Assembly (NCBI RefSeq): GCF_001983935.1
Contig: NZ_CP017641.1
Coordinates: 1,178,001-1,242,000 of the forward strand
DNA length: 64,000 bases
Origin: Fuerstiella marisgermanici
GTDB lineage: Bacteria; Planctomycetota; Planctomycetia; Planctomycetales; Planctomycetaceae
Direction of reading: 5' to 3'
Of this stretch, positions 1 through 64,000 are shown piece by piece (within the stretch, counting starts at the first letter, position 1; each line of letters starts with the position of its first letter). A program made the translations under genes and the position numbers. The notes beneath the pieces are model-generated. The model worked only from the letters and a program-made list of their open reading frames with translations. It made no database searches and was not told the DNA's origin.

Positions 1-411
1 GTGTTGAGTGCCGCGTTGCAGGACAACAAGCGAGCAGTCGTCATCGGCGAACGCAGTTGGGGCAAGGGGAGCGTACAGAATGTGATTCGCATGGAAGAAG
101 GCGATAGTGCACTGAAGCTGACGACGGCCAGTTACCACCGGCCCAGCGGAGTCAACATTCACCGGTTTCCCGACATGAAAGAATCCGATCAGTGGGGTGT
201 CACACCCGACGAAGGCTACGAACTGGCCTACACCAGCAAGCAATGGCGGCAGTGGGATGAACAACGTTCAAAAAAAGACGTGCTAGGGCCAGCCGCCCAA
301 CCAGGTTCGGATGCAGAAGAAAAAGACGACGAAGCGACTAAGACGGATACCTTTGTCGATACTCAGCTGACGACGGCGATTGACTACATCAAGAAACAGC
401 TTGAGAAGTAG
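1..411 (+). CDS. S41 family C-terminal processing peptidase, C-terminal part (partial)
   Basis: The window opens inside this gene, so only the last 136 or so residues are seen. The segment near residues 13-26 (VIGERSWGKGSVQ) is the conserved block of CtpA/Prc-type S41 peptidases that supplies the catalytic lysine in GKGxVQ; the nucleophilic serine would lie just upstream, outside the window. A tail rich in Asp, Glu and Lys follows, with a C-terminal helix. These proteases are exported and cleave proteins near their C-termini. The GTG at base 1 is not a credible start. Family call is firm; substrate is unknown. Confidence 0.88.
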   Translation: MLSAALQDNKRAVVIGERSWGKGSVQNVIRMEEGDSALKLTTASYHRPSGVNIHRFPDMKESDQWGVTPDEGYELAYTSKQWRQWDEQRSKKDVLGPAAQPGSDAEEKDDEATKTDTFVDTQLTTAIDYIKKQLEK

Positions 412-510
412 ACGTCTCACCGGCGAACGCCGCATAAGATCCTGGTGATGTTTGGTACGCCTGATGCAGTAGCTGGTCTGCATCAGTGCGGCCCTTTCAG
501 GATCATTACC

Positions 511-780
511 ATGACACGACGAACCATCGCGACGTGTTTGAACTTCGTACTTCCCGGCGCTGGCCTTTGGTATCTAAGCCATCCCGCAATGGGCTTCGTC
601 AATTTGCTGATTGCAATTGCAGCACCAGTCATCGGGTTGCTGCTGTTTCCCGAACACGCCCACTATGCTCTGCTGGCCGTCGCCGCAGGCTCTGCCGGTT
701 TCGCTCATGCGTTTTCAACGCACAAAACGAAGAAGGAAAACCGCGAGGCAGCTAACGATTCCTCGCTGGTCCCACGATAG
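511..780 (+). CDS. small membrane protein, hypothetical
   Basis: An 89-residue protein using the ATG at 511; an in-frame start at 445 would add 22 polar residues with no support. Two hydrophobic stretches (about residues 7-25 and 28-60) suggest two or three membrane segments, followed by a short charged tail with Lys-Thr-Lys-Lys. The N-terminal 'LNFVLPGAGLWYLSHPAMGFVN' type sequence resembles small TM2/DUF-like membrane proteins that begin with a Pro-Gly-Gly turn, but I cannot name the family. It lies 100 bases after the protease gene on the same strand. Confidence 0.6.
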   Translation: MTRRTIATCLNFVLPGAGLWYLSHPAMGFVNLLIAIAAPVIGLLLFPEHAHYALLAVAAGSAGFAHAFSTHKTKKENREAANDSSLVPR

Positions 781-1086
781 CAAATCACAGTTCGCTGCAT
801 GGGCGTGCGTCGTGCGATAACGCTCGGCTGTGCGAATCCGCACGAGGGTTAGCCGCTTTGCGTGATGACGTCTTAGCCGCGGGAGCACATATTGCGGCAC
901 GGTTTCGGTGTGATGAACGACGCAGCACTCCGTGGTAGACGCATCAGTCGGTGCGTTCCGCGTTACACGCTAAATGCGGTGTGCAGATAACTGGCACGTG
1001 AACTGCTTTGCTTCGGTATCCGGCTGAGCCCGTCGGCTGACAGCACGCCAACGGAATTCTTCTTCACGCTCGCAGGATCACATGGA
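781..1086. other. intergenic region, no gene recognised
   Basis: About 300 bases between the small membrane protein and the cyclic-nucleotide-binding protein. No convincing reading frame, tRNA or terminator with a T-tract was seen. It should contain the promoter of the downstream gene. Confidence 0.4.
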
Positions 1087-1824
1087 ATGAAAATTTCCCG
1101 CTACGAATATGTTACGCCGGAATCGGTTTCGAGCCTCAATCGGATTCTGCGGCGCGGCTGGCGTCCGGTACGCGAAAGCAGGTCTGATCAAAGCGCAGCG
1201 GAGTCACCAACATGGCTGGTGCTGCTGGAGAAGGAATGCGACTTGTCGCCGTTTGTTGGCGACGAAATCGCGGCTGGCGTGCCCGTCGATTTCCTTCAGG
1301 GCGTGATGCTATTCGATGATTTCAGCGATGAAGAGATTCGCACCGTCGTCAATCAATGCGAAATACAATCGGTCGCTGCATACGCAGAGCTATTTAATCA
1401 GGGCGACGTTTCTGAAGCAATCTATGTCGTGCTCAATGGTGAGGTGGAAGTGACGCTGCCGGAACTGCCCGTTCAGGGGCAGTCTGTTGTGAAGCTTGAA
1501 CCGGGAGGCGTGTTTGGAGAGAGCACGTTCTTTTCCGAGACGCCACACACGATGTCCGCCACCGCAGGCGAAAGCGGAGCCACACTTTTGGCGCTGGATC
1601 ACGTCTCATTCGATGAAATGTTTCAGGCTCAGGTGCCAGCGGTCTTAAAGCTGGCCACCAACGCGGCTCGTATTCTGGCCGGAAGGCTGCAGGAAACCGA
1701 CGAGTGGGTTTGGAGTTTGTTGACGCAAAGCCAACAAGCTCAAATCAGCGCCAGTTGGCGACGCTATCGACACCGTGTGTCGGGTTCCGGCTCGGATGCG
1801 TCAGGCGGTTTCTTCGGCGTTTAA
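1087..1824 (+). CDS. cyclic nucleotide-binding domain protein
   Basis: A 245-residue protein. Residues about 75-195 form a cNMP-binding beta-roll: 'LFDDFSDEEI' lead-in, 'FNQGDVSEAIYVVLNGEVEV' strand pair, and the phosphate-binding-cassette-like 'GGVFGESTFFSETPHTMSATA'. No helix-turn-helix follows; instead the protein ends in a helical and Gly/Ser-rich tail. It is therefore unlikely to be a CRP-type transcription factor and more likely a stand-alone sensor. In the cassette the usual Arg that contacts the phosphate is not obvious, so ligand binding is uncertain. It converges with the aminotransferase gene, overlapping it by four bases. Confidence 0.85.
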   Translation: MKISRYEYVTPESVSSLNRILRRGWRPVRESRSDQSAAESPTWLVLLEKECDLSPFVGDEIAAGVPVDFLQGVMLFDDFSDEEIRTVVNQCEIQSVAAYAELFNQGDVSEAIYVVLNGEVEVTLPELPVQGQSVVKLEPGGVFGESTFFSETPHTMSATAGESGATLLALDHVSFDEMFQAQVPAVLKLATNAARILAGRLQETDEWVWSLLTQSQQAQISASWRRYRHRVSGSGSDASGGFFGV

Positions 1825-2723
1825 CGTTGAGCGAACTGTGTGGCCTGTGCTGCAATATCGACGCCGACTCGGGCACTCCAGGCGGCAAGGATCTCTTGAT
1901 ACGTTGCGCCCGGCTTTCCATCGCTGATGTTAGTTCCGTCGACACTAACGACCGGCAGAACGCATGGTGAAGTACTGCTAAGAAAGACTTCGTCGGCCGC
2001 GTGGACTTCGTCGACCGTGAAGTCGCGGTGCACAAACGGCAACTGCAGAGCTTCAGTCAATTGCTTGATCACCCCAACGCTTACGCTTGGCAAAACCTTG
2101 GCTTCCGGCGGAGCGATCAGGCCTTCATCGGCCCGAAACAGCAGAACGCTGGCCGTTGATGCTTCCGCAACGAATCCGTCCTGATCCAACAACAACGCTC
2201 GCGCGCCGGATTCCTTTTCCCGCGCTTCTCGATCGGCCAGAAAGTAGTGCATGCGGCTGCGACATTTCAGATGTGGCGGCCAGCAATTGGTGGGCACCTG
2301 ACGAACGCTGGTGACAACAAGCGACTCGCCATCCTGGTACTTATTGGCCCAGCGTTGAAAACTGACCGGCGCCGTATGCATGGCAACGGTGGGCTTAGCG
2401 AGTTCCGCATCTGCCGCCGCCGAACCTGGCGTCACGAACAGCGTGAGTCCCAGATCGTCGCCAGGCTCAAGCAGGCTGTAGTTATGAGCCGCCAGCGTGG
2501 TCGCTTCGTTCTTCAGATGTTCGAGGTCGATGTTTGGCAGTCCGATCGCCTGCAAAGATTGCCCCAATCGCTGAATGTGTTCATCAAGTTGAAACAGCTT
2601 ACCGTTAAACGTTCGCAGTTGTTCGGAAACCGTCACGCCCAGAGTGAAACCAACGTCCGTGACACTGACGGACAATTTTTCGTGAGGGATCAGGTGTCCG
2701 TTGCAGTACGCGAGCTGATTCAT
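1821..2723 (-). CDS. PLP-dependent aminotransferase class IV
   Basis: A 300-residue member of the fold-type IV family (branched-chain aminotransferase / D-amino-acid aminotransferase / aminodeoxychorismate lyase). The PLP lysine is in 'PPHLKCRSRMHYFLADREA', and the 'FVAEASTASVLLF' and 'VLPSVSVGVIKQL' blocks that bind the cofactor phosphate are present. The ATG at 2723 is chosen because it overlaps the stop of the upstream universal stress protein as ATGA, a typical coupling arrangement; an earlier in-frame start would add 16 residues lying inside that gene. Substrate cannot be assigned from sequence alone. Confidence 0.88.
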   Translation of the reverse strand: MNQLAYCNGHLIPHEKLSVSVTDVGFTLGVTVSEQLRTFNGKLFQLDEHIQRLGQSLQAIGLPNIDLEHLKNEATTLAAHNYSLLEPGDDLGLTLFVTPGSAAADAELAKPTVAMHTAPVSFQRWANKYQDGESLVVTSVRQVPTNCWPPHLKCRSRMHYFLADREAREKESGARALLLDQDGFVAEASTASVLLFRADEGLIAPPEAKVLPSVSVGVIKQLTEALQLPFVHRDFTVDEVHAADEVFLSSTSPCVLPVVSVDGTNISDGKPGATYQEILAAWSARVGVDIAAQATQFAQR

Positions 2724-3171
2724 GGCATGATGAATTCGTGTTGATCCGGTCGGACAGTAAAGACGGGGCACGGCGCGTGGCGGACGACGTTTTCAGCAAC
2801 GCTGCCCAGCAGCAAATGTGGCAACGCAGAACGTCCGTGAGTCCCCATCACGATCATATCGATTTCGTGAGTCTTCGTGTACTCCGAAATTTGCGTCCAG
2901 GATGACCAAAAACTTTATCGCGGCGAATATTCAGACCAACCGCGTCATCTTTGGAAATCCAGTTGTCCAGGCCTGAATCCGCAAACGCCGTCCATTCTTC
3001 TCGACTCGGAAAGTAGCCGCCCAGCGGTGCGTAGAACGCAGGTTCTTCAATCACGTAAAGCAGATGCAGCGTGGCATTGAACTTTCTTGCAAATTCAATG
3101 GCGTAGCGAGTCGGGTTGATGGACGCTTCGCTAAAGTCCGTTGGCAGCAGAATGTTGTGAAGTGAAATCAT
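2720..3171 (-). pseudogene. universal stress protein (UspA family) with a frameshift
   Basis: The N-terminal half (from ATG at 3171, starting MISLHNILLPTDFSEAS) and the C-terminal half (...IDMIVMGTHGRSALPHLLLGSVAENVVRHAPCPVFTV, read by me from the complement of about 2900-2723) are both clear UspA sequence. They lie in different frames. The first frame runs on to a stop at 2854; one inserted base near 2900 would join the halves into a normal protein of about 150 residues containing the ATP-binding G-x2-G-x9-G-S/T region. The rebuilt gene ends in ATGA overlap with the aminotransferase. The break may be real or a sequencing error. Confidence 0.82.
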
Positions 3172-3384
3172 GGCGTGCAGCTCCGTTAAAGTTCTTGACC
3201 AATCGAATTCAGCAGCAAAGCGAGTGCCAAATTTTCCGGTTTGTTTCCCACTGCCCGAACGCACAGGCGAGAGACCAACGTTCAGGCTATGGCTCAATTA
3301 CGGCGTTAAGCTGCGGCGAAGTAGCATTCATGGAAGGTGAAACGTAAGCTGAAGTTTCGCTAACTTCCGAAACCCCGACGAGCG

Positions 3385-4818
3385 ATGCACATGAAACGAC
3401 TGGCCCTTATTTTCACCTTCCTGCTGGCCGACTTTTGTGCTGCCCAATCGCCCAACGTCCTGCTGATTTGTGTCGACGACCTCCGCCCCGAACTGGGTTG
3501 CTACGGTGTCGACTATATTTCATCGCCCAACATCGATGGCCTCGCCCAACGCGGACGCATCTTCCGGCGGCACTACGTGCAGGCTCCCACATGCGGCGCG
3601 TCGCGGTACACGCTGCTGACCGGACGCTATGGTCCGGCGGACAACGGGGCGTTATTCGCGCGAGCGAAACAGGTCGCGGCGAAGGGCGACCAGGTTCCGC
3701 CGAGTATGCCTGAATGGTTTCGCCAGAACGGCTACGTCACGGCCGCCGTCGGCAAGGTGTCCCACCACCCGGGAGGACTTGGCGGGCCTGACTGGAATGA
3801 TCCGAGCACAGTCGAAATGCCGACAGCGTGGGACCACCAGTTGCTGCCCGCTGGGCCGTGGAAACACCCACGCGGCTGGATGCACGGACTGGCGAACGGC
3901 GAAATCCGAACAGACGCCGGGAAGATGGACGTGCTGCAAGCCACGGAAGGCGACGATTCCATTTATCCGGATGGCCCCAGCGTCGACGCCGCGTTGGCCC
4001 TGATGCAACAACTGGCGGGCGAACCTTCCCAGGATGCCAACAGAAAACCGTTCTTCCTGGCCTGCGGCATACTTCGGCCGCACCTGCCCTTCGGTGCGCC
4101 TGCGAAATACGTTCAGCGATACGACGGAGTCGACCTGCCCCCGATCCCGCACCCTGACAAGCCGCAGGGAAAAACGACGTGGCACGGATCAGGCGAATTC
4201 ATGAAGTACAATCGGTGGGGCAAGAACCCGAACACCGATGCAGAATTTGCAACTCAAGTTCGAACGCACTATGCCGCGTGCGTGTCCTACGCGGACGCTC
4301 AAGTGGGCCGCCTGCTGGACAAACTCGACGAACTCAAACTCCGAGACGACACACTAATCGTGCTGTGGGGAGATCACGGCTGGCACCTCGGCGAACACGC
4401 TGTCTGGGGGAAGCATACGCTTTTCGAAGAATCACTGCGGTCGCCTCTCATTGTGTCCTACGCCAAGCTGCGACACCCCGGCACAACGTCAGACGCGATG
4501 GTGGAAACGCTGGACATTTTCCCCACGCTGACAGACCTCGCCAACCTGCCGACGCCCGACCACGCTCACGGCGTTTCCCTGCGACCGATCCTCACCGATC
4601 CCAAAGCCCCTGGCCACGACGCCTTTGCCTACAGAAGAAACATAAAAACGATCCGCACCAACAACCATCGCCTGATCCTGCACAAAGACGGCCACGCCGA
4701 ACTCTACGACCACCGAACCCCAAAAGCAGAGACAGTCAACGTCGCGGACTCCCACCCAGATGTTGTCGCTGAGTTGAGTACACGCATTCAAAAACGGTTG
4801 GGAGATGGGCAAAATTAG
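3385..4818 (+). CDS. sulfatase, iduronate-2-sulfatase-like, secreted
   Basis: A 477-residue alkaline-phosphatase-superfamily sulfatase. A signal peptide spans about residues 1-20 ([18 protein letters not shown] from the second Met). Asp31-Asp32 begin the metal site, and Cys70 in C-G-A-S-R is the residue expected to be oxidised to formylglycine; 'LLTGRYG' follows. The second metal motif '[30 protein letters not shown]' is of the iduronate-2-sulfatase type. It probably desulfates polysaccharides in the periplasm. ATG 3385 or 3391 could be the start. No sulfatase-modifying enzyme is adjacent. Confidence 0.93.
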
Positions 4819-4954
4819 TTGGACCAACAGTTAGTCGGCCAGTTTTTTGCAGTTACTCATTTCTGGTAGACCCCAGACGCATTTTTGTGATCAACCGCAG
4901 CGTTGCAGAAAATGCCACGGCGCTGGAATACGAGGCGCAATGAAGGCGTAAGGC

Positions 4955-5590
4955 ATGCGAAGTCTGATTCGTCCAGCGTTGTTTATGACCATACGTTTGG
5001 GGTTGTTCCTGAGCGTGGTGGCTTGGGGTGTAGGGCAGTGGTGGGAGGTTCAGATTTTCGATCGACAAATTACTCACGGCATCACGTTCTGTGAGACTGG
5101 CGTGATCCTGCAAAGCCATTGGATCGGCAGTGAACCGGGCGGTTTTGGAGCTGGCGCTTCGTATCTGTCACCTCCATTCATGGGTGCTGAAGTCTCAAAC
5201 GAAAGCCCAGGGACTAACGACGAGAAAATTGACCCGGATGCGGCGGTTGCTGAAATCCAATCCATCGAGCTCGACGAATCAGAAACAGTGACCGTCGTGT
5301 CCGACAATTTGTCTCTGGTTATTCGCAGCGGACCGCCGCCCCAACAGTCACACGATGTCACGGTGGACAGACTCTCTTTCCTCCGCGTCGACGTGAATGA
5401 AGCTGGCTTATTCGATGACTTCACCGTGTCCCCGGCAGACCCGGATCTCTGGAGAGCCCCGGGTGTCACCGCGTTGCACAGCCAAATTAAGATTGACTAT
5501 TGGCTGGGCGTCTTCACCTTCGCTACGTTGTACACAGTGCTGAAGTACGTCTACCGCAAACGCCCAGGGTCAACACCATGCAATGTCTGA
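4955..5590 (+). CDS. membrane-anchored hypothetical protein, tandem paralogue 1
   Basis: A 211-residue protein with one membrane segment near the N-terminus (about 10-28, including LGLFLSVVAWGVGQWW) and another near the C-terminus (about 180-200) ending in a basic 'KYVYRKR'. The middle is an acidic soluble domain, probably extracytoplasmic. It is clearly paralogous to the next gene at both ends. Its stop lies 13 bases inside that gene, so the two are probably translated together. No function recognised. Confidence 0.72.
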   Translation: MRSLIRPALFMTIRLGLFLSVVAWGVGQWWEVQIFDRQITHGITFCETGVILQSHWIGSEPGGFGAGASYLSPPFMGAEVSNESPGTNDEKIDPDAAVAEIQSIELDESETVTVVSDNLSLVIRSGPPPQQSHDVTVDRLSFLRVDVNEAGLFDDFTVSPADPDLWRAPGVTALHSQIKIDYWLGVFTFATLYTVLKYVYRKRPGSTPCNV

Positions 5591-6057
5591 TTCACCTAGC
5601 GTTGTTGTTGATTGCACGACTGGGGTTGTTTCTGAGCGTTGTGGCGTGGGTTGTGGGGCAGTGGTGGTCTTGTACTTTTTTGATTCGTGGGGTGAGGGTC
5701 GAACTGATTTCCTACGGCTTGATCTTGTCGCATCGCCCCCCACTTGACGCCTGGGATCTGGTGGTCGCTACCTGCGAAGGCAGTTGGAAGTTTTCGGCCG
5801 GTCGTTCCGACGACGAGTGGTTGTTCAACGACTGGTTGTTTGGATACGACGTCAAACTTGTTCCGGCGTACTCGCCTTTTGTTAACCATGAGATTCCGTC
5901 TCGGTGGGGTGTTCCGGGACTGACCAGAGCAAACGCACACGGCACCCGCATTATTGCATTCTCGTACTGGCTCGTCGTCACCATCTTTGCCACATTCTAC
6001 ACAGTGCTGAAGTACGTCTACCGCAAACGTCCGGAGTCGCCACCATGCAAAAATTAG
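5578..6057 (+). CDS. membrane-anchored hypothetical protein, tandem paralogue 2
   Basis: A 159-residue paralogue of the preceding protein, shorter in the middle domain. It keeps the N-terminal 'RLGLFLSVVAWVVGQWW' segment and the C-terminal 'YTVLKYVYRKRP' segment. A 32-base stretch coding for the C-terminal segment is identical in the two genes (5531-5562 and 5998-6029). The ATG at 5578 lies inside the end of paralogue 1, and the gene overlaps the following one by 13 bases, the same spacing as before. No function recognised. Confidence 0.75.
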   Translation: MQCLIHLALLLIARLGLFLSVVAWVVGQWWSCTFLIRGVRVELISYGLILSHRPPLDAWDLVVATCEGSWKFSAGRSDDEWLFNDWLFGYDVKLVPAYSPFVNHEIPSRWGVPGLTRANAHGTRIIAFSYWLVVTIFATFYTVLKYVYRKRPESPPCKN

Positions 6058-6977
6058 TCGAGTGCTGCCTAATAGTTACCACTTTTCTCCGATGCGTGCC
6101 TGCCAATGCCCAGGACTCGCTGCTGCACCAATTCGTCAACGCCCAAACCCCTCAAGAAGCTGGCGCGTTGAGTGAAAGAATTTTCCAGGATGTAGACTCA
6201 GAATTTCTGGACCCCTTGCATCTCGTCAGCAGTCGCAATCACAGCATCGCCCTTCAATGTGAATGGAGACTTCACCATCGGCTCTTGCCGCAAAAGCAGG
6301 CCAACTTTGGGATTACGCCAGAAGTATCTCACCTTCCGGACATTCAACGGTTCGTCGGATTCGTAGAAGGCAGGTTAAGAGTGCAGGCTCCAATTTGGTG
6401 GGAGGAAATGATGCACTCTCCCGATAAACTTCATCCAGCCCGAACCGGTGCCACTACAAATAAGTGGGCGACGTTTTCCGTAGACCCGAATGACGTTGAT
6501 ACTGCTACGACTGACTTAATAGTTGCGGCCGAATTGCGGCCAGCCCCCACTGAGACACTCCAGTGGCTAGCCAGGGAAGGCATCCCAAGTCAGTACACCG
6601 CTGTCCTGGCAGACGGCGAATTGATTGTCATGTCGAAACCTCAGACGGGGTCAAAAGCTCGAATCGCGTGTGTTGCCACAGGCCGCCATGCCGAAAAATG
6701 GAGAAACGATGTTTGGGGCACCGATCAATTTACTGAAGTTTCCAGCGGACCACCGGTGATACCCGTGGAGGTGATAACACTCGTGGTCTCGCCAGAAGAT
6801 ATCACCGTCTTTGGGGCAACAAGTCTACAGGTTAAACACACGCGGGGACATTATTTTATTCGGTCAGCCTTTTACGTTGAGCAGTTTGCACGAAAAGACG
6901 GCCGCTGCCATGCGAGATTCGCCACGAACAACTGGGGGTCTGGTGCTGATGCCAAGTTGGACGCTCGACTAGACTGA
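6045..6977 (+). CDS. secreted hypothetical protein
   Basis: A 310-residue protein starting at ATG 6045 inside the end of the preceding gene. Residues 1-23 look like a signal peptide (hydrophobic 'CCLIVTTFLRCVPANA' then Gln-Asp). The rest is a soluble domain with several Trp and no motif I can assign. The three-gene overlapping arrangement with the two membrane proteins suggests one operon and a common role at the cell envelope. Confidence 0.65.
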   Translation: MQKLVECCLIVTTFLRCVPANAQDSLLHQFVNAQTPQEAGALSERIFQDVDSEFLDPLHLVSSRNHSIALQCEWRLHHRLLPQKQANFGITPEVSHLPDIQRFVGFVEGRLRVQAPIWWEEMMHSPDKLHPARTGATTNKWATFSVDPNDVDTATTDLIVAAELRPAPTETLQWLAREGIPSQYTAVLADGELIVMSKPQTGSKARIACVATGRHAEKWRNDVWGTDQFTEVSSGPPVIPVEVITLVVSPEDITVFGATSLQVKHTRGHYFIRSAFYVEQFARKDGRCHARFATNNWGSGADAKLDARLD

Positions 6978-7063
6978 GCCCGTTGTGTTAGTCGCTGTCG
7001 TCGACACGCCCATCCCCGTGCTAACGTGGGTGCACGGAAAGCGGGGAGAGGAAATGGTTTGCG

Positions 7064-7294
7064 ATGAGTGATAATCCGTTCAAGGCACCGGATGGTGCAG
7101 CTCGCTCTTCAGGAACTGGATTTCGGCGCAGCTTCACAATTGCGTTTGTGCTATTCGCTGTCGTGCTGGCAGTGTGCTTAGGTGCCGTGTTCTACTCATT
7201 TAGCGCTCAGGAAGTTCCGCCAACCACCGGTGGCTATTTCAGTGAGGCAAGTAAGACTGTGGCAGAACCGAACGCATCGCCCTTGGCCAACTGA
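7064..7294 (+). CDS. small single-pass membrane protein ('NPFKAP' type)
   Basis: A 76-residue protein starting MSDNPFKAPDG, an N-terminal pattern that recurs in small planctomycete membrane proteins. One strong membrane helix spans about residues 25-46, followed by a short Ser/Thr-rich outer tail. A purine-rich GGAGAGGA lies about a dozen bases before the ATG. No function can be assigned. Confidence 0.7.
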   Translation: MSDNPFKAPDGAARSSGTGFRRSFTIAFVLFAVVLAVCLGAVFYSFSAQEVPPTTGGYFSEASKTVAEPNASPLAN

Positions 7295-7610
7295 TACTTC
7301 AATCGCGTGATTGCCCGACGAGTCGCCAGCACTCGCACCAATCGTACGATACACCAGAAAACGGATAAGGAACAGCGGACGCACCAGCCAGGAACAGCCA
7401 GCGAGATGGGCGTCGTCGAATATATCGCTGCTGTCGGCGCCCAGCGAACTACGTCCGGGCGGGTCTGGTACAACGAGCCAGCGACTGGCCATGGAGCTCG
7501 GCCCGCTGGTATCTGGAGCATCGATCTGCTGGCTTGCCGATTCGCTGGCCGCCGGGATTGGAACATGATGACCAGTTCGCGACCGATCTGTAGTCGACCC
7601 CCACGATGAT

Positions 7611-7675
7611 CCATCTTGTGCCTGCGGCACCCAACCGCCATGAACGGCGGTCGGGCCACCCTGCGAACGCAGAGC
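7611..7675 (+). repeat. dispersed intergenic repeat, copy A
   Basis: Begins CCATCTTGTGCCTGCGGCAC, continues through a small hairpin (ACCGCC...GGCGGT) and ends in GGGCCACCCTGCG. Copies with the same outline but a different hairpin stem lie at 8168-8220 (same strand) and 62821-62870 (opposite strand). Confidence 0.6.
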
Positions 7676-7952
7676 ACCAGAACACAGATCGCTTCCCACG
7701 CACGATCAGCCCTTGCCCGATCGTTTAACCCGCAGCCGAAGGCGCAGGCGCTGCTGACGCAGTCCCGTGTGTGGCAAGGCTTCTTGAGAACGTCAGAGGT
7801 TGCAGTATCGTTGTCGTGACCGGAATCCACCAAACAACCGTCAGAGCGCCGCCTGCGCCTTCGGCTGCGGGTTAAACGCGTAACCGTTCACACACTCGCA
7901 AAGCCAGTGGCACCCGGCGACGCATCCGCAGTGGTGCGGGTACGCTCGATTT

Positions 7953-8050
7953 GAAACGCAGAGGACGCGGAGACGCAGAGGGTCGCAGAGTTTGCCAGGG
8001 GCAGCATTTCTCTCTGCGGTCCTCTGCGTCTCTGCGCACTCCGCGTTAAA
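7953..8050. repeat. inverted repeat of CTCTGCG-type units
   Basis: The left arm (AACGCAGAGGACGCGGAGA onward) and right arm (ending CTCTGCGCACTCCGCGTT) are imperfect reverse complements of roughly 36 bases each, separated by a short spacer. A related run of CTCTGCG units occurs at 22547-22585 in the first codons of the gamma-glutamyltransferase gene, so the unit is dispersed. Confidence 0.65.
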
Positions 8051-8071
8051 CCGTTCTTAGCCGCTGGGTGG

Positions 8072-8094
8072 CCCGACCGACTCGTTCGGTCGGG
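8072..8094. repeat. perfect hairpin, 9-bp stem
   Basis: CCCGACCGA, a five-base loop, then TCGGTCGGG. It has no T-tract on either side, so it is not an obvious intrinsic terminator. It is preceded by GGGTGGC, the reverse of the GCCACCC end of the repeat family in this region. Confidence 0.55.
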
Positions 8095-8167
8095 TCGCGT
8101 AGCGACAGGATGCCTGTTTGTGAGCATTCCATCGGACATGGAATTGGATACTGATTGGACGCCGAAT

Positions 8168-8220
8168 GATGAGACATCTTGTGCCTGCGGCACCCAGCCG
8201 ATCGGCCGGGCCACCCCGCG
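8168..8220 (+). repeat. dispersed intergenic repeat, copy B
   Basis: Same outline as copy A: TTGTGCCTGCGGCACCCA, a hairpin with a different stem sequence (CCGATCGG), then CGGGCCACCCCGCG. Conservation of the flanks with compensated change in the stem suggests that the fold matters. Confidence 0.6.
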
Positions 8221-8520
8221 TTTGGGAGTTCCCCGTCGTCAGGCGATTCGTCACGCGAAAAGTCGTAAAAGCTACTGGCACATGGCCAAGACCATCGCCA
8301 GTGGTGTCGGCTTTACGAACGCGATGCTCGCGGAACAGGGTCTCCTGAGCCTGAAACACCTCTGGAACGAACTGGCTCCACTTCGTCGAACCGCCTGGTG
8401 GGCGAGTAGGATGGCGTCTTTCGGGTTTAGGATGCGGTTTGTGTTCCCTGTTGGCCACCCGTTTCCTCTGGTGGTGTCACAATATTTTATCCGTGTCCGA
8501 TTGTACGCTCAACCCCTCTC

Positions 8521-8554
8521 AGAACCGGACGTGCGCCGTTAACGCATCCGGCTC
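8521..8554 (-). ncRNA. group II intron domain V
   Basis: Read on the minus strand this 34-base segment begins GAGCCGGA and ends TCCGGTTCT, with a GCG/CGC upper helix separated by a two-base bulge. That is the canonical layout of the catalytic domain V. It lies 26 bases downstream of the reverse transcriptase stop codon, as usual for bacterial group II introns. Confidence 0.8.
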
Positions 8555-8579
8555 CCGACCATCACTTGTCACCCGGTCA

Positions 8580-10151
8580 TCACTTTGGCTGTATCGCAAT
8601 CAGGTCAGTCAGCTTCGAAGGAGATGCCAGGGGAAAGCGAGCTATGTACGCATCGAACTGAGGCCAGGTCTTTGACTTCCTCTGCGAACGACGATTGAGC
8701 CAGCGGAAGGCCAGCTGCTTTGCTGCCTGGCGGAATTTCATCAGTTGGGACCAATTGTCATTGATTCCATAGTACTGATAATGGCCACGCAGCTTCGCAT
8801 TCAACTTCGCCCAGACTTCGGACAAAGGTGTCGTCAGATTCCGTCGGAACCAATGCTTCAGATCGCCTACCTTAGCTCGGTATTTCTTACTGGCTGTCTT
8901 CCGTTTCGGCTTGAACTTTCCCGCACGACTCAGGCCGCAGTAATGAGTGAAGCCGAGGAAGTCGAACGTCGCGGGAGCCCCTTCGCCAAGACGCTGGCAA
9001 TCGCGTCTCGCAAAGCGGCCGAACCGCAGCAGTTTAGTCTTCTCTTCGGCCAGCTCCAGCGAGTATCGGGCCAGTCGCTTCGGTAGCACATCCTGAAAGC
9101 GTCTCGCGTCAGACTCCAGTTCGAACGCACAAATGAAGTCGTCCGCGAAGCGGACAATGTACGATTCACCTCGCATACGCGGCTGCACATCCCGGTCGAA
9201 CCATTGGTCCAGGACGTAATGCAAATACACGTTCGCTAATAACGGTGAAAGAACCGAGCCTTGCGGAACACCTTCGTCAGTGTTACGGCGACGACCTTCG
9301 ATCATCACACCGGACTTCAGAAAGCGCTGGATCAGGGCCAATAGCTTCGGATCGGAAATCCGCTTTTGTAGCAGTTCGAGCAAACGTTCATGACAAACGT
9401 TATCGAAGAAGCCACGGATATCCGCGTCCGAAATCCAGCTCACTTTCCGGGTCGCGATGGTTTGACCGTGCACACTTAAAGCCTGGTGGCATGACCGTCC
9501 CGGACGGAAACCATAGGAAGTCTCACAGAAGTCGACTTCGTAGATCCGTTCCAGAATCATCACGACCGCACGTTGTACGATCTTGTCTTCCACACTGGCG
9601 ATACCCAGCGGTCTGGTCTTGCCATTCCCTTTCGGAATGTCACGACGAAGACTGGGCTGAGGCCGATACGCACCACGGTGTAATCTGGTTAACAGGTCGT
9701 GCAGGTTGTCCCGCAGATTCGACTCGTATTGATCCACCGTGACACCGTCGACTCCGGGTGCCTTGCCTCGCTTGAGCTTGCGAAACGCATACCACAGCAA
9801 CTCGTAATTGAGCAGCGAAAAGAGGTTGTTAAACGCCTCTTCAGAGTACGTTTCCGCGCGTTGGGTGATGCGATCCAGTCGATCAAGCACCGGTGATCCG
9901 CCACTGAGTGCGGTCGGTGTATCGCTGGAGTCGCGTGATGGCCTGGCGGCCTTCCCTGCACCCGCATTACCGGGCTTCAATTCACGCGATTGGTCTTCGC
10001 GCTTCAACGGTACTATGCCGCCATCCGACTTCCCAGAGTCGTCTGCACTCCTTGCCTTTTCAGCTTGTACGTGCATACTCGTTTCGTCGTGATTGGACGT
10101 CACGTCGAACAAGAACAGCTGGGATCTCACTGGTTGCTTCATTGGCATCAT
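8580..10151 (-). CDS. ltrA: group II intron reverse transcriptase/maturase
   Basis: Reverse transcriptase of a group II intron. The RT core holds 'RKLKRGKAPGVDGVTVDQYE', 'RPLGIASVEDKIVQRAV', 'SYGFRPGRSCHQAL', 'GVPQGSVLSPLLANVYLH' and the active-site FADD box (a variant of YADD). The C-terminal part 'NAKLRGHYQYYGIN...RWLNRRSQRKS' is the maturase domain X. No HNH endonuclease domain follows. The frame stays open to 10265, and several Met codons lie near residues 39-42 of that longer frame; I chose 10151, but the first 90 or so residues are low-complexity and the true start could be further in. The enzyme splices the intron and reverse-transcribes it at new sites. Confidence 0.88.
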   Translation of the reverse strand: MMPMKQPVRSQLFLFDVTSNHDETSMHVQAEKARSADDSGKSDGGIVPLKREDQSRELKPGNAGAGKAARPSRDSSDTPTALSGGSPVLDRLDRITQRAETYSEEAFNNLFSLLNYELLWYAFRKLKRGKAPGVDGVTVDQYESNLRDNLHDLLTRLHRGAYRPQPSLRRDIPKGNGKTRPLGIASVEDKIVQRAVVMILERIYEVDFCETSYGFRPGRSCHQALSVHGQTIATRKVSWISDADIRGFFDNVCHERLLELLQKRISDPKLLALIQRFLKSGVMIEGRRRNTDEGVPQGSVLSPLLANVYLHYVLDQWFDRDVQPRMRGESYIVRFADDFICAFELESDARRFQDVLPKRLARYSLELAEEKTKLLRFGRFARRDCQRLGEGAPATFDFLGFTHYCGLSRAGKFKPKRKTASKKYRAKVGDLKHWFRRNLTTPLSEVWAKLNAKLRGHYQYYGINDNWSQLMKFRQAAKQLAFRWLNRRSQRKSKTWPQFDAYIARFPLASPSKLTDLIAIQPK

Positions 10152-10747
10152 GTGTAGCGCGATCGTGGCCTTCGACCCCGGGTCTCCGAGCTTCGCTCGC
10201 CAAAACGCGAAACTCAGTGTTGCCTTTAGCAGGTCCGAATGCCTGGGCAGATACCGAGAAAACATGCATTTCGGGGCTCAATACCATTCACGGTTTGGGC
10301 GGCCAGCCCAGTCCATTCGTCCTCACTACCTTTCTGTGTACGCTTCAACGCAACTGTTACCAGTGACGCTGCAACACTCGATACCGGGCCTCAGGCTAAG
10401 AGTTACCCGGACGGGATTCGCACCCGCTTGTCAATAAACCATTTCCAGTTCGCTCCGGACCCGCATGTCAGGTGGTGTGGGGAGGGTCACCGGAAACGGT
10501 GGCCCTTACCCGATTTGTCTGGCGCCAGGACACTCTACGTTGCCAACGACGACGCCCCATTCAAGGGGATGCGTCCACCCAGAACTTGCGGCAAACTGAG
10601 TGCAGACTTGGACGATTGATCTATTACTTGTCGAATGCCGAACTGTGTGACGCACTGCTTGTGAAACGAGCGGCATTCGACTACACGGTCGTCCTCAGGC
10701 GGGCACTCACCGTGATTCTGCCAGTTGACATGCAGCGTCTTGCCACG

Positions 10748-10975
10748 CTACTTCTCATCATCGTCTGCGGCCGACGAACCGGGCTGACCCTCTGATGCGC
10801 CGCCGACAACGACCACAAACACCGCGAATAGAATTGCGAGCATTGCGGCGCCAAGCCACAAGAAGGCAGTTGGAATATTGCCCGAAATCACATGCACAAA
10901 GAACAGAAGACTGGCGAACATCGCGGCAATGACAGAAATGGTAGCCAATGCGAGAATGCCCGCAACTTTCAGCAT
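10748..10975 (-). CDS. small two-helix membrane protein, hypothetical
   Basis: About 75 residues from ATG 10975 (a TTG at 11014 would add 13). Two hydrophobic helices (about residues 2-26 and 32-55) are followed by a Gly/Ser/Asp-rich polar tail ending in Asp-Asp-Asp-Glu-Lys. A GGGGAG run lies shortly before the ATG. It sits between the group II intron and an IS91-type remnant and may be a surviving chromosomal gene. No family recognised. Confidence 0.5.
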   Translation of the reverse strand: MLKVAGILALATISVIAAMFASLLFFVHVISGNIPTAFLWLGAAMLAILFAVFVVVVGGASEGQPGSSAADDDEK

Positions 10976-11137
10976 GCCCCGACTCCCCGACCGCAGATGT
11001 GTTTTGCCAGACAAAGTTAGAGTTCACCGGATTGCGGTGTGTGAGCGTGGATTCAGATTGGTCGTGGCCCGCAATACCGGTGCAACGGCGTGGTTGAACA
11101 GGACGGCTTTGCCGCTTCTATGGGGGTTGACCGCCGT

Positions 11138-11851
11138 TTACGGTGCTCGAGCGTGGACAACCGGTGGCTGATGACTTGTAAAATCACGAGGCAACGGACG
11201 ATAAACCAGTTGCATCACCACGTAGGTATTACACCGTGGACAACGCTGAGGGTCAAGTCTCTTGACCCCTGAGGCAGCCTGTTTGGACGCGGCGCGGCCG
11301 TCTTCGGCGGACAACTGTTCGCACACACGCTTTCGCTGACCCGCATTGCAATTGGCATACAGGCCGCTGCGGCGAATCATCCGCTGCCCCTTCGGCGGCA
11401 CGTGCTCAAACCAGCGCTTCAGAAATTCGTGCGGCGTGACTCGCATCAGCTTCTGCTGACCGTCGCGATGGTCGCGGTACCAGAACGCGATCTCATCCGA
11501 ATCGACTCGTTCAATCCGCCTGCCCGAGATCGGACTGCCACAGACATACTTCGCAAGGTATCCCGCCACCGAACAACCATGACGGTACGTTTCCTGAATC
11601 CGCGTGTTCCAGTCCGAGCGAGAAAGGCGGTTGAACAGCGAAACCGCCCGCGCCACCGTCAGATGTGGCGGCACGTCAAGTCGTTGCGAACGAACGGCTC
11701 GCTTCAGATAGTCGACCAGCTTGCCGCGAAACATGGCCTTCAGCACTCGCCCGGGCACGAGGATGGATTTCTTCGGCGTGACAAAGCGGCCCGCCGCATC
11801 GACGCCGCCTGCGGTCACCAAACAATGCACGTGCGGATGAATGCGGTCCAC
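11138..11851 (-). pseudogene. IS91-type HUH (Y2) transposase, 5'-truncated
   Basis: The fragment starts exactly at the HUH nuclease motif (HPHVHC, residues 5-10) and continues through 'TYRHGCSVAGYLAKYVCGSP', which carries the paired tyrosines of Y2 transposases, to a C-terminal CPRC zinc pair. The N-terminal zinc-binding domain of full-length IS91 proteins is missing. Upstream the frame meets a TGA within a palindrome at 11846-11866, so the gene is broken there. IS91 elements move by rolling-circle transposition; this copy should be inactive. Confidence 0.8.
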
Positions 11852-11866
11852 GAGTCACTCGTGGAC
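11846..11866. repeat. perfect 10-bp palindrome at the break of the IS91 remnant
   Basis: GTCCACGAGT, one base, then ACTCGTGGAC. It overlaps the first codons of the IS91-type fragment and introduces the in-frame TGA on the minus strand. It may mark the junction where the 5' part of the transposase was lost. Confidence 0.6.
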
Positions 11867-11899
11867 GCTCATCGGCTCCTCTAGTCATTGTTGCTGGTA

Positions 11900-13139
<1,240 letters not shown>

Positions 13140-13145
13140 AATCGA

Positions 13146-13218
13146 GCCCCATCCTTCGTCACCGTCACCTCAGCCGTCACAATCATGCGGTTGAGGTGAC
13201 GGCGGCGGAGGATGGGGC
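13146..13218 (+). repeat. long stem-loop just after the IS110 transposase
   Basis: GCCCCATCCTTCGTCACC... pairs with ...GGCGGCGGAGGATGGGGC over 30 positions with a 13-base loop; three of the four imperfect positions become G-U pairs in RNA. It begins six bases after the transposase stop. It lacks a T-tract. It may be part of the element's right end, a structured RNA or a transcription barrier. Confidence 0.6.
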
Positions 13219-13913
13219 GACCCCAAACCGTCAAAGCAACAACTGTAAGTCATTTCCAGAAAACTCACTTGAATCTCAAGACAGTCGCTACTTGCTGCAT
13301 TTGTACTGGCAGAGACAGTGGAACACCACAAATTCACGTCAACCCAACCGATCTGCACTGCGACCCCGCCGTATCGGGAGGTTGGTGAGGTGGTCGCCTC
13401 CGTCCGGGATCGGCAAAAAACCAGGTTGGGATTTTCAACCCACCTGCGTCACGCCCCCGAATTCACCCCTTAAAATTAAAGTGGAACGTCAAGCTCGCGC
13501 ACACTGCAAGTGCGACTGCCCGAGCAGCATGGGGCATTTGTGGCACTTTTGGTGGGGGACTGGGAAGAACGCCATTTCACCATCAAAGACACTGAAAAAG
13601 CCTCTGCAAACCGGCTCGGCAGTGACTGGTTGACACCCAAGATCAAATTAGGTGGGCACCCGACGCCCGGGTCATGTGATCCGATCATGGTCGGCGTGAC
13701 AGTCGGCCGGAAACTAAACGGGTTCCCTTAGGGTTAAATCTGTAGGGTCAACTCAAACTGCGTTTGAACAGGTTTGTCAGAGGCTGGTGCAAGTAACTTT
13801 CGTTTGGTCGCACGTCGTCAGCATATCTGTCGTTTGTGGAACTGACAAGGGCCTGTTTGTCGCGAAAACAATTTGGTTCAGGTCACCGAAATTCGCGACC
13901 GTAACGTTGACAA
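13219..13913. other. intergenic region, no gene recognised
   Basis: About 700 bases between the IS110 end and the SPOR-like gene. Short open frames exist on both strands, but none shows a family motif or a consistent coding character. Possibly eroded mobile-element sequence. Confidence 0.4.
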
Positions 13914-14981
13914 TCATCGACCCAGCCGTGGCACTTCGATCAGTCGTGGCTTCGTGTCAAACATCCACGTTTTTTCCGGCTGTTGCCCGACGGGCACGTG
14001 GCGAGGAATGGTCATCACTTCTGCCGTCATGACTTCCTTGCCTTCGTAAATGCGTGTCTTGCCGTTGAACAACTTGGCGAGTTGTGAGATCCGAGGATCG
14101 TCGGGGGTGTCAAACGAACCAACTGTCACGTAGGACTCGTAGCGATCATGAAACACCCACGCTTCGTGGTCGCGATCGTAACCCAGCTTGCGAGCGGCTC
14201 GAAGCGCTTCCGTTAACTCCCAGGCTTTTCGACCGGCGGCGTCGAGGTTGTTCCCAAACAGGTTCGCGAAACTCTTCTCAACCCGCTCGCTCACCTGATT
14301 ACCAACCTGCACGATCGACGTGCCCTTGTACGTTGCAATTCGCAGCGTGTATTTGCCTTTGTTTCTTAGCAGCGAATATTGCATATCGCCGTTCAGTTCG
14401 CGAAGCAGCGGGGTCGAAGAAGCGGCCTTGATCTCTGACGGGGGCATCAACGGATTGGTCGTCAGGTGAGCTCGACTCAAAACTTTTGGGCGACCGGGCG
14501 TCTTAGCGATAATGCCGCCGTTCTTTTTGTCCTTCATGAATTCCGGCTCATACTTTTCCTTCATCCAGTTCATGATGATTTGAGCCTGTTCGTCGTCGGC
14601 GCTGCGGAAATTTCCGGCCAGGACGGCGATGGCTTCGTGTTGAGCGATGTACTGCCCCGGCTTCCGGCCGGATGCATTGCCATCGTTTTCACGGACGTCC
14701 TGCAGACGCATGTCCTGCAGAAACGCGTAGGCTGGAATTCCTTTGCGGCGAAGCTCGTACACCAGTTCGTCGGCAGCCTGCCATGCTGACATGCCGCCTT
14801 CGGTTCGCCTTTCTTCCGGGACGTCTCGCAACGCAGCTACCATGATCATCCACGGGCCATGTTTGGATGTAAGCCGGTAGCGTTTTCCTTTCACAGCTTC
14901 AACTTTGGCGAAGGCTGACGAGGAAATGCAAACGGTAAGAGCGATGGCCAGAAGCGACGCAAACGGGCGGAAGGAGAACAT
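13914..14981 (-). CDS. secreted protein with two SPOR-like repeats, hypothetical
   Basis: A 355-residue protein with a clear signal peptide (about residues 1-25, cleavage after SSAFA). Two related segments, about 42-85 ('PWMIMVAALRD...SAWQAADELVYELRRKGIPAYAF') and about 258-320 ('AWELTEALRAARKLGYDRDHEAWVFHDRYESYVTVGSFD'), have the strand-helix pattern of SPOR peptidoglycan-binding repeats. It is likely periplasmic. The SPOR assignment is by eye and modest; a planctomycete-specific protein is the safe description. Confidence 0.7.
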   Translation of the reverse strand: MFSFRPFASLLAIALTVCISSSAFAKVEAVKGKRYRLTSKHGPWMIMVAALRDVPEERRTEGGMSAWQAADELVYELRRKGIPAYAFLQDMRLQDVRENDGNASGRKPGQYIAQHEAIAVLAGNFRSADDEQAQIIMNWMKEKYEPEFMKDKKNGGIIAKTPGRPKVLSRAHLTTNPLMPPSEIKAASSTPLLRELNGDMQYSLLRNKGKYTLRIATYKGTSIVQVGNQVSERVEKSFANLFGNNLDAAGRKAWELTEALRAARKLGYDRDHEAWVFHDRYESYVTVGSFDTPDDPRISQLAKLFNGKTRIYEGKEVMTAEVMTIPRHVPVGQQPEKTWMFDTKPRLIEVPRLGR

Positions 14982-15188
14982 CCGTGTCGTCCTTTTTTGA
15001 AGTGGAGAGAGGCGGCTGAGAACCGGTGAGAGAGGGGCCGAAGTTTATCGGCAGGCGAAAATTGAGTCCAGATGACTTCGATTGTCCGCAAATTTGCTGG
15101 CGAAACGGTGCGAATGGCTGATGAACAGTCGTACAATGGCTGCTACAATCGCGGACAACCTCCCACCGTTCTTCGAGTCCCACCAGTC

Positions 15189-18100
15189 ATGCGACACCCG
15201 GCCCTCCTAATCGCAGCTTGCTGTCTGCCAGCGTTTGTCAACGCGGCTGAAATCGATTTCAACAAGGACGTGCGGCCGATATTTTCGAACAAGTGCCTGC
15301 TGTGCCACGGGCCGGACCCGGAAGGATTGCAGGCCGGATTGCGGCTGGACGATCGGAAGTCGGCCACGGCTGAACTGGATTCTGGTGAAACCGCGATCGT
15401 GCCGGGCAAACCGGAACTCAGCGAACTGATCGCTCGCATCACAACGGATGACGAAGACCTGCGCATGCCGCCGGCGGATCACGGAGCAAAGTTGTCACCG
15501 GACGAAATTGCGATCCTCAAACAATGGGTCAGCGAAGGCGCGAAGTTTGCCGTTCACTGGTCGTACGTGAAACCGCAACGGCCCCAGGCGCCGCCAGCGC
15601 CTGACGACTTCGCCGATTGGGTAAACAACCCTGTTGATCAGTTCATCCTGGATAGCCTGACTTCGCGGGGTTTGCAGCCTTCACCTGCTGCCGAAAAATC
15701 GGCGATCGCGCGGCGAGTGTTTCTGGACCTGACCGGGTTGCCGCCCACGATCGAAGAAGTCGACGCATTCGTTGCCAGCGAAGACCCACTGGCGTATGAA
15801 AAGTTGGTCGATGATCTTCTGCAGCGGCCGGCATTCGGTGAACACTGGGCTCGCAAGTGGCTCGACCTGGCTCGCTATGCCGACAGCGCCGGCTATGCCG
15901 ATGACCCAGCTCGCACGATCTGGGCATATCGCGACTGGGTGATCAAAGCGATGAATGAGAACATGCCGTTCGATCAGTTCACCATTGAGCAAATGGCGGG
16001 AGACCTGCTGCCTGATGCGGCCGAACATCAGCTAATCGCAACGGCCTTCCACAGAAACACGCTGACGAATAACGAAGGCGGAACTCAGGACGAAGAATTT
16101 CGAAACGTGGCGGTTGTCGACCGAGTGAACACGACGATGGCCGTGTGGATGGGCACGACCATGGCGTGTGCTCAATGTCATACTCACAAGTACGACCCGA
16201 TCACGCAGGAGGAGTACTTCCAATTTTTCGCGATTATGAACAGCACTCAGGACGCCGACAAACGGGACGATTCGCCGCTACTGGAAATCTTCACGGACGC
16301 ACAAAAGCAACAGCAACGCGACCTGCGAGCTCGCATTGCCGATCTGAAGTCTCAACTTGCCACGCCGACACCGGAACTGGCGAAAGCACAAAAGCTGTGG
16401 GAGAACGCGCTGCGCAGCGAACCCACATGGACGTCCGCTCGGCCCACTGCCGTGAAGCGAAACAGTGAGCAACCGATTGGCGTAACGGAAGACGGTGTTG
16501 TGGCCGTCGATACCGAAACGCTGGAAGCCTTGCCCACTCAGGATACGTATGTCGTCGATGTGCCGGTCGCTCAGGATTCGATCGTACGAGCGGTCCGATT
16601 GTCGACGGTGCCTGATGCGTCATTGCCCGCGGGCGGCAGCGGACATTCCGGCGGCAATTTTGTGATCACCGGGCTGAAAGCGGAATGGGTGCCCACAAAA
16701 GCAGAATCGCCTCAGGGGCGTTTCGTGCGGATTACTCAACATGGCAAGAACCAGATTCTGTCGCTGGCTGAGGTGCAGGTGTTTAGCGATGAAAAGAATG
16801 TGGCGTTGAATGCCGACGCAACTCAGCATTCGACCGACTTCAGCGGCCCGGCAAAGCTGGCCGTCGATGGGACCACGGACGGCAACTTCGAAAACAAGTC
16901 GGTAACTCATAGCAAGACAGAAGACAACCCGTTTTGGGAAGTTGATCTTGGCAAGGTCTACTCCATCGATCGCATCGCCGTTTGGAATCGGACGGACAAC
17001 GATTTGCAGAAGCGACTGAACAATTACAGCGTCACTTTGCTGGACGAGGAGCTGCAGGAAGTTTGGTCGCAGCGGATTAAAGAAGTGCCTGATCCGTCCA
17101 TTGAAATCAAACCGACGAATGTTCGCAGCCTAAAGTTTTCGGACGCTGTGGCTGACTACCACCAACCCAACTTTGAACCGGCGGAAGCGTTGACCGGCAG
17201 CCGAAACCGCGAAAGTGGTTGGGCGGTTGGGGGATCAGTCGACAAGCCTCATCACCTTGTCGCGTCGCTCACAACGCAGCTTGAAGTGGATTCGCCTGGC
17301 ACGCTGCGAATCACGATCGAACACAATTCACCACACGCTCGACACTTGTTGGGCCGGTTCCGTCTTTCGACCACGGATGACCCATCGGCCACTGCTCGAG
17401 CCAGCATTCCGGCGGAGATTCTGGCCATTGCCGATCAGCCAGCTGACAAGCGGTCTGCGGAAGACGCGGCCAAACTGGCATCTCACTACCGCAACCACAA
17501 AGCTGGATTGTCGGCCGGCGTGCGAAACGAACTGAAGGCGACGGAAGCCAAACTCGCAGCCATCAAGCCCGCGACTTCGGTCCCTGTGCTTCGTGAACTG
17601 GCCGAATCGCGAGAAACTCATTTACAGTTTCGAGGCAGCTATCTCGACAAAGGGCCAAAGCTGGAACCAGGCCTGCCGGCCGCGTTTCATGAAGGTGAAG
17701 CCAATCGTCCGTTGGACCGGTTAGCCATGGCAGAATGGCTTATTAGCGAAGACAACCCGCTGACTGCACGAGTCCTCGCGAATCGTTATTGGGAAACGAT
17801 CTTTGGCCGAGGCATCGTGTTAACCAGTGAAGAGTTTGGTTCGCAGGGAGAACCGCCGACTCATCCCCGGCTTCTGGACTGGCTGGCAACGGAAGTGATC
17901 CAGAGCGGCTGGAATCGAAAACACATGCTGCGAATTTTGGTCACGTCTGCAACCTACCGCCAGTCGGCGAAAGTTTCGGCCGAAAAGGTGGCTGCGGATC
18001 CCGACAACCGCTGGCTGTCCCGCGGGCCTCGCATTCGCCTGAGTGCCGAAATGGTGCGTGACCAGGCATTATTCGTCAGCGGACTTCTCAGTAGCAAAAT

Positions 18101-18653
18101 GTACGGGCCGCCCGTCAATCCGCCTCAACCGGACCTTGGGCTGAAAGCGGCGTTCGGTAGTTCAACCGACTGGAAGACAAGCGAAGGCGAGGACCGCTAC
18201 CGTCGCGGGATTTACACTACATGGCGGCGCAGCAACCCGTATCCGTCGATGGCCACGTTTGATGCTCCCAACCGAGAAGTCTGCACGGTGCGTCGCAACA
18301 GTTCCAACACGCCGCTGCAATCGCTGGTTACGTTGAACGACCCGGTGTATGTCGAAGCCGCCCAGTCGCTGGCGCGTGTCGCGCTGGAGCATTCTGACGA
18401 CGTTACCGAACAGGTGACGCACGCCTTCCGTCGATGCACGTTGCGTTCGCCGACCGCAGGCGAACTGGCCGCATTGGTTGCATTGTTCGAGGATTCGAAG
18501 CAGAACCTGGCGACTCAACCGGATGACGCCATGCAACTGGCAACGAATCCACTGGGCGAACTACCGGACGGAATGGCTGCCATCGACGCGGCGGCGATGA
18601 CGGTGGTAGGTAACGTCTTACTGAATCTGGATGAAATGTTCCTGAAACGTTGA
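15189..18653 (+). CDS. PSD1 / planctomycete cytochrome C domain protein with discoidin insert
   Basis: About 1154 residues from ATG 15189, which begins a signal peptide ending in VNAA; an upstream frame to 15072 is not needed. Domains in order: planctomycete cytochrome with haem motif C36-L-L-C-H40; DUF1549 (about 145-355) with a second haem-like motif CAQCH near 327; a discoidin/F5-8C-like domain (about 505-640, 'NPFWEVDLGKVYSIDRIAVWNR'); DUF1553/PSD1 (about 835-1050, 'NPLTARVLANRYWETIFGRGIV'). Such giants are typical of planctomycetes, are usually near sulfatases or glycosidases, and are thought to act in polysaccharide breakdown at the envelope. Biochemical role is unknown. Confidence 0.93.
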   Translation: MRHPALLIAACCLPAFVNAAEIDFNKDVRPIFSNKCLLCHGPDPEGLQAGLRLDDRKSATAELDSGETAIVPGKPELSELIARITTDDEDLRMPPADHGAKLSPDEIAILKQWVSEGAKFAVHWSYVKPQRPQAPPAPDDFADWVNNPVDQFILDSLTSRGLQPSPAAEKSAIARRVFLDLTGLPPTIEEVDAFVASEDPLAYEKLVDDLLQRPAFGEHWARKWLDLARYADSAGYADDPARTIWAYRDWVIKAMNENMPFDQFTIEQMAGDLLPDAAEHQLIATAFHRNTLTNNEGGTQDEEFRNVAVVDRVNTTMAVWMGTTMACAQCHTHKYDPITQEEYFQFFAIMNSTQDADKRDDSPLLEIFTDAQKQQQRDLRARIADLKSQLATPTPELAKAQKLWENALRSEPTWTSARPTAVKRNSEQPIGVTEDGVVAVDTETLEALPTQDTYVVDVPVAQDSIVRAVRLSTVPDASLPAGGSGHSGGNFVITGLKAEWVPTKAESPQGRFVRITQHGKNQILSLAEVQVFSDEKNVALNADATQHSTDFSGPAKLAVDGTTDGNFENKSVTHSKTEDNPFWEVDLGKVYSIDRIAVWNRTDNDLQKRLNNYSVTLLDEELQEVWSQRIKEVPDPSIEIKPTNVRSLKFSDAVADYHQPNFEPAEALTGSRNRESGWAVGGSVDKPHHLVASLTTQLEVDSPGTLRITIEHNSPHARHLLGRFRLSTTDDPSATARASIPAEILAIADQPADKRSAEDAAKLASHYRNHKAGLSAGVRNELKATEAKLAAIKPATSVPVLRELAESRETHLQFRGSYLDKGPKLEPGLPAAFHEGEANRPLDRLAMAEWLISEDNPLTARVLANRYWETIFGRGIVLTSEEFGSQGEPPTHPRLLDWLATEVIQSGWNRKHMLRILVTSATYRQSAKVSAEKVAADPDNRWLSRGPRIRLSAEMVRDQALFVSGLLSSKMYGPPVNPPQPDLGLKAAFGSSTDWKTSEGEDRYRRGIYTTWRRSNPYPSMATFDAPNREVCTVRRNSSNTPLQSLVTLNDPVYVEAAQSLARVALEHSDDVTEQVTHAFRRCTLRSPTAGELAALVALFEDSKQNLATQPDDAMQLATNPLGELPDGMAAIDAAAMTVVGNVLLNLDEMFLKR

Positions 18654-18679
18654 TAACTTCCGCTCGCTGGATAACGCTT

Positions 18680-19735
18680 ATGTGCCGCCTGAATGTCATG
18701 CTTTCTTTCACCGCTTTCATGCTGGTGACGGCAACAAACATATTTCCGTCCTCACCGATTGCAAATGCCGAGGACGGTTTCAAACTTCAGCAATCCGCCA
18801 GCGTTGAAATTATTAAGCGAGCTCTTCCAGTAATCACCGAAGGAGCGGAAACGTGGATGGCGGACAACGATTGTCTTTCCTGTCATCGCATTTCCTTCGC
18901 AGCGTGGTCCTTTAATCGAGCCCTTGAAGCTGGTTTCGCAGCGGATCGAGATGACGCGGAAAAAATCCGAGCCTGGGCGACTTCGTGGAAGAAGATTGTC
19001 AACCCCACGCGTAGAGAGGGAACAACGCAAGCTGAGGCACTGCTCGGCGACCCGGATACGGTGGCACAGCTGCTGATCGGTCGTCCGGTGATTGCGGAGG
19101 GCAGTGCCGATCCGGAATGGGTTGCAACGTATCGCGCGTCACTCGGATCTTCGCAACAGGAAGACGGCTCATGGAAGTCCGGCGGGCAACTGCCTTTGCA
19201 AAAGCGGCCCAAGAAAGAAACACAGGATGTGACCACTCACTGGTCGCTGATTGCACTCGCAGCGACGTCGCCCGGTAAACCAGCGGAAGATCCTGCGTTC
19301 GTTAACGCGAAACCATGGCTTGCTGCGGAAAGTACCGGAACATCTACCGAATGGTGGGCCACAAAACTGATACTCGAACGCCTGACCGGTGAAGAGGCGA
19401 CTGCCCTGGATTTAAGACAGACTTTACTTAGCTTTCAAAACCGGGACGGCGGCTGGGGCTGGCTGACTGCCGACGACAGCGACGCTTTAGGGACGGCCAT
19501 AGCACTTTATCCGCTGGTGCAAGATGGCCTGGTCAGTGAGACGCCAGCGATACAAGACGCGATCAACTATCTTGGTTCCACACAAAACGACGAAGGAGGC
19601 TGGTCCGTAAATGGCACAAAGAAGAACTCCCGCGACGAAGTCACTGAAACGGCGTCGTACTGGGCAGCCTGCTGGGCGATCATCGCCCTGTCAGAAACTG
19701 TGAACAAGAATCATGGCGTGACAGCACTGGATTGA
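18680..19735 (+). CDS. secreted terpene-cyclase-fold (prenyltransferase repeat) protein with haem motif
   Basis: About 351 residues. A signal peptide ends near ANAEDG. A CLSCH haem-type motif lies near residue 64, followed by repeats of the QxxDGxW type: 'SSQQEDGSWKSGG', 'FQNRDGGWGWLTADDSD', 'TQNDEGGWSVNGT'. These build the alpha/alpha-barrel of squalene cyclases and protein prenyltransferases, but no DxDD acid motif is present, so catalysis as a cyclase is unlikely. The gene starts 26 bases after the PSD1 gene and both have a CxxCH, suggesting a joint redox role. TTG 18650 or ATG 18698 are alternative starts. Confidence 0.78.
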   Translation: MCRLNVMLSFTAFMLVTATNIFPSSPIANAEDGFKLQQSASVEIIKRALPVITEGAETWMADNDCLSCHRISFAAWSFNRALEAGFAADRDDAEKIRAWATSWKKIVNPTRREGTTQAEALLGDPDTVAQLLIGRPVIAEGSADPEWVATYRASLGSSQQEDGSWKSGGQLPLQKRPKKETQDVTTHWSLIALAATSPGKPAEDPAFVNAKPWLAAESTGTSTEWWATKLILERLTGEEATALDLRQTLLSFQNRDGGWGWLTADDSDALGTAIALYPLVQDGLVSETPAIQDAINYLGSTQNDEGGWSVNGTKKNSRDEVTETASYWAACWAIIALSETVNKNHGVTALD

Positions 19736-19794
19736 TGAGCGATAACATGCCCTAATCAGCCGTTCGATTCGCGCTAATCCATTCAACTTTCCGC

Positions 19795-21117
19795 ATGTCT
19801 AAGCCGTCGCTTCAACTTCCCGTCATTCAAAACTGGAGCTGTCATAATTGTGGCGGGTGCTGTCGCGAGCACTTGATTGAAATCACAGAAGCGGAAAAGA
19901 CCCGCATCGAAAAGCAGGGCTGGGCGGCCGACAAGGACCTCAAAACTGACAAGCCGCTGATCGAAACAATCGGCAAGGGACGCTACCGGTTGGCTCATCA
20001 AGCCGACGGAGCCTGCGTGTTCTTGAATGACGACGGCCTGTGTCGCATTCATGCTAAGTTTGGCGAACCCGCTAAGCCGCTGGCGTGCCGAGTTTATCCT
20101 TACGCGTACCATCCGGCGGGGGAAGAGGCCATCACCGTCAGCCTGCGGTTTAGTTGCCCATCTGTCGTGCAGAATCTGGGCCAGTCGGTCAGTGCACAAT
20201 CCGGAGACCTGAATAGCGTTGCTAAGGAAATCGTCGCTGGCAAACGTCGCGATCACGACGCGCCGCTGATTCATCGTAATCCCAAGCACGGCAATCAGCA
20301 GACAAGCTGGAGCGACTTCCATCAGTTTTTAAAAACGCTGGACGACAGTTTCGCAGATACCAGCGTCGATTTCGTTGTGCGGCTGATGCGAGCGATCTCG
20401 TGGATGGAACTGGTCGAAGAATCTCAGTTTGTCACCATCAAAGATGCGAAGTTGACTGAGTTCCTCTCCCTAATCAGCAAGGCATCAGTGAAGGCTCAGC
20501 CGGACAACGACTTGCCCGTTCATCGCCCAAGTCGGCTTGGACGCACGATGTTCCGTCTAATGGCCGGTCAGCTTGCCAGGCACGATACCGAAGCGGACTA
20601 TCAGCGAGGACTGGGCCTGCGGTTCGAACTGCTTTCCGCGGCCTTGAAGTATACGACCGGGTGGGGCAAGGTTCCGCAACTGGCGGGTTCGTCGTCGGTT
20701 GCGACCGCCTTCGGTGATGGTACCGGCAGTGGTAAATCTCGAGCTGTCGGTTTTGCGGAGCTTGAACATCCGTTTGATGGTCGCCAGCCGGAAATCGACG
20801 AATTGTTCGAACGATATTTCCGAGTCAAGATTCAGGGCATTCATTTCTGCGGCCCGGCTCACTACGATACGCCGCTGGTGGATGGCTTTCGCAGTCTGGC
20901 GTTGATGTATCCGGTGGTGATGTGGCTGGCTCGGTTGCGAGCGGCTCGCGGGGGCCGAACTTCGCTAAGCCTGACCGATGTTCAGGCAGCGTTGGCGACG
21001 GCTGATCATAACTTTGGCTATTCCCCGGCACTCGGCATGTCGTCGGCGTTGGGCCGAGTCGCGCAGCTTGGAAAACTGAAACAAGTGACGGCGCTTGTGG
21101 GTTGGTACAGTCAATAA
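19795..21117 (+). CDS. YkgJ-type cysteine cluster (zinc/iron-chelating) protein
   Basis: A 440-residue protein. The N-terminal quarter has the Cys cluster of the YkgJ/FliB-like family: 'SCHNCGGCCREH', then 'GACVFL', 'GLCRIH', and 'ACRVYPY'. These cysteines bind a metal or an iron-sulfur cluster. The remaining 300 residues are helical and lack recognised motifs. Its TAA stop overlaps the start of folC by one base, so the two are probably co-translated. The precise role is unknown. Confidence 0.85.
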   Translation: MSKPSLQLPVIQNWSCHNCGGCCREHLIEITEAEKTRIEKQGWAADKDLKTDKPLIETIGKGRYRLAHQADGACVFLNDDGLCRIHAKFGEPAKPLACRVYPYAYHPAGEEAITVSLRFSCPSVVQNLGQSVSAQSGDLNSVAKEIVAGKRRDHDAPLIHRNPKHGNQQTSWSDFHQFLKTLDDSFADTSVDFVVRLMRAISWMELVEESQFVTIKDAKLTEFLSLISKASVKAQPDNDLPVHRPSRLGRTMFRLMAGQLARHDTEADYQRGLGLRFELLSAALKYTTGWGKVPQLAGSSSVATAFGDGTGSGKSRAVGFAELEHPFDGRQPEIDELFERYFRVKIQGIHFCGPAHYDTPLVDGFRSLALMYPVVMWLARLRAARGGRTSLSLTDVQAALATADHNFGYSPALGMSSALGRVAQLGKLKQVTALVGWYSQ

Positions 21118-22538
21118 TGGATGAAGCACTGCCAGCGATGAGGCTGACCTACGAATCCGCGATTCGCTGGATCTATGATCGCATCGATTACGAACGCATC
21201 CGTCCCCGCCGCACGTCGCCCCACTTTCGGCTCGAACGCATCGAACGCCTGCTGTCGCTGATTGGTTCGCCCCAGCAGCGCATTCCGGCCGTGCATATTG
21301 CCGGAACCAAAGGCAAGGGGTCAACGGCCGCAATTCTGGATTCGATTCTTCGCTGTTCAGACATCCGCACCGGACTATTCACGTCGCCTCACATTCATCA
21401 GTTCGAAGAACGAATGAAAGTCAGCGGACAAATGCCGTCTCGCGAAGACATGACGGCCATGGTGTCCGAATTGCGACTGAAACTCGCAGACGCCCCGGCA
21501 GAACTGCTGGACGACAACGTGACGTTTTTCGAAGTCGCCACACTGTTGGCGTGGATGTTCTTCGATCGTCAGCAGGTAGAAATCGCGGTCTTGGAAACCG
21601 GCCTTGGCGGGCGACTGGACTGCACCAACGTCTGCAACCCGCGACTGACGATCATCACCAGCATCGGCCTGGACCACACTCACATCCTCGGCGACACGCT
21701 GCCGAAAATTGCCTTCGAAAAAGCGGGCATCATCAAACCGGGCGTGCCGGTCCTGTCGTGGGTACAGCAGTTGGAAGCTCGTAAAGTCGTAGCCGATCGA
21801 GCAGCCGAGTTGGGCTGCCGTCTGTTGCAGGGTGGCGAAGACATTTCGGTCATTTGTTCGGAAGCTCCGCCGGCCGAAACGGGCAGGGGCTCGCAACAAA
21901 TCACGATTCAAACGCCGCAGCGCGAGTATTCAAGTCTGACGCTGAATCTCGCGGGACGACATCAGGCTCGAAACGCGGGTTTGGCGGTGACAGCGGCCGA
22001 ATTGCTGAGCGAAGGCGATTCGCGGATCACTGAGGCGACCATTGCTAAAGGCGTCGCGGGCGTTGAATGGCCGTTGCGGTTTGAGATCTTTCAAAGCGAA
22101 CCAACGATCGTGCTGGATGCCGCTCACAATCCGGATTCCGTGACGGCCCTTGTGGAAACCTTCCGCGCCGCGTTTGGCGATCGGGCAACGCGAGTCCTGA
22201 TTTTCGGCAGCAGTCAGGACAAGGACGCTCAGGCGATGCTGAAGATTCTGATGCCGGAATTCAGCCACGTGATTGTGACGGAATTCCTCACGAATCCACG
22301 AGCTGTGGCCCGCCAGCAGTTGCTTGACTGGGCGACGACACATCGCGATTCGGACTGCGGAAAAATTTCCTCGCCGTCGATTGCAATCGCGGATTCGCCT
22401 GCCGCCGCGCTGCAGGCCGGACAAGCAACTTGCAATTCTCTTGAGACTGCGGACAGTATTATCTGCGTGGCTGGATCCGTTTTTCTGGCCGCGGAAGTTC
22501 GAGAACTGCTCGTACGAAACAAGGAACCCCAACCGTGA
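21117..22538 (+). CDS. folC: folylpolyglutamate synthase / dihydrofolate synthase
   Basis: About 473 residues. The Mur-ligase-type P-loop 'HIAGTKGKGSTA' (about residues 60-71) and the FolC signatures 'LFTSPHIHQFEERMKV' and 'VLDAAHNPDSV' are present, with 'GLGGRLDCTNV' between. It adds glutamate to dihydropteroate and/or tetrahydrofolate using ATP in the cytoplasm. The ATG at 21117 overlaps the previous stop (TAATG); Met at 21138 is an alternative. Followed by an overlapping gamma-glutamyltransferase gene. Confidence 0.93.
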   Translation: MDEALPAMRLTYESAIRWIYDRIDYERIRPRRTSPHFRLERIERLLSLIGSPQQRIPAVHIAGTKGKGSTAAILDSILRCSDIRTGLFTSPHIHQFEERMKVSGQMPSREDMTAMVSELRLKLADAPAELLDDNVTFFEVATLLAWMFFDRQQVEIAVLETGLGGRLDCTNVCNPRLTIITSIGLDHTHILGDTLPKIAFEKAGIIKPGVPVLSWVQQLEARKVVADRAAELGCRLLQGGEDISVICSEAPPAETGRGSQQITIQTPQREYSSLTLNLAGRHQARNAGLAVTAAELLSEGDSRITEATIAKGVAGVEWPLRFEIFQSEPTIVLDAAHNPDSVTALVETFRAAFGDRATRVLIFGSSQDKDAQAMLKILMPEFSHVIVTEFLTNPRAVARQQLLDWATTHRDSDCGKISSPSIAIADSPAAALQAGQATCNSLETADSIICVAGSVFLAAEVRELLVRNKEPQP

Positions 22539-24319
22539 CACGACCGCTTTTCTCTCTGCGCACCTCGGCGTCCTCTGCGGTTAATCCCAACGGCGCGCAG
22601 GACTTCTGGCGAAGTCCACTACAAGTGCTGTTACTGATCGCGACCGCCATCGCTCCGGCCGCCAACGCTCAACAATCCACTACGTTTCAGCACGGCGTGG
22701 TTGCGGCGGACCATCCTGCCGCCAGCGCTGCGGGAGCTGAAATTCTGCGCAAGGGCGGCAACGTTGTCGACGCAGCAGTCGCGACATCGTTTGCGTTGTC
22801 CGTTGTCCGGCCCGCCAGTTGTGGCATCGGCGGTGGCGGCTTCATGGTGATTTGGAATGCGGAAAAGCAGAAGGCTGTCGCACTGGATTACCGCGAACGA
22901 GCTTCCGCAGCGGCCAGCCGCAACATGTTCGATGACGGAGCAGCGACTGACACGACTGAAGCTGCCAGCGTGCGAGGCGGCAAGGCAGTCGCGATTCCTG
23001 GCGATGTGGCGGGACTGTGCTTCGCGGCAAAGGAATACGGGACTCTGCCGTTAGCAACACTGCTGGAACCAGCCATCCGACTGGCGAAAGAAGGGGTTCC
23101 CGTCGATCAGCACGATCTGGGAGTGCAGTCGTCGTCGCTGAAAAAGTTCGACATCTACGACGGCTACGACACAAAATTTGCGGCGTTGAAAAAGCTATAT
23201 CTGAATGACGGCAAGCGATGGAAGACCGGCGATGTCTTTGATTCGCCGTTGGAAACGGTGCTCGAAAAGATCGCGGCGAATGGACCATCCGCGTTCTACG
23301 AAGGCGACGTTGCGAAAGCAATCGTGAAAGTGGTCACGGATAGCGGCGGAATCATAACCGCCGAAGATCTGGCGGGTACGAAGCCGGTCGTGCGCGAGGC
23401 TCTTCAGGGCAAGTTTCATTCGTCGACCGTGTATTCGATGCCGCCTGTCAGCAGTGGTGGAGTTGCGTTGCTGCAAACGATGCAGTCGCTGGAAGCATGG
23501 GAACAACTCAGCGGGCGAAATCTGAAGAGCCTGCAGCACAACTCGGCGAATTATGTGCACGTAGTGGCCGAAGCCATGAAGCATGCATTCGCGGATCGAG
23601 CCGAATTCCTCGGTGACACAGATTTTGTTGACGTGCCGATCACGCGAATGCTGGCGCCCGGCTACGCGAAGAAGATTGCGCAAAGGATCGATGTCGCAAA
23701 GACACAGCCGGCGGAAAGCTACGGTCGGTTCTTTGCTGCCTCCGACGCCGGGACAAGTCATTTTTCGGTGATCGACGCAGCTGGCAACGCAGTCGCATGT
23801 ACCGAAACCATTAATCTCACCTTCGGCAGCTTCGTCGTCGAGCCCCAATATGGCATCGTGCTGAATAACCAGATCGACGACTTTGCGGCTCGCCCCGGTG
23901 AACCGAATGCTTTCGGCCTAATGCAAAGCGAAGCCAACGCGATCGAACCCGGCAAGAAGCCACTGTCCAGTATGACTCCCACAATTGTCGTCCGCGACGG
24001 GAAAGCAGTGTTTGCCAGCGGGGCGTCTGGTGGGCCAAGAATTATTACCGCGACAATTCAGGCGACGCTAAACCACCTGGTGTTCGGCATGGATCCGATG
24101 GCGGCCGCATCGGCGCCACGGTTTCATCACCAGTGGTTTCCAAACAAATTGCTGCTGGAATCCAGGATCTTCACAAAGCTGGGCGATGCGTTGAAAGCGA
24201 AGGGCCACGAGATTTCGGAGAATTCCAGTCTCGCCGCAAACCAGTCGGCTTCGCTAACGAAGGACGGCCTGAAGGGCGGCAGCGACCCGAGAAAGCACGG
24301 AGTTCCTGCGGGATTTTAG
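22535..24319 (+). CDS. ggt: gamma-glutamyltransferase
   Basis: A 594-residue Ntn-hydrolase. The nucleophile is Thr407 in '[11 protein letters not shown]', where the precursor should cleave itself; 'LNNQIDDFA' and '[10 protein letters not shown]' of the small subunit are present. It hydrolyses or transfers the gamma-glutamyl group of glutathione in the periplasm. The GTG at 22535 overlaps the folC stop as GTGA. The first 30 residues are encoded by CTCTGCG-repeat sequence and precede the signal peptide (about 31-46, ending ANAQQ), so the GTG at 22625 is a real alternative start. Confidence 0.93.
22547..22585 (+). repeat. CTCTGCG-type repeat inside the start of ggt
   Basis: TTTTCTCTCTGCG followed by CTCGGCGTCCTCTGCGG and a TTAA. 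It matches the right arm of the inverted repeat at 7953-8050. Here it lies between the GTG that overlaps folC and the signal-peptide codons of ggt. Confidence 0.6.
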
Positions 24320-24440
24320 CAATCGCAGGGAATTTCGACGGTCGACGTTACGACACGGGGCCGCAATAATACGGGCGGGCAGGCATTCGTCCGTTTCCGG
24401 GACGGCCGTAGCAGATTCAAACCAAACAAGGCACTCACGT

Positions 24441-25430
24441 ATGTCACTACCTGTAATCACGGGTGACAAAGAAGAAGTTTACGAAGATCCATTGGATCTG
24501 ATGGACGAAATCGATGAGCTCAAGAAGGAAAAAGACGCCAGCATTCTGGCTCACTTCTACGTCGATGGCGAAATCCAGGACATCGCAGACTTCACCGGCG
24601 ACAGCCTCAAACTGGCTCGCGACGCCACCAAAGTAAAAACGTCGACAATCGTGTTCTCGGGCGTCCACTTCATGGGCGAATCCGCCAAGATCATGAACCC
24701 GGAAAAGCGAGTCCTCATTCCGGACATGCTGGCAGGTTGCTCATTGGCAGAAAGCTGCCCGGCCGACCAGTTAGGCAGCTTTCAGGAACAGTTGCGTGCC
24801 GAAGGTCGAAGCTTCGAAACTGTCGCCTACATCAATACGTCGGCAGCGGTCAAGAGCCTGTGCGACTGGATTGTGACCAGCGGGAACGCCCAGGAAATTA
24901 TTGGCCGAGTGCCCGACGACAAGGAAATTCTGTTCGTACCGGACCAGCACCTGGGCAGGTATCTGATGGAAGTCACCGGGCGGAAAATGATTCTGTGGCC
25001 GGGTTCCTGCATGGTGCATGAGGTCTTCAGCATTCAGGATTTGATCCGAGCCAAGCGGAACAACCCCGGCAGCAAAGTGATCGCTCACCCCGAATGCCCG
25101 CAAAACATTCTGGAGATCACCGACTTCATTGGCGGTACGGAAAAAATGCGTCAGCACGTGATGTCGGTCAAGGAGCCCACAACATTTCTGGTGGCCACCG
25201 AATCGGCCATGATCCACGCCTTCGAAAAGTCGGCCCCGCAACACAACTTCGTGCCTGTCCCCGGCATCATGGTCGACACGGGCGAAACCTGCGCCTGCAA
25301 CCGCTGCCCACACATGGCTCGCAACACCCTACAAAAAGTCCGCGACTGCCTCCGAGACGGCACGCCGGAAATCGTCTGGCAGGACTACTTCGAAAAAGCT
25401 CGAGCCGTTTTGGACAAGAGCCTGCTGTAG
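24441..25430 (+). CDS. nadA: quinolinate synthase
   Basis: A 329-residue NadA, the iron-sulfur enzyme that condenses iminoaspartate with dihydroxyacetone phosphate to quinolinate in NAD synthesis. Likely cluster ligands are Cys100 (MLAGC), Cys190 (WPGSC) and a Cys in '[11 protein letters not shown]' near 286. Other conserved blocks are '[21 protein letters not shown]', '[14 protein letters not shown]' and 'HPECPQNI'. ATG 24441 is preceded by AAGG. nadB and nadC are not in the window. Confidence 0.95.
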
Positions 25431-25529
25431 GCCACGCGAATGCGATTGGGCATGATTGCGATTGCAATCGGTCATATTCGTGCGAACGTCGCGGTAGTTT
25501 TCGCCAGTGAAGTTGGTGGCCTGGATTGC

Positions 25530-27100
25530 GTAGCTGTCCATTTCAGCTTGGAGACTGGTCTTTTTCTGTCGGTTAGATTTTGATACGACAGGTGGATGGA
25601 CACGGATGTCAGTCAGATCATCGCTGTGGAAGTGAAGCAGCTTGTGCTTAGCCTGCAGCGTGAGGTTGCGGAGCTGCGGGACGAGAACCGGCGGCTGCGT
25701 GATCGGATTGAAGAGCTCGAAGGTAAGAACCCCACAGAGCGACTCGACGAGGCGTTTTCGGTGACGGCGGAAGAGAGACGCCGCGCTGAAACGGGCCGCC
25801 GAAAAGGTCGCAAAAAACAATCCTCGGCGCGTCGCGGTCGTCGCACAACCGAGCAGAAAGCGGACAACGCCGAACGACGCGAACTCATTCTGCCGGAAGG
25901 TTACAACGTCGCAGAGTGCCGTTTCGTTCGGGAACGTTTCGTCTGGAGAGTGATCAACGGCCAAGCCGTGCAGGTCGTCTATGAAATCTATCACGGCCCC
26001 AACGGCGAGAAATCCGAAATTCCGGGCGTGTGGCCGCGGTCCGAATTCGGCATTGAAGTTCATATCGCGCTGGCTCGCATTGTGACCATCACGGGACTGT
26101 CGATCGACAAGACGTGTGCATTGATTGAATTCTTCTGGAATCTGCCGCTCGGCAAATCCCAGGCGGACGCTCTGTTGAATCAACTGGCACGGCGTTGGGA
26201 ACAGGAATTCGAATCTCTGTGTGACCTGATGGCGTTCAGTGCGATTGTGCATGCAGACGAAACCAGTTGGAGTATCAACAGCGTGTGGGCTTTTTTGTCG
26301 GAGAAGGCGCGCGTGCTGATCTTCGGATGCCGCAAAGACGGCGACACACTGGCTCAGATCCTGTCGAAAGAGTTGTTTGGAGGCGTGCTTGTTTCGGACG
26401 ATGCGGCCGTGTACCGAGGTTTCAGTCACGCACAGAAATGCTGGGCTCACCTGCTGCGGAAGGCCATCCGTCTGACGCTGCTGAAGCCGGACAACGAAGA
26501 GTACCAGCGACTGCTCGACGGCCTGCTGGAAATTTTCTACGCGGCCAAACGCCACGCCGCCGATGGTCGTCTTGGCGATGCCGGTCGTGCGGCGAAGGTC
26601 GATGAACTTGATAACACGCTGGCGGCTCTGCTGGTGCGTTACTGCGCCGAGGATTCCGATGTTCGGGCGGCCGACTTCGGCAAGGATTTTGCCAACCTGG
26701 TCTCAGAACTGATTCGGCTGATGACGGAAGAGGAGTTGTTTTGTTTTGTGACAAGCCCGGCCGCGCCAGCAACGAACAACGAAGCGGAACGCAGTCTTCG
26801 CGGCGCGGCCATGGACCGTCGCACAGGTCGAACGAGCAAAACATCGAAGGGAGCCCGTCGCCGCAGCATTCTTACAAGCGTCCTGGAATCGCTGAATCTC
26901 CATCTGAAAACACCAACGCTCAGTTCCGTGGTGGCCGAGGTCATGACGTGGCAGCAGGATGGATTCAGTCTGTTTGATCGACTGAAACTTGAAGTCGGCC
27001 TGACCTCCGCGCCGCCCGGTCAGTCGCGACTGTCCAAACTCGTCCCCGCCAACTGAACACCACACCTCACGCTGCGCACCACGCGGAAATGGACAGCTAC
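25530..27100 (+). mobile_element. IS66-like insertion sequence, copy 1
   Basis: Ends were set by comparing the two copies in the window (the other is at 55890-57460): identity begins at GTAGCTGTCCATTTC and stops at its exact reverse complement GAAATGGACAGCTAC, a perfect 15-bp terminal inverted repeat. A single transposase fills the element; no TnpA/TnpB genes accompany it. The bases outside the two ends show no direct repeat, so no target duplication can be seen. Confidence 0.85.
25596..27056 (+). CDS. IS66 family transposase, copy 1
   Basis: A 486-residue DDE transposase. Residues 5-45 form a coiled coil (leucine-zipper-like 'VAELRDENRRLRDRIEELEG'), followed by a basic stretch, a zinc-less SMF-type linker, and the catalytic core with 'VHADETSW', 'LVSDDAAVYRGF' and 'NNEAERSLRGAAMDRR'. 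It is intact and differs from copy 2 by one residue (Ala in 'KDFANL' against Asp). Confidence 0.9.
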   Translation: MDTDVSQIIAVEVKQLVLSLQREVAELRDENRRLRDRIEELEGKNPTERLDEAFSVTAEERRRAETGRRKGRKKQSSARRGRRTTEQKADNAERRELILPEGYNVAECRFVRERFVWRVINGQAVQVVYEIYHGPNGEKSEIPGVWPRSEFGIEVHIALARIVTITGLSIDKTCALIEFFWNLPLGKSQADALLNQLARRWEQEFESLCDLMAFSAIVHADETSWSINSVWAFLSEKARVLIFGCRKDGDTLAQILSKELFGGVLVSDDAAVYRGFSHAQKCWAHLLRKAIRLTLLKPDNEEYQRLLDGLLEIFYAAKRHAADGRLGDAGRAAKVDELDNTLAALLVRYCAEDSDVRAADFGKDFANLVSELIRLMTEEELFCFVTSPAAPATNNEAERSLRGAAMDRRTGRTSKTSKGARRRSILTSVLESLNLHLKTPTLSSVVAEVMTWQQDGFSLFDRLKLEVGLTSAPPGQSRLSKLVPAN

Positions 27101-27456
27101 GTGACAGAAAGGAGCGCCCGTCAATTCCGTGGTCGGCAAATCCCGTCGCCGGTGGATAGCTATCAGCAAGTTCGATCGAGGTCGGCAGCACATCGACGAA
27201 CGAAAATCAGCGAGGCGTTGTTCGTGCCGGGAGCAACGAAACGCGAAAAGAGTCCTGCCCCTTCTTTCTCCTCGCGGCCATTAGAATCCGGCGCGACGTG
27301 GTCGATAAATCTACCGTAATACGGACGTAAACCCGACTTCTGGAACTAGACCACCGCTGCTCAGCGGTCGATATAGCGTAAGGGGTGGTTTCTATCAAAT
27401 TGATTTTGGTCGACGCACTTGCTAGTCACGCTGAATATAGCTGCGCCTCGAATAAG
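27101..27456. other. inter-IS fragment, no gene recognised
   Basis: About 356 bases trapped between the IS66-like element and the ISL3 element. Short frames exist on both strands but I recognise nothing. It does not look like the missing end of the tape-measure gene that lies on the far side of the ISL3 element. Confidence 0.4.
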
Positions 27457-28755
27457 TTGGTCCATCCGGGTTCTTTGTGGGTGAGGCGTTAATTCGTTAG
27501 TTTTCGTGGGATGCAGGGAACAGACTTTTACGAACAGATTTTGGGACTGACGGGGCCGTGGTTTGTGGCGGACGTTCAGCTGGATATGGAAGCTCAACAG
27601 GTCGACGTTTTCGTCGAACATGGCGAGGGCGAAACTTTTTGCTGTCCGGATTGCGACAGGCAGCTGCCGTGCTATGACCACACGAAGTCTCGCAAATGGC
27701 GGCATCTGGACACGATGCAATTTGCGACCATCCTTCATGCCCGCACGCCTCGCGTGAAGTGCCCGGATCATGGCGTCAAACAGATCAGGCTTCCCTGGGC
27801 GGAAAAGAACAGCCGCTTCTCATTGTTCTTTGAACGCTTCGCCATCGACGTTCTTCTGGCCACACAAACCGTGAAAGGGGCGTGCAGCATTCTGGGGATC
27901 TCATGGGATGAATCGTGGCACATTCTGCAGAAGGCGGTGGCTCGCGGGAAGGATCGCAAACAATCGAAGAACCTCCCTCGAATCGGCATCGACGAGAAAG
28001 CCTTTCGAAAACGACACAACTACGTCACGCTGATCTATGACTTGGACAAGAGCACTGTCGAAGCGATTTCCGATGGTCATGACACGGCAGCCGCTGATGC
28101 CTGTTTCGATCAGCTTTCCGACAGTGAAAAGCAGTCTGTGGAGGCGGTTGCGATGGACATGAGTGCCGCATACGTCAAGAGCACCAAAGGCAACATTGCA
28201 TTGGCCGAACAGAAGATTGTGCACGACCGCTTTCACATCATGAAGCTGGCAACCGAAGCCGTCGACAAGGTCCGTCGGTCGGAGCAGAAGAAGCTTCGCG
28301 CCGAAGGCGATGATCGATTGACGGGAACTCGGTATCTGTGGCTTTCAGGCCAGGAGAATCTCAGCGAAAAACAGCAGGAACGCTTTGATGCCGCATGGAA
28401 GGCAGAGTTACTCACGGGCAAAGCGTGGGCCTACAAGGAGATGCTGCGAGACCTCTGGGTTCATGACACTCCGGCAGAGGCCACGACGTTCTTCAATGAC
28501 TGGTACAAGCGAGTCATCCACACAAAGCTGGAGCCAATGAAGAAAGTCGCTCGCACGATCAAAGAACGCTTAGCCAATGTGGTGAGCTACTGCACTCACG
28601 GAATCACAAACGCCGTCGCCGAAGGAATGAACAGCAAAATCATGGCCATCAAACGAAGAGTCGGCGGATACCGAAACCGCGACAACTTCAAAACCGCCAT
28701 CCTCTTCTACTGCGGAGGACTCGACCTCTACCCACAATAATCCCGGATGGACCAA
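27457..28755 (+). mobile_element. ISL3 family insertion sequence
   Basis: Terminal inverted repeats are visible: TTGGTCCATCCGGG at 27457 on the left and its exact complement CCCGGATGGACCAA ending at 28755 on the right, with further partial matching inward (TTGTGGGT). No 8-bp direct repeat flanks the ends (CGAATAAG left, AGATCGGA right). The right end interrupts the phage tape-measure gene. Confidence 0.85.
27511..28740 (+). CDS. ISL3 family transposase
   Basis: A 409-residue transposase. An N-terminal zinc finger (CCPDCDRQLPCYDH...) and 'PRVKCPDHGVK' are followed by an HTH region and the DDE core: 'RIGIDEKAFRKRHNY', 'VAMDMSAAYVKS', and 'GITNAVAEGMNSKIMAIKRRVGGYRN'. It is full-length and ends 15 bases before the right inverted repeat. 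Probably functional. Confidence 0.92.
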   Translation: MQGTDFYEQILGLTGPWFVADVQLDMEAQQVDVFVEHGEGETFCCPDCDRQLPCYDHTKSRKWRHLDTMQFATILHARTPRVKCPDHGVKQIRLPWAEKNSRFSLFFERFAIDVLLATQTVKGACSILGISWDESWHILQKAVARGKDRKQSKNLPRIGIDEKAFRKRHNYVTLIYDLDKSTVEAISDGHDTAAADACFDQLSDSEKQSVEAVAMDMSAAYVKSTKGNIALAEQKIVHDRFHIMKLATEAVDKVRRSEQKKLRAEGDDRLTGTRYLWLSGQENLSEKQQERFDAAWKAELLTGKAWAYKEMLRDLWVHDTPAEATTFFNDWYKRVIHTKLEPMKKVARTIKERLANVVSYCTHGITNAVAEGMNSKIMAIKRRVGGYRNRDNFKTAILFYCGGLDLYPQ

Positions 28756-30283
28756 AGATCGGAAGCAATGCAGCGGCCACGCCACTCGCGGCGGACTTCA
28801 AACTTATTGCGAGTGCCAAGCCGATCTTTGCGAAGATTGGAAGTAGTGCGGCACCCATCACGCGAAACACGCCGACGATGTTTGTGGCCGATAATGCGGC
28901 AGCCGTGGTAAGAAGTCGGAAACCGGTGATGGCTAGATTCAATGGGCCGGTGATGAGTCCAAGCGATGACGCAACACCTCTTAACCCAACGCCGACGACG
29001 GTTAAGGAAAGCCCCACTCCCGTGATTGCGGCACCGGCGGCAATCATCCCGGCAACCACGGCGGCGATGGTCGCGACCAAACCCTGATTCCTGCCGATGA
29101 ACTCAGTGACGCGACCGGCAACGTCAGAGAACTTGTCGGTCAGATCTTTCAGCGATGGTTCGAGCGAGCTACCGATGGCGTGCGAGATACCTTCGATGGC
29201 TGAGAGGAATCGACGGAAGCTACCGCCAACACCGGCATCCATCTGCGCGGCGGTTCGGGCGGCTACACCATTTGCTTCAGCCAGCTTCTTTCGGAAGCTT
29301 TCGACAGCCTCAGTACTGGCACCAACTGCAGCGGCGGCACCTGCAGCACGCGAGTCGAATAGGTCTGCGAACAGGTCAAGCCGTTTGACTTTCGATAGGC
29401 TGCCGGACTGTTTGACGATGTCGCTGAGGATGTCATTCAACGGCCTCATCTCGCCCGTGGCATCGGTGACGGCAACGCCGATACCTTTAAGCGTTTCTTG
29501 CGTGTCTGTTTTGGCGAGTTGCAGGAACACCTGACGAAGCGAAGTGCCCGCCATGGAACCTTTAATGCCGATGTTGGCTAAGATCCCGAGCGACGCGGCA
29601 GTTTCCCTGACCTTCGCGCCGACCTGATTGGCAATCGGCGCGACTAGCTTCATGCCTTCGAACAAATCGGTAAGCGTTTGGGCCGAACCATTTGCCGTTG
29701 CGGTTAATACGTCGACGACCTGCCCCGTCTTGCTCACGTCCAAGCCGAATCCGCGAAGGGTGTTCCCCGCGATGTCAGCAGACTCGGCTAGCTCAGTTCC
29801 CGTGGCACGACTGAGGTTGAGGATGGAACCAATCGACGTTTCGATTTCGGTCGTATCAAACCCGGCCCGACCCAACGCCACGGCACCTGCGGCAACTTCC
29901 GCAGCGGTGAAACTTGTCGTCCGACCTAGTTCACGAATGCGAGCGGATACACTGGCAAATTGCCTCGGTAACGCACCCGTGATGCCGCTGAGTAATCGCA
30001 GTTGATCGTCTAGCGTGGCGAACGACCGCACGGACAAAAAGATCGGAGACGCGATCGCAAGACCGATTCCGCCCAACTTCGCGCCGAAGCTGGTGAACTG
30101 AGCGCCAAGTCGTTGAAGCCTTCGCCCGACTGCGTCCAGACCACCCTGAATCCGATCCGTGAATCGGCGGACGGCTTGCCCGATTCCTTCCTCTATATTG
30201 GACCGAATCTGCCGGACTGCTCGCGAGACGTTGTCTGTTATGCCGACTTGCCAGTTGGCTTTGCCGAGCTGAGTGATAGCCAT
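28688..30283 (-). CDS. phage tail tape-measure protein (TP901 type), 3'-truncated by ISL3
   Basis: The frame is tape-measure sequence from ATG 30283 down to the ISL3 end at 28755; the last 22 or so residues are read from the IS. Residues about 60-330 match the TP901 core ('ELGRTTSFTAAEVAAGAVALGRAGFDT', 'ETAASLGILANIGIKGSMAGTSLRQVF'), and several hydrophobic helices follow (about 395-510). Tape measures set tail length and are usually much longer, so a large C-terminal part is gone and is not found on the other side of the IS. Last gene of the minus-strand phage-like operon in the window. Confidence 0.85.
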   Translation of the reverse strand: MAITQLGKANWQVGITDNVSRAVRQIRSNIEEGIGQAVRRFTDRIQGGLDAVGRRLQRLGAQFTSFGAKLGGIGLAIASPIFLSVRSFATLDDQLRLLSGITGALPRQFASVSARIRELGRTTSFTAAEVAAGAVALGRAGFDTTEIETSIGSILNLSRATGTELAESADIAGNTLRGFGLDVSKTGQVVDVLTATANGSAQTLTDLFEGMKLVAPIANQVGAKVRETAASLGILANIGIKGSMAGTSLRQVFLQLAKTDTQETLKGIGVAVTDATGEMRPLNDILSDIVKQSGSLSKVKRLDLFADLFDSRAAGAAAAVGASTEAVESFRKKLAEANGVAARTAAQMDAGVGGSFRRFLSAIEGISHAIGSSLEPSLKDLTDKFSDVAGRVTEFIGRNQGLVATIAAVVAGMIAAGAAITGVGLSLTVVGVGLRGVASSLGLITGPLNLAITGFRLLTTAAALSATNIVGVFRVMGAALLPIFAKIGLALAISLKSAASGVAAALLPIFGPSGIIVGRGRVLRSRRGWRF

Positions 30284-30289
30284 GATTCG

Positions 30290-30751
30290 TTAAACCTTTT
30301 TGAGCTGGTTAATGAAGATGGCTTTCGTTTTGGGAGTGATTTTTTTCACCAGCGGATCGATGATCGGCCTCGCGCGAACACGTTGTCTCAGTCGCTTCAC
30401 GGGTCCGATTTTTTGGCCGGTTTTGCGGTGTCGTCGCTGACGGAGTGCATTGGTGGTTCCGCCCTTGTTCAGCTTTGCCGCAAGGTCTGAATTCAACCCG
30501 CCCGTTGCACGCATACCGATGGCCACGGTTTTCTTGCGCGTGTCCACTTCGAACATCGCCAGCCCCTTGATTCGCCCGTGGGAGGATGGAACCTGACCCG
30601 GCTCACTGATCGCCTTTCGCGTGCGGAACATTCGTCGCAACGTGGTCCGGCCATAGCCACCAGCGCGGTAGAGTGCCGTGTTTTTCGCGCGGTCGACTTT
30701 CCGCAGAAATCGGTCTGATCGGTCGCTGATTTTTTTTGTGATGCGGGACAT
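30290..30751 (-). CDS. small phage tail-type protein (HK97 gp10-like)
   Basis: A 153-residue, strongly basic protein starting 'MSRITKKISDRSDRFLRKVDRAKNTALYRAGGYGRTTLRRMF' in pattern, and ending near a conserved 'PIIDPLVKKITPKTKAIFINQL' segment. Size, charge and position immediately before the tape-measure gene fit head-tail/tail-completion proteins of the gp10 type. The assignment rests mainly on context. It begins downstream of an intrinsic terminator on the same strand. Confidence 0.55.
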   Translation of the reverse strand: MSRITKKISDRSDRFLRKVDRAKNTALYRAGGYGRTTLRRMFRTRKAISEPGQVPSSHGRIKGLAMFEVDTRKKTVAIGMRATGGLNSDLAAKLNKGGTTNALRQRRHRKTGQKIGPVKRLRQRVRARPIIDPLVKKITPKTKAIFINQLKKV

Positions 30752-30780
30752 AACTTAGAATTGCATCGGAAGATAATTGT

Positions 30781-30822
30781 AAAAAAACAGCCGCCGCGGA
30801 ATGGATGAGTCCGGGCGGCTGT
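30781..30822 (-). terminator. intrinsic terminator
   Basis: On the minus strand ACAGCCGCC and GGCGGCTGT form a 9-bp stem with an 18-base loop, followed directly by a run of seven T. It lies between the 95-residue protein and the tail-type protein, so it would separate the two halves of the phage gene cluster. Confidence 0.8.
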
Positions 30823-30858
30823 GGCGCGTGTGACGGATCGCGACAACCGTCTCGCGCG

Positions 30859-31146
30859 TTATGTTTGGAGTTCTGAAATCGGCAACCAGCCGACGATGTC
30901 ATGCTCGCTGCTGCCATGAACCGGCACTAACTCGCGAGCGACTTCGACGCGATGTGCGCCGATATCTCTGACCATCGCTTTTATTTCAGCGTCGCCTGAA
31001 AAGGCGCAATCGACCAGCAGGTTCTGAATTGCGTCTTCGGCCGATCCTGCGCCGTCGAAATCCACGAATGGTTTTGCCGAAGCGAAGTTTCGCTCAGTAG
31101 CGGCTGCGATTAACTTTTGAAGTGTCTTCGTTTTTGCGTTGCTCAT
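30859..31146 (-). CDS. hypothetical phage-element protein
   Basis: A 95-residue acidic-to-neutral protein from ATG 31146, overlapping the end of the protease-like gene by four bases (ATGA). No motif recognised. In this position a head-tail connector or gpW-like protein would be usual in a phage, but sequence does not prove that. Confidence 0.6.
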   Translation of the reverse strand: MSNAKTKTLQKLIAAATERNFASAKPFVDFDGAGSAEDAIQNLLVDCAFSGDAEIKAMVRDIGAHRVEVARELVPVHGSSEHDIVGWLPISELQT

Positions 31147-32285
31147 GCTTCGTCCCGCTCCGAAATATGGAATTGTGCAACCTTGTTCTTCCGATCGGAA
31201 TTTGCGCCAAGTCCGGTGAAACTCGTTTCTCGCCAAGCAAAATCGTGCGCGACTAAACACGGACCCACGATTCGCTGGTTGTTGACGACTTTCACTTTCC
31301 CCGGCTTGATGAAGCTGAGCCGTGACCAGTCACCACGAACGCTGGCTTGCCATTTGTGCGAACTAATTTCATTGCCGGGAACAAATGATGAATACACTTC
31401 TCTTGCGGCTGGTGAGTCAATGGTGAATCGCCCCTGAATCGCATGCAGCATTCCGCTCTTTTTGTCGATCTGGGCTGTGTGCGTGCCGACTCTTTTTGCT
31501 GGAGAGTGGTCCAGCAGAGTCGGTTGTGACTCATGCTCAACGCTCGCTGTGTTGACATCGATAGCGATGGGATAAGGCAGGTGCGGCTGGTCAATTTTAC
31601 CGCCGTTGTACGCGGCAAGTGCGGCGTATTGCAGTCGGTCGCGAGCGAATTGGAAATCGACAACCGGCCTCGCAGGTGTGGCAACTTCGGCGACGGGTTC
31701 ATTGAACGACGCGGCAACATTCCGTGGCTTGGATTGCAGTAACTGCTCGGCGACTTCGTCTTCAGTGAGTAATCGCTCGATGTAGTCACAACTGGCGTGA
31801 ATTGCAAAGTCTGATTCATCGTCGACTCTCAGCTTCGCGATCGCTTCTCGCAATACAGCGCGACGACTACCGCCGTGATTCAACGCGGTCTGGACTCCAC
31901 TGTGCTGGCTGAAGCACGCGAGGATACCGCCCTCCACAAGCTGCCTCGGAACTTGCTGAAGCTGCTCGCGGAACGTCTTGACCTTCGCAGCTCGCTCCTG
32001 CAGCATACTGATGATGTGATAAGGAACGCGGTCACGCGGCGGCGAATTATCGGCGGCGATCGTCTTGCGTCGCGCGGCACCTTCGCGGCGGCGTTGCTCC
32101 TCTTCCTGCTGCCAACGACGCTCGCGAGCTTCAGCGAATGCTTCGGCCTCACGTTGCTCAGCACGGCGTTGGCTCGCCTCAATTTGATAAGCCTGCTGAT
32201 CCAGAAGACGCTGATCTGCCGGTGCGATTTTGAAACCTGTCGGCGATTCAGGGCAATCAATTTTTCGCGGATATAAGAGCGACAT
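31143..32285 (-). CDS. prohead-protease-like phage protein
   Basis: About 380 residues from ATG 32285 (an upstream GTG-type start to 32348 is less likely). The N-terminal third is a Glu/Arg/Gln-rich coiled coil, possibly a scaffold. The C-terminal region resembles phage prohead proteases: 'LLDHSPAKRVGTH' could hold the catalytic His, 'HKWQASV' the catalytic Ser, and 'AWRETSFTGLGANSD' matches the conserved end 'EvSfv-GAn'. In most phages the major capsid gene follows, but here a 95-residue gene follows instead. Family call moderate. Confidence 0.58.
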   Translation of the reverse strand: MSLLYPRKIDCPESPTGFKIAPADQRLLDQQAYQIEASQRRAEQREAEAFAEARERRWQQEEEQRRREGAARRKTIAADNSPPRDRVPYHIISMLQERAAKVKTFREQLQQVPRQLVEGGILACFSQHSGVQTALNHGGSRRAVLREAIAKLRVDDESDFAIHASCDYIERLLTEDEVAEQLLQSKPRNVAASFNEPVAEVATPARPVVDFQFARDRLQYAALAAYNGGKIDQPHLPYPIAIDVNTASVEHESQPTLLDHSPAKRVGTHTAQIDKKSGMLHAIQGRFTIDSPAAREVYSSFVPGNEISSHKWQASVRGDWSRLSFIKPGKVKVVNNQRIVGPCLVAHDFAWRETSFTGLGANSDRKNKVAQFHISERDEA

Positions 32286-32338
32286 TGATAACACTCCGTT
32301 ACGTCGGAAGCTGTAGAACCGTGGTGATGCGAAGCGAA

Positions 32339-33226
32339 TCAGGACCATCGTCGGGCATTGATGGACACTTTCGGGAGTTCATGCGGGGCTGCTTGTGGGA
32401 CGAATAAGCCCGTTGCCGGATCGAGCCAACTCGTGAGCAGATCAAGCCGCTCGCGGATTTGGTCGGCCAACAGTTTCGCGGCCTGCCCTTGCTGTAATGC
32501 CGCCTGCATGTTTACCTCAGCCGATTCGATGCGGCTTGCGATCGACTCGGCTGATGCACCCTGATCCATCTTGGCCGTCGTAGGCGATCCATTACGAAGC
32601 GACTCAAGATCGGCCTGCAGACGCTGACCTTCCTGAATGCGACGACCAGCCAGGCTATTCAGCTTCTGAAACCAGTGTTGAGCACCGAAATTCTTGCCGC
32701 CATCGTCGACGAAATCTGCGTATTCGCTCGGAATTGCCTCACGCTCCGGCTCCGGAATGCGATCGATCAGCTCTCGCTGGTTGTCGTGGACCTGATACGC
32801 ATGCCGCGCGTCTGACAGTCGGGATTCGATTGGCGCGGTGACGGCTTCCAACTCCTCGACAAGCTGGTCGATTTGGCTGCCATGTTGATCGCGTTGAGCC
32901 AAGATGCCGGGAAGACGGGATCGCTCGGAATCGCGATGAGAGATGGCTTTGGCCCGTGCGACATCCTTCAGGAAATCGCGTTCATTTTTTCCAAGATGTT
33001 GAAGGAGGCTGCCAAACTGGTCCGGCGTGATCGGTGGTTGGCTCCCCGTCGCCTCGGCCTTGACCGTCGACGCATAGACCTTCGTCGCCTCCATTCGATC
33101 CCGTGACTTCGCAGCCTGCGCCCGTTGCAGAAAGCTCAGGCTCTGTTGCTGCGGCTGCGATGCGTCCTGAATTGAGGATGCTGCTGGCACTGCTGTTGTT
33201 GCTGTTTCTGTCATCATTCTTGTCAT
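32339..33226 (-). CDS. coiled-coil hypothetical phage-element protein
   Basis: A 295-residue protein, Gln/Ala-rich and mostly helical, with predicted coiled coil over about residues 85-260. No motif recognised. Its first 82 codons overlap the end of the upstream HTH gene in another frame. ATG 33094 would shorten but not remove the overlap. Its position before the protease-like gene would suit a scaffold or portal-associated protein, but that is a guess. Confidence 0.6.
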   Translation of the reverse strand: MTRMMTETATTAVPAASSIQDASQPQQQSLSFLQRAQAAKSRDRMEATKVYASTVKAEATGSQPPITPDQFGSLLQHLGKNERDFLKDVARAKAISHRDSERSRLPGILAQRDQHGSQIDQLVEELEAVTAPIESRLSDARHAYQVHDNQRELIDRIPEPEREAIPSEYADFVDDGGKNFGAQHWFQKLNSLAGRRIQEGQRLQADLESLRNGSPTTAKMDQGASAESIASRIESAEVNMQAALQQGQAAKLLADQIRERLDLLTSWLDPATGLFVPQAAPHELPKVSINARRWS

Positions 33227-33536
33227 CCATTTTCTGTCTGGTTATCTGAACTTCGCGCGGCTCATCACCGTCGCCATCAACGGCAATCCGCCCCCCGCGG
33301 CCACCCTCATATGTAGTCACATCGACTACATCATCACCACCATCATCATCGCCACAATCACCGTCCAGAATTGCGGTGATGTCACTCTGATAATAGCGAC
33401 GCACACCACCGGGCAATTTGACGGCGCGCAGGATCTGTTGGTCGACCCAATTCACCAGACACTGCGTGGTGACACTCAGCATTTTGGCCGCTTGGCTTGG
33501 ACGGATCAGGCAATCTGTAGGGCTTGTAGTAGTCAT
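32982..33536 (-). CDS. helix-turn-helix (MerR/excisionase-like) protein with Asp/Asn-rich tail
   Basis: About 184 residues from ATG 33536. Residues 1-50 look like a winged helix of the MerR/excisionase class ('IRPSQAAKMLSVTTQCLVNWVDQQILRAVKLPGGVRRYYQSD'). The rest is low-complexity and rich in Asp, Gly and Asn. The last 245 bases overlap the next gene in another frame, so either this tail or the start of the next gene may be untranslated. Could be a regulator of the downstream genes. Confidence 0.6.
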   Translation of the reverse strand: MTTTSPTDCLIRPSQAAKMLSVTTQCLVNWVDQQILRAVKLPGGVRRYYQSDITAILDGDCGDDDGGDDVVDVTTYEGGRGGRIAVDGDGDEPREVQITRQKMDDKNDDRNSNNSSASSILNSGRIAAAATEPELSATGAGCEVTGSNGGDEGLCVDGQGRGDGEPTTDHAGPVWQPPSTSWKK

Positions 33537-34565
33537 GATGACAACAATCGCATGTTGCGGGTTTGATGTCAATGTAGCAGGTTGGGGAAAGTGCGAAGTT
33601 TTTGCGAATTGGCTGCCAGATTGGCGTATTGGGCAGCGAAAAGGCTGGCGAAATCGGGGTTGAGTGGGGAAGGAATTCAGTCGGGTTGGGTTGCGGGATG
33701 TGTGGATTCGGCAGGAATTTGGTGTTTTGTGGTGTGGGGCTTGGGTGAGATTGAGGCTGTGGTGTCGCGAATGTGGTGCGGTTGCGTGGGTAGTGTAGTC
33801 GCTATGACTTCCGTGGTGATTTGCTGGAAGGCGATGTGCGTGGCGGCGCGATAGCATTCAGGCGGCGACGTGGCGGCATGGCGGCGACGTGGAAAAACGC
33901 TGGAGTTTTGCCGCTTTCCGGTGTGAGTGACGATTGTGAGGGTCAGGACGGCGGTCAGATTTCTCGTGAGCTTCGCGAGAATGGCCCTGTAATTGCCTGA
34001 GTCCGATCTCGGCGTGGTGGGTTGCGACTGGGTCGATTTCAGGCCCTCAGATCGCCTGTGAGGCGTCCGAAGCCGAAGTGAATGCGGCTGGAGATGGCTG
34101 TGGCAGCCAAGATTTGGGCAACCTTCAGACCTTTGAAATGATGTAAGTGTTGTGCTGGCAACGACTTAGATATACCAGACACGACCCAATACCCCGCCTC
34201 TTCCGCTGGGTAGGCTGAGCGCGGGGTGGGGTGCCCGGAGTACCTTTTCCCTGCAGCCTCCCCCCAGGGTGGTCTCGGGTCGGTCGGCGGCGGCGTCAGC
34301 GGCAGCCGTGGGTGGTGCTGACAGATCGCCGTCCGATGACGGAATGACACCCGTGACGCTTTCGCGCCAACCCCGCCTAGTTAGCACTTATATTGCGTGT
34401 CTTCTACGTATTCTTTTCTTCTTTTCTCTCCCCTCCCTTCAATATAAAATAAAGTGTCATAAGAGTCATAGAGATGGATTGGCTAGGGAAAACACTGGTC
34501 CCGACCGATGACAGATTTTGCCGAAATGGCCGTCATGATAACGGTAGAATCCGTCACGATCACAA
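33537..34565. other. 1-kb gene-free gap within the phage-like element
   Basis: No believable gene on either strand. It holds an AT-rich stretch (about 34381-34470) that stands out from the GC-rich surroundings and contains repeated GTCATA-type words (GTCATAAGAGTCATAGAG). As the gap separates the replication gene from the structural genes, it may hold a promoter for the latter or a replication origin. Confidence 0.5.
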
Positions 34566-37154
34566 TTAGAACCCTCGACGTTTGTTAAAGTCGTCACCTT
34601 CCTGTTTCAGGATTCTGTCTTCCACGTCGCAGTGCTCAAAAGAAGTGACACCATTCCATCCAATGCCGCGCATCTTCGAATTACGTGCATCGTGCATTCT
34701 GGTCACGTGTCCGGCGTCGATCATGCGGTTAAGGTCTCGCTTCATTTTTGAGGTTCCTACGCGCCTTCCCACAACGTTTTCAAACCACTCGGTCGCGACG
34801 TCGTTAGGGATCAAAATGATGTCGGTCTCGGGCAAGTATCCCAGTTCACTCAGCTTCTCGTCGAAGTAGCTTTCTACATCGCCCGATTCCTTGAAATCGA
34901 CGTCCATGCCTCCTTGTCGGGACGCGATTACCTGAAGAACGTCACCGGCACCTTCCAGCCGCTTCAGGACGCCACGATCCCAAGAATCGAACCGCGTACT
35001 GCCTGAGACGTCCTGCACCGGCCTTTGTAGCTCAGCAATACAGTCTTCAAGGATGTCCCAGAGATGCTCTCGAATGAAGCTCCGGACGCTCTCTGTATAG
35101 TCGTCGCGTCGTTTTGGCATTCGGATCTGAATAGGAATCGCTCTGGTCGAAATGTCTCGGCTCATACTCGGGCCATTTACTGTCAAGATCCAATTCAGAT
35201 TGTTCTGCCTGCTGGATTCACCGACGTTGTTTTGCCGACCAGAAATCGTTTCCAGCGTGATGACCGATTCCAGTTCGTCGTGGCTGAATCGACCGGACTT
35301 CACATTGTCGATCAGCACGACTCTCTTCGCCCGGCCTTCCGACGACAGCAACCTCGCGCCGAATTTGTCGAAGTCTTGCCGCTCGGACCACTTCAGGAAG
35401 CCGCCGACCAGCAGAGACACGTTTTGCGCGAGTGATGTTTTACCAGCGTTGCGGTCTGGCGATGAGATCACAAACAATGGCCGCTGTCCGTACTCGATCC
35501 CCGAAACCAAAGTGCAGATCATGCTTTTGATTAGCGTACGATCTGCGTCTGTTGCTGGCAAAAAATAGTCGAGCATCTTTTCCAGATGCGAGCCATCGCC
35601 GGTCTCCAGTTCACGATGCGCGTAATACACGTCCGCTTGCTGCGGAAATTCTGGAAACGTTTCGACACGAGAAAATTCCTCCGACTCGAATATCAGATGC
35701 TGATAGAACTCTTCTTTAGTGTGAAGAAATGAATCCCGCTTGAAGTGAGGCGGCGCGTTCATTCGGCTGCCGATCCATGCGAATAACTGATGGGGCGATT
35801 CGAGGAATCGAACATCCTCATCGCCCTCGTGGACGAATAGTCTTCCTCTGGTCACCTTGGGCCAACCGCCAGTCGCTGCATGCAGGTTCTCTTTAATTTC
35901 CTGTAATGACAGCGGCGTGGTAACCACGGTTTCCTTGCCATCCCCTCCATCCTCTTTGGTGGTTTCGGTCTCATGGTTGGCGAGCGGTTCCCCGCGAGAT
36001 ACTACAGTCGTCGCTTGCTCAGCGGTCTCGGGGTATTCCGCAGACCGATCGGGCAATGACACCAACTTTTGCAGTAGCTCATTCCGATCGCGCCGCTCAT
36101 AGAATTCGCACCAGTCGGCAGCATCATCTTTCGATTGGATGTCGTCGGCGAATTCGGGGTCGTCGGCGAACTTACGAACTTCAATTGCCGATTGCGGACA
36201 CTGTTGCCTCAGAAGCCGGATAACCCGCTTCGCGAAATTCTCTCCGGATTCGTCGTTGTCCGGAAGGATGACGATTCTCAAGCCATTAAGCGGACGCCAA
36301 TCTGTTTTCTGGGGCGACTTGGCACCGTTGGATGGCGAGACGGACAGAACACCTAAGACTCTCAGAGCGGCAGCGGCTTTCTCGCCCTCGTTTACGTAGA
36401 CTGTTTTTCGGCTGGTGATCTCAGGCAAACCTGTCAGGAAAGCCCTGCCTCCCGACGGCAGGGGCTTTTTGATTTCTGTATCCAAGACGTCCAGCAACCC
36501 ATAAAGCGGCCGATTATCCTTAATCATTAGGCACTGCCAGCCATCATCTTTGACGCGAGTGACCTGGCGGTAGGTTTTGTCGCGACCACCGTCAGCCGTT
36601 GTAAAGTTATAGCGACAGACGATGCAGGCAACGGAACCATCCGCGTAGAAATACGTGTACGTCTTGTGGGGTAACGATTCGGCTTCCGGCAGAGTGCCGC
36701 TTTTTTGCAAAGACCAGCCGAGTGCGGCAAAAGCTTTGCCAACCGTCTTGTGTACTTTTTTTCCGGCGACTGGATCGGGCGCAGGATCGCTGTCGTGCTC
36801 AGCTCGCTTCCGCGATGGTCCAGCCGTCGCTTGGGGCAGCTGCTTATTTCTCGCCACGGATGTTGTTGTGGTCCGTGGTGGTTGCGGCTGGCCACAGTCG
36901 GATCCCGCTTCGCTGCTGTAGTCGTGAAACAGTTGCGACATCTTAACGCCGAGTGCTTCACAGATTGCTTCCGTGCTGCAGCCGCCGGAAAAGCAGTCCA
37001 TCACCACACCGCGGTCTCCATCAGTGAAGCTGAAGCGATTTTTTCCGCAGCTGGGGCATCGCGTAACGTAGCCACTGCCCTCTTGCTTGATGTGTTGTCC
37101 GGATTCAGGATGAGCAGCAACGACTTCTTGAAAGTGCTGGAACGCGGGATACAT
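34566..37154 (-). CDS. primase-helicase (zinc finger, TOPRIM, P-loop ATPase)
   Basis: About 862 residues from ATG 37154. An N-terminal CHC2-type zinc finger ('TRCPSCGKNRF...DCFSGGC', residues about 32-60) is followed by a low-complexity linker, a TOPRIM domain (about 245-325; 'VYVNEGEKAAAALR', 'IVILPDNDESGENFA') and a P-loop ATPase (about 515-700; Walker A 'SSPDRNAGKTSLAQ', Walker B-like 'RVVLIDNV', arginine in 'DISTRAIPIQIRM'). It should prime and unwind DNA to replicate the element after excision. One of the clearest genes here. Confidence 0.85.
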   Translation of the reverse strand: MYPAFQHFQEVVAAHPESGQHIKQEGSGYVTRCPSCGKNRFSFTDGDRGVVMDCFSGGCSTEAICEALGVKMSQLFHDYSSEAGSDCGQPQPPRTTTTSVARNKQLPQATAGPSRKRAEHDSDPAPDPVAGKKVHKTVGKAFAALGWSLQKSGTLPEAESLPHKTYTYFYADGSVACIVCRYNFTTADGGRDKTYRQVTRVKDDGWQCLMIKDNRPLYGLLDVLDTEIKKPLPSGGRAFLTGLPEITSRKTVYVNEGEKAAAALRVLGVLSVSPSNGAKSPQKTDWRPLNGLRIVILPDNDESGENFAKRVIRLLRQQCPQSAIEVRKFADDPEFADDIQSKDDAADWCEFYERRDRNELLQKLVSLPDRSAEYPETAEQATTVVSRGEPLANHETETTKEDGGDGKETVVTTPLSLQEIKENLHAATGGWPKVTRGRLFVHEGDEDVRFLESPHQLFAWIGSRMNAPPHFKRDSFLHTKEEFYQHLIFESEEFSRVETFPEFPQQADVYYAHRELETGDGSHLEKMLDYFLPATDADRTLIKSMICTLVSGIEYGQRPLFVISSPDRNAGKTSLAQNVSLLVGGFLKWSERQDFDKFGARLLSSEGRAKRVVLIDNVKSGRFSHDELESVITLETISGRQNNVGESSRQNNLNWILTVNGPSMSRDISTRAIPIQIRMPKRRDDYTESVRSFIREHLWDILEDCIAELQRPVQDVSGSTRFDSWDRGVLKRLEGAGDVLQVIASRQGGMDVDFKESGDVESYFDEKLSELGYLPETDIILIPNDVATEWFENVVGRRVGTSKMKRDLNRMIDAGHVTRMHDARNSKMRGIGWNGVTSFEHCDVEDRILKQEGDDFNKRRGF

Positions 37155-37329
37155 TTTCAACTCCGTATGTGCGGATCGCCGTGAGCGATTTCCGTTTGCT
37201 TGGATTGTTCATTTTCGCTTGGCTTTCATTCGTGAGGCTTGGCATTGGTTCTTTGACCTATTCCATTCGCGATTCGCAGCGGTTCCACCGTGCGTTGTCA
37301 GTGAGGCGTGACCCTGTCACGCTTTCGCG

Positions 37330-37779
37330 TCAGATGTCGCCTTCGTTTCCCGGCAGCTCGACCAGCGACATACACACCCTTCCTGTCGCATGGTCTTCGA
37401 GCACGACAGCGAACCGGACGCGGCACGATTGGCAGGCAATGAACGTCCTCACTGTGATCGACGAAGGCACTTCGTGAAAATCCGCGTGGCCTACAGACTT
37501 GATCTGCTGTTCGTTGAGGACGGCGCTGAAATGATCGGTCGCAATGTCACCGGAAAATGCTTCCAGCTTTACGCTGTCGCAGCACGGGCAGCAGAGATAT
37601 TGGCCGTCCGTTTCGAGCGGGTGGACTGGCAATCCGATCCTGTTGGCGAGCTTCTGCAGCTCAAACCACGGATGTTCGGTTGTGGAATCGGCGGCGGCCA
37701 AAATCTGGCCGCTGATCGGCAGGTTGTGGAATCGAGCGATTGATTCCAACGCAAGTTGCTGTAGAGTTGCAATATCCAT
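37330..37779 (-). CDS. zinc-ribbon-like hypothetical protein
   Basis: A 149-residue protein with a cysteine set resembling a split zinc ribbon: 'YLCCPCCDSVKLE' near residue 62 and 'FIACQSCRVRF' near residue 114. The N-terminal half is helical. Function unknown; similar small zinc proteins often sit by phage replication genes. It precedes the primase gene by about 175 bases on the same strand. Confidence 0.65.
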   Translation of the reverse strand: MDIATLQQLALESIARFHNLPISGQILAAADSTTEHPWFELQKLANRIGLPVHPLETDGQYLCCPCCDSVKLEAFSGDIATDHFSAVLNEQQIKSVGHADFHEVPSSITVRTFIACQSCRVRFAVVLEDHATGRVCMSLVELPGNEGDI

Positions 37780-37816
37780 CGCGAATCCATTTCCGTTTCG
37801 TCTTGGTGATTCATGG

Positions 37817-37861
37817 AAACTCGCTCCTCTGCTTAGCTGGCGTTGGGGGCGAGTTTTTTTT
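37817..37861 (+). terminator. possible intrinsic terminator (+ strand)
   Basis: AAACTCGC and GCGAGTTT can pair around a 24-base loop, followed by a run of T, giving terminator geometry on the plus strand only. All annotated genes nearby are on the minus strand, so it would stop antisense transcription; it may be fortuitous. Confidence 0.4.
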
Positions 37862-37872
37862 GTGCGCGGCTG

Positions 37873-38115
37873 TCAACAGTCGTCATACAATCGCGCCAAC
37901 AAATGCCGCACCTGCTTTCGCAGGTGATTGATTTGCCGTTGTTGACTGTCGATGCGTTCGCGAAGCTGTTGGCGCTCGGCAGCGGCCTGAATGAGAGCGT
38001 GGCGTAGATCGGCTGCGGTATGGACGTTGGGTGATCGCCGCGGTGGTGGCGGTGTGACTGGGCGGTTTGGATCGGGTGTCCGTGTCGGTGGGGGTTGTGG
38101 TTGTTTGGTGGTCAT
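37873..38115 (-). CDS. small proline-rich coiled-coil protein
   Basis: An 80-residue protein from ATG 38115, which overlaps the previous stop as ATGA. The N-terminal half is Pro/Thr-rich; the C-terminal half is a Gln/Arg/Leu-rich helix likely to form a coiled coil. No family recognised. Confidence 0.55.
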   Translation of the reverse strand: MTTKQPQPPPTRTPDPNRPVTPPPPRRSPNVHTAADLRHALIQAAAERQQLRERIDSQQRQINHLRKQVRHLLARLYDDC

Positions 38116-38690
38116 GGCGCGTCCTTCGCAGTGAGCTTTGATTGACAGTCTCTCCAGCATGACTCAGCGAATGATTGAAGGCTGACTGACGGGTGGTCGG
38201 CGGCGGCGGGTTGAATATCAGCCCATGTGCGATTGCGACGAATGTCGCTAACCGTGGAATGATGCACGCCGTATGTGGCGGCAATCTCGCGATTCGAAGC
38301 ACCTTCAAGAATCTGACGCTTGGCAATACTGACTTGCAGCCTGCGGAATGTTGTTGCACTTGAGTTTCGAATATTTTCCGCCTGCGATAGCCACCGGCAG
38401 TTGTCTTTACAGTAATCCCCGTTGCCGTCGCGGCGGTCGAGTTGATACCGCTTCGATGGACGTTCGCCCATATCGCGAAGGAAGCACTGAAAGCCAGTCA
38501 ACACTCCGTCACCTTCCCGCCATTCAGGGCAGACGCGAATCCCACGGCGTCCGTAGTCGCGGTATCCCTTAGCACGTTTGTTGGTGCAACGTTGGACCAT
38601 GCCACGCCACACTGAGTAGAGCGGATGTTGCAGGCATGGCTTGCCGTTGATCAGGATTGCGTTGCGACTGTAGTTTCGAGCGGAAACCAT
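38112..38690 (-). CDS. HNH-like nuclease with C-terminal HTH
   Basis: About 192 residues from ATG 38690, with AAAGGG a dozen bases before it; a TTG at 38723 is less likely. The central block 'YQLDRRDGNGDYCKDNCRWLS' is the pattern seen in phage HNH/AP2-type homing proteins. The C-terminal 'REIAATYGVHHSTVSDIRRNRTW' is a helix-turn-helix. The fold suggests a homing endonuclease-like or DNA-binding role. It overlaps the next gene by four bases. Confidence 0.7.
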   Translation of the reverse strand: MVSARNYSRNAILINGKPCLQHPLYSVWRGMVQRCTNKRAKGYRDYGRRGIRVCPEWREGDGVLTGFQCFLRDMGERPSKRYQLDRRDGNGDYCKDNCRWLSQAENIRNSSATTFRRLQVSIAKRQILEGASNREIAATYGVHHSTVSDIRRNRTWADIQPAAADHPSVSLQSFAESCWRDCQSKLTAKDAP

Positions 38691-38719
38691 TAGAAGAATC
38701 CCTTTCAGTGCGTCGCGAC

Positions 38720-38980
38720 TCAATGCGAAAACGCATTTTCAGGTTTCTTCCTCGATCGTCTTAGCCTTGCGTGCCGCTTCGCGTCGGTAACTGCACGACT
38801 GCGTTCCCAGTCAAGCAAGGCGGCGTCGGACGTTCGGTACACGGCACGGTCTGATGTGCTGTCCGCAATGTTAATGCAGTCGATTTCACCATTACGGAAA
38901 AGCGTTCGTACCCGGGGATCTGAGATGCCATAGCGTTCCGCCACGAACTGAACGCTTCTGTTGTATTTAACGCTTGCCAT
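38720..38980 (-). CDS. small HTH protein, excisionase-like
   Basis: An 86-residue basic protein from ATG 38980. Residues about 8-40 ('VQFVAERYGISDPRVRTLFRNGEIDCINI') fit the winged helix of excisionase/MerR-like proteins that recognise one short site, with the sequence-reading 'RAVYRTSDAALLDWE' after it. It lies two genes from the integrase, where an excisionase is expected. Confidence 0.65.
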   Translation of the reverse strand: MASVKYNRSVQFVAERYGISDPRVRTLFRNGEIDCINIADSTSDRAVYRTSDAALLDWERSRAVTDAKRHARLRRSRKKPENAFSH

Positions 38981-39068
38981 TGGAAGCCTCTCCAGCAAAG
39001 GAAGTAATAGAGCTTCAGCACAATGACAACTCAGCAAGTGAATCCTCTACGTCAACACAGCCTGACTC

Positions 39069-39099
39069 GCGAATCAGGCAATCAGGCTGCCTGATTCGC
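39069..39099. terminator. strong hairpin between minus-strand genes
   Basis: GCGAATCAGGCA, a seven-base loop, and TGCCTGATTCGC form a perfect 12-bp stem. On the plus strand a short T4 run follows about 13 bases later; on the minus strand there is none. It lies just downstream of the 39.1-39.7 kb gene and may be a terminator, a processing site or an operator. Confidence 0.5.
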
Positions 39100-39113
39100 C
39101 TGCGCAGGCTGTT

Positions 39114-39668
39114 TTAGTCCGATTCTGGGTGCGTGATTTGCTTCACGATCGCCTTAATGTCAGCCAGCAGACTCTTATCTAACGGCACTGTGATTTTGTC
39201 GAGAATCTGTTTATTCTTCGGAAACTCAGTACCGCCAATCTCCCGGACAGCAGCAACCACGGCTTCGACTTGTCTCAGGCTGAAAACCCGATCGCCAGTG
39301 CGGTTTACTTGTGGCGGTGGCACCACTTCCCGCGGCGCTATATCAGCCTGTGATTCAATAGCAACGCTTGCAGCAAGCGAGCTGACAGCAGCTCGACATT
39401 CATCCATGCTGCGGCTTCCATTCACGCTGAAGAATGGCTGTGGGGCAATCAACTCATGCCCAGTCTTCGCATTCACTACGCGAATGGCTGCGCCAACCGT
39501 GTGGCATCGCCGAACAGCGGCTTCTTCCTCCCACAAGCCACTAAACGGTTCGCCGTGCGTGTCGTTAAATGCGTCAACGGCTTCTTTGATGTCGGCGAAC
39601 ATTTTCTGCCGATCATCCCAGCTCTCAGCGAGTAGAGTAATTCGTTCTAGCTCGGTTGGTTGGTCCAT
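39114..39668 (-). CDS. hypothetical phage-element protein
   Basis: A 184-residue, mostly helical protein from ATG 39668. A central segment ('AAIRVVNAKTGHELIAPQPFFSVNGSRSMDE') looks like a compact beta-rich domain. No motif recognised. It lies between the integrase and the small HTH gene. Confidence 0.6.
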   Translation of the reverse strand: MDQPTELERITLLAESWDDRQKMFADIKEAVDAFNDTHGEPFSGLWEEEAAVRRCHTVGAAIRVVNAKTGHELIAPQPFFSVNGSRSMDECRAAVSSLAASVAIESQADIAPREVVPPPQVNRTGDRVFSLRQVEAVVAAVREIGGTEFPKNKQILDKITVPLDKSLLADIKAIVKQITHPESD

Positions 39669-39780
39669 CGTCTTCACCCTCTGGTGCGAGAGTCTGGAGT
39701 TTTGAAAACGCGGGGAAAGCCAGTCCAGAGTTCTGGCCTTGTCGGGAGCTACCCTATCCCCACGCGATTCAAACGATCAC

Positions 39781-41124
39781 TCAGTCGCTAAATAGCCAAT
39801 CATGCACGTGTTCGCTGATCTTGATCAACGCATCATCGTTCGCCTCATGGATGTATGATTGCGTTGTGCCGCTTCCCGACGGCGTGTGACCAATCGTCAG
39901 TTGCACGCATTCAATTGGCACGCCCGGCGTCTTGTGTGCAACAGTCGTGTAGGTGTGACGAAAACATCTCCAGCCGCTTTCGAGTTTCGGGTTCCGCACG
40001 AATAGACCACGCTTAACTAACTTGTCCTTCAACCTGCCAAATGCCTGAGCGAGTGCGTCAGCCTTTTCGTTCCGTTCGTTGCGGAGTCTGGCCGTTGCGA
40101 AGATGATCGTGTTTCCGCATTCGTTGCATTCGGAATCGCTGTCGCCTTTGATGGTGACAATCTCACCACATGATTCGCACTTTGTTTCAGCAACCAGCTT
40201 CGGGTTATTTAGCGGCTTCCCAGCACGATTCAGGATCAGCCGATTGAACTCGTTTGGTTGTGCGCGAACTTCGTTAATGGCCTCAACTGTTTCGTCCCAC
40301 AGCCACGCGCGACGCTCGGTAAGTTTCTTCTTTCGGAAGTTATCAAGCCACCGGCCTTCAAGGTCTTCAGGCTCAAGGTCACTCACGTCGATGGTGTACT
40401 GCCCACAGTTGGCAGCAAGATGGATGGCGGCGCGAAGTTCAGGATTCGCGTGCGACATCATCGCTCGAATTTCCTGCGGCGTGAACAGTCTGGTTTTCTT
40501 CCTGACTGCCTTCAGTTGTTTCGCCTGCAGTTGCTTAAAACTGGAACCGAAGTTCGGCGGCTTGAATGGCGGGCAATCATCTGAAGACAACCCAAATTTG
40601 AAAATGCCGCGTATCAGGCGAACGTGGCAATCAACAACAGAATCGCTCGGCTTCCGACCTTTTACTTTCGCGAAGTCGCCGCTGACAATTCGACTCATCA
40701 GACCGTCAAAGTCGGAGCTTCGCAGACTCACAACAGCACGGTCCCCGAATGCTCGCGTCAGTATCTCAGCGGCTGTTAAATGCTGTTCCAGCGTCTGAGG
40801 ATGCAGGCCGTACTTTTTGCCAAGCCGTGGTGTCTTGAACTGCGTTCGCTTTGAAAGAATGAACCAGTCCACCAGCTCGGCAACTGTGAAGACATCAGCA
40901 GCCTCACGTTCCTGCCGTGGTGACTGAATTTGAGCTTCGATATAGTGCAGATCTTCGTGATATCGTTGTAGTGCAACTCTCCAGTCTGAACCAAACGAAT
41001 ACTGCTTTCCTTTGATCTTCTTTACCCACGCACCGCTTCCCTTGTGCCAGTTCAGAACGAAGTCTGATGGTGCGTCGACCGGCCTTTTCTTGGTCTTGTT
41101 TTTTCTGACTGGCTTGGCTTTCAT
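39781..41124 (-). CDS. int: tyrosine recombinase / integrase with zinc-ribbon insert
   Basis: About 447 residues from ATG 41124; an upstream frame to 41196 would translate the GGGTGATGTAA repeats and is unlikely. There is an N-terminal arm-binding-type domain, a SAM-like core (about 80-200), then the catalytic domain with box II 'WRCFRHTYTTVAH', 'LTIGH' and the likely nucleophile Tyr in 'QSYIHEA'. The box I region reads 'AANCGQYTIDVSDLEPEDL', where the usual catalytic Arg is not seen. A zinc ribbon (CESC ... CNEC, about residues 335-360) is inserted between boxes I and II. It should recombine the tRNA-Leu attachment site next to it. Confidence 0.85.
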   Translation of the reverse strand: MKAKPVRKNKTKKRPVDAPSDFVLNWHKGSGAWVKKIKGKQYSFGSDWRVALQRYHEDLHYIEAQIQSPRQEREAADVFTVAELVDWFILSKRTQFKTPRLGKKYGLHPQTLEQHLTAAEILTRAFGDRAVVSLRSSDFDGLMSRIVSGDFAKVKGRKPSDSVVDCHVRLIRGIFKFGLSSDDCPPFKPPNFGSSFKQLQAKQLKAVRKKTRLFTPQEIRAMMSHANPELRAAIHLAANCGQYTIDVSDLEPEDLEGRWLDNFRKKKLTERRAWLWDETVEAINEVRAQPNEFNRLILNRAGKPLNNPKLVAETKCESCGEIVTIKGDSDSECNECGNTIIFATARLRNERNEKADALAQAFGRLKDKLVKRGLFVRNPKLESGWRCFRHTYTTVAHKTPGVPIECVQLTIGHTPSGSGTTQSYIHEANDDALIKISEHVHDWLFSD

Positions 41125-41148
41125 TGTTTTTCCTGCGCCCCTGAATCT

Positions 41149-41180
41149 TGGTGATGCGGGTGATGTAATGGGTGATGTAA
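41149..41180 (+). repeat. GGGTGATGTAA direct repeats, candidate integrase arm sites (left)
   Basis: GGGTGATGTAA occurs at 41158-41168 and 41170-41180, with a weaker unit (TGGTGATGC) just before, all spaced 12 bases. They lie between the integrase start and the tRNA-Leu fragment, where arm-type binding sites are expected. Confidence 0.65.
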
Positions 41181-41234
41181 CCACACTCACGGCCAATTCG
41201 AAGGATAAAAAGCAGGGTTTTCAGCGTCAACATC

Positions 41235-41293
41235 GCAGACTTAAAATCTGGGGTTCCAAACGGAGCGTGCGGGTTCAAGTCCCGCCCGGGGTA
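41235..41293 (+). other. attachment site: 3' fragment of tRNA-Leu(UAA)
   Basis: The segment carries an anticodon arm with the loop CTTAAAA (anticodon UAA), a variable arm that can pair GTTCC with GGAGC, a T-arm GCGGGTTCAAGTCCCGC, and the 3' acceptor CCGGGGT plus discriminator A. No matching 5' half (an ACCCCGG- or GCCCCGG-type acceptor strand and D-arm) precedes it. A 3' tRNA piece beside an integrase is the usual sign of a phage or island att core. It encodes no CCA and cannot give a mature tRNA. Confidence 0.8.
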
Positions 41294-41408
41294 ATGAAAC
41301 ACCAGTAAAAAATTGGCGAAATCGACCACCTTGCTAGTTTATGGCAAATGTGGCTGCGACATCCGAGTTTCAGCAGTTTTCCTAAGTCACTGCAAGTTTA
41401 CTGAAGTT

Positions 41409-41472
41409 GGGTGGTGTAAGACCGCCAGTGGGTGGTGTAAAGCTGCCGGGTGGTGTAATTCGGGTGGTGTAA
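41409..41472 (+). repeat. GGGTGGTGTAA direct repeats, candidate arm sites (right)
   Basis: Four perfect copies of GGGTGGTGTAA at 41409, 41430, 41448 and 41462, all in the same orientation as the related GGGTGATGTAA pair on the other side of the tRNA fragment. Together they frame the att core asymmetrically, like the P and P' arms of an integrase site. Confidence 0.7.
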
Positions 41473-41870
41473 ACTTGCTCCAACGGTCGGATCAAATCTC
41501 GGTATCCGCTTATTTCGCACCAACACCCATCTTTCCCACCCGCCTCAAACGCCTCACAGAACGCGGTTCGCATCTTGGTCGCGGTGTACCGATCACGTCC
41601 GGCAATCGCCGTCATGCCACCGCAAGCCCTCGCTGCCCTTCGTGCCTGGAAACTCACCAGCGGCCTGAGCTTGTCCGCCTGATGCAGTGGACGGAATTTC
41701 TTGGTGGCTTCGCAGATCGAGTTCGACGCTTCCGTGGCGGTGGGCTGCCCCCGAGATTAGGTCCGGTTGTTATGAGAGTTGTGGGCTGACATTGGTATTG
41801 AATAATCTTCCAAACAAGTTGTGCTGAGCCCCGTCCGCCTTCGCTGTCGCCTCGGCCTTCAACGCGGAGC
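41473..41870. other. gene-free stretch between att region and IS3 remnant
   Basis: About 400 bases. Short frames are present on both strands; none is recognisable. It links the candidate arm-site cluster to the IS3 remnant. Confidence 0.4.
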
Positions 41871-42016
41871 TCAGGTCGAGGTGATGGCGAAGGTGGTCGG
41901 GGCGGCTCCCGTCTGTCGAGCTCGAACCGAAGGCTGCGCGGCCGCAAACTCGTTCGGAGTCTGGTAGTCCAACGCGCTGTGCGGACGAACTTCGTTGTAC
42001 AACCTCACGTACCGAT
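41871..42016 (-). pseudogene. IS3 family transposase OrfB, C-terminal remnant
   Basis: Complement reading gives 'YVRLYNEVRPHSALDYQTPNEFAA', the C-terminal signature of IS3/IS407-type OrfB, then a 24-residue tail and stop at 41871. The frame is cut at about 42016, where the recombinase cassette begins. It differs in its flanking residues from the OrfB at 44.6-45.4 kb ('FEYIEVFYN'), so it comes from a different IS3 element. Confidence 0.75.
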
Positions 42017-42373
42017 ACCCATGTTACCGAGGCAGTAGTTCGGTATCGATGGCACCCTTGGTTTGATCAGCCCGTCACGATTGATCGAGCGATCGTACGT
42101 CGTGATCGCGGAGCTGTCTATTTGTGTCGTCCTGCCGACGTGACGGACGGAAAGTTTCGTGAAGTTCCGCAGTGGATGTTGAATCAGTCTGTATGCTGCG
42201 TCATGCAGCTACGCGACGAACCCTGCGTTTCAATATCAGCACTATTGAATCTTTCAGCACTGCTGCGGGACGCCACAGCGGGCGATGAGTTTCTGATAGA
42301 TGTTCAGCATTTCCAATCTTCTCAGGGAGATGCTGATGCCACAACCCAGAACGAAACCGACAACACAGCTTGA
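42014..42373 (+). CDS. recombinase-associated conserved protein, start unclear
   Basis: The frame is open from the IS3 junction and reads 'VVRYRWHPWFDQPVTIDRA...VYLCRPADV...REVPQWMLNQSVCCVM...SISALLNLSALL', a pattern I know from small proteins encoded just upstream of large serine recombinases. The core starts only about ten codons after the junction and there is no ATG, GTG or TTG in frame before 42122, so the true start seems to have been lost or lies in the fused IS3 sequence. The 3' end overlaps the next small gene. Confidence 0.6.
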   Translation, partial: DTHVTEAVVRYRWHPWFDQPVTIDRAIVRRDRGAVYLCRPADVTDGKFREVPQWMLNQSVCCVMQLRDEPCVSISALLNLSALLRDATAGDEFLIDVQHFQSSQGDADATTQNETDNTA

Positions 42374-42515
42374 TCTGTTTGAAGTGAGTCCGCCCCGGCC
42401 GCGATGGAGTGATCTGCCCAGCGAGACTCGGGAAGAAGCGACCCGATATCTGGCGGAACTCGTTCGTCATCATGCTGAAAATCTCAACAGCGGAAAGGAG
42501 TCCGAAGATGAGTGA
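42336..42515 (+). CDS. small recombinase-associated protein
   Basis: A 59-residue acidic protein from ATG 42336, 'MPQPRTKPTTQLDLFEV' at the start and a helix with HH near the end. It overlaps the preceding frame and overlaps the recombinase gene by eight bases. Gene order and overlaps indicate one operon. Function unknown. Confidence 0.6.
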   Translation: MPQPRTKPTTQLDLFEVSPPRPRWSDLPSETREEATRYLAELVRHHAENLNSGKESEDE

Positions 42516-44583
42516 AAAGATTGAAGCCATCCATCTTCAGCGGAAAGCCGTTCTTTACATTCGTCAGTCGTCGCCGTTTCAGGTGCTTCACAACGAAGAA
42601 AGCCGCAGGCTGCAGTATGCCATGCAGCAACGGATGCGTTCACTGGGATGGAAAGACATTGAAGTCATCGATGAAGATCTGGGGCGCAGCGCGTCCGGCA
42701 GCGTTGTTCGATCGGGATTTGAACGCATGGTCGCCGATGTGTGCCTCGGGAAGATCGGGGCCGTTGCTGCACGAGAGGTGTCGCGGTTTGCTCGCAACAG
42801 TCGTGAATGGCAGCAACTGGTTGAAGTTTGTCGAGTCGTCGACACGTTACTCATCGATCAGGAAACGGTCTACGCTCCTCGCCGGAGCAATGACCGACTG
42901 TTGCTGGGACTGAAAGGAAGTTTGAACGAATACGAGCTGGACCTCCTTCGTCAGCGATCCGTAGAAGCTCGGCGTGAAAAGGCGCGCCGAGGAGAACTGA
43001 TCATTTCGGCACCGGTCGGATATCTGAAAACGGGAACGACTCGAGGCAAAGATCAGCGCATTGAGAAAGACCCGAATACTCGCGTGCAGCAGATGATCAA
43101 TCTGGTGTTTCGCAAGTGCTTCGAACTGGGGAGTGCGAGGCAAGCTCTGATGTGGCTTCTGGAAGAAGATCTCCAGATGCCGGCGCGAGACAAAGCCGGA
43201 GTCCTGAAGTGGAAGCGTCCGACATACGGGATGGTGTACCAGATCCTGACTCATCCGGTGTACGGTGGGGCGTATGCGTATGGCCGAACCGAACATCAGC
43301 CATCGTATGAAGGTGGATTTATCGATTCAAAAACACGGCGGCGCAGTCGCGAAGAATGGATCGCATTGATTCCCGAACATCACGAAGGCTATGTATCGTG
43401 GGAGGAGTTCGAACGATTGCAGGATTTGATTTCGTCAAACAATCTGCGTTCCGGGCGAGGCGCTGCTCGAAAAGGTTCGGCACTGTTGTCGGGAATGCTG
43501 GGCTGTCAACAATGTGGACGCCGGCTGGCCGTCGCGTACAGCGGAGTCGGAGCGAAAGTGCCGCGATACTGCTGTCATCGAGGGTATCTGGATAACGGCG
43601 AAGCCAAGTGCATCGCATTCGGTGCTACTTCCGTTGACATCGCCGTAGCAGAACAGATATTCCGTGTTGTTGCTCCTGCCGCTCAAGAGGCCGCCATGCT
43701 CGCTCACCAGCAAACAACCGAACGTGACAACGAAGTTCTCAAGGCACTGGAAGGTGAACTCAAGTCTGCTCGTTACGAAGCATCGCGTGCGCAACGTCAA
43801 TTCGATGCAGCTGACCCGGAAAATCGACTTGTCACCGAGGAACTGGAACGACGATGGAATGCGTCGATGCAACACGTCAGTGACATCGAAGAGCGCATGG
43901 ATCAGCAACGAAATGATAGATCTTCAATCGACGATCCTGATTTGCAGGGTCTGATGGCAGTCGTGGCTGACCTTGACGCAGTCTGGAACAATCCTGATGC
44001 TGACATTCGAATCAAGAAACGCATCGTTCGGACTCTGATCCGCGATATCGTTGCGGATGTCGACAACGACGTGAGCGAAGTCATTCTTACAATCCACTGG
44101 GTTGGTGGTGTGCATACCGAACTGCGACTTCCCCGCCGTCGTCGCGGAAAATCGACAGCCACGTCAGCAGAGGCCGTCGATGCTGTCCGGTCACTCGCAC
44201 GAATCTGTTCCGACGATCTCATCGCCGGACTGCTCAACCGCAACGGGTTACCAACGGGACGAGGAAACCGGTGGACTCGAGAGCGGGTCACATCGATGCG
44301 GAACTACCACAAGATTGCCCGCTGGACTGCACAGGCTCAATCTGATCAAGGCTGGATGAACCTAACCGACAGCGCAAAACATCTTGGCATCAGCACGCGG
44401 ACACTCAGACTGGCGATTGAACGAGCCGATATCAAAGGTCAACACCCGCTTCCGGACGGACCGTGGATCATCAATCGCAGCGAACTGGAGACGCCAGCGG
44501 CAAAGGCCGTTGTCCGGAAGGCAAAAACTCGAAACCGCAACCCCGCGGTACCAGATCCCAAACAGCAATCCCTTGAGTTTTAA
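42508..44583 (+). CDS. large serine recombinase
   Basis: A 691-residue recombinase from ATG 42508 with GGAAAGGAG upstream. The resolvase domain has the nucleophile Ser20 in 'LYIRQSSPFQV', 'EVIDEDLGRSASG' and 'REVSRFARNSREW'. The recombinase domain follows, then a zinc beta-ribbon (CQQCGRR...YCCHRG...KC, about 330-370), a long coiled coil (about 395-500) and a C-terminal HTH ('NLTDSAKHLGISTRTLRLAIERADI'). It probably mobilises the cassette that contains it. Confidence 0.92.
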   Translation: MSEKIEAIHLQRKAVLYIRQSSPFQVLHNEESRRLQYAMQQRMRSLGWKDIEVIDEDLGRSASGSVVRSGFERMVADVCLGKIGAVAAREVSRFARNSREWQQLVEVCRVVDTLLIDQETVYAPRRSNDRLLLGLKGSLNEYELDLLRQRSVEARREKARRGELIISAPVGYLKTGTTRGKDQRIEKDPNTRVQQMINLVFRKCFELGSARQALMWLLEEDLQMPARDKAGVLKWKRPTYGMVYQILTHPVYGGAYAYGRTEHQPSYEGGFIDSKTRRRSREEWIALIPEHHEGYVSWEEFERLQDLISSNNLRSGRGAARKGSALLSGMLGCQQCGRRLAVAYSGVGAKVPRYCCHRGYLDNGEAKCIAFGATSVDIAVAEQIFRVVAPAAQEAAMLAHQQTTERDNEVLKALEGELKSARYEASRAQRQFDAADPENRLVTEELERRWNASMQHVSDIEERMDQQRNDRSSIDDPDLQGLMAVVADLDAVWNNPDADIRIKKRIVRTLIRDIVADVDNDVSEVILTIHWVGGVHTELRLPRRRRGKSTATSAEAVDAVRSLARICSDDLIAGLLNRNGLPTGRGNRWTRERVTSMRNYHKIARWTAQAQSDQGWMNLTDSAKHLGISTRTLRLAIERADIKGQHPLPDGPWIINRSELETPAAKAVVRKAKTRNRNPAVPDPKQQSLEF

Positions 44584-45366
44584 CTCAAATAGAACAAAGG
44601 TGCATAATGAAACACAGTTGTAGAACACTTCGATGTATTCGAAGATGCTCGCCCGAGCTTCCGCCTGATCCGCATACTCGCACTGATGAACCAGCTCCTT
44701 CTTCAACGTGGCGAAGAAACTCTCCGCCACGGCATTGTCCCAGCAGTTGCCTTTGCGACTCATGCTGCATTCGATTCGATTGCGACGCAGCGCTGACCGA
44801 AATGCATGACTGCAATACTGACTGCCGCGATCCGAATGATGAGTTAGCCCCGACACATCGCCGCGACGCCCCAACGCCATTTCCAATGCCGACAAAAACA
44901 CGTCCGTCGACATCGTGACATCCATCGACCAGCCGACCACTTTACGTGAGTGCAGATCAATGATCGCCACCAGATAAAGCCAGCCGGATTTCGTCGGAAT
45001 GTACGTCAGGTCGGACACCCAGACGTCATTCGCCTGATCACGTTCAAACTCTCTGTTCACAGTGTTTTCTGCCACCGCAAGGTCATGGTTCGAGTCCGTC
45101 GTGCGAACGCGAAAACGACGATGAGTCGATGCCGACACGCCTTCCTGACGCATCAATTTTGCAACCGTCGCTTCACAGATTTCAAAGCCACGTGACACCA
45201 GTTCCTGGTGCATCCGAGGACTCCCGCAAACGTCTTTGTGACGCTCCGAATGAATCTGGCGAATTTCCGAAATCACCGCCGACTGATACTTCGAACGAGC
45301 ACTCATCGGACGCTTCCGCCACGCATAAAACCCGCTGCGCCTCACCTGCAGCACGTCACACATCAA
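44362..45366 (-). pseudogene. IS3 family transposase OrfB, 3'-truncated
   Basis: The rve/DDE core is complete: 'VWVSDLTYIPTK', 'THHSDRGSQYCS', 'WDNAVAESFFATLKKE'. OrfB homology runs to 'FEYIEVFYN' at 44617, after which the frame passes through the end of the recombinase cassette to a stop at 44362, replacing the usual C-terminal HSALGY-type block. It is in the -1 frame relative to OrfA; an AAAAG motif right before the OrfA stop is a plausible slippage site. The copy should be inactive because of the missing end. Confidence 0.82.
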
Positions 45367-45410
45367 TGTGATCGGCCACTCTTCGCTGTGGTGCTGAATG
45401 AACTGAAATC

Positions 45411-45713
45411 TCAGTTCTTTTCGTTCGCGAAGAAGGCCGTCGCTTTTTTAAAGATGTCACGCTCCAGACGAAGACGTGTGACTTCCTTTCGCAGACGAGT
45501 CAGCTCTTCCTGATCGCTCTCTGAAATCCCGGAATCCAAACCGGCCCCCTTCCCGTACTTCTTACGCCACGTCCGCAACAAATTATCATTGATCCCCAGT
45601 TCACGAGCCGCCTGAGCGGTCGTGTAACCCTGATCCTCAACAAGTGACACCGCACTCCGACGAAACTCGTCGCTGTGCTTACGACGCAATCGCTGCTCTG
45701 ACTTCTTCTTCAT
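45411..45713 (-). CDS. IS3 family transposase OrfA
   Basis: A 100-residue protein with the HTH_Tnp_1 fold ('SDEFRRSAVSLVEDQGYTTAQAARELGINDNLLRTWRKKYG') followed by a leucine-zipper-like coiled coil ('DQEELTRLRKEVTRLRLERDIFKKA'). It ends in AAAAGAAC TGA, where a -1 shift would continue into OrfB. Intact, but its OrfB partner is truncated. Confidence 0.88.
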   Translation of the reverse strand: MKKKSEQRLRRKHSDEFRRSAVSLVEDQGYTTAQAARELGINDNLLRTWRKKYGKGAGLDSGISESDQEELTRLRKEVTRLRLERDIFKKATAFFANEKN

Positions 45714-45930
45714 CGTTAACGCTCCTTGCGTGCTATATTACACGCTTAATTGAGCGCCCACTATTCATAGGGAATTCCAGAATGTCTTAAGCATGAGGGG
45801 GATGTCCGGCAGAAGTTGGGCGTGTTGTGGAACGATGGCCGTGTCGCAAAACAATATCGAATTCTACTAACTGTGTGCCAGACCGCCGTATTGTCAAACG
45901 GTGGGTGCGCTCATGGATGATTGTCAAACA

Positions 45931-46008
45931 GGGAGGGTGACGCTCTTGCCGAACCGATTGCACCGGTGGAGCCCTCTGACGGCGGCTCGGCAGGAGCCTC
46001 GCCCTCCC
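45931..46008. repeat. intergenic inverted repeat, about 22-base arms
   Basis: GGGAGGGTGACGCTCTTGCC pairs with GGCAGGAGCCTCGCCCTCCC with four mismatches around a 34-base centre. A related GCTCCTGCC...GGCAGG arrangement is seen at the right end of the window, so it may be a dispersed family. Confidence 0.55.
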
Positions 46009-46163
46009 ACAAGCGTGCTCGTCCAACCCAAAAAACCGAAATCCATGACCGCACCCTCAAACGGTCGTGATGATGCGTTGACTTGAAGTTGACTGTGCGA
46101 GACTGGATCATGGGCTGACGATACCACAAACTGTCTGACCTTCAACAACGGACGATCAAACGG

Positions 46164-47528
46164 ATGCACCGCTTTGCATTGCTACTCACTTTCCTGTTCA
46201 GCGGGGCCTGCTTCGCCGCCGACTCGCCCAACGTGATTTACATTCTGGCCGATGATCTCGGTTACGGCGACCTGTCGTGCTACGGCCAGGAAAAATTTCA
46301 GACGCCGAATATTGATCGCCTATCGACCGAAGGCCTGCAGTTCACGAATCACTATTCCGGTAACACGGTTTGTAGTCCGTCGCGAGCTGTCTTGATGACC
46401 GGCCAGCATTCGGGGCACTGCTATCTGCGAGGAAACCGGAGTGGCGAAGTTGGTGCGTCGCTGGACCCGGACATGACTGTGCTGCCCGAGGTCTTTAAAG
46501 CCGCGGGCTATGCCACCGGCGCCTACGGAAAGTGGGGACTTGGCCAGACTCATTTGCTAGGCAATCCCAACCCGTTGTCACATGGGTTTGATGAATTTTA
46601 CGGCTGGAAAAGTCAGGGGATCGCTCATACGTATTACCCGACGACTGTCGTCTACAACGGTAATGAACTGCGGCTAGAGGAAGGGACGTTCGTACATGAT
46701 CAGATCATCGATCGAGCCCTCATGTTCATTCGCACTCAAGCCGAATCGAAGACACCGTTCTTCTGCTACATCCCGACCGCCGTTCCGCACGCTGCGATGC
46801 ACGCACCGAAAGAACTGCACGAAAAATGGCGTAAAGTGTTTCCTGAATTCGACAGCAAAGTCGGCAAGTACACGGCCGCCGGAGAACCGTGCCCCGATGT
46901 GCAGAACCCGATCGCCGGATTCGCGGCGATGCTGGAAAACCTGGACAACGAAGTCGGTGACATCCTCGCTCTTATCAAAGATCTGGGCATTGACGACAAC
47001 ACGCTGGTGATGTTTACCAGCGACAACGGAGCTCATAAGGAAGGCGGACACGATCCAACGTTCTGGAATTCGACAGGCGGTTTGCGAGGTCACAAACGAG
47101 ACATGCACGAAGGCGGTATCCGAACTCCCATGATGGCTCGCTGGCCTGGCGTCATCAAACCCGGTACGAAAACCGATCATCTGAGCGGTTTTCAGGACAT
47201 TCTGCCAACCGTTTGTGAACTGGTTGGTCAGCCGGTGCCGCCTCAGAACGATGGCATCTCCTTCCTGCCGACTTTGCGAGGCGAAAAAACTGAGCAGCAG
47301 TCGCACGAATACCTGTACTTCGAATTCTGCAAGGGTGCCGATCAGAAGATCTTTTCGCAAGCCGTTCGCAAAGGTGACTGGAAGGCCTACCGAGAAAAGG
47401 GCAAGCCGACGCAGATCTTCAACCTCAAGAATGACCCGTTCGAAAAACAGGATCTCGCCAAATCGCAGCCTCAGCAAGTGAAAGAAATGGAAGCCATCAT
47501 GGATGAGGCTCACACGCCGTTGAAGTAG
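46164..47528 (+). CDS. arylsulfatase, secreted
   Basis: A 454-residue sulfatase with a signal peptide (about 1-19, ending CFAA). 'ILADDLGYGDLSCYG' supplies metal-binding aspartates; Cys70 in C-S-P-S-R is the formylglycine site, followed by 'LMTGQHSGH'. 'MFTSDNGAH' is the second metal site. It is of the arylsulfatase-A type, probably desulfating polysaccharides. Another sulfatase follows 140 bases later on the same strand. Confidence 0.94.
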   Translation: MHRFALLLTFLFSGACFAADSPNVIYILADDLGYGDLSCYGQEKFQTPNIDRLSTEGLQFTNHYSGNTVCSPSRAVLMTGQHSGHCYLRGNRSGEVGASLDPDMTVLPEVFKAAGYATGAYGKWGLGQTHLLGNPNPLSHGFDEFYGWKSQGIAHTYYPTTVVYNGNELRLEEGTFVHDQIIDRALMFIRTQAESKTPFFCYIPTAVPHAAMHAPKELHEKWRKVFPEFDSKVGKYTAAGEPCPDVQNPIAGFAAMLENLDNEVGDILALIKDLGIDDNTLVMFTSDNGAHKEGGHDPTFWNSTGGLRGHKRDMHEGGIRTPMMARWPGVIKPGTKTDHLSGFQDILPTVCELVGQPVPPQNDGISFLPTLRGEKTEQQSHEYLYFEFCKGADQKIFSQAVRKGDWKAYREKGKPTQIFNLKNDPFEKQDLAKSQPQQVKEMEAIMDEAHTPLK

Positions 47529-47666
47529 TAGCAAGCTTTAACGCGTCAATGCTGGCCGCGTCTTGCTGCATACGAGGGATGGAGTCTCATGCGACGCTGC
47601 TCGCTTCTTATTCGCCCCGGCGAAGAAGATGTTCCGTTCACTGTCACATACTGCGATTAGTCAAAA

Positions 47667-49004
47667 ATGCACCACTCTATTCTACTGCTGGTCTCGTGTC
47701 TGCTTCTCGGGGCACCAAACGGCCTCGCCGACGAACGGCCCAACATTATTTTCATCCTCGCCGATGATATGGGCTACGGAGACATTGGCTGCTATGGCCA
47801 TCCGTTGGCGAAGACGCCGCATCTGGATCAGCTGGCCAAAGATGGAGTCCGGTTTACTCAACATTACGCCAACGGGCCGGAATGCAGTCCGACTCGTACG
47901 GCATTTTTGACTGGCCGGTATCAGCAGCGAGTGGGCGGTTTGGAATGTGCGATCGGGACCGGCAACGTGGGGCGTTATGACGACGCTATTCGTTTGGCCG
48001 GACAGCGTGACCTCGGCTTGCCCGCGGATCGATCGGTGATTCCCGGCAAGCTGCAAGAAGCTGGCTACGCGTGTGCTTTGTTCGGAAAGTGGCACCTGGG
48101 CTACGAACCGAAGTTCAATCCCATGCAGCACGGTTGGGACGAATTCTTCGGTTACACGGGCGGCAACGTTCACTATTTCAATCACCGTGAAACCAGCGAT
48201 CTGCACGTGCTGTTTCGAGGCCGCCTGCCCGTCCATCGTGATGGCTATATGACTCATTTAATCACCGACGATTCGATCGAATTCATCAACCGCCACAAGC
48301 AGAAGCCGTTCTTTCTGTACGTTGCGCATGAGTGTCCGCATTTTCCGTATCAGGGGCCGAGTGATAAAGACAAACTCGTCAATGAAGATAACTGGATGGA
48401 ACCGGATCAGAATACTTACGTGGCGATGCTCGAAGATCTGGACGCCGAATTGGGACGCCTGCTGGAAGCCGTCGACGCTGCCGGGCTCGCTGACAACACG
48501 GTGGTGGTTTTCGCTTCGGACAACGGCGGCTTCGGACCCGTCGCTCACATGGCCGGTTTGCGAGGAGCCAAAGGGACGACGTTCGAGGGCGGCATCCGCG
48601 TGCCTCTGATCATCCGCTGGCCGGGACACATTGAAGCCGGAACAACATCGGATCAGGTCTGCGCGACGTTCGATCTGACTCGTTCGTTTCTGGCCCTGGC
48701 TGGTGCTACCGTCGCGGACGGTCGCCTGGAAGGTGACGACATCCTGCAACATATCACGTCTGGGACGGCCGACTACAGTCGCACGATGTTCTGGCGAGGC
48801 AAACGTGGCAAGCGAGTTTGGTCGGCGGTGCGCCATGGTGATGCGAAGTACGTTCGCCAGGTAGACGGCGAAAAAGCAGAAGAGTTCCTGTTCGATCTTT
48901 CGAAGGATCGAAATGAACAAGCCTCCTTGCTACCCAACAAAGACGCAATCCAACTGAAGCAGTTGCTGCGGAACTGGGAAGCAGAAGTGAGGCCAACGCG
49001 TTAG
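47667..49004 (+). CDS. sulfatase, secreted
   Basis: A 445-residue sulfatase with a signal peptide (about 1-22, ending GLADE). 'FILADDMGYGDIGCYG' and Cys73 in C-S-P-T-R, then 'LTGRYQQR', mark the formylglycine site; 'VVFASDNGGFG' is the second metal site. It shares ancestry with the preceding sulfatase but is not a recent duplicate. Both may form a polysaccharide-desulfating pair. Confidence 0.94.
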   Translation: MHHSILLLVSCLLLGAPNGLADERPNIIFILADDMGYGDIGCYGHPLAKTPHLDQLAKDGVRFTQHYANGPECSPTRTAFLTGRYQQRVGGLECAIGTGNVGRYDDAIRLAGQRDLGLPADRSVIPGKLQEAGYACALFGKWHLGYEPKFNPMQHGWDEFFGYTGGNVHYFNHRETSDLHVLFRGRLPVHRDGYMTHLITDDSIEFINRHKQKPFFLYVAHECPHFPYQGPSDKDKLVNEDNWMEPDQNTYVAMLEDLDAELGRLLEAVDAAGLADNTVVVFASDNGGFGPVAHMAGLRGAKGTTFEGGIRVPLIIRWPGHIEAGTTSDQVCATFDLTRSFLALAGATVADGRLEGDDILQHITSGTADYSRTMFWRGKRGKRVWSAVRHGDAKYVRQVDGEKAEEFLFDLSKDRNEQASLLPNKDAIQLKQLLRNWEAEVRPTR

Positions 49005-49161
49005 CGTCCACGTCTTCCTACTCACGAGGCCCCCGCCTAACTTACTCCCCACCAAAATCGCAACACGCCTCACTCCAAGTTCCCCAAGTACCCATTTAGG
49101 CATCTCGACCAGCGCCCAACGGAAGCGGTGCCGGCGCGTTAATTGGCCCATGTCTTCCCGC

Positions 49162-49827
49162 TCACGACGCCCCCGGCTGCCGGGCCGTCCCGGCGAGGTG
49201 TTGGACCCAGGCTGGAGGGACGTTGATGAGGATGTTGTCTCGAGCGATGCGGCGATCGGCGCAGTGGGCTGCCATGACGTCGTCGATGCGAGTGATGCGA
49301 GTTTTTTCGTCGCCGCGAGTCACGACTTTGCGGATCGGGCGGACGTACATGTATTCGAAATAGCTGAGCGTACCCGTCGGCTTCAGCAGCGTGAAGTAGT
49401 GGTTGGCAATCTGTTCGACCAGGTCCGCGGGGAAGTTGTTCAGCGGTAATCCTGAAATCACAAAGTCGTATTGTTCGTTTGGTAGAAACTCCTGCACCGG
49501 CAACTGGTGGATCTCAGAAAACGCAGACGCGCCACGCCATTGTTCGTCGTTTTGAAACCGGTCGTTTAAGATGCTCACAAACGATTCGTTAAGTTCGACC
49601 ATGTCGAAGTGGTCGCCGGATCGAAGCAGCGGCACAATTTTTTCGGTGACTGGCCCGGTGCCAGGACCAATTTCCAAAACGCGGATGGGGCTTTCACCGC
49701 GATCTGCGAGGAACCGCGTCATCGACCTGGCGAGAAACCGGCTGCTGGGCGCGATGGCCCCGGTCGTTTCGAAGCGCTGTCGAAACTGACGGAAGAAGGC
49801 AAAGTTGTTACGGAGCGTTTTGAGCAT
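49162..49827 (-). CDS. class I SAM-dependent methyltransferase, phospholipid N-methyltransferase-like
   Basis: About 221 residues from ATG 49827. Motif I is 'RVLEIGPGTGPVTEKI'; 'DFVISGLPLNNFP' is motif IV with a GLPLNNF block typical of PmtA/KsgA-like enzymes, and 'FEYMYVRPIRKV' follows. It resembles phosphatidylethanolamine N-methyltransferases more than rRNA dimethylases. The nearby CDP-alcohol and CdsA genes 4-5 kb away support a lipid role weakly. Confidence 0.8.
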   Translation of the reverse strand: MLKTLRNNFAFFRQFRQRFETTGAIAPSSRFLARSMTRFLADRGESPIRVLEIGPGTGPVTEKIVPLLRSGDHFDMVELNESFVSILNDRFQNDEQWRGASAFSEIHQLPVQEFLPNEQYDFVISGLPLNNFPADLVEQIANHYFTLLKPTGTLSYFEYMYVRPIRKVVTRGDEKTRITRIDDVMAAHCADRRIARDNILINVPPAWVQHLAGTARQPGAS

Positions 49828-50146
49828 TCGACGACCAGTGAGTGACACGGCAAAGCGGCGGAGTATCGTGAAACGAAACGGCCAATGCAACGACTCGACG
49901 GCGGATTCGCGCCGCGTGCGTTTCCCCGTGGATCACGATTCAACTTGGTTCCGCCCAGTTCTGCGTGTTCTTCGCTCACACCGATGGAATCTTACGCTCG
50001 ATTTACCATTCGCCCTGAGTCGTGTAGCGTTTGGTGGTCCCAGTTTGCCTTTGCTGTGACTGAGCCGCCATTGCACGAGCGTGGATTCAGCTCATCCTTC
50101 CAGCAATTGAATAAAGCTTAAATACTCTGACTCAGAAAGCGAAGCC

Positions 50147-50716
50147 GTGCCTACAAACGATACTGTTGACCCATTTCTCGCCGCTGCCATCAACACGTTG
50201 CAGACGAACAAGCGTCTTGCCGAACGAGCGGTCGAGCAGGTTGACGATGCGGGGCTGAGGAAGCCGCTCGACGCGAACACGAATTCCATTGCCGTGATCA
50301 TGAAGCATGTTGCGGGCAATCTGCTTTCACGTTGGACCGACTTTCTGACGACTGACGGCGAAAAACCGTGGCGTGATCGTGATACAGAATTCGTGGATGA
50401 TGGGTGGGCTCGTGACGAACTGCTGGCTTATTGGGAACGCGGCTGGCAATGCCTGTTTGATTCACTCAACAGCCTTTCTTCTACTGATCTTGAACGTACC
50501 GTTTTTATTCGCGGCGAAGAACACACTGTGCCGCTGGCGTTGCAGCGTTCGTTGGGACATTCGTGTTATCACGTCGGCCAGATCGTGCAGCTCGCGCGCG
50601 TTATGGCTGGCGACAACTGGACCACGCTCACCATTCCCAGAGGCCAGTCTGAGCAATTTAATGCGAAGAGTTGGGGGCAGGGGGGGACGCCAACAATCGT
50701 AGAAAGCGGACCGTAG
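50147..50716 (+). CDS. DinB-like protein (DUF1572 family)
   Basis: A 189-residue four-helix protein from GTG 50147. The metal-binding histidine pattern of DinB folds is seen as His in 'VIMKHVAGNLLSRW' and the pair in 'GHSCYHVGQIVQLARV'. 'GQSEQFNAKSWG' near the C-terminus is typical of DUF1572. Such proteins may act as thiol-dependent transferases; the substrate is unknown. Confidence 0.82.
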   Translation: MPTNDTVDPFLAAAINTLQTNKRLAERAVEQVDDAGLRKPLDANTNSIAVIMKHVAGNLLSRWTDFLTTDGEKPWRDRDTEFVDDGWARDELLAYWERGWQCLFDSLNSLSSTDLERTVFIRGEEHTVPLALQRSLGHSCYHVGQIVQLARVMAGDNWTTLTIPRGQSEQFNAKSWGQGGTPTIVESGP

Positions 50717-50849
50717 TTCGGTTTGGCGTTTCATGGCCGGTGAGTCCGGTGGGATCAGGACTGTGCCATGCCAGGCAGCCGTGCTTTGGCACACAACTTG
50801 CAACCTGTTGTTGGCATACGGTCTCAAGCCTGTTGCCGAGGATTTAGCC

Positions 50850-51311
50850 ATGATTCCACTCAAACGTATTCTCGTCCCCACCGACTTCAGTGAGCCAGGC
50901 AAGTCGGCGCTGCGATACGCGGTGGCCTTCGCAGATCAGTTTGCAGCGGCGGTCGATTTATTGCACGTGGTTGAGCCCGTTCCGCCGGGTGCGTTGCTTA
51001 GCTATCAGCCGGTGGAAGACTTAAGAGCGAGTCTGCGGCGCGATGCAGCAGCGAAGATGGAGAAGCTGCACGACGAATGGGAAGACTACGCGTTCCCTGT
51101 GAATCGTATTGTTGTGGAAGGCTTTCCATTCGTCGAAATTCTGAAGCACGCGAAGGAATCGAATGCTGACATGATCATCATGGGCACGCACGGCCACGGT
51201 GCTATCGCTCATATGTTTTTGGGCAGCGTTGCGGAAAAGGTCGTTCGAAAGGCGCCGTGTCCTGTGCTGACAGTGCGGCACCCTGAACACGAGTTTATTG
51301 ATCCCGGCTGA
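50850..51311 (+). CDS. universal stress protein (UspA family)
   Basis: A 153-residue UspA-domain protein from ATG 50850. 'RILVPTDFSEPGKSALRYAVAFA' opens the fold, and 'MGTHGHGAIAHMFLGSVAEKVVRKAPCPVLTV' holds the ATP-binding G-x2-G-x9-G-S motif. Such proteins respond to starvation, redox or DNA stress. A second USP domain follows in the same frame after a single TGA and 13 codons. Confidence 0.9.
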   Translation: MIPLKRILVPTDFSEPGKSALRYAVAFADQFAAAVDLLHVVEPVPPGALLSYQPVEDLRASLRRDAAAKMEKLHDEWEDYAFPVNRIVVEGFPFVEILKHAKESNADMIIMGTHGHGAIAHMFLGSVAEKVVRKAPCPVLTVRHPEHEFIDPG

Positions 51312-51350
51312 AGAGCCGCTGAAAATTCTAACGTATTCCCGCTGAAGAAT

Positions 51351-51806
51351 GTGCTGCTGGCCACTGACTTAAGTCGCATCAGTCGTGAGGCTGGGGCATT
51401 TGCACGCAAGCTGTGTCGGCAATTTGGGGCGACACTCCATCTGCTGAAAGTGATTCAGGACCAGGCCCACAACGTCACGGAATATGTTGAGCACCTCACG
51501 GAATCGCAGTTGCACGCCGAGCACCGACGGAAGCAACAGGAAGAAAAGACGCTTGTGGCCATGTGGGCGGCGATGTTCCCGCGTCTTCAGAAGGATCATC
51601 CGGTCGAGTATGCCACGCGATTGGGAGACCCGCAACAACTGGTGCCGGAATATGCCCGCGAACATCATATCGACCTGATCGTCACCGGAACCCATGGGCG
51701 TTCGGGCGTGCGTCGACTAATCCAGGGCAGCGTAGCGGAACACCTCGTGAGAATCGCTCCCTGCCCGGTGCTCACGGTTCATGCCAACGTGCCTCTAACG
51801 CATTAA
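51351..51806 (+). CDS. universal stress protein, second domain after in-frame TGA
   Basis: A 151-residue UspA domain: 'VLLATDLSRISREAGAFARKLC' and 'TGTHGRSGVRRLIQGSVAEHLVRIAPCPVLTV'. The GTG at 51351 is the only normal start and would begin inside the first beta-strand ('FPLKNVLLATD'), with no clear ribosome site. It continues the frame of the preceding USP with just one stop (TGA at 51309) between, so the two may have been one tandem-USP protein, as is common in bacteria. Confidence 0.8.
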   Translation: MLLATDLSRISREAGAFARKLCRQFGATLHLLKVIQDQAHNVTEYVEHLTESQLHAEHRRKQQEEKTLVAMWAAMFPRLQKDHPVEYATRLGDPQQLVPEYAREHHIDLIVTGTHGRSGVRRLIQGSVAEHLVRIAPCPVLTVHANVPLTH

Positions 51807-52588
51807 CGCATATCGCTGAGTAGTTTCTGGAACTCTGTATAGCTACGGAAATCGTCACGCGTACGGAATTCGTAGTGGCGTATTGGGCCCCGATCAATAA
51901 ATGCTCGAGTGGACGGCGTCACCCACGCCTTGGGCGCGTGAGTCAGCAGGTCTTCCGTGAGCATTCGGAAATTGGCTGAAGACGAACCCTTCATGCGCCC
52001 CGCCAAATACTCATAGTTGAGTTCGTCGCTGGCGAAGGCGAGTGGAGGTTCATCAACGGTCAGCACGACAAACGCTTCGGCTCGCATCTTTGGAGCGATT
52101 GTCACTCCGTCTGTCCACGACCGGTGAGAACTTCCCTGAGCCAGCGTGGGAGAAGGACGATGTCGGGCGGGAGCATCCGATGGCACCACGCCGACACTGA
52201 TCACAGACACAGCGGCCCACGGCCAGAACGTATCGCTGTCCGCATCGTGCACGACCTTCAGCCCGTCATCGTCAAGCCGCAGATGATGAACTCGTTCGGC
52301 ATGCAGAAGATTGGGCGTCTGTTCGACGGGAATCGCCACAGCGTGCAGCCCGAGTTCTCGCACGGCCGTAGAAATTGAAGCGGCCGCCGGGCGACTTAGG
52401 TCTCGCGGGATGATTCCCGGCAGAGATCGCACGATATGTCGGGCAGTGACAAGATCGAATTCGTCTGAAGTGGCAAGCGTCTGAGCCAGCAGTTCCTGGT
52501 CATCGTGAGTGCCGAAGACTACGACGCGATGATCTTTCGGAAGCGACTCATCCTGATTGGCGATGGAACTCGCAATATTGGTCGACAT
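51803..52588 (-). CDS. hypothetical protein
   Basis: A 261-residue protein. The middle has a PH-like beta region ('HHLRLDDDGLKVVHDADSDTFWPWAAVSVISVG') and the C-terminal half a mixed alpha/beta domain. Not a recognised family. It converges with the second USP, the two overlapping by four bases at their stops. A planctomycete-specific protein is likely. Confidence 0.7.
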   Translation of the reverse strand: MSTNIASSIANQDESLPKDHRVVVFGTHDDQELLAQTLATSDEFDLVTARHIVRSLPGIIPRDLSRPAAASISTAVRELGLHAVAIPVEQTPNLLHAERVHHLRLDDDGLKVVHDADSDTFWPWAAVSVISVGVVPSDAPARHRPSPTLAQGSSHRSWTDGVTIAPKMRAEAFVVLTVDEPPLAFASDELNYEYLAGRMKGSSSANFRMLTEDLLTHAPKAWVTPSTRAFIDRGPIRHYEFRTRDDFRSYTEFQKLLSDMR

Positions 52589-52643
52589 TGAGGTCGTCCC
52601 TCACAGAAAACGTGTGTAATTTCCTCGGCCGTGGCGTGGGGAG

Positions 52644-52868
52644 CTACTCGCAGTGGTGATTCAGGGCCCGTTCAATTTCCAGAATGGCTGCCTTATTGAC
52701 TTCGTCCGTCCCGCGAATCCGAAAACTGTCTTCCGCGGAGCCGTCTGCAAATACAGCGACCAGAACCTCGATACCGGATTCGTCAGTTTCAATCGTCACG
52801 CGACTGACGAGGTTGAGGTTGATCCAGCGAGTATCTTCATCGCTGGTGGTAATTCTCACAAAGTTCAT
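52644..52868 (-). CDS. small hypothetical protein
   Basis: A 74-residue acidic protein from ATG 52868: 'WINLNLVSRVTIETDESGIEVLVAVFADGSAEDSF' forms a beta meander, then an alpha helix. The composition and length suggest a true gene. It precedes the 261-residue hypothetical gene on the same strand by 55 bases, so both may be co-transcribed. Confidence 0.65.
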   Translation of the reverse strand: MNFVRITTSDEDTRWINLNLVSRVTIETDESGIEVLVAVFADGSAEDSFRIRGTDEVNKAAILEIERALNHHCE

Positions 52869-53195
52869 GCGGCATTCTGCTCCTTCTCAGAACTGTGCTT
52901 CATTCAATGTCCGCTCTCGCACACTGTGCGGAGATGACTCAGGTTTGACGCCCCGTATTCATTTCCGCCAACCCACAAATCTAAAGGGGCCACGCGGCAA
53001 TGAATTGTGGTGCTCAAGGATTTTGGCCAGCCCTCGGTCCTATGGCGGAAGTCAGGGGCGAGTGCTGAATCGGTCGCAAACAATCGACCGACTCGGCGGA
53101 GCGTTCACTTGCACGTCGCGTGCCGAAGCTTCCGCACGGCAGCTTTTTCAAGCCGACTCACTGGTCCGTCGTAAACGTCGCCGGGCGAATGGTAT
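52869..53195. other. intergenic region, no gene recognised
   Basis: About 330 bases between two minus-strand genes. No motif-bearing frame or hairpin with T-tract was seen. Confidence 0.4.
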
Positions 53196-53846
53196 TCACT
53201 CCTGAGGCGAGTCGGCGGGCACGGGGCTGCCCTGTCGCTGAGCACTTCGCAATCGCAACGCGGCACGCAGACTCAATACATCGGCGGTCCAATTAGGCAG
53301 CACGTATGTCATGGCGATGGTTTCCAGATTTGTCACGGTGCCACCAATCGCCGCGATTCGCAGTGGCCACAGTGACCAGTCCAGCAGCAAAGCAACGGCG
53401 GCAGCCAGAACCAGCCAATTGCCCCACTTCGCAAACTGTGTGTGATAGCTGGGAACTCGGCCATATTTCCAGAGACCGTAACCCACCGTGATCGCGTAGC
53501 AGATCAGCGGGACTGCCAGCCAAATCGCTTCTTTTTGCAGGACTTCCCACTTCAAGAGAAGGCAGCCAATAATCAGGCAACCGTACAAAATAGCGTCGGA
53601 AAGACTGTCCAGCCGTGCTCCGAAATCGGAACGCTGGTGCAGCCATCGAGCCAATCGTCCGTCGATCCAGTCTGACATGTGCAACACAACAAACAGCACC
53701 ACGAAAGCGGTAGGACGTCCGGAAATGGCCAGCCCCAGCAATGCGAGTGAACCAACGATTCGAAACCCACAGATCACATTGGGAATTGTCAGGTAGCGAT
53801 TCTTGTAAGGTTCGGATTCGACCGGAGGATCGTCCTGCAATGTCAT
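53196..53846 (-). CDS. CDP-alcohol phosphatidyltransferase family protein
   Basis: About 216 residues from ATG 53846, which overlaps the upstream cdsA stop as ATGA. The family signature D-G-x2-A-R-x8-G-x3-D-x3-D is exact, starting at 'IDGRLAR' near residue 62. Six or so membrane helices surround it. It transfers a phosphatidyl group from CDP-diacylglycerol to an alcohol, such as glycerol phosphate, serine or inositol. Coupling to the CDP-diacylglycerol synthase gene gives a substrate-enzyme pair. Confidence 0.93.
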   Translation of the reverse strand: MTLQDDPPVESEPYKNRYLTIPNVICGFRIVGSLALLGLAISGRPTAFVVLFVVLHMSDWIDGRLARWLHQRSDFGARLDSLSDAILYGCLIIGCLLLKWEVLQKEAIWLAVPLICYAITVGYGLWKYGRVPSYHTQFAKWGNWLVLAAAVALLLDWSLWPLRIAAIGGTVTNLETIAMTYVLPNWTADVLSLRAALRLRSAQRQGSPVPADSPQE

Positions 53847-54790
53847 GAAAACACCATCTGAACAAAGTAGTAGAACACCGGAGCGGTAAATGTAAGGCTG
53901 TCCACGCGATCGATCACGCCGCCCATGCCGGGAAGAATCGCGCTGCCGTCCTTCACCCCCACGTCTCGTTTCACGGCCGACATATTGATGTCCCCCAGAA
54001 ACGCGGCGACGACAAGCAGTAGTCCGGCCGACACGGAGATAAGCAACCCGCGAGTCGTGTTGCTCGCCGGAAACGTCGTCAGCCACGGGGCCAACAGTAG
54101 TGACAGCAACACAGAAGTTGCAACGCCGCCAGCGAACCCTTCCCACGTTTTGTTTGGCGAAATCAGAGGTGTGATTTTACGACGGCCAAATTTTCGGCCC
54201 ACTAGCGCCTGAGCAATGTCGTCCATTTCGGTGACAATGACGACAAACAGAAACCAGCCGACGTGGCCAACGGACGGCTCACCTTCTACCGGCAGTGTCA
54301 CCAGCAACGCAGCATGAGACAAACCGTACACCAGCAACATTATTCCCCAATACACCCCCGCCGTCGTCCTAATGAAGTCTTCCGGACCACAACCCAGAAG
54401 TCGCGCCGTGCTTAACAGCAACAGCGCGCCGATCGGTAGCACGAATTTCGCGAGTTCCAGATCGCCATGCGCAATCAAGCCGTATTGCAGCGGCACCGCC
54501 GCGCATGCCACCAACATTCCGACTTTGCCGATGCGCCGAGTACCAATTAGTTTCAGGAACTCTCTTACCCCCAGCACACTCGCCACCGCCAACAACACGC
54601 AAATTCCGGTCCGGCCGAAAATTACGGCGACGGACATCATGGCGGCCAGAGTCCACCAAACCCTCAAGCTGCTCATCCGTTTCTTCGCCAGCCCGGGATC
54701 TGCATTGCGAAGCGCGCTCATTCGCACAACCGTGCCAGTGCACAGTGCGAGAAACGTGGCAGCCAGCATCCACTGCAGATTATTGTTCAT
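53843..54790 (-). CDS. cdsA: phosphatidate cytidylyltransferase
   Basis: About 315 residues from ATG 54790 with about eight membrane helices. The CdsA C-terminal signature is present: 'SPNKTWEGFAGG' and 'SAVKRDVGVKDGSAILPGMGGVIDRVDSL' in pattern, with Met replacing the usual His of PGHGG. It makes CDP-diacylglycerol from phosphatidate and CTP in the membrane. It is followed by an overlapping CDP-alcohol phosphatidyltransferase and preceded by a TVP38-type protein. Confidence 0.93.
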   Translation of the reverse strand: MNNNLQWMLAATFLALCTGTVVRMSALRNADPGLAKKRMSSLRVWWTLAAMMSVAVIFGRTGICVLLAVASVLGVREFLKLIGTRRIGKVGMLVACAAVPLQYGLIAHGDLELAKFVLPIGALLLLSTARLLGCGPEDFIRTTAGVYWGIMLLVYGLSHAALLVTLPVEGEPSVGHVGWFLFVVIVTEMDDIAQALVGRKFGRRKITPLISPNKTWEGFAGGVATSVLLSLLLAPWLTTFPASNTTRGLLISVSAGLLLVVAAFLGDINMSAVKRDVGVKDGSAILPGMGGVIDRVDSLTFTAPVFYYFVQMVFS

Positions 54791-54858
54791 ATTGATCACT
54801 TTGTTTGCCTTACGATCACAACAGCAACGCAATCGTTGTGCCAGGCCAGATTGCAGTG

Positions 54859-55542
54859 TCACCGACGCAGAATCCGTCGCGTTAACCAGGGCAGAAACAC
54901 GGTTCCGCCCAGAGCCAGTATCATGGGACCATCCAACAGACTCAGCGGTCCAGCCGCAATCAGTTCCTGCAGAGTCGGAAGTCGCGTGCCAGCGTAGACG
55001 AACACGATATTGCCCGGCAGCAGGCCAAGCTGCGTGGCCCACCAAAAAGTCCGCAACGGAATGTCGGTGCCCGCTCCACATGCGTAATTCAGAAAGCTAA
55101 ACGGTGTGTGCGCCAGTCTCAGGGTCAGCAGATACATGGCACCGTCCCGCTTCATGTGGGCCTGAATCGGCTTCAGATAGATGCCGAATCGCGATTCCAC
55201 GGCCGACTTTAAGTAATAGCGACATAACAGGAAGGCGACCAAAGCCGCCGACACCAAAGCCGTGTTGACGATTAGCACGCCAAGCGTCAACCCGAACAGC
55301 CAACCCAGCAGGATTGACTTGCCAGCCAGCCCCGGAAACAAAGACGTCAGAAGGTACAGGACGAAAGCAATCATCGCCGACCTCACTGGATAAGCCTGAA
55401 TCGTGTCTCGCAGCCAGCGATCGTTTCGAACAAACCAATCCAGCGATGTGTAACGCGATGCCAGCACAGCCAAAAGGACCAGACTGGTGATGATCAACAG
55501 CGGAAGCAGCAGACGTTTCGCAAGAGTCTTCATGATTGGCAA
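54859..55542 (-). CDS. TVP38/TMEM64 family membrane protein
   Basis: A 227-residue protein with about five membrane helices. 'FPGLAGKSILLGWLFG' is the first re-entrant-like motif of the DedA/VTT family, and 'LRLAHTPFSFLNYACGAGTDIPLRTFWWATQLGLLPGNIVFVYAG' in outline is the second. VTT proteins act as lipid scramblases or transporters. The gene is first of the lipid cluster with cdsA. ATG 55533 is an alternative start. Confidence 0.88.
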   Translation of the reverse strand: MPIMKTLAKRLLLPLLIITSLVLLAVLASRYTSLDWFVRNDRWLRDTIQAYPVRSAMIAFVLYLLTSLFPGLAGKSILLGWLFGLTLGVLIVNTALVSAALVAFLLCRYYLKSAVESRFGIYLKPIQAHMKRDGAMYLLTLRLAHTPFSFLNYACGAGTDIPLRTFWWATQLGLLPGNIVFVYAGTRLPTLQELIAAGPLSLLDGPMILALGGTVFLPWLTRRILRR

Positions 55543-55889
55543 TCGTGCAGGTCACGTGCCGCCGCCGGCCCGGAGAAAAGCTTCGGCAACGATCAGCGTT
55601 ACGGCTGTCGGCGAGGGGCCGATCGGTCGCGTACTGAGTAAGTGTGACGACTTCACCAACAGATTGCATCGACGACCGGTGTCATGGCAGATACGGTGTG
55701 TATTCCTCACACAGGAACGCAGTTTGCAATTCGGCGGCGTTCGGTGGCATAAAGAAAATACTATCGCGCCGCGGGTAGTCATTCTGATGGGCAACTTTCC
55801 AAGGACGGTATCACTGTTGCATTGGTGATCGAAAATTCGCTGTGCACGTGGAAGTGTCGCTGTGATCCAGCTAAGTAGTTCTTTGCGGG
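55543..55889. other. intergenic region containing the displaced 3' end of the kinase gene
   Basis: If the IS66-like element is removed, the minus-strand frame of the Ser/Thr kinase at 57461 joins in frame to 55889 and goes on for 36 codons ('PAKNYLAGSQRHFHV...') to a stop at 55779. The rest (55543-55778) shows no gene. Confidence 0.5.
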
Positions 55890-57460
55890 GTAGCTGTCCA
55901 TTTCAGCTTGGAGACTGGTCTTTTTCTGTCGGTTAGATTTTGATACGACAGGTGGATGGACACGGATGTCAGTCAGATCATCGCTGTGGAAGTGAAGCAG
56001 CTTGTGCTTAGCCTGCAGCGTGAGGTTGCGGAGCTGCGGGACGAGAACCGGCGGCTGCGTGATCGGATTGAAGAGCTCGAAGGTAAGAACCCCACAGAGC
56101 GACTCGACGAGGCGTTTTCGGTGACGGCGGAAGAGAGACGCCGCGCTGAAACGGGCCGCCGAAAAGGTCGCAAAAAACAATCCTCGGCGCGTCGCGGTCG
56201 TCGCACAACCGAGCAGAAAGCGGACAACGCCGAACGACGCGAACTCATTCTGCCGGAAGGTTACAACGTCGCAGAGTGCCGTTTCGTTCGGGAACGTTTC
56301 GTCTGGAGAGTGATCAACGGCCAAGCCGTGCAGGTCGTCTATGAAATCTATCACGGCCCCAACGGCGAGAAATCCGAAATTCCGGGCGTGTGGCCGCGGT
56401 CCGAATTCGGCATTGAAGTTCATATCGCGCTGGCTCGCATTGTGACCATCACGGGACTGTCGATCGACAAGACGTGTGCATTGATTGAATTCTTCTGGAA
56501 TCTGCCGCTCGGCAAATCCCAGGCGGACGCTCTGTTGAATCAACTGGCACGGCGTTGGGAACAGGAATTCGAATCTCTGTGTGACCTGATGGCGTTCAGT
56601 GCGATTGTGCATGCAGACGAAACCAGTTGGAGTATCAACAGCGTGTGGGCTTTTTTGTCGGAGAAGGCGCGCGTGCTGATCTTCGGATGCCGCAAAGACG
56701 GCGACACACTGGCTCAGATCCTGTCGAAAGAGTTGTTTGGAGGCGTGCTTGTTTCGGACGATGCGGCCGTGTACCGAGGTTTCAGTCACGCACAGAAATG
56801 CTGGGCTCACCTGCTGCGGAAGGCCATCCGTCTGACGCTGCTGAAGCCGGACAACGAAGAGTACCAGCGACTGCTCGACGGCCTGCTGGAAATTTTCTAC
56901 GCGGCCAAACGCCACGCCGCCGATGGTCGTCTTGGCGATGCCGGTCGTGCGGCGAAGGTCGATGAACTTGATAACACGCTGGCGGCTCTGCTGGTGCGTT
57001 ACTGCGCCGAGGATTCCGATGTTCGGGCGGCCGACTTCGGCAAGGATTTTGACAACCTGGTCTCAGAACTGATTCGGCTGATGACGGAAGAGGAGTTGTT
57101 TTGTTTTGTGACAAGCCCGGCCGCGCCAGCAACGAACAACGAAGCGGAACGCAGTCTTCGCGGCGCGGCCATGGACCGTCGCACAGGTCGAACGAGCAAA
57201 ACATCGAAGGGAGCCCGTCGCCGCAGCATTCTTACAAGCGTCCTGGAATCGCTGAATCTCCATCTGAAAACACCAACGCTCAGTTCCGTGGTGGCCGAGG
57301 TCATGACGTGGCAGCAGGATGGATTCAGTCTGTTTGATCGACTGAAACTTGAAGTCGGCCTGACCTCCGCGCCGCCCGGTCAGTCGCGACTGTCCAAACT
57401 CGTCCCCGCCAACTGAACACCACACCTCACGCTGCGCACCACGCGGAAATGGACAGCTAC
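55890..57460 (+). mobile_element. IS66-like insertion sequence, copy 2
   Basis: Same element as at 25530-27100, with the same 15-bp terminal inverted repeats (GTAGCTGTCCATTTC and its complement) at both ends. It has inserted into the 3' end of the kinase-TPR gene. Flanking bases (TTTGCGGG on the left, CACGGACG on the right) do not form a direct repeat. Confidence 0.88.
55956..57416 (+). CDS. IS66 family transposase, copy 2
   Basis: A 486-residue transposase that differs from the copy at 25596-27056 by one residue (Asp in 'KDFDNL' instead of Ala), a C-to-A change. Coiled coil, basic linker and DDE residues (HADETSW, SDDAAVY, NNEAERS) are the same. The near-identity shows recent transposition or gene conversion. 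Its 3' end lies on the opposite strand to the tail of the kinase gene. Confidence 0.9.
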   Translation: MDTDVSQIIAVEVKQLVLSLQREVAELRDENRRLRDRIEELEGKNPTERLDEAFSVTAEERRRAETGRRKGRKKQSSARRGRRTTEQKADNAERRELILPEGYNVAECRFVRERFVWRVINGQAVQVVYEIYHGPNGEKSEIPGVWPRSEFGIEVHIALARIVTITGLSIDKTCALIEFFWNLPLGKSQADALLNQLARRWEQEFESLCDLMAFSAIVHADETSWSINSVWAFLSEKARVLIFGCRKDGDTLAQILSKELFGGVLVSDDAAVYRGFSHAQKCWAHLLRKAIRLTLLKPDNEEYQRLLDGLLEIFYAAKRHAADGRLGDAGRAAKVDELDNTLAALLVRYCAEDSDVRAADFGKDFDNLVSELIRLMTEEELFCFVTSPAAPATNNEAERSLRGAAMDRRTGRTSKTSKGARRRSILTSVLESLNLHLKTPTLSSVVAEVMTWQQDGFSLFDRLKLEVGLTSAPPGQSRLSKLVPAN

Positions 57461-60400
57461 CACGGACGGCCCTGCTGCCTCCAGCTTCTCTGCATAAGCA
57501 AATGCAGCGTCCACCATTCCGTGGCGCCACGCAAACAGAACGCGGTTGGCCATGTCGTCGACATTCAGTCCATCGAATTCGACGTTGCGAATACTGTCTT
57601 TTTTGTCGGCCAGCAAAGCCAGTGCCTCTGCCTGCTCCGCAAACTGCAGCGCAGGCATCGACCACGAATGACTGTTCTGGCCCAACTCATGACTGCGACG
57701 CAGAATCTTCTGCGATTCGTCAAAGCGGCCCAGATACAACAGCACCTGACCTTTGCGAAACAAACCAAGCGCGTAGTCCGGTTTCTTTTCTAACGCTCGT
57801 TCAAGATCGGTGAGCCCCCTTTTGTAGTAACCCATCTTCATCCAGGCATCGCCCTCATTACTCATCGCCTGATAATCATCGGGAAGCTGAGCGATTGCTT
57901 TATCAAAGGCGTCGACGGATTCTTCGAACATGCCCCACGCTCGATAGCAGATCCCAAGGTTGTACCAGGCATCTGGAATGTCCGGTCGAATCTCAATCGC
58001 TTTTTTATAGTGTTGGATGGCTTCGGTATAGTTATTCTGCCGTTTTAGGACAACGGCCAGATTCACGTGAGCATCAGCACGGTGGGGGGCCGGCAATTCG
58101 AGCTCCAGCGCGTGGCGAAAATGTCGCGTGGCCTGAACCTGGTCACCCGTTTCGCGAAGTGCATTGCCGAGATTGTAGTGCAGATATCCGTCCGGTTTGT
58201 CGATCAGTTCCGCAGCCATAAGGTAAGCCTGAATGGCTTTACGGAACTCTCCTGCCGTGTCATGACATGTACCAATAAACTGCCACGCTTCACCGTCGCG
58301 GGGATTCACCGCAAGTGCTGCTTCGGCATGCCTTATCGCGGCGTCATTTTTCGACAGCCTTGCCAGGTTCCTGGCCAGCATCAACTCCGCACCCGCCAGC
58401 GTTGGGTTAAGTTCAATTGCTTTTTCCAGTGGGGCTTTCGCTGCCTCGTATCGCTTCTGAATATACAACAGTCCGCCCAATGCATAGTGCGACAGATCGA
58501 GTTGCGGATCGGCGCGGATGGCTTCACGCAGCATTTCTTCGCCCTTGTTCCTGTCCAGAGTGTCGTCTACCGAGGCCTTGTAGTTGAATGCCTGAGCCAC
58601 CATGGTCATGGCAATCGCCGAATCCGGGTATTCGTTCAGAGTTCGGTCCGCGAGTTCTGCGGCAGCCGCGTGGTGTTCAAGCAGCCCGAGCGTTCGAAAC
58701 AGCCGATGCCGCGCCCTTAGATTTTTCGGATCGAGCGTCACCGCTCGTTCGAAGGCATCTCGCGCCCGTTCAAGATCCCTCGCGCGGAAATAGAACATGC
58801 CCAGACTTCCGGCCGCAAACGCAGACTCCGGTCGCAGCGACTGAGCCACAATGTAATGACTCAACGCGTCCTCCGGCGCGTCCACTTCGCTGATGCGGGC
58901 AAATTCGAAGTTCAGCCAGAAGTCGTCTGGTGCGCGTTTGAGCGCTTCACGGTAAAGCGGCCCTCGTTCGGTGGGCGGCAGGCGTTCTCCCAGACGTATA
59001 GTGATGTCGGGGCTGACGATCGCGAGATCGTCTGACGCTGCCAATTTCTGAAGCCGTGGATCAGGTGTTGTGGACTCAGCCAACAGCGGGGGCGTGCTGC
59101 GAATGAAGGATTCGAGTTCCGTTGGCGAATCGTCGACGGACTCCGCCAGTTGTTGAATCGCGTCATACTGATTCTGTAAAGAGGCGTCATCGGGATTCTG
59201 CTGCGTCAGGTAGGTCAATGTCAGACTCCAGTCATCCAGCCCCGCCAAAATTCGCTCAGTGGCCACGGACTGCTTGATCGAATCCGCTGCCCGCTCCGCG
59301 TTGTCGAGCGGTGATTCACCGAGCCAGTCTGTGAGTGCACTGAGATATTCGTTTGCCGCCTGATCCACGTTCAGGGTTCCAGCCAGTGACGTGGATCTCG
59401 CAATGCGAGCCCCTTCCAGGCGGCGCACCAGCGCTAGGTCACGGTTGAGCGATTCAAGCTGATCTGTGAGTTCCGCGTTCGGTGCGACGCTCAGCAGGCT
59501 TTCGGCCTGAACCAGTTCGGCCGTCGGCGCAGAAAAGTCTCCTGATCGCACGCGATGTGCTTCACGCAGAAAGTCGGCTGCTCGACCAAGAGACGAATTC
59601 GCCTGCGACGCAATCTGCTCAGACTGATAACGCAAACTCACCCGTCGTTCGATATAGCCGGGCGTCAGAACTGCCAGTGTTACCAAAACCAGAAGCAACA
59701 GACTCGACAACGCCGCCGTGGTTGGGTTGCGGCGGCACCAGCGCTGCAACCGCTCAAAGCGACTGACCGGGCGAGACTGAATTGGCTGATGATTCTGCCA
59801 CCGTTTCAGTTCCTCGGCAAGTTCGCGCGCAGATGCAAAACGCCGAGCTGGATCCTTCTGCAGACACCGCAGGCAGATTGTTTCGATGTCGCAGCCGACG
59901 AGCGGGTTCAGCTGGCGAGGAGGCGTCGGTTCGAAATCCAGCACCAGCCGCAGCGTGTCCACGGCCGTGGAAGCCTGGAACGGTGGACGACCGGTAATGA
60001 GGCAATACAAAATGGCTCCCAGAGAATACACATCGGATGTCGTTGTGACGTCGGCCGAATCGGCGGTTGCCTGTTCGGGGGCCATGTAGGCCGGAGTTCC
60101 AATAATCTGGCCGGTCTGCGTTAGCCCGTCTGTTTCATCGTGACGTCGAGCCAGCCCGAAGTCAGTTACTTTCGGCGTTCCGTCTGCGTCGACCAGGATG
60201 TTGCCCGGCTTTAAATCACGATGAATGATCCCTCGATCGTGCGCAAACTGCACTGCATTGGCGATCGCAACCACATGAGCAACCGCATCCGTTTGATTGA
60301 AGGGGCCATCACGCAACAGCGCGGCCAAAGACGGGCCGTTGATAAACGCCATCGAATAAAAATGATTTCCATCGTGCGTCCCGACTTCATACACCGGCAC

Positions 60401-60859
60401 GATTCCGGGGTGATCCAGTCCGGCAGCCGCTCGCGCCTCGACCAGAAACCGGTCGACCACATATTCGCTGGCAAGGCGGCCGCTAAGAATCATCTTTAAC
60501 GCTACAATCCGGTCCAGACTGCGCTGCCGCGCTTTGTACACAACGCCCATGCCGCCGCGAGCGATCTCAGCCAGCACTTCGTAGTCCGGCAGATCGATAC
60601 ACGCGCCTGTGCCGCTGTCGGAGGTCGCGTCGTTTGGCATCGCTATCAGCGTCGGCGCCGACTGCCGGGCCGGAGTATTACCAAACGCGCCGTCTATCGC
60701 GCGATGAATACGATTGTAGTCGTCAAAGAAGGAACGGAGCGCATCGGACGAATCGCCGTGCTGAGCGATGAATTCGTCCTGATCCGGCGGCTCGCCGTTT
60801 TCGACGGCAGCGAGGTAGTCTGCAATAAGCTGATCAACACTTGTGTTGTCTGAGGTCAT
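57380..60859 (-). CDS. membrane Ser/Thr protein kinase with TPR repeats, 3' end cut by IS
   Basis: Kinase domain (about 93-350): glycine loop 'IARGGMGVVYKA', Lys122 in 'VALKM', Asp215 in 'HRDLKPGN', DFG at 233-235, and 'GTPAYMAPEQA'. A membrane helix spans about 381-402; the outer part has about ten TPR-type repeats (about 620-1100). It starts at ATG 60859 with AGGGGG before it. The last 27 residues come from the IS66-like element, so about 1133 native residues remain. The sigma factor gene is 116 bases upstream; such pairs are typical of planctomycetes, where the kinase may signal to the sigma factor. Confidence 0.92.
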   Translation of the reverse strand: MTSDNTSVDQLIADYLAAVENGEPPDQDEFIAQHGDSSDALRSFFDDYNRIHRAIDGAFGNTPARQSAPTLIAMPNDATSDSGTGACIDLPDYEVLAEIARGGMGVVYKARQRSLDRIVALKMILSGRLASEYVVDRFLVEARAAAGLDHPGIVPVYEVGTHDGNHFYSMAFINGPSLAALLRDGPFNQTDAVAHVVAIANAVQFAHDRGIIHRDLKPGNILVDADGTPKVTDFGLARRHDETDGLTQTGQIIGTPAYMAPEQATADSADVTTTSDVYSLGAILYCLITGRPPFQASTAVDTLRLVLDFEPTPPRQLNPLVGCDIETICLRCLQKDPARRFASARELAEELKRWQNHQPIQSRPVSRFERLQRWCRRNPTTAALSSLLLLVLVTLAVLTPGYIERRVSLRYQSEQIASQANSSLGRAADFLREAHRVRSGDFSAPTAELVQAESLLSVAPNAELTDQLESLNRDLALVRRLEGARIARSTSLAGTLNVDQAANEYLSALTDWLGESPLDNAERAADSIKQSVATERILAGLDDWSLTLTYLTQQNPDDASLQNQYDAIQQLAESVDDSPTELESFIRSTPPLLAESTTPDPRLQKLAASDDLAIVSPDITIRLGERLPPTERGPLYREALKRAPDDFWLNFEFARISEVDAPEDALSHYIVAQSLRPESAFAAGSLGMFYFRARDLERARDAFERAVTLDPKNLRARHRLFRTLGLLEHHAAAAELADRTLNEYPDSAIAMTMVAQAFNYKASVDDTLDRNKGEEMLREAIRADPQLDLSHYALGGLLYIQKRYEAAKAPLEKAIELNPTLAGAELMLARNLARLSKNDAAIRHAEAALAVNPRDGEAWQFIGTCHDTAGEFRKAIQAYLMAAELIDKPDGYLHYNLGNALRETGDQVQATRHFRHALELELPAPHRADAHVNLAVVLKRQNNYTEAIQHYKKAIEIRPDIPDAWYNLGICYRAWGMFEESVDAFDKAIAQLPDDYQAMSNEGDAWMKMGYYKRGLTDLERALEKKPDYALGLFRKGQVLLYLGRFDESQKILRRSHELGQNSHSWSMPALQFAEQAEALALLADKKDSIRNVEFDGLNVDDMANRVLFAWRHGMVDAAFAYAEKLEAAGPSVVAVHFRVVRSVRCGVQLAGTSLDSRD

Positions 60860-60975
60860 CAGTTTCCCCCTGAGCTTCGCGACAAAATTTATAGAGCCTC
60901 TGTATTGCTCAAATCAATGATAAATGCCGCTGCTTAAAGTCGCTGTGCCCTTGGCGCAATCGCGGAGGCGAACAT

Positions 60976-61533
60976 TTACTCTTCACGCAACTTCGTGCGC
61001 AACGCCTTTAGTCCTCGTTTCAGCAGGCCTGCAACGGCGGCCGGTGATCGATCCATTTCGTCGGCGATCTGTGAGATGGCCAACCCCTGCCAATGATGAA
61101 GCTCGACGGCCCGCCTCTGACTATCCGGCAGACGGCTGACGGCTTCGCACAACTCAACAATCTGTTCCGCACGCTCCACCCGTTCGTCGGGTGCCGTGGC
61201 CTCGTCGATCAGCATCGCTTCCATTCGAATGGACGACTGATCAAGCGTTGCACAAATGGTTTGTTCGCGGCGAATGTCGCGCCGCTCCCGGGCATAATGT
61301 TTGACTGCGTGGCCGAGATTTCTGGCAAGAATGCGCCGCAGCCAGGCCAGCCGCTCCGCTTCTGTTTCACCTCGAAAGTCGTCCACGCCGCCGACTGCCT
61401 GCAGCAACGTCTGCTGCACCACGTCAGACGGGTCCATCTTGGGCAACAGTTCCGATTTCATTCCCGCGATCGCCAGCGCACGAAGATAAGCGCGGTAACG
61501 ACCCCAGTGATTTAGAAAGTTGGTCTGGTTCAT
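60976..61533 (-). CDS. ECF-type RNA polymerase sigma factor
   Basis: About 185 residues from ATG 61533; the open frame reaches 61755, but the additional residues do not look like a sigma factor. Region 2: 'MDPSDVVQQTLLQAVGGVDDFRGETEAERLAWLRRILARNLGHAVKHYAR' in outline. Region 4: 'LPDSQRRAVELHHWQGLAISQIADEMDRSPAAVAGLLKRGLKALR'. No anti-sigma factor is adjacent; a membrane Ser/Thr kinase follows. This fits the planctomycete ECF groups coupled to kinases. Confidence 0.9.
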   Translation of the reverse strand: MNQTNFLNHWGRYRAYLRALAIAGMKSELLPKMDPSDVVQQTLLQAVGGVDDFRGETEAERLAWLRRILARNLGHAVKHYARERRDIRREQTICATLDQSSIRMEAMLIDEATAPDERVERAEQIVELCEAVSRLPDSQRRAVELHHWQGLAISQIADEMDRSPAAVAGLLKRGLKALRTKLREE

Positions 61534-61955
61534 CAGCTCCGCTCTGGTCAGGCTCTCAATGCTGCACCGTGATTGCGTGACAAGAGTGTACCGAGCCAAT
61601 TCGCAGGCCGCACGGGTCAAACGAAGAACTAATAACTGGCCGAGCGAATCCGGACGGAAGTTCGAAAAATCACACTTTCCGCGCCCCGTGACAGCATGTT
61701 TTTCCTCCGGCTTGAAACACTCGCAGTGGTCGCATACCGGCAAACTTTTGACCATCGCCTAAAACCGGCAGATTTCGCGCCCGACATGCGTCAGCGTGGC
61801 CTCTTTTAACGTGGGACGCTCGTCCGCTATGCCCGCCGAAACGCGCTTAAGCACGAGTTAAAACAGACGGTGCTCCCGCCATTCGTCTAACGGTGCAACT
61901 CGCATCTCGTTTTCATGAAAAAACTTACGATGTTCTGTGAAGCCGGGAAAATTTA

Positions 61956-62009
61956 CGTGGCGCTCGCGCAATAAGACTGGTGGATGCCGGTCATTCGGCG
62001 CGGCACGTT
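61956..62009 (+). promoter_or_regulatory. 54-bp element upstream of the first PEP-CTERM gene
   Basis: CGTGGCGCTCG(C/T)GCAATA begins a 54-base block that recurs with few changes at 63075-63128, upstream of the second PEP-CTERM gene. The block ends 23 bases before the first start codon and 30 before the second. Both contain GATGCC(G/C)GTCATTCGGCGCG. It may be a shared promoter, operator or 5' leader. The spacing does not fit a sigma-54 -24/-12 promoter. Confidence 0.6.
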
Positions 62010-62032
62010 CTCGAACAGAGAGGTACACCCCT

Positions 62033-62728
62033 ATGAAGCATCAATGCAAATTTATGGTCAGCCTTCCAGCCCTCGCGTTCGGGCTGTTGCTCAACTGCGC
62101 CGCAACGGCAGACATCATTGTCAACGGCGGTTTCGAACTGGACGCAAACACGGATGGAATCGCCGATGGCTGGACCTATGCGTCGCAGGACGCAAATCCT
62201 CCAAATTTGACATTGGGCATAAACGCTTCACGGGCTTTCGAGGGCAACAACTTCGTTGGTTTCAACAGCGGAAATCAGGCTCCCAACGGCATCGTCCAAC
62301 AGCTTGTTCCAACGAACACCGGAACCGAGTACACAGTGACATTCCACGTTGCGCGACTTGCGAACTCCCCCTTTTTCGGGACGTCGCAGATTTTTGGGGA
62401 GGCCTTTGACGGCACCGGTACCAATCAGCTTGGGAGTCTTCTGCTGCAGGATCTGACAGGCAGCCCGTTCGGCGATCCTAATCGTCCGAGCTACGAAATG
62501 GGAAGCTTCAGTTTTACGGCGACGGGAACACAGTCGCTGATCCGATTCTCCGATGCGACGACCAACAACGGCCAGAATTTTGATACTTCCCTGGACGCGG
62601 TCAGCGTGACTGCGGTCCCCGAACCTTCGTCGTATGCTTTGCTGAGCGGGGCCGGAATCGGATTCGTCGTGGTCGGGCGACGGCGACGAGCGAATGCCAG
62701 GCGAAGACCGACCTGGGGCGCTCACTGA
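62033..62728 (+). CDS. PEP-CTERM sorted exported protein
   Basis: About 231 residues from ATG 62033, with AGAGAGG a dozen bases before. A signal peptide (about 1-26, ending CAATADI) is followed by a beta-rich domain that starts 'IIVNGGFELDANTDGIADGW', a carbohydrate-binding-like fold. The C-terminus has the sorting signal 'VPEPSSYALLSGAGIGFVVVGRRRR': PEP motif, membrane helix and Arg cluster. It is processed by an exosortase and likely sits in the extracellular polysaccharide matrix. Confidence 0.9.
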   Translation: MKHQCKFMVSLPALAFGLLLNCAATADIIVNGGFELDANTDGIADGWTYASQDANPPNLTLGINASRAFEGNNFVGFNSGNQAPNGIVQQLVPTNTGTEYTVTFHVARLANSPFFGTSQIFGEAFDGTGTNQLGSLLLQDLTGSPFGDPNRPSYEMGSFSFTATGTQSLIRFSDATTNNGQNFDTSLDAVSVTAVPEPSSYALLSGAGIGFVVVGRRRRANARRRPTWGAH

Positions 62729-63074
62729 TTCTGGCTGTGCCCGAGTCACTTTCACTCAATGGTTTCGACAACTGATTTGTGGAACCCAACTCATGATCTA
62801 TCTGAGTCCCAGGAGCCTGCCGCCGGGTGCCCCATCCGCGCAGCGGTTGGGCGCCGCAGGCACAGGAAGCTGCTCTCGAATGTTCCTCAGACTAGCAGCC
62901 CGTTTTCGTAGTTGTGCCGTCAGAGTAGTCTCTTGTTGCTCCGCAACCCAGCCTGGACAGGCTGGGCCACCCAGCGCAGAGGCCACACGTATGGTTTTCA
63001 GTTTCGACGTGGGAACCTCATGTCGTTTCCCGCTAGCAACTTATGAAGAATCCGAAACCAATTCCAAATTTTCG
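62729..63074. other. intergenic region with a dispersed repeat
   Basis: About 350 bases between the two PEP-CTERM genes. At 62821-62870 there is a minus-strand copy of the GTGCCTGCGGC(A/G)CCCA repeat seen at 7611 and 8168, and near 62946-62971 a GCCTGGACAGGC hairpin followed by TGGGCCACCCAGC. No gene recognised. Confidence 0.5.
62821..62870 (-). repeat. dispersed intergenic repeat, copy C (inverted)
   Basis: Complement reads CTTCCTGTGCCTGCGGCGCC, then CAACCGCTGCGCGGATGGGG and CACCC, matching the outline of copies A and B at 7.6 and 8.2 kb. One arm is degraded. Confidence 0.55.
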
Positions 63075-63128
63075 CGTGGCGCTCGTGCAATATGACTGGT
63101 AGATGCCCGTCATTCGGCGCGTTACGTT
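63075..63128 (+). promoter_or_regulatory. 54-bp element upstream of the second PEP-CTERM gene
   Basis: Same block as at 61956-62009: CGTGGCGCTCGTGCAATATG, then ACTGGTAGATGCCCGTCATT and CGGCGCGTTACGTT. About 47 of 54 bases match, far above the background similarity of the surrounding intergenic DNA. It ends 30 bases before the ATG at 63159. Confidence 0.6.
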
Positions 63129-63158
63129 TAAAGTCTCCACAATTCAAGTTTTTGAGCC

Positions 63159-63944
63159 ATGTATTCCACTCTTCGATCGGCCGCTGGTGCTGCCGTCACC
63201 GCCTCATTTCTTTTGGCATCCAGCCATCTCCACGCCGACATTATCTGGAATGCCTCATCCGGGCAAACACCGACCGGCACCGATCCGCTTTGGCTGCAAG
63301 TCGACGACGAGGATGATTTTGACCCCGTCATTGGTTCCTCCGGCGGCATCAACCACATGACTCTGCAAACCGACTCTGAAGGTATGCCGACGAATACGAG
63401 CAGAATGTACTTTCAAAGGCTTCCAGCAACTTTGCCGCTGGAAGCTGGCCGGGATCTGGTCGTCGAGTTTGAAATGCAACTGGTCTCCGGCACATCGTTC
63501 CTGCCAGCGTCCAGAGCACCAGCAACTGTCGCGATCAATGTCGCTGCGGGGGCTGCCATGTATCTGAATTTCACCGAAACCGGCATCGCTTTTCAGCAGT
63601 CCCAAACCAGCTTTTTTGATCAGGCTGCAATCAACACATCTGACTTCCATCAATACAGGCTCGAAATCGATCACGAAGCCGGAGCCGGTGGCGATGTCCT
63701 TCTGTACCAGGACGGCATATTGGTACAGACCTCATCGTTGCGGAACCAGCCATCGTTTTTCGGAACTCAGCCGAGAGTCTGGTTTGGCGAAGGCACGAAC
63801 GCCGCCTTTGGAGAATCCAACTGGCGTTCGTTCAGCGTCACCGCCGCCGTGCCCGAACCTTCGTCGTACGCCCTGCTGGCCGGAGCGACCATCGTGTTTG
63901 GCTGGCGGCGAAGGAAACGTTTATCAAGTCGGTCGCTGCGTTAG
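63159..63944 (+). CDS. PEP-CTERM sorted exported protein
   Basis: A 261-residue protein with a signal peptide (about 1-27, ending SSHLHAD) and a beta-rich lectin-like domain ('VVEFEMQLVSGTSF', 'HQYRLEIDHEAGAGGDVLLYQDGILV'). The C-terminal sorting signal is 'VPEPSSYALLAGATIVFGWRRRKR'. Its PEP motif is nearly identical to that of the neighbouring PEP-CTERM protein, though the rest is different. Probably an exosortase substrate of the same cell-surface system. Confidence 0.9.
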   Translation: MYSTLRSAAGAAVTASFLLASSHLHADIIWNASSGQTPTGTDPLWLQVDDEDDFDPVIGSSGGINHMTLQTDSEGMPTNTSRMYFQRLPATLPLEAGRDLVVEFEMQLVSGTSFLPASRAPATVAINVAAGAAMYLNFTETGIAFQQSQTSFFDQAAINTSDFHQYRLEIDHEAGAGGDVLLYQDGILVQTSSLRNQPSFFGTQPRVWFGEGTNAAFGESNWRSFSVTAAVPEPSSYALLAGATIVFGWRRRKRLSSRSLR

Positions 63945-63954
63945 CAGTCGCAAA

Positions 63955-64000
63955 TGCAGGCTCCTGCCTAACTGTAGAGGCGGCGGCAGGCGGGAGCATG
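63955..64000. terminator. imperfect hairpin at the end of the window
   Basis: ATGCAGGCTCCTGCC and GGCAGGCGGGAGCAT can pair imperfectly around a GC-rich centre just after the second PEP-CTERM gene. No T-tract is visible before the window ends. It shares the GCTCCTGCC word with the repeat at 45931-46008, so it may be a repeat and not a terminator. Confidence 0.4.

Follow-up and report, generated by a model that had tools for sequence, protein, structure and literature searches.

In the planctomycete Fuerstiella marisgermanici, our analyses make it likely that a displaced tRNA-Leu(UAA) fragment in the window (the whole stretch of 64,000 nucleotides analysed here, positions 1,178,001 to 1,242,000 of contig NZ_CP017641.1) marks the attR of a prophage, referred to as prophage A, beside a P' arm that remains from an earlier, related element, referred to as B, the two having been stacked at one tRNA-Leu(UAA) gene, and that prophage A was later split by recombination between copies of an ISL3-family insertion sequence (IS).

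The fragment adjoins a tyrosine integrase gene and is flanked by six GGGTGRTGTAA words, two containing GATG (GGGTGATGTAA) on the integrase side and four containing GGTG (GGGTGGTGTAA) on the far side, all on the + strand and exactly where the original prediction had placed them (Table 1). Exact matches to GGGTGRTGTAA numbered 11 in the whole genome (11 forward and none reverse) against three for a reversed-pattern control, and ten of these 11 copies were gathered in two tRNA-Leu clusters, six in the window and four after an intact tRNA-Leu(UAA), so that their clustering cannot be attributed to chance. A lone GGGTGGTGTAA at genome position 6480702 had no second word in 220 bases there, and ARAGORN found no tRNA in the surrounding stretch. 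Among 170 family genomes, a pair of the words within 24 bp was present in one, the source genome itself (seven matches, none for the control). ARAGORN found no complete tRNA in the window. The fragment had a single other copy at E <= 0.001 in the 8.92-Mb genome, at 2352209-2352266, which falls inside an intact tRNA-Leu(UAA) recognized by ARAGORN at 1.13 Mb from the window site. Identity between the two reaches 91% over 58 bp, including 17 identical bp in the anticodon arm, rather than being absent, the outcome that had been named as contrary to an attachment core.

Table 1. Features at and around the displaced tRNA-Leu(UAA) fragment. Positions refer to the window unless another locus is named.
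Feature	Position	Strand	Basis
IS66-family element next to nadA	25529..27100	+	DDE_Tnp_IS66 E 8.7e-20; NadA E 2e-102
ISL3-family IS, 1295 bp; left flank AATAAGTT, right flank AAAGATCG, no matching duplication	27459..28753	+	DDE_Tnp_ISL3 E 2.8e-73
Prophage A tape-measure gene, N-terminal part, truncated at ISL3	28754..30283	-	phrog_1533 E 1.7e-80
C-terminal part of the tape-measure gene	L116:14-1579	-	phrog_1535 E 1.1e-5
Remainder of prophage A within the window: weak matches to head genes, primase, HNH endonuclease, small HTH gene, unknowns	30290..39677	-	
Tyrosine integrase of prophage A, 447 aa from ATG	39781..41124	-	phrog_216 E 3.7e-6; relatives 24-31% identity
P arm (as read here): two GGGTGATGTAA (41158, 41170), starts 12 bp apart, between integrase start codon and core	41158..41180	+	12-bp repeat in 12/17 relatives
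att core: displaced 3' part of tRNA-Leu(UAA), anticodon arm to 3' end	41235..41293	+	match to intact tRNA-Leu(UAA)
Four GGGTGGTGTAA (41409, 41430, 41448, 41462), read as P' arm of second element B	41409..41472	+	words, alignment, controls
Stub of the element-end gene attributed to B, C-terminal part, running towards the core	41518..41740	-	no family match
~260-bp repeat, then serine-recombinase unit, ending the stub	41740..44622	+	

The integrase gene stands at the element end and adjoins the core, as in an attR. Its product gave only weak zinc-ribbon-like Pfam matches that fell below the cut-offs, and the integrases of the same family encoded beside tRNA genes share 24-31% identity with it. 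Three relatives were returned by one search, two from Rhodopirellula loci and one from a Clostridia bacterium, and none of the 10 stretches that matched the pattern in viral_contigs proved to be a relative. No paper on this integrase family appeared among the literature matches listed, as judged by title and abstract start. The catalytic part of the prophage A integrase contains an inserted stretch with four cysteines (CESCG...CNECG) at residues ~309-349; by eye, a similar Cys-rich insert occurs in just one (L102) of the other 16 aligned integrases. The canonical first catalytic arginine of tyrosine integrases lies in the motif TGxR. By eye, the 17 aligned integrases all lack an Arg at this site, many of them reading NCGFGxxD, and in L103 and L112 an Arg is seen some three residues after the canonical position.

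Seventeen related integrase loci were examined for their surroundings, comprising 15 of 24 listed places (the window integrase excluded) together with L116 and L025, with L026 and L027 left out of the counts. In 12 of these loci, an intact tRNA (Leu, Arg, Ser, Met or SeC, as recognized by ARAGORN) lies past the integrase start with its 5' end facing the integrase. By eye, L104 and L105 have the 3' part alone of a tRNA-Leu-like sequence in this place, like the window, while L102 has a reversed tRNA 5' half, L025 an intact tRNA in the opposite direction and L110 no tRNA. A direct repeat of at least seven exact bases with a spacing of exactly 12 bp was found in the interval between integrase and tRNA at 12 of the 17 loci; 200 mononucleotide shuffles gave a mean of 0.14 of 17 at this spacing and at most two of 17 at any spacing between 8 and 30. 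The spacing was 11 in L104 and L105 and 13 in L064, and L102 and L025 had no repeat at the spacings tested. We read the 12-bp-spaced GGGTGATGTAA pair as the P arm of prophage A, i.e. as putative arm-type sites, integrase binding being predicted purely from position, spacing and recurrence. The repeat pair also turned up in 15 viral contigs, which were taken as unrelated: none gave a significant integrase match (best E 0.30), and a tRNA was present in the available stretch of one of the 15.

To see both ends of such elements, the distal tRNA half was sought in 13 of them and found in four, i.e. L116 (tRNA-Arg) and L064 (tRNA-SeC) in the source genome, L113 in genome G005 (tRNA-Ser) and L108 in genome G105 (tRNA-Arg); the remaining nine showed the tRNA alone in the sequence available, which often stopped soon after. 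One of these four controls, L116, is also the holder of the moved segment and of the second two-armed tRNA half described below. The far ends of all four carry a copy of 37-42 bases of the tRNA 5' half, which indicates that these elements restore the 5' half; they supply it, and probably also the promoter, to the rebuilt tRNA. Taking as arm word eight bases with one mismatch allowed, all four controls have the word twice on the P side, plus a head-to-head pair on the P' side that starts 83-131 bp past the half, with a 7-bp core word that is the same on both sides. On the B' side, i.e. beyond the tRNA at the integrase side, no arm word occurs within 400 bp in any of the four (~0.3 expected by chance), so that the integrase side follows a rule of one arm per end, as the original prediction had presumed for an integrated element. 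Ahead of the distal half, on the B side, three arm-word matches were present in L116 and none in L064, L113 and L108. The P' arms of the controls (head-to-head pairs) differ from that at the window site (four direct copies), and the controls are therefore not of the same sub-type as the site.

Given these patterns, it is highly improbable that the words have nothing to do with integration and are regulatory or simple repeats that happen to lie near a tRNA. Such an explanation could appeal to the many and closely placed copies on the far side and to an arm function predicted from sequence alone, but it leaves unaccounted for both the excess of the 12-bp-spaced repeat between integrase and tRNA among the relatives over its shuffled expectation and the recurrence of the 7-bp core word at the far end of every control.

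The intact tRNA-Leu(UAA) is followed by four GGGTGATGTAA copies, 11-mers identical to the P-arm words, with the integrase 1.13 Mb away. The window site is a true att end, the attR of prophage A, made up of integrase, P arm and displaced tRNA 3' half, and the distant intact tRNA-Leu(UAA) with its four GGGTGATGTAA is the corresponding attL. The two ends are not contiguous in the assembly, and their partnership was recognized through a ring of ISL3 copies and a split tape-measure gene. The genes behind the integrase are phage-like, coding for an HNH endonuclease, a primase, weak matches to head genes and a tape-measure protein. The idea that the element had not been inserted through this site is contradicted by these results, its attL having been located on a segment of 46.5 kb whose present position is 1.1 Mb away.

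Nineteen ISL3 copies were examined, a lower bound on their number in the genome as the best 40 of 76 candidates were scored. Eleven have exact 8-bp target duplications, and in two more the duplicates differ at a single base. Flanks are exchanged in a closed ring among three of the mismatched copies, being AATAAGTT/AAAGATCG in the window, AAAGATCG/ACTTTTTT at 2361582 and ACTTTTTT/AATAAGTT at 2313753. The mismatched copies L169 and L178 have no partner, and L166 shares the left flank of the window copy, which would also fit the right flank of the copy at 2313753, its own right flank being partnerless. Two split genes follow the same pattern. The C-terminal part of the tape-measure gene starts at the left side of the ISL3 at 2361582, 9.3 kb past the intact tRNA-Leu, and it runs in the same direction as the N-terminal part in the window, the common 8 bp being read in one frame. 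Similarly, the other two flanks of the ring are two parts of one gene of a tRNA-Arg prophage, a gene that matched no PHROGs family and has a head gene (phrog_4523) nearby; of its prophage A homologue, residues 6-263 match one flank (41%) and residues 263-394 the other (32%). From the permuted duplications and the two split genes, we infer that a segment of 46,534 bp (2315048-2361581) once lay between the flanks of the window ISL3. This segment carries the tRNA-Leu and the left part of prophage A and is now found inside the tRNA-Arg prophage. Prophage A thus amounts to ~21.9 kb, 9.3 kb at the tRNA-Leu locus and 12.5 kb in the window.

The same assignment of att ends, and likewise the tandem interpretation developed below, would be compatible with a 1.1-Mb separation that is an assembly error at the three near-identical ISL3 copies, the real chromosome keeping the tRNA-Leu segment next to the window ISL3. 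We hold this to be rather unlikely, while giving it appreciable weight. One piece joined wrongly would be enough to produce these permuted duplications, and some support for the original order comes from the related genome G015, where part of the moved segment is found at a distance of 4.4 kb from nadA, the relative orientation being the same; against it, the genome is one contig and the ISL3 measures 1.3 kb, and repeats of this length are usually spanned by long reads. On the whole, the synteny evidence for relocation is mixed. Weak matches to the moved segment are found in G014 on the opposite side of nadA, homologues of the right-hand sulfatase and methyltransferase genes of the window lie within ~16 kb of nadA in G018, and no tRNA was found in the 19.9-kb stretches beside nadA in G018, G015 and G014, the proposed order placing the tRNA ~40 kb away. 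The synteny in G018 had suggested that a prophage block moved into the interval between nadA and the sulfatase genes, which was rejected because the ISL3 flanks show that the tRNA segment is what was displaced relative to the window.

Beyond the core, positions 41294-41622 align with the stretch past the intact tRNA-Leu, in both cases with the tRNA end, a spacer, four repeats and a gene stub that is 75% identical (41518-41622) to the same place there. Since the homologous stretch at the tRNA-Leu is the end of prophage A, 41294-41622 is probably the end of a related element, B. The arm words are distinguished by one base, GGTG in all four far-side words vs GATG in all six words of prophage A, a difference that might have arisen by drift in a single element. 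By eye, the displaced 3' half retains its stem pairs and departs from the restored half in the variable arm, as would be predicted for halves derived from separate elements. Most likely, the four GGTG words and the stub to ~41740 are the P' arm of an older element related to prophage A, left as a tandem scar; four GGGTGGTGTAA and a homologous end-gene stub are found past the displaced core here, and the equivalent is absent in all four controls. Of the options raised by the original prediction, the arrangement accordingly points to the tandem one, with arms and a stub of a second element past the core, and the suggestion that sequence beyond 41.3 kb is also element DNA was borne out as far as ~41740 by homology to the prophage A end at the tRNA-Leu.

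The evidence for B consists of the four repeats and ~450 bp. Searches with the end-gene stub gave no relatives in viral_contigs (103 stretches) and no families in PHROGs or, for the open reading frame over the stub, in Pfam. Neither a body nor an integrase of B was found beside the stub, which ends at ~41740 in a repeat and a serine-recombinase unit, and B is therefore claimed as a scar and not as an intact tandem element. A search of the genome for integrases yielded only two others, each beside its own tRNA.

Both arms around one core could alternatively represent the whole attP of one element, if a circular prophage genome had been inserted by other means than its own integrase, P and P' together, with IS recombination or the nearby serine recombinase as the inserting agent. 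This scenario would agree with the IS elements and serine recombinase that flank the site on either side, and with the fact that the two arm words are one base apart. We nevertheless consider it improbable, as prophage A has its P' end at the intact tRNA-Leu, a locus that the ISL3 ring and the split tape-measure gene connect with the window part, and as the words differ across the core in all copies (GATG twice, GGTG four times) whereas the 7-bp word is the same on both sides in all four controls. The whole attP of a single element, as previously suggested, is thus probably not what the site contains: its far-side words are off by one base, and those of the partner attL are identical to the P-arm words. 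The serine recombinase was rejected as the agent that inserted the prophage, given that its unit is present at six or more other places in the genome.

Returning to prophage A and a tandem scar of B, the simplest history places B first, A second and the loss of B afterwards. B would have integrated first, leaving its P' arm and end gene downstream of the tRNA. As the anatomy of the site suggests, prophage A would then have integrated through a crossover in the anticodon arm, supplying the 3' half that rebuilt the tRNA and displacing the previous 3' half to the integrase end, between the P arm of A and the P' arm of B. Later, recombination between ISL3 copies would have excised the 46.5-kb segment with the tRNA, the P' arm of A and its left part, and this segment would have ended up at an ISL3 in another prophage, 1.1 Mb away, presumably as an event in the cell rather than in the assembly. 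B would have been lost save for the arm and the stub beside the core.

Another displaced tRNA half in the source genome, the 5' half of a tRNA-Arg (L149, 11180-11380), is likewise flanked by arm words on either side. At this displaced tRNA-Arg half of L116, the related words AGGTGTCG and GGGTGTCC stand 12 bp apart at 60-72 bp before the half, which is followed by the P' pair of L116; by eye, no obvious integrase was found among the open reading frames listed to its left. This is the same picture as at the tRNA-Leu site, i.e. a displaced half with arms on both sides.

Other mobile elements surround the region. The IS66 element, 358 bp and the ISL3 form a block of 3225 bp that occurs at two places with 99.9% identity (window 25529-28753 and genome 3527566-3530790). 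The serine-recombinase unit, of ~2.6 kb with a small upstream open reading frame, has at least seven copies in the genome at 97-100% identity, a lower bound obtained by scoring the best 40 of 54 candidates; it is found once more behind the ~260-bp repeat, at genome position 7145106, and looks like an independent mobile element. In four draft genomes of the same genus (L059, L060, L061 and L062), the sequence downstream of tRNA-Leu(UAA) differs among all four, and three of these contigs stop within ~240 bp of the tRNA, as if this gene were a frequent insertion site.

Our results account for what looks like a whole chromosomal attP without invoking any new mechanism, and show that the matching of arm words combined with permuted IS target duplications can recover the ends of a prophage now 1.1 Mb apart. 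More tentatively, and with somewhat less than even confidence, we suggest that these integrases form a diverged bacterial family with a readable arm code, in which each integrase would have its own word of 7-8 bp, usually present as a 12-bp-spaced pair between integrase and tRNA and repeated on the P' side, and in which a crossover in the anticodon arm would let some members restore the 3' half of the tRNA and others the 5' half, thereby taking over the tRNA promoter. If so, arm words could be used to date and match att ends, and stacked insertions could be distinguished even after the loss of an element.

The relocation of segments by homologous recombination between copies of one IS is a general mechanism, and the present case shares with it the permuted target duplications among copies of one IS, differing from the usual event in that a prophage and its tRNA target were split and the segment landed in a second prophage. 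Tandem integration at one locus is mentioned in a review on archaeal integrases (PMC8371274). In common with tandem (accreted) elements at one tRNA gene, the site has a displaced tRNA half between two element ends, but here the second element consists of an arm and a gene stub only, and the end with the intact tRNA is 1.1 Mb away. According to a published description (PMC10865867), mycobacteriophages Boilgate and Fionnbharth have a lambda-like attP with its core in a tRNA gene and putative arm-type sites on both sides; the core in a tRNA gene and the putative sites on both sides are shared, in contrast to the 12-bp spacing of arm words across a diverged family and to arms that flank a displaced chromosomal core, as found here. 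Unlike the pTN3-like archaeal integrases (PMC8371274, section 18), prophage A restores the 3' half, the usual way, and its relatives are bacterial; restoration of the 5' half is seldom encountered in bacteria according to the same section of that review. The arrangement described here is therefore of a kind already known, the 12-bp arm spacing and the 5'-half restoration of the family being its less ordinary traits.
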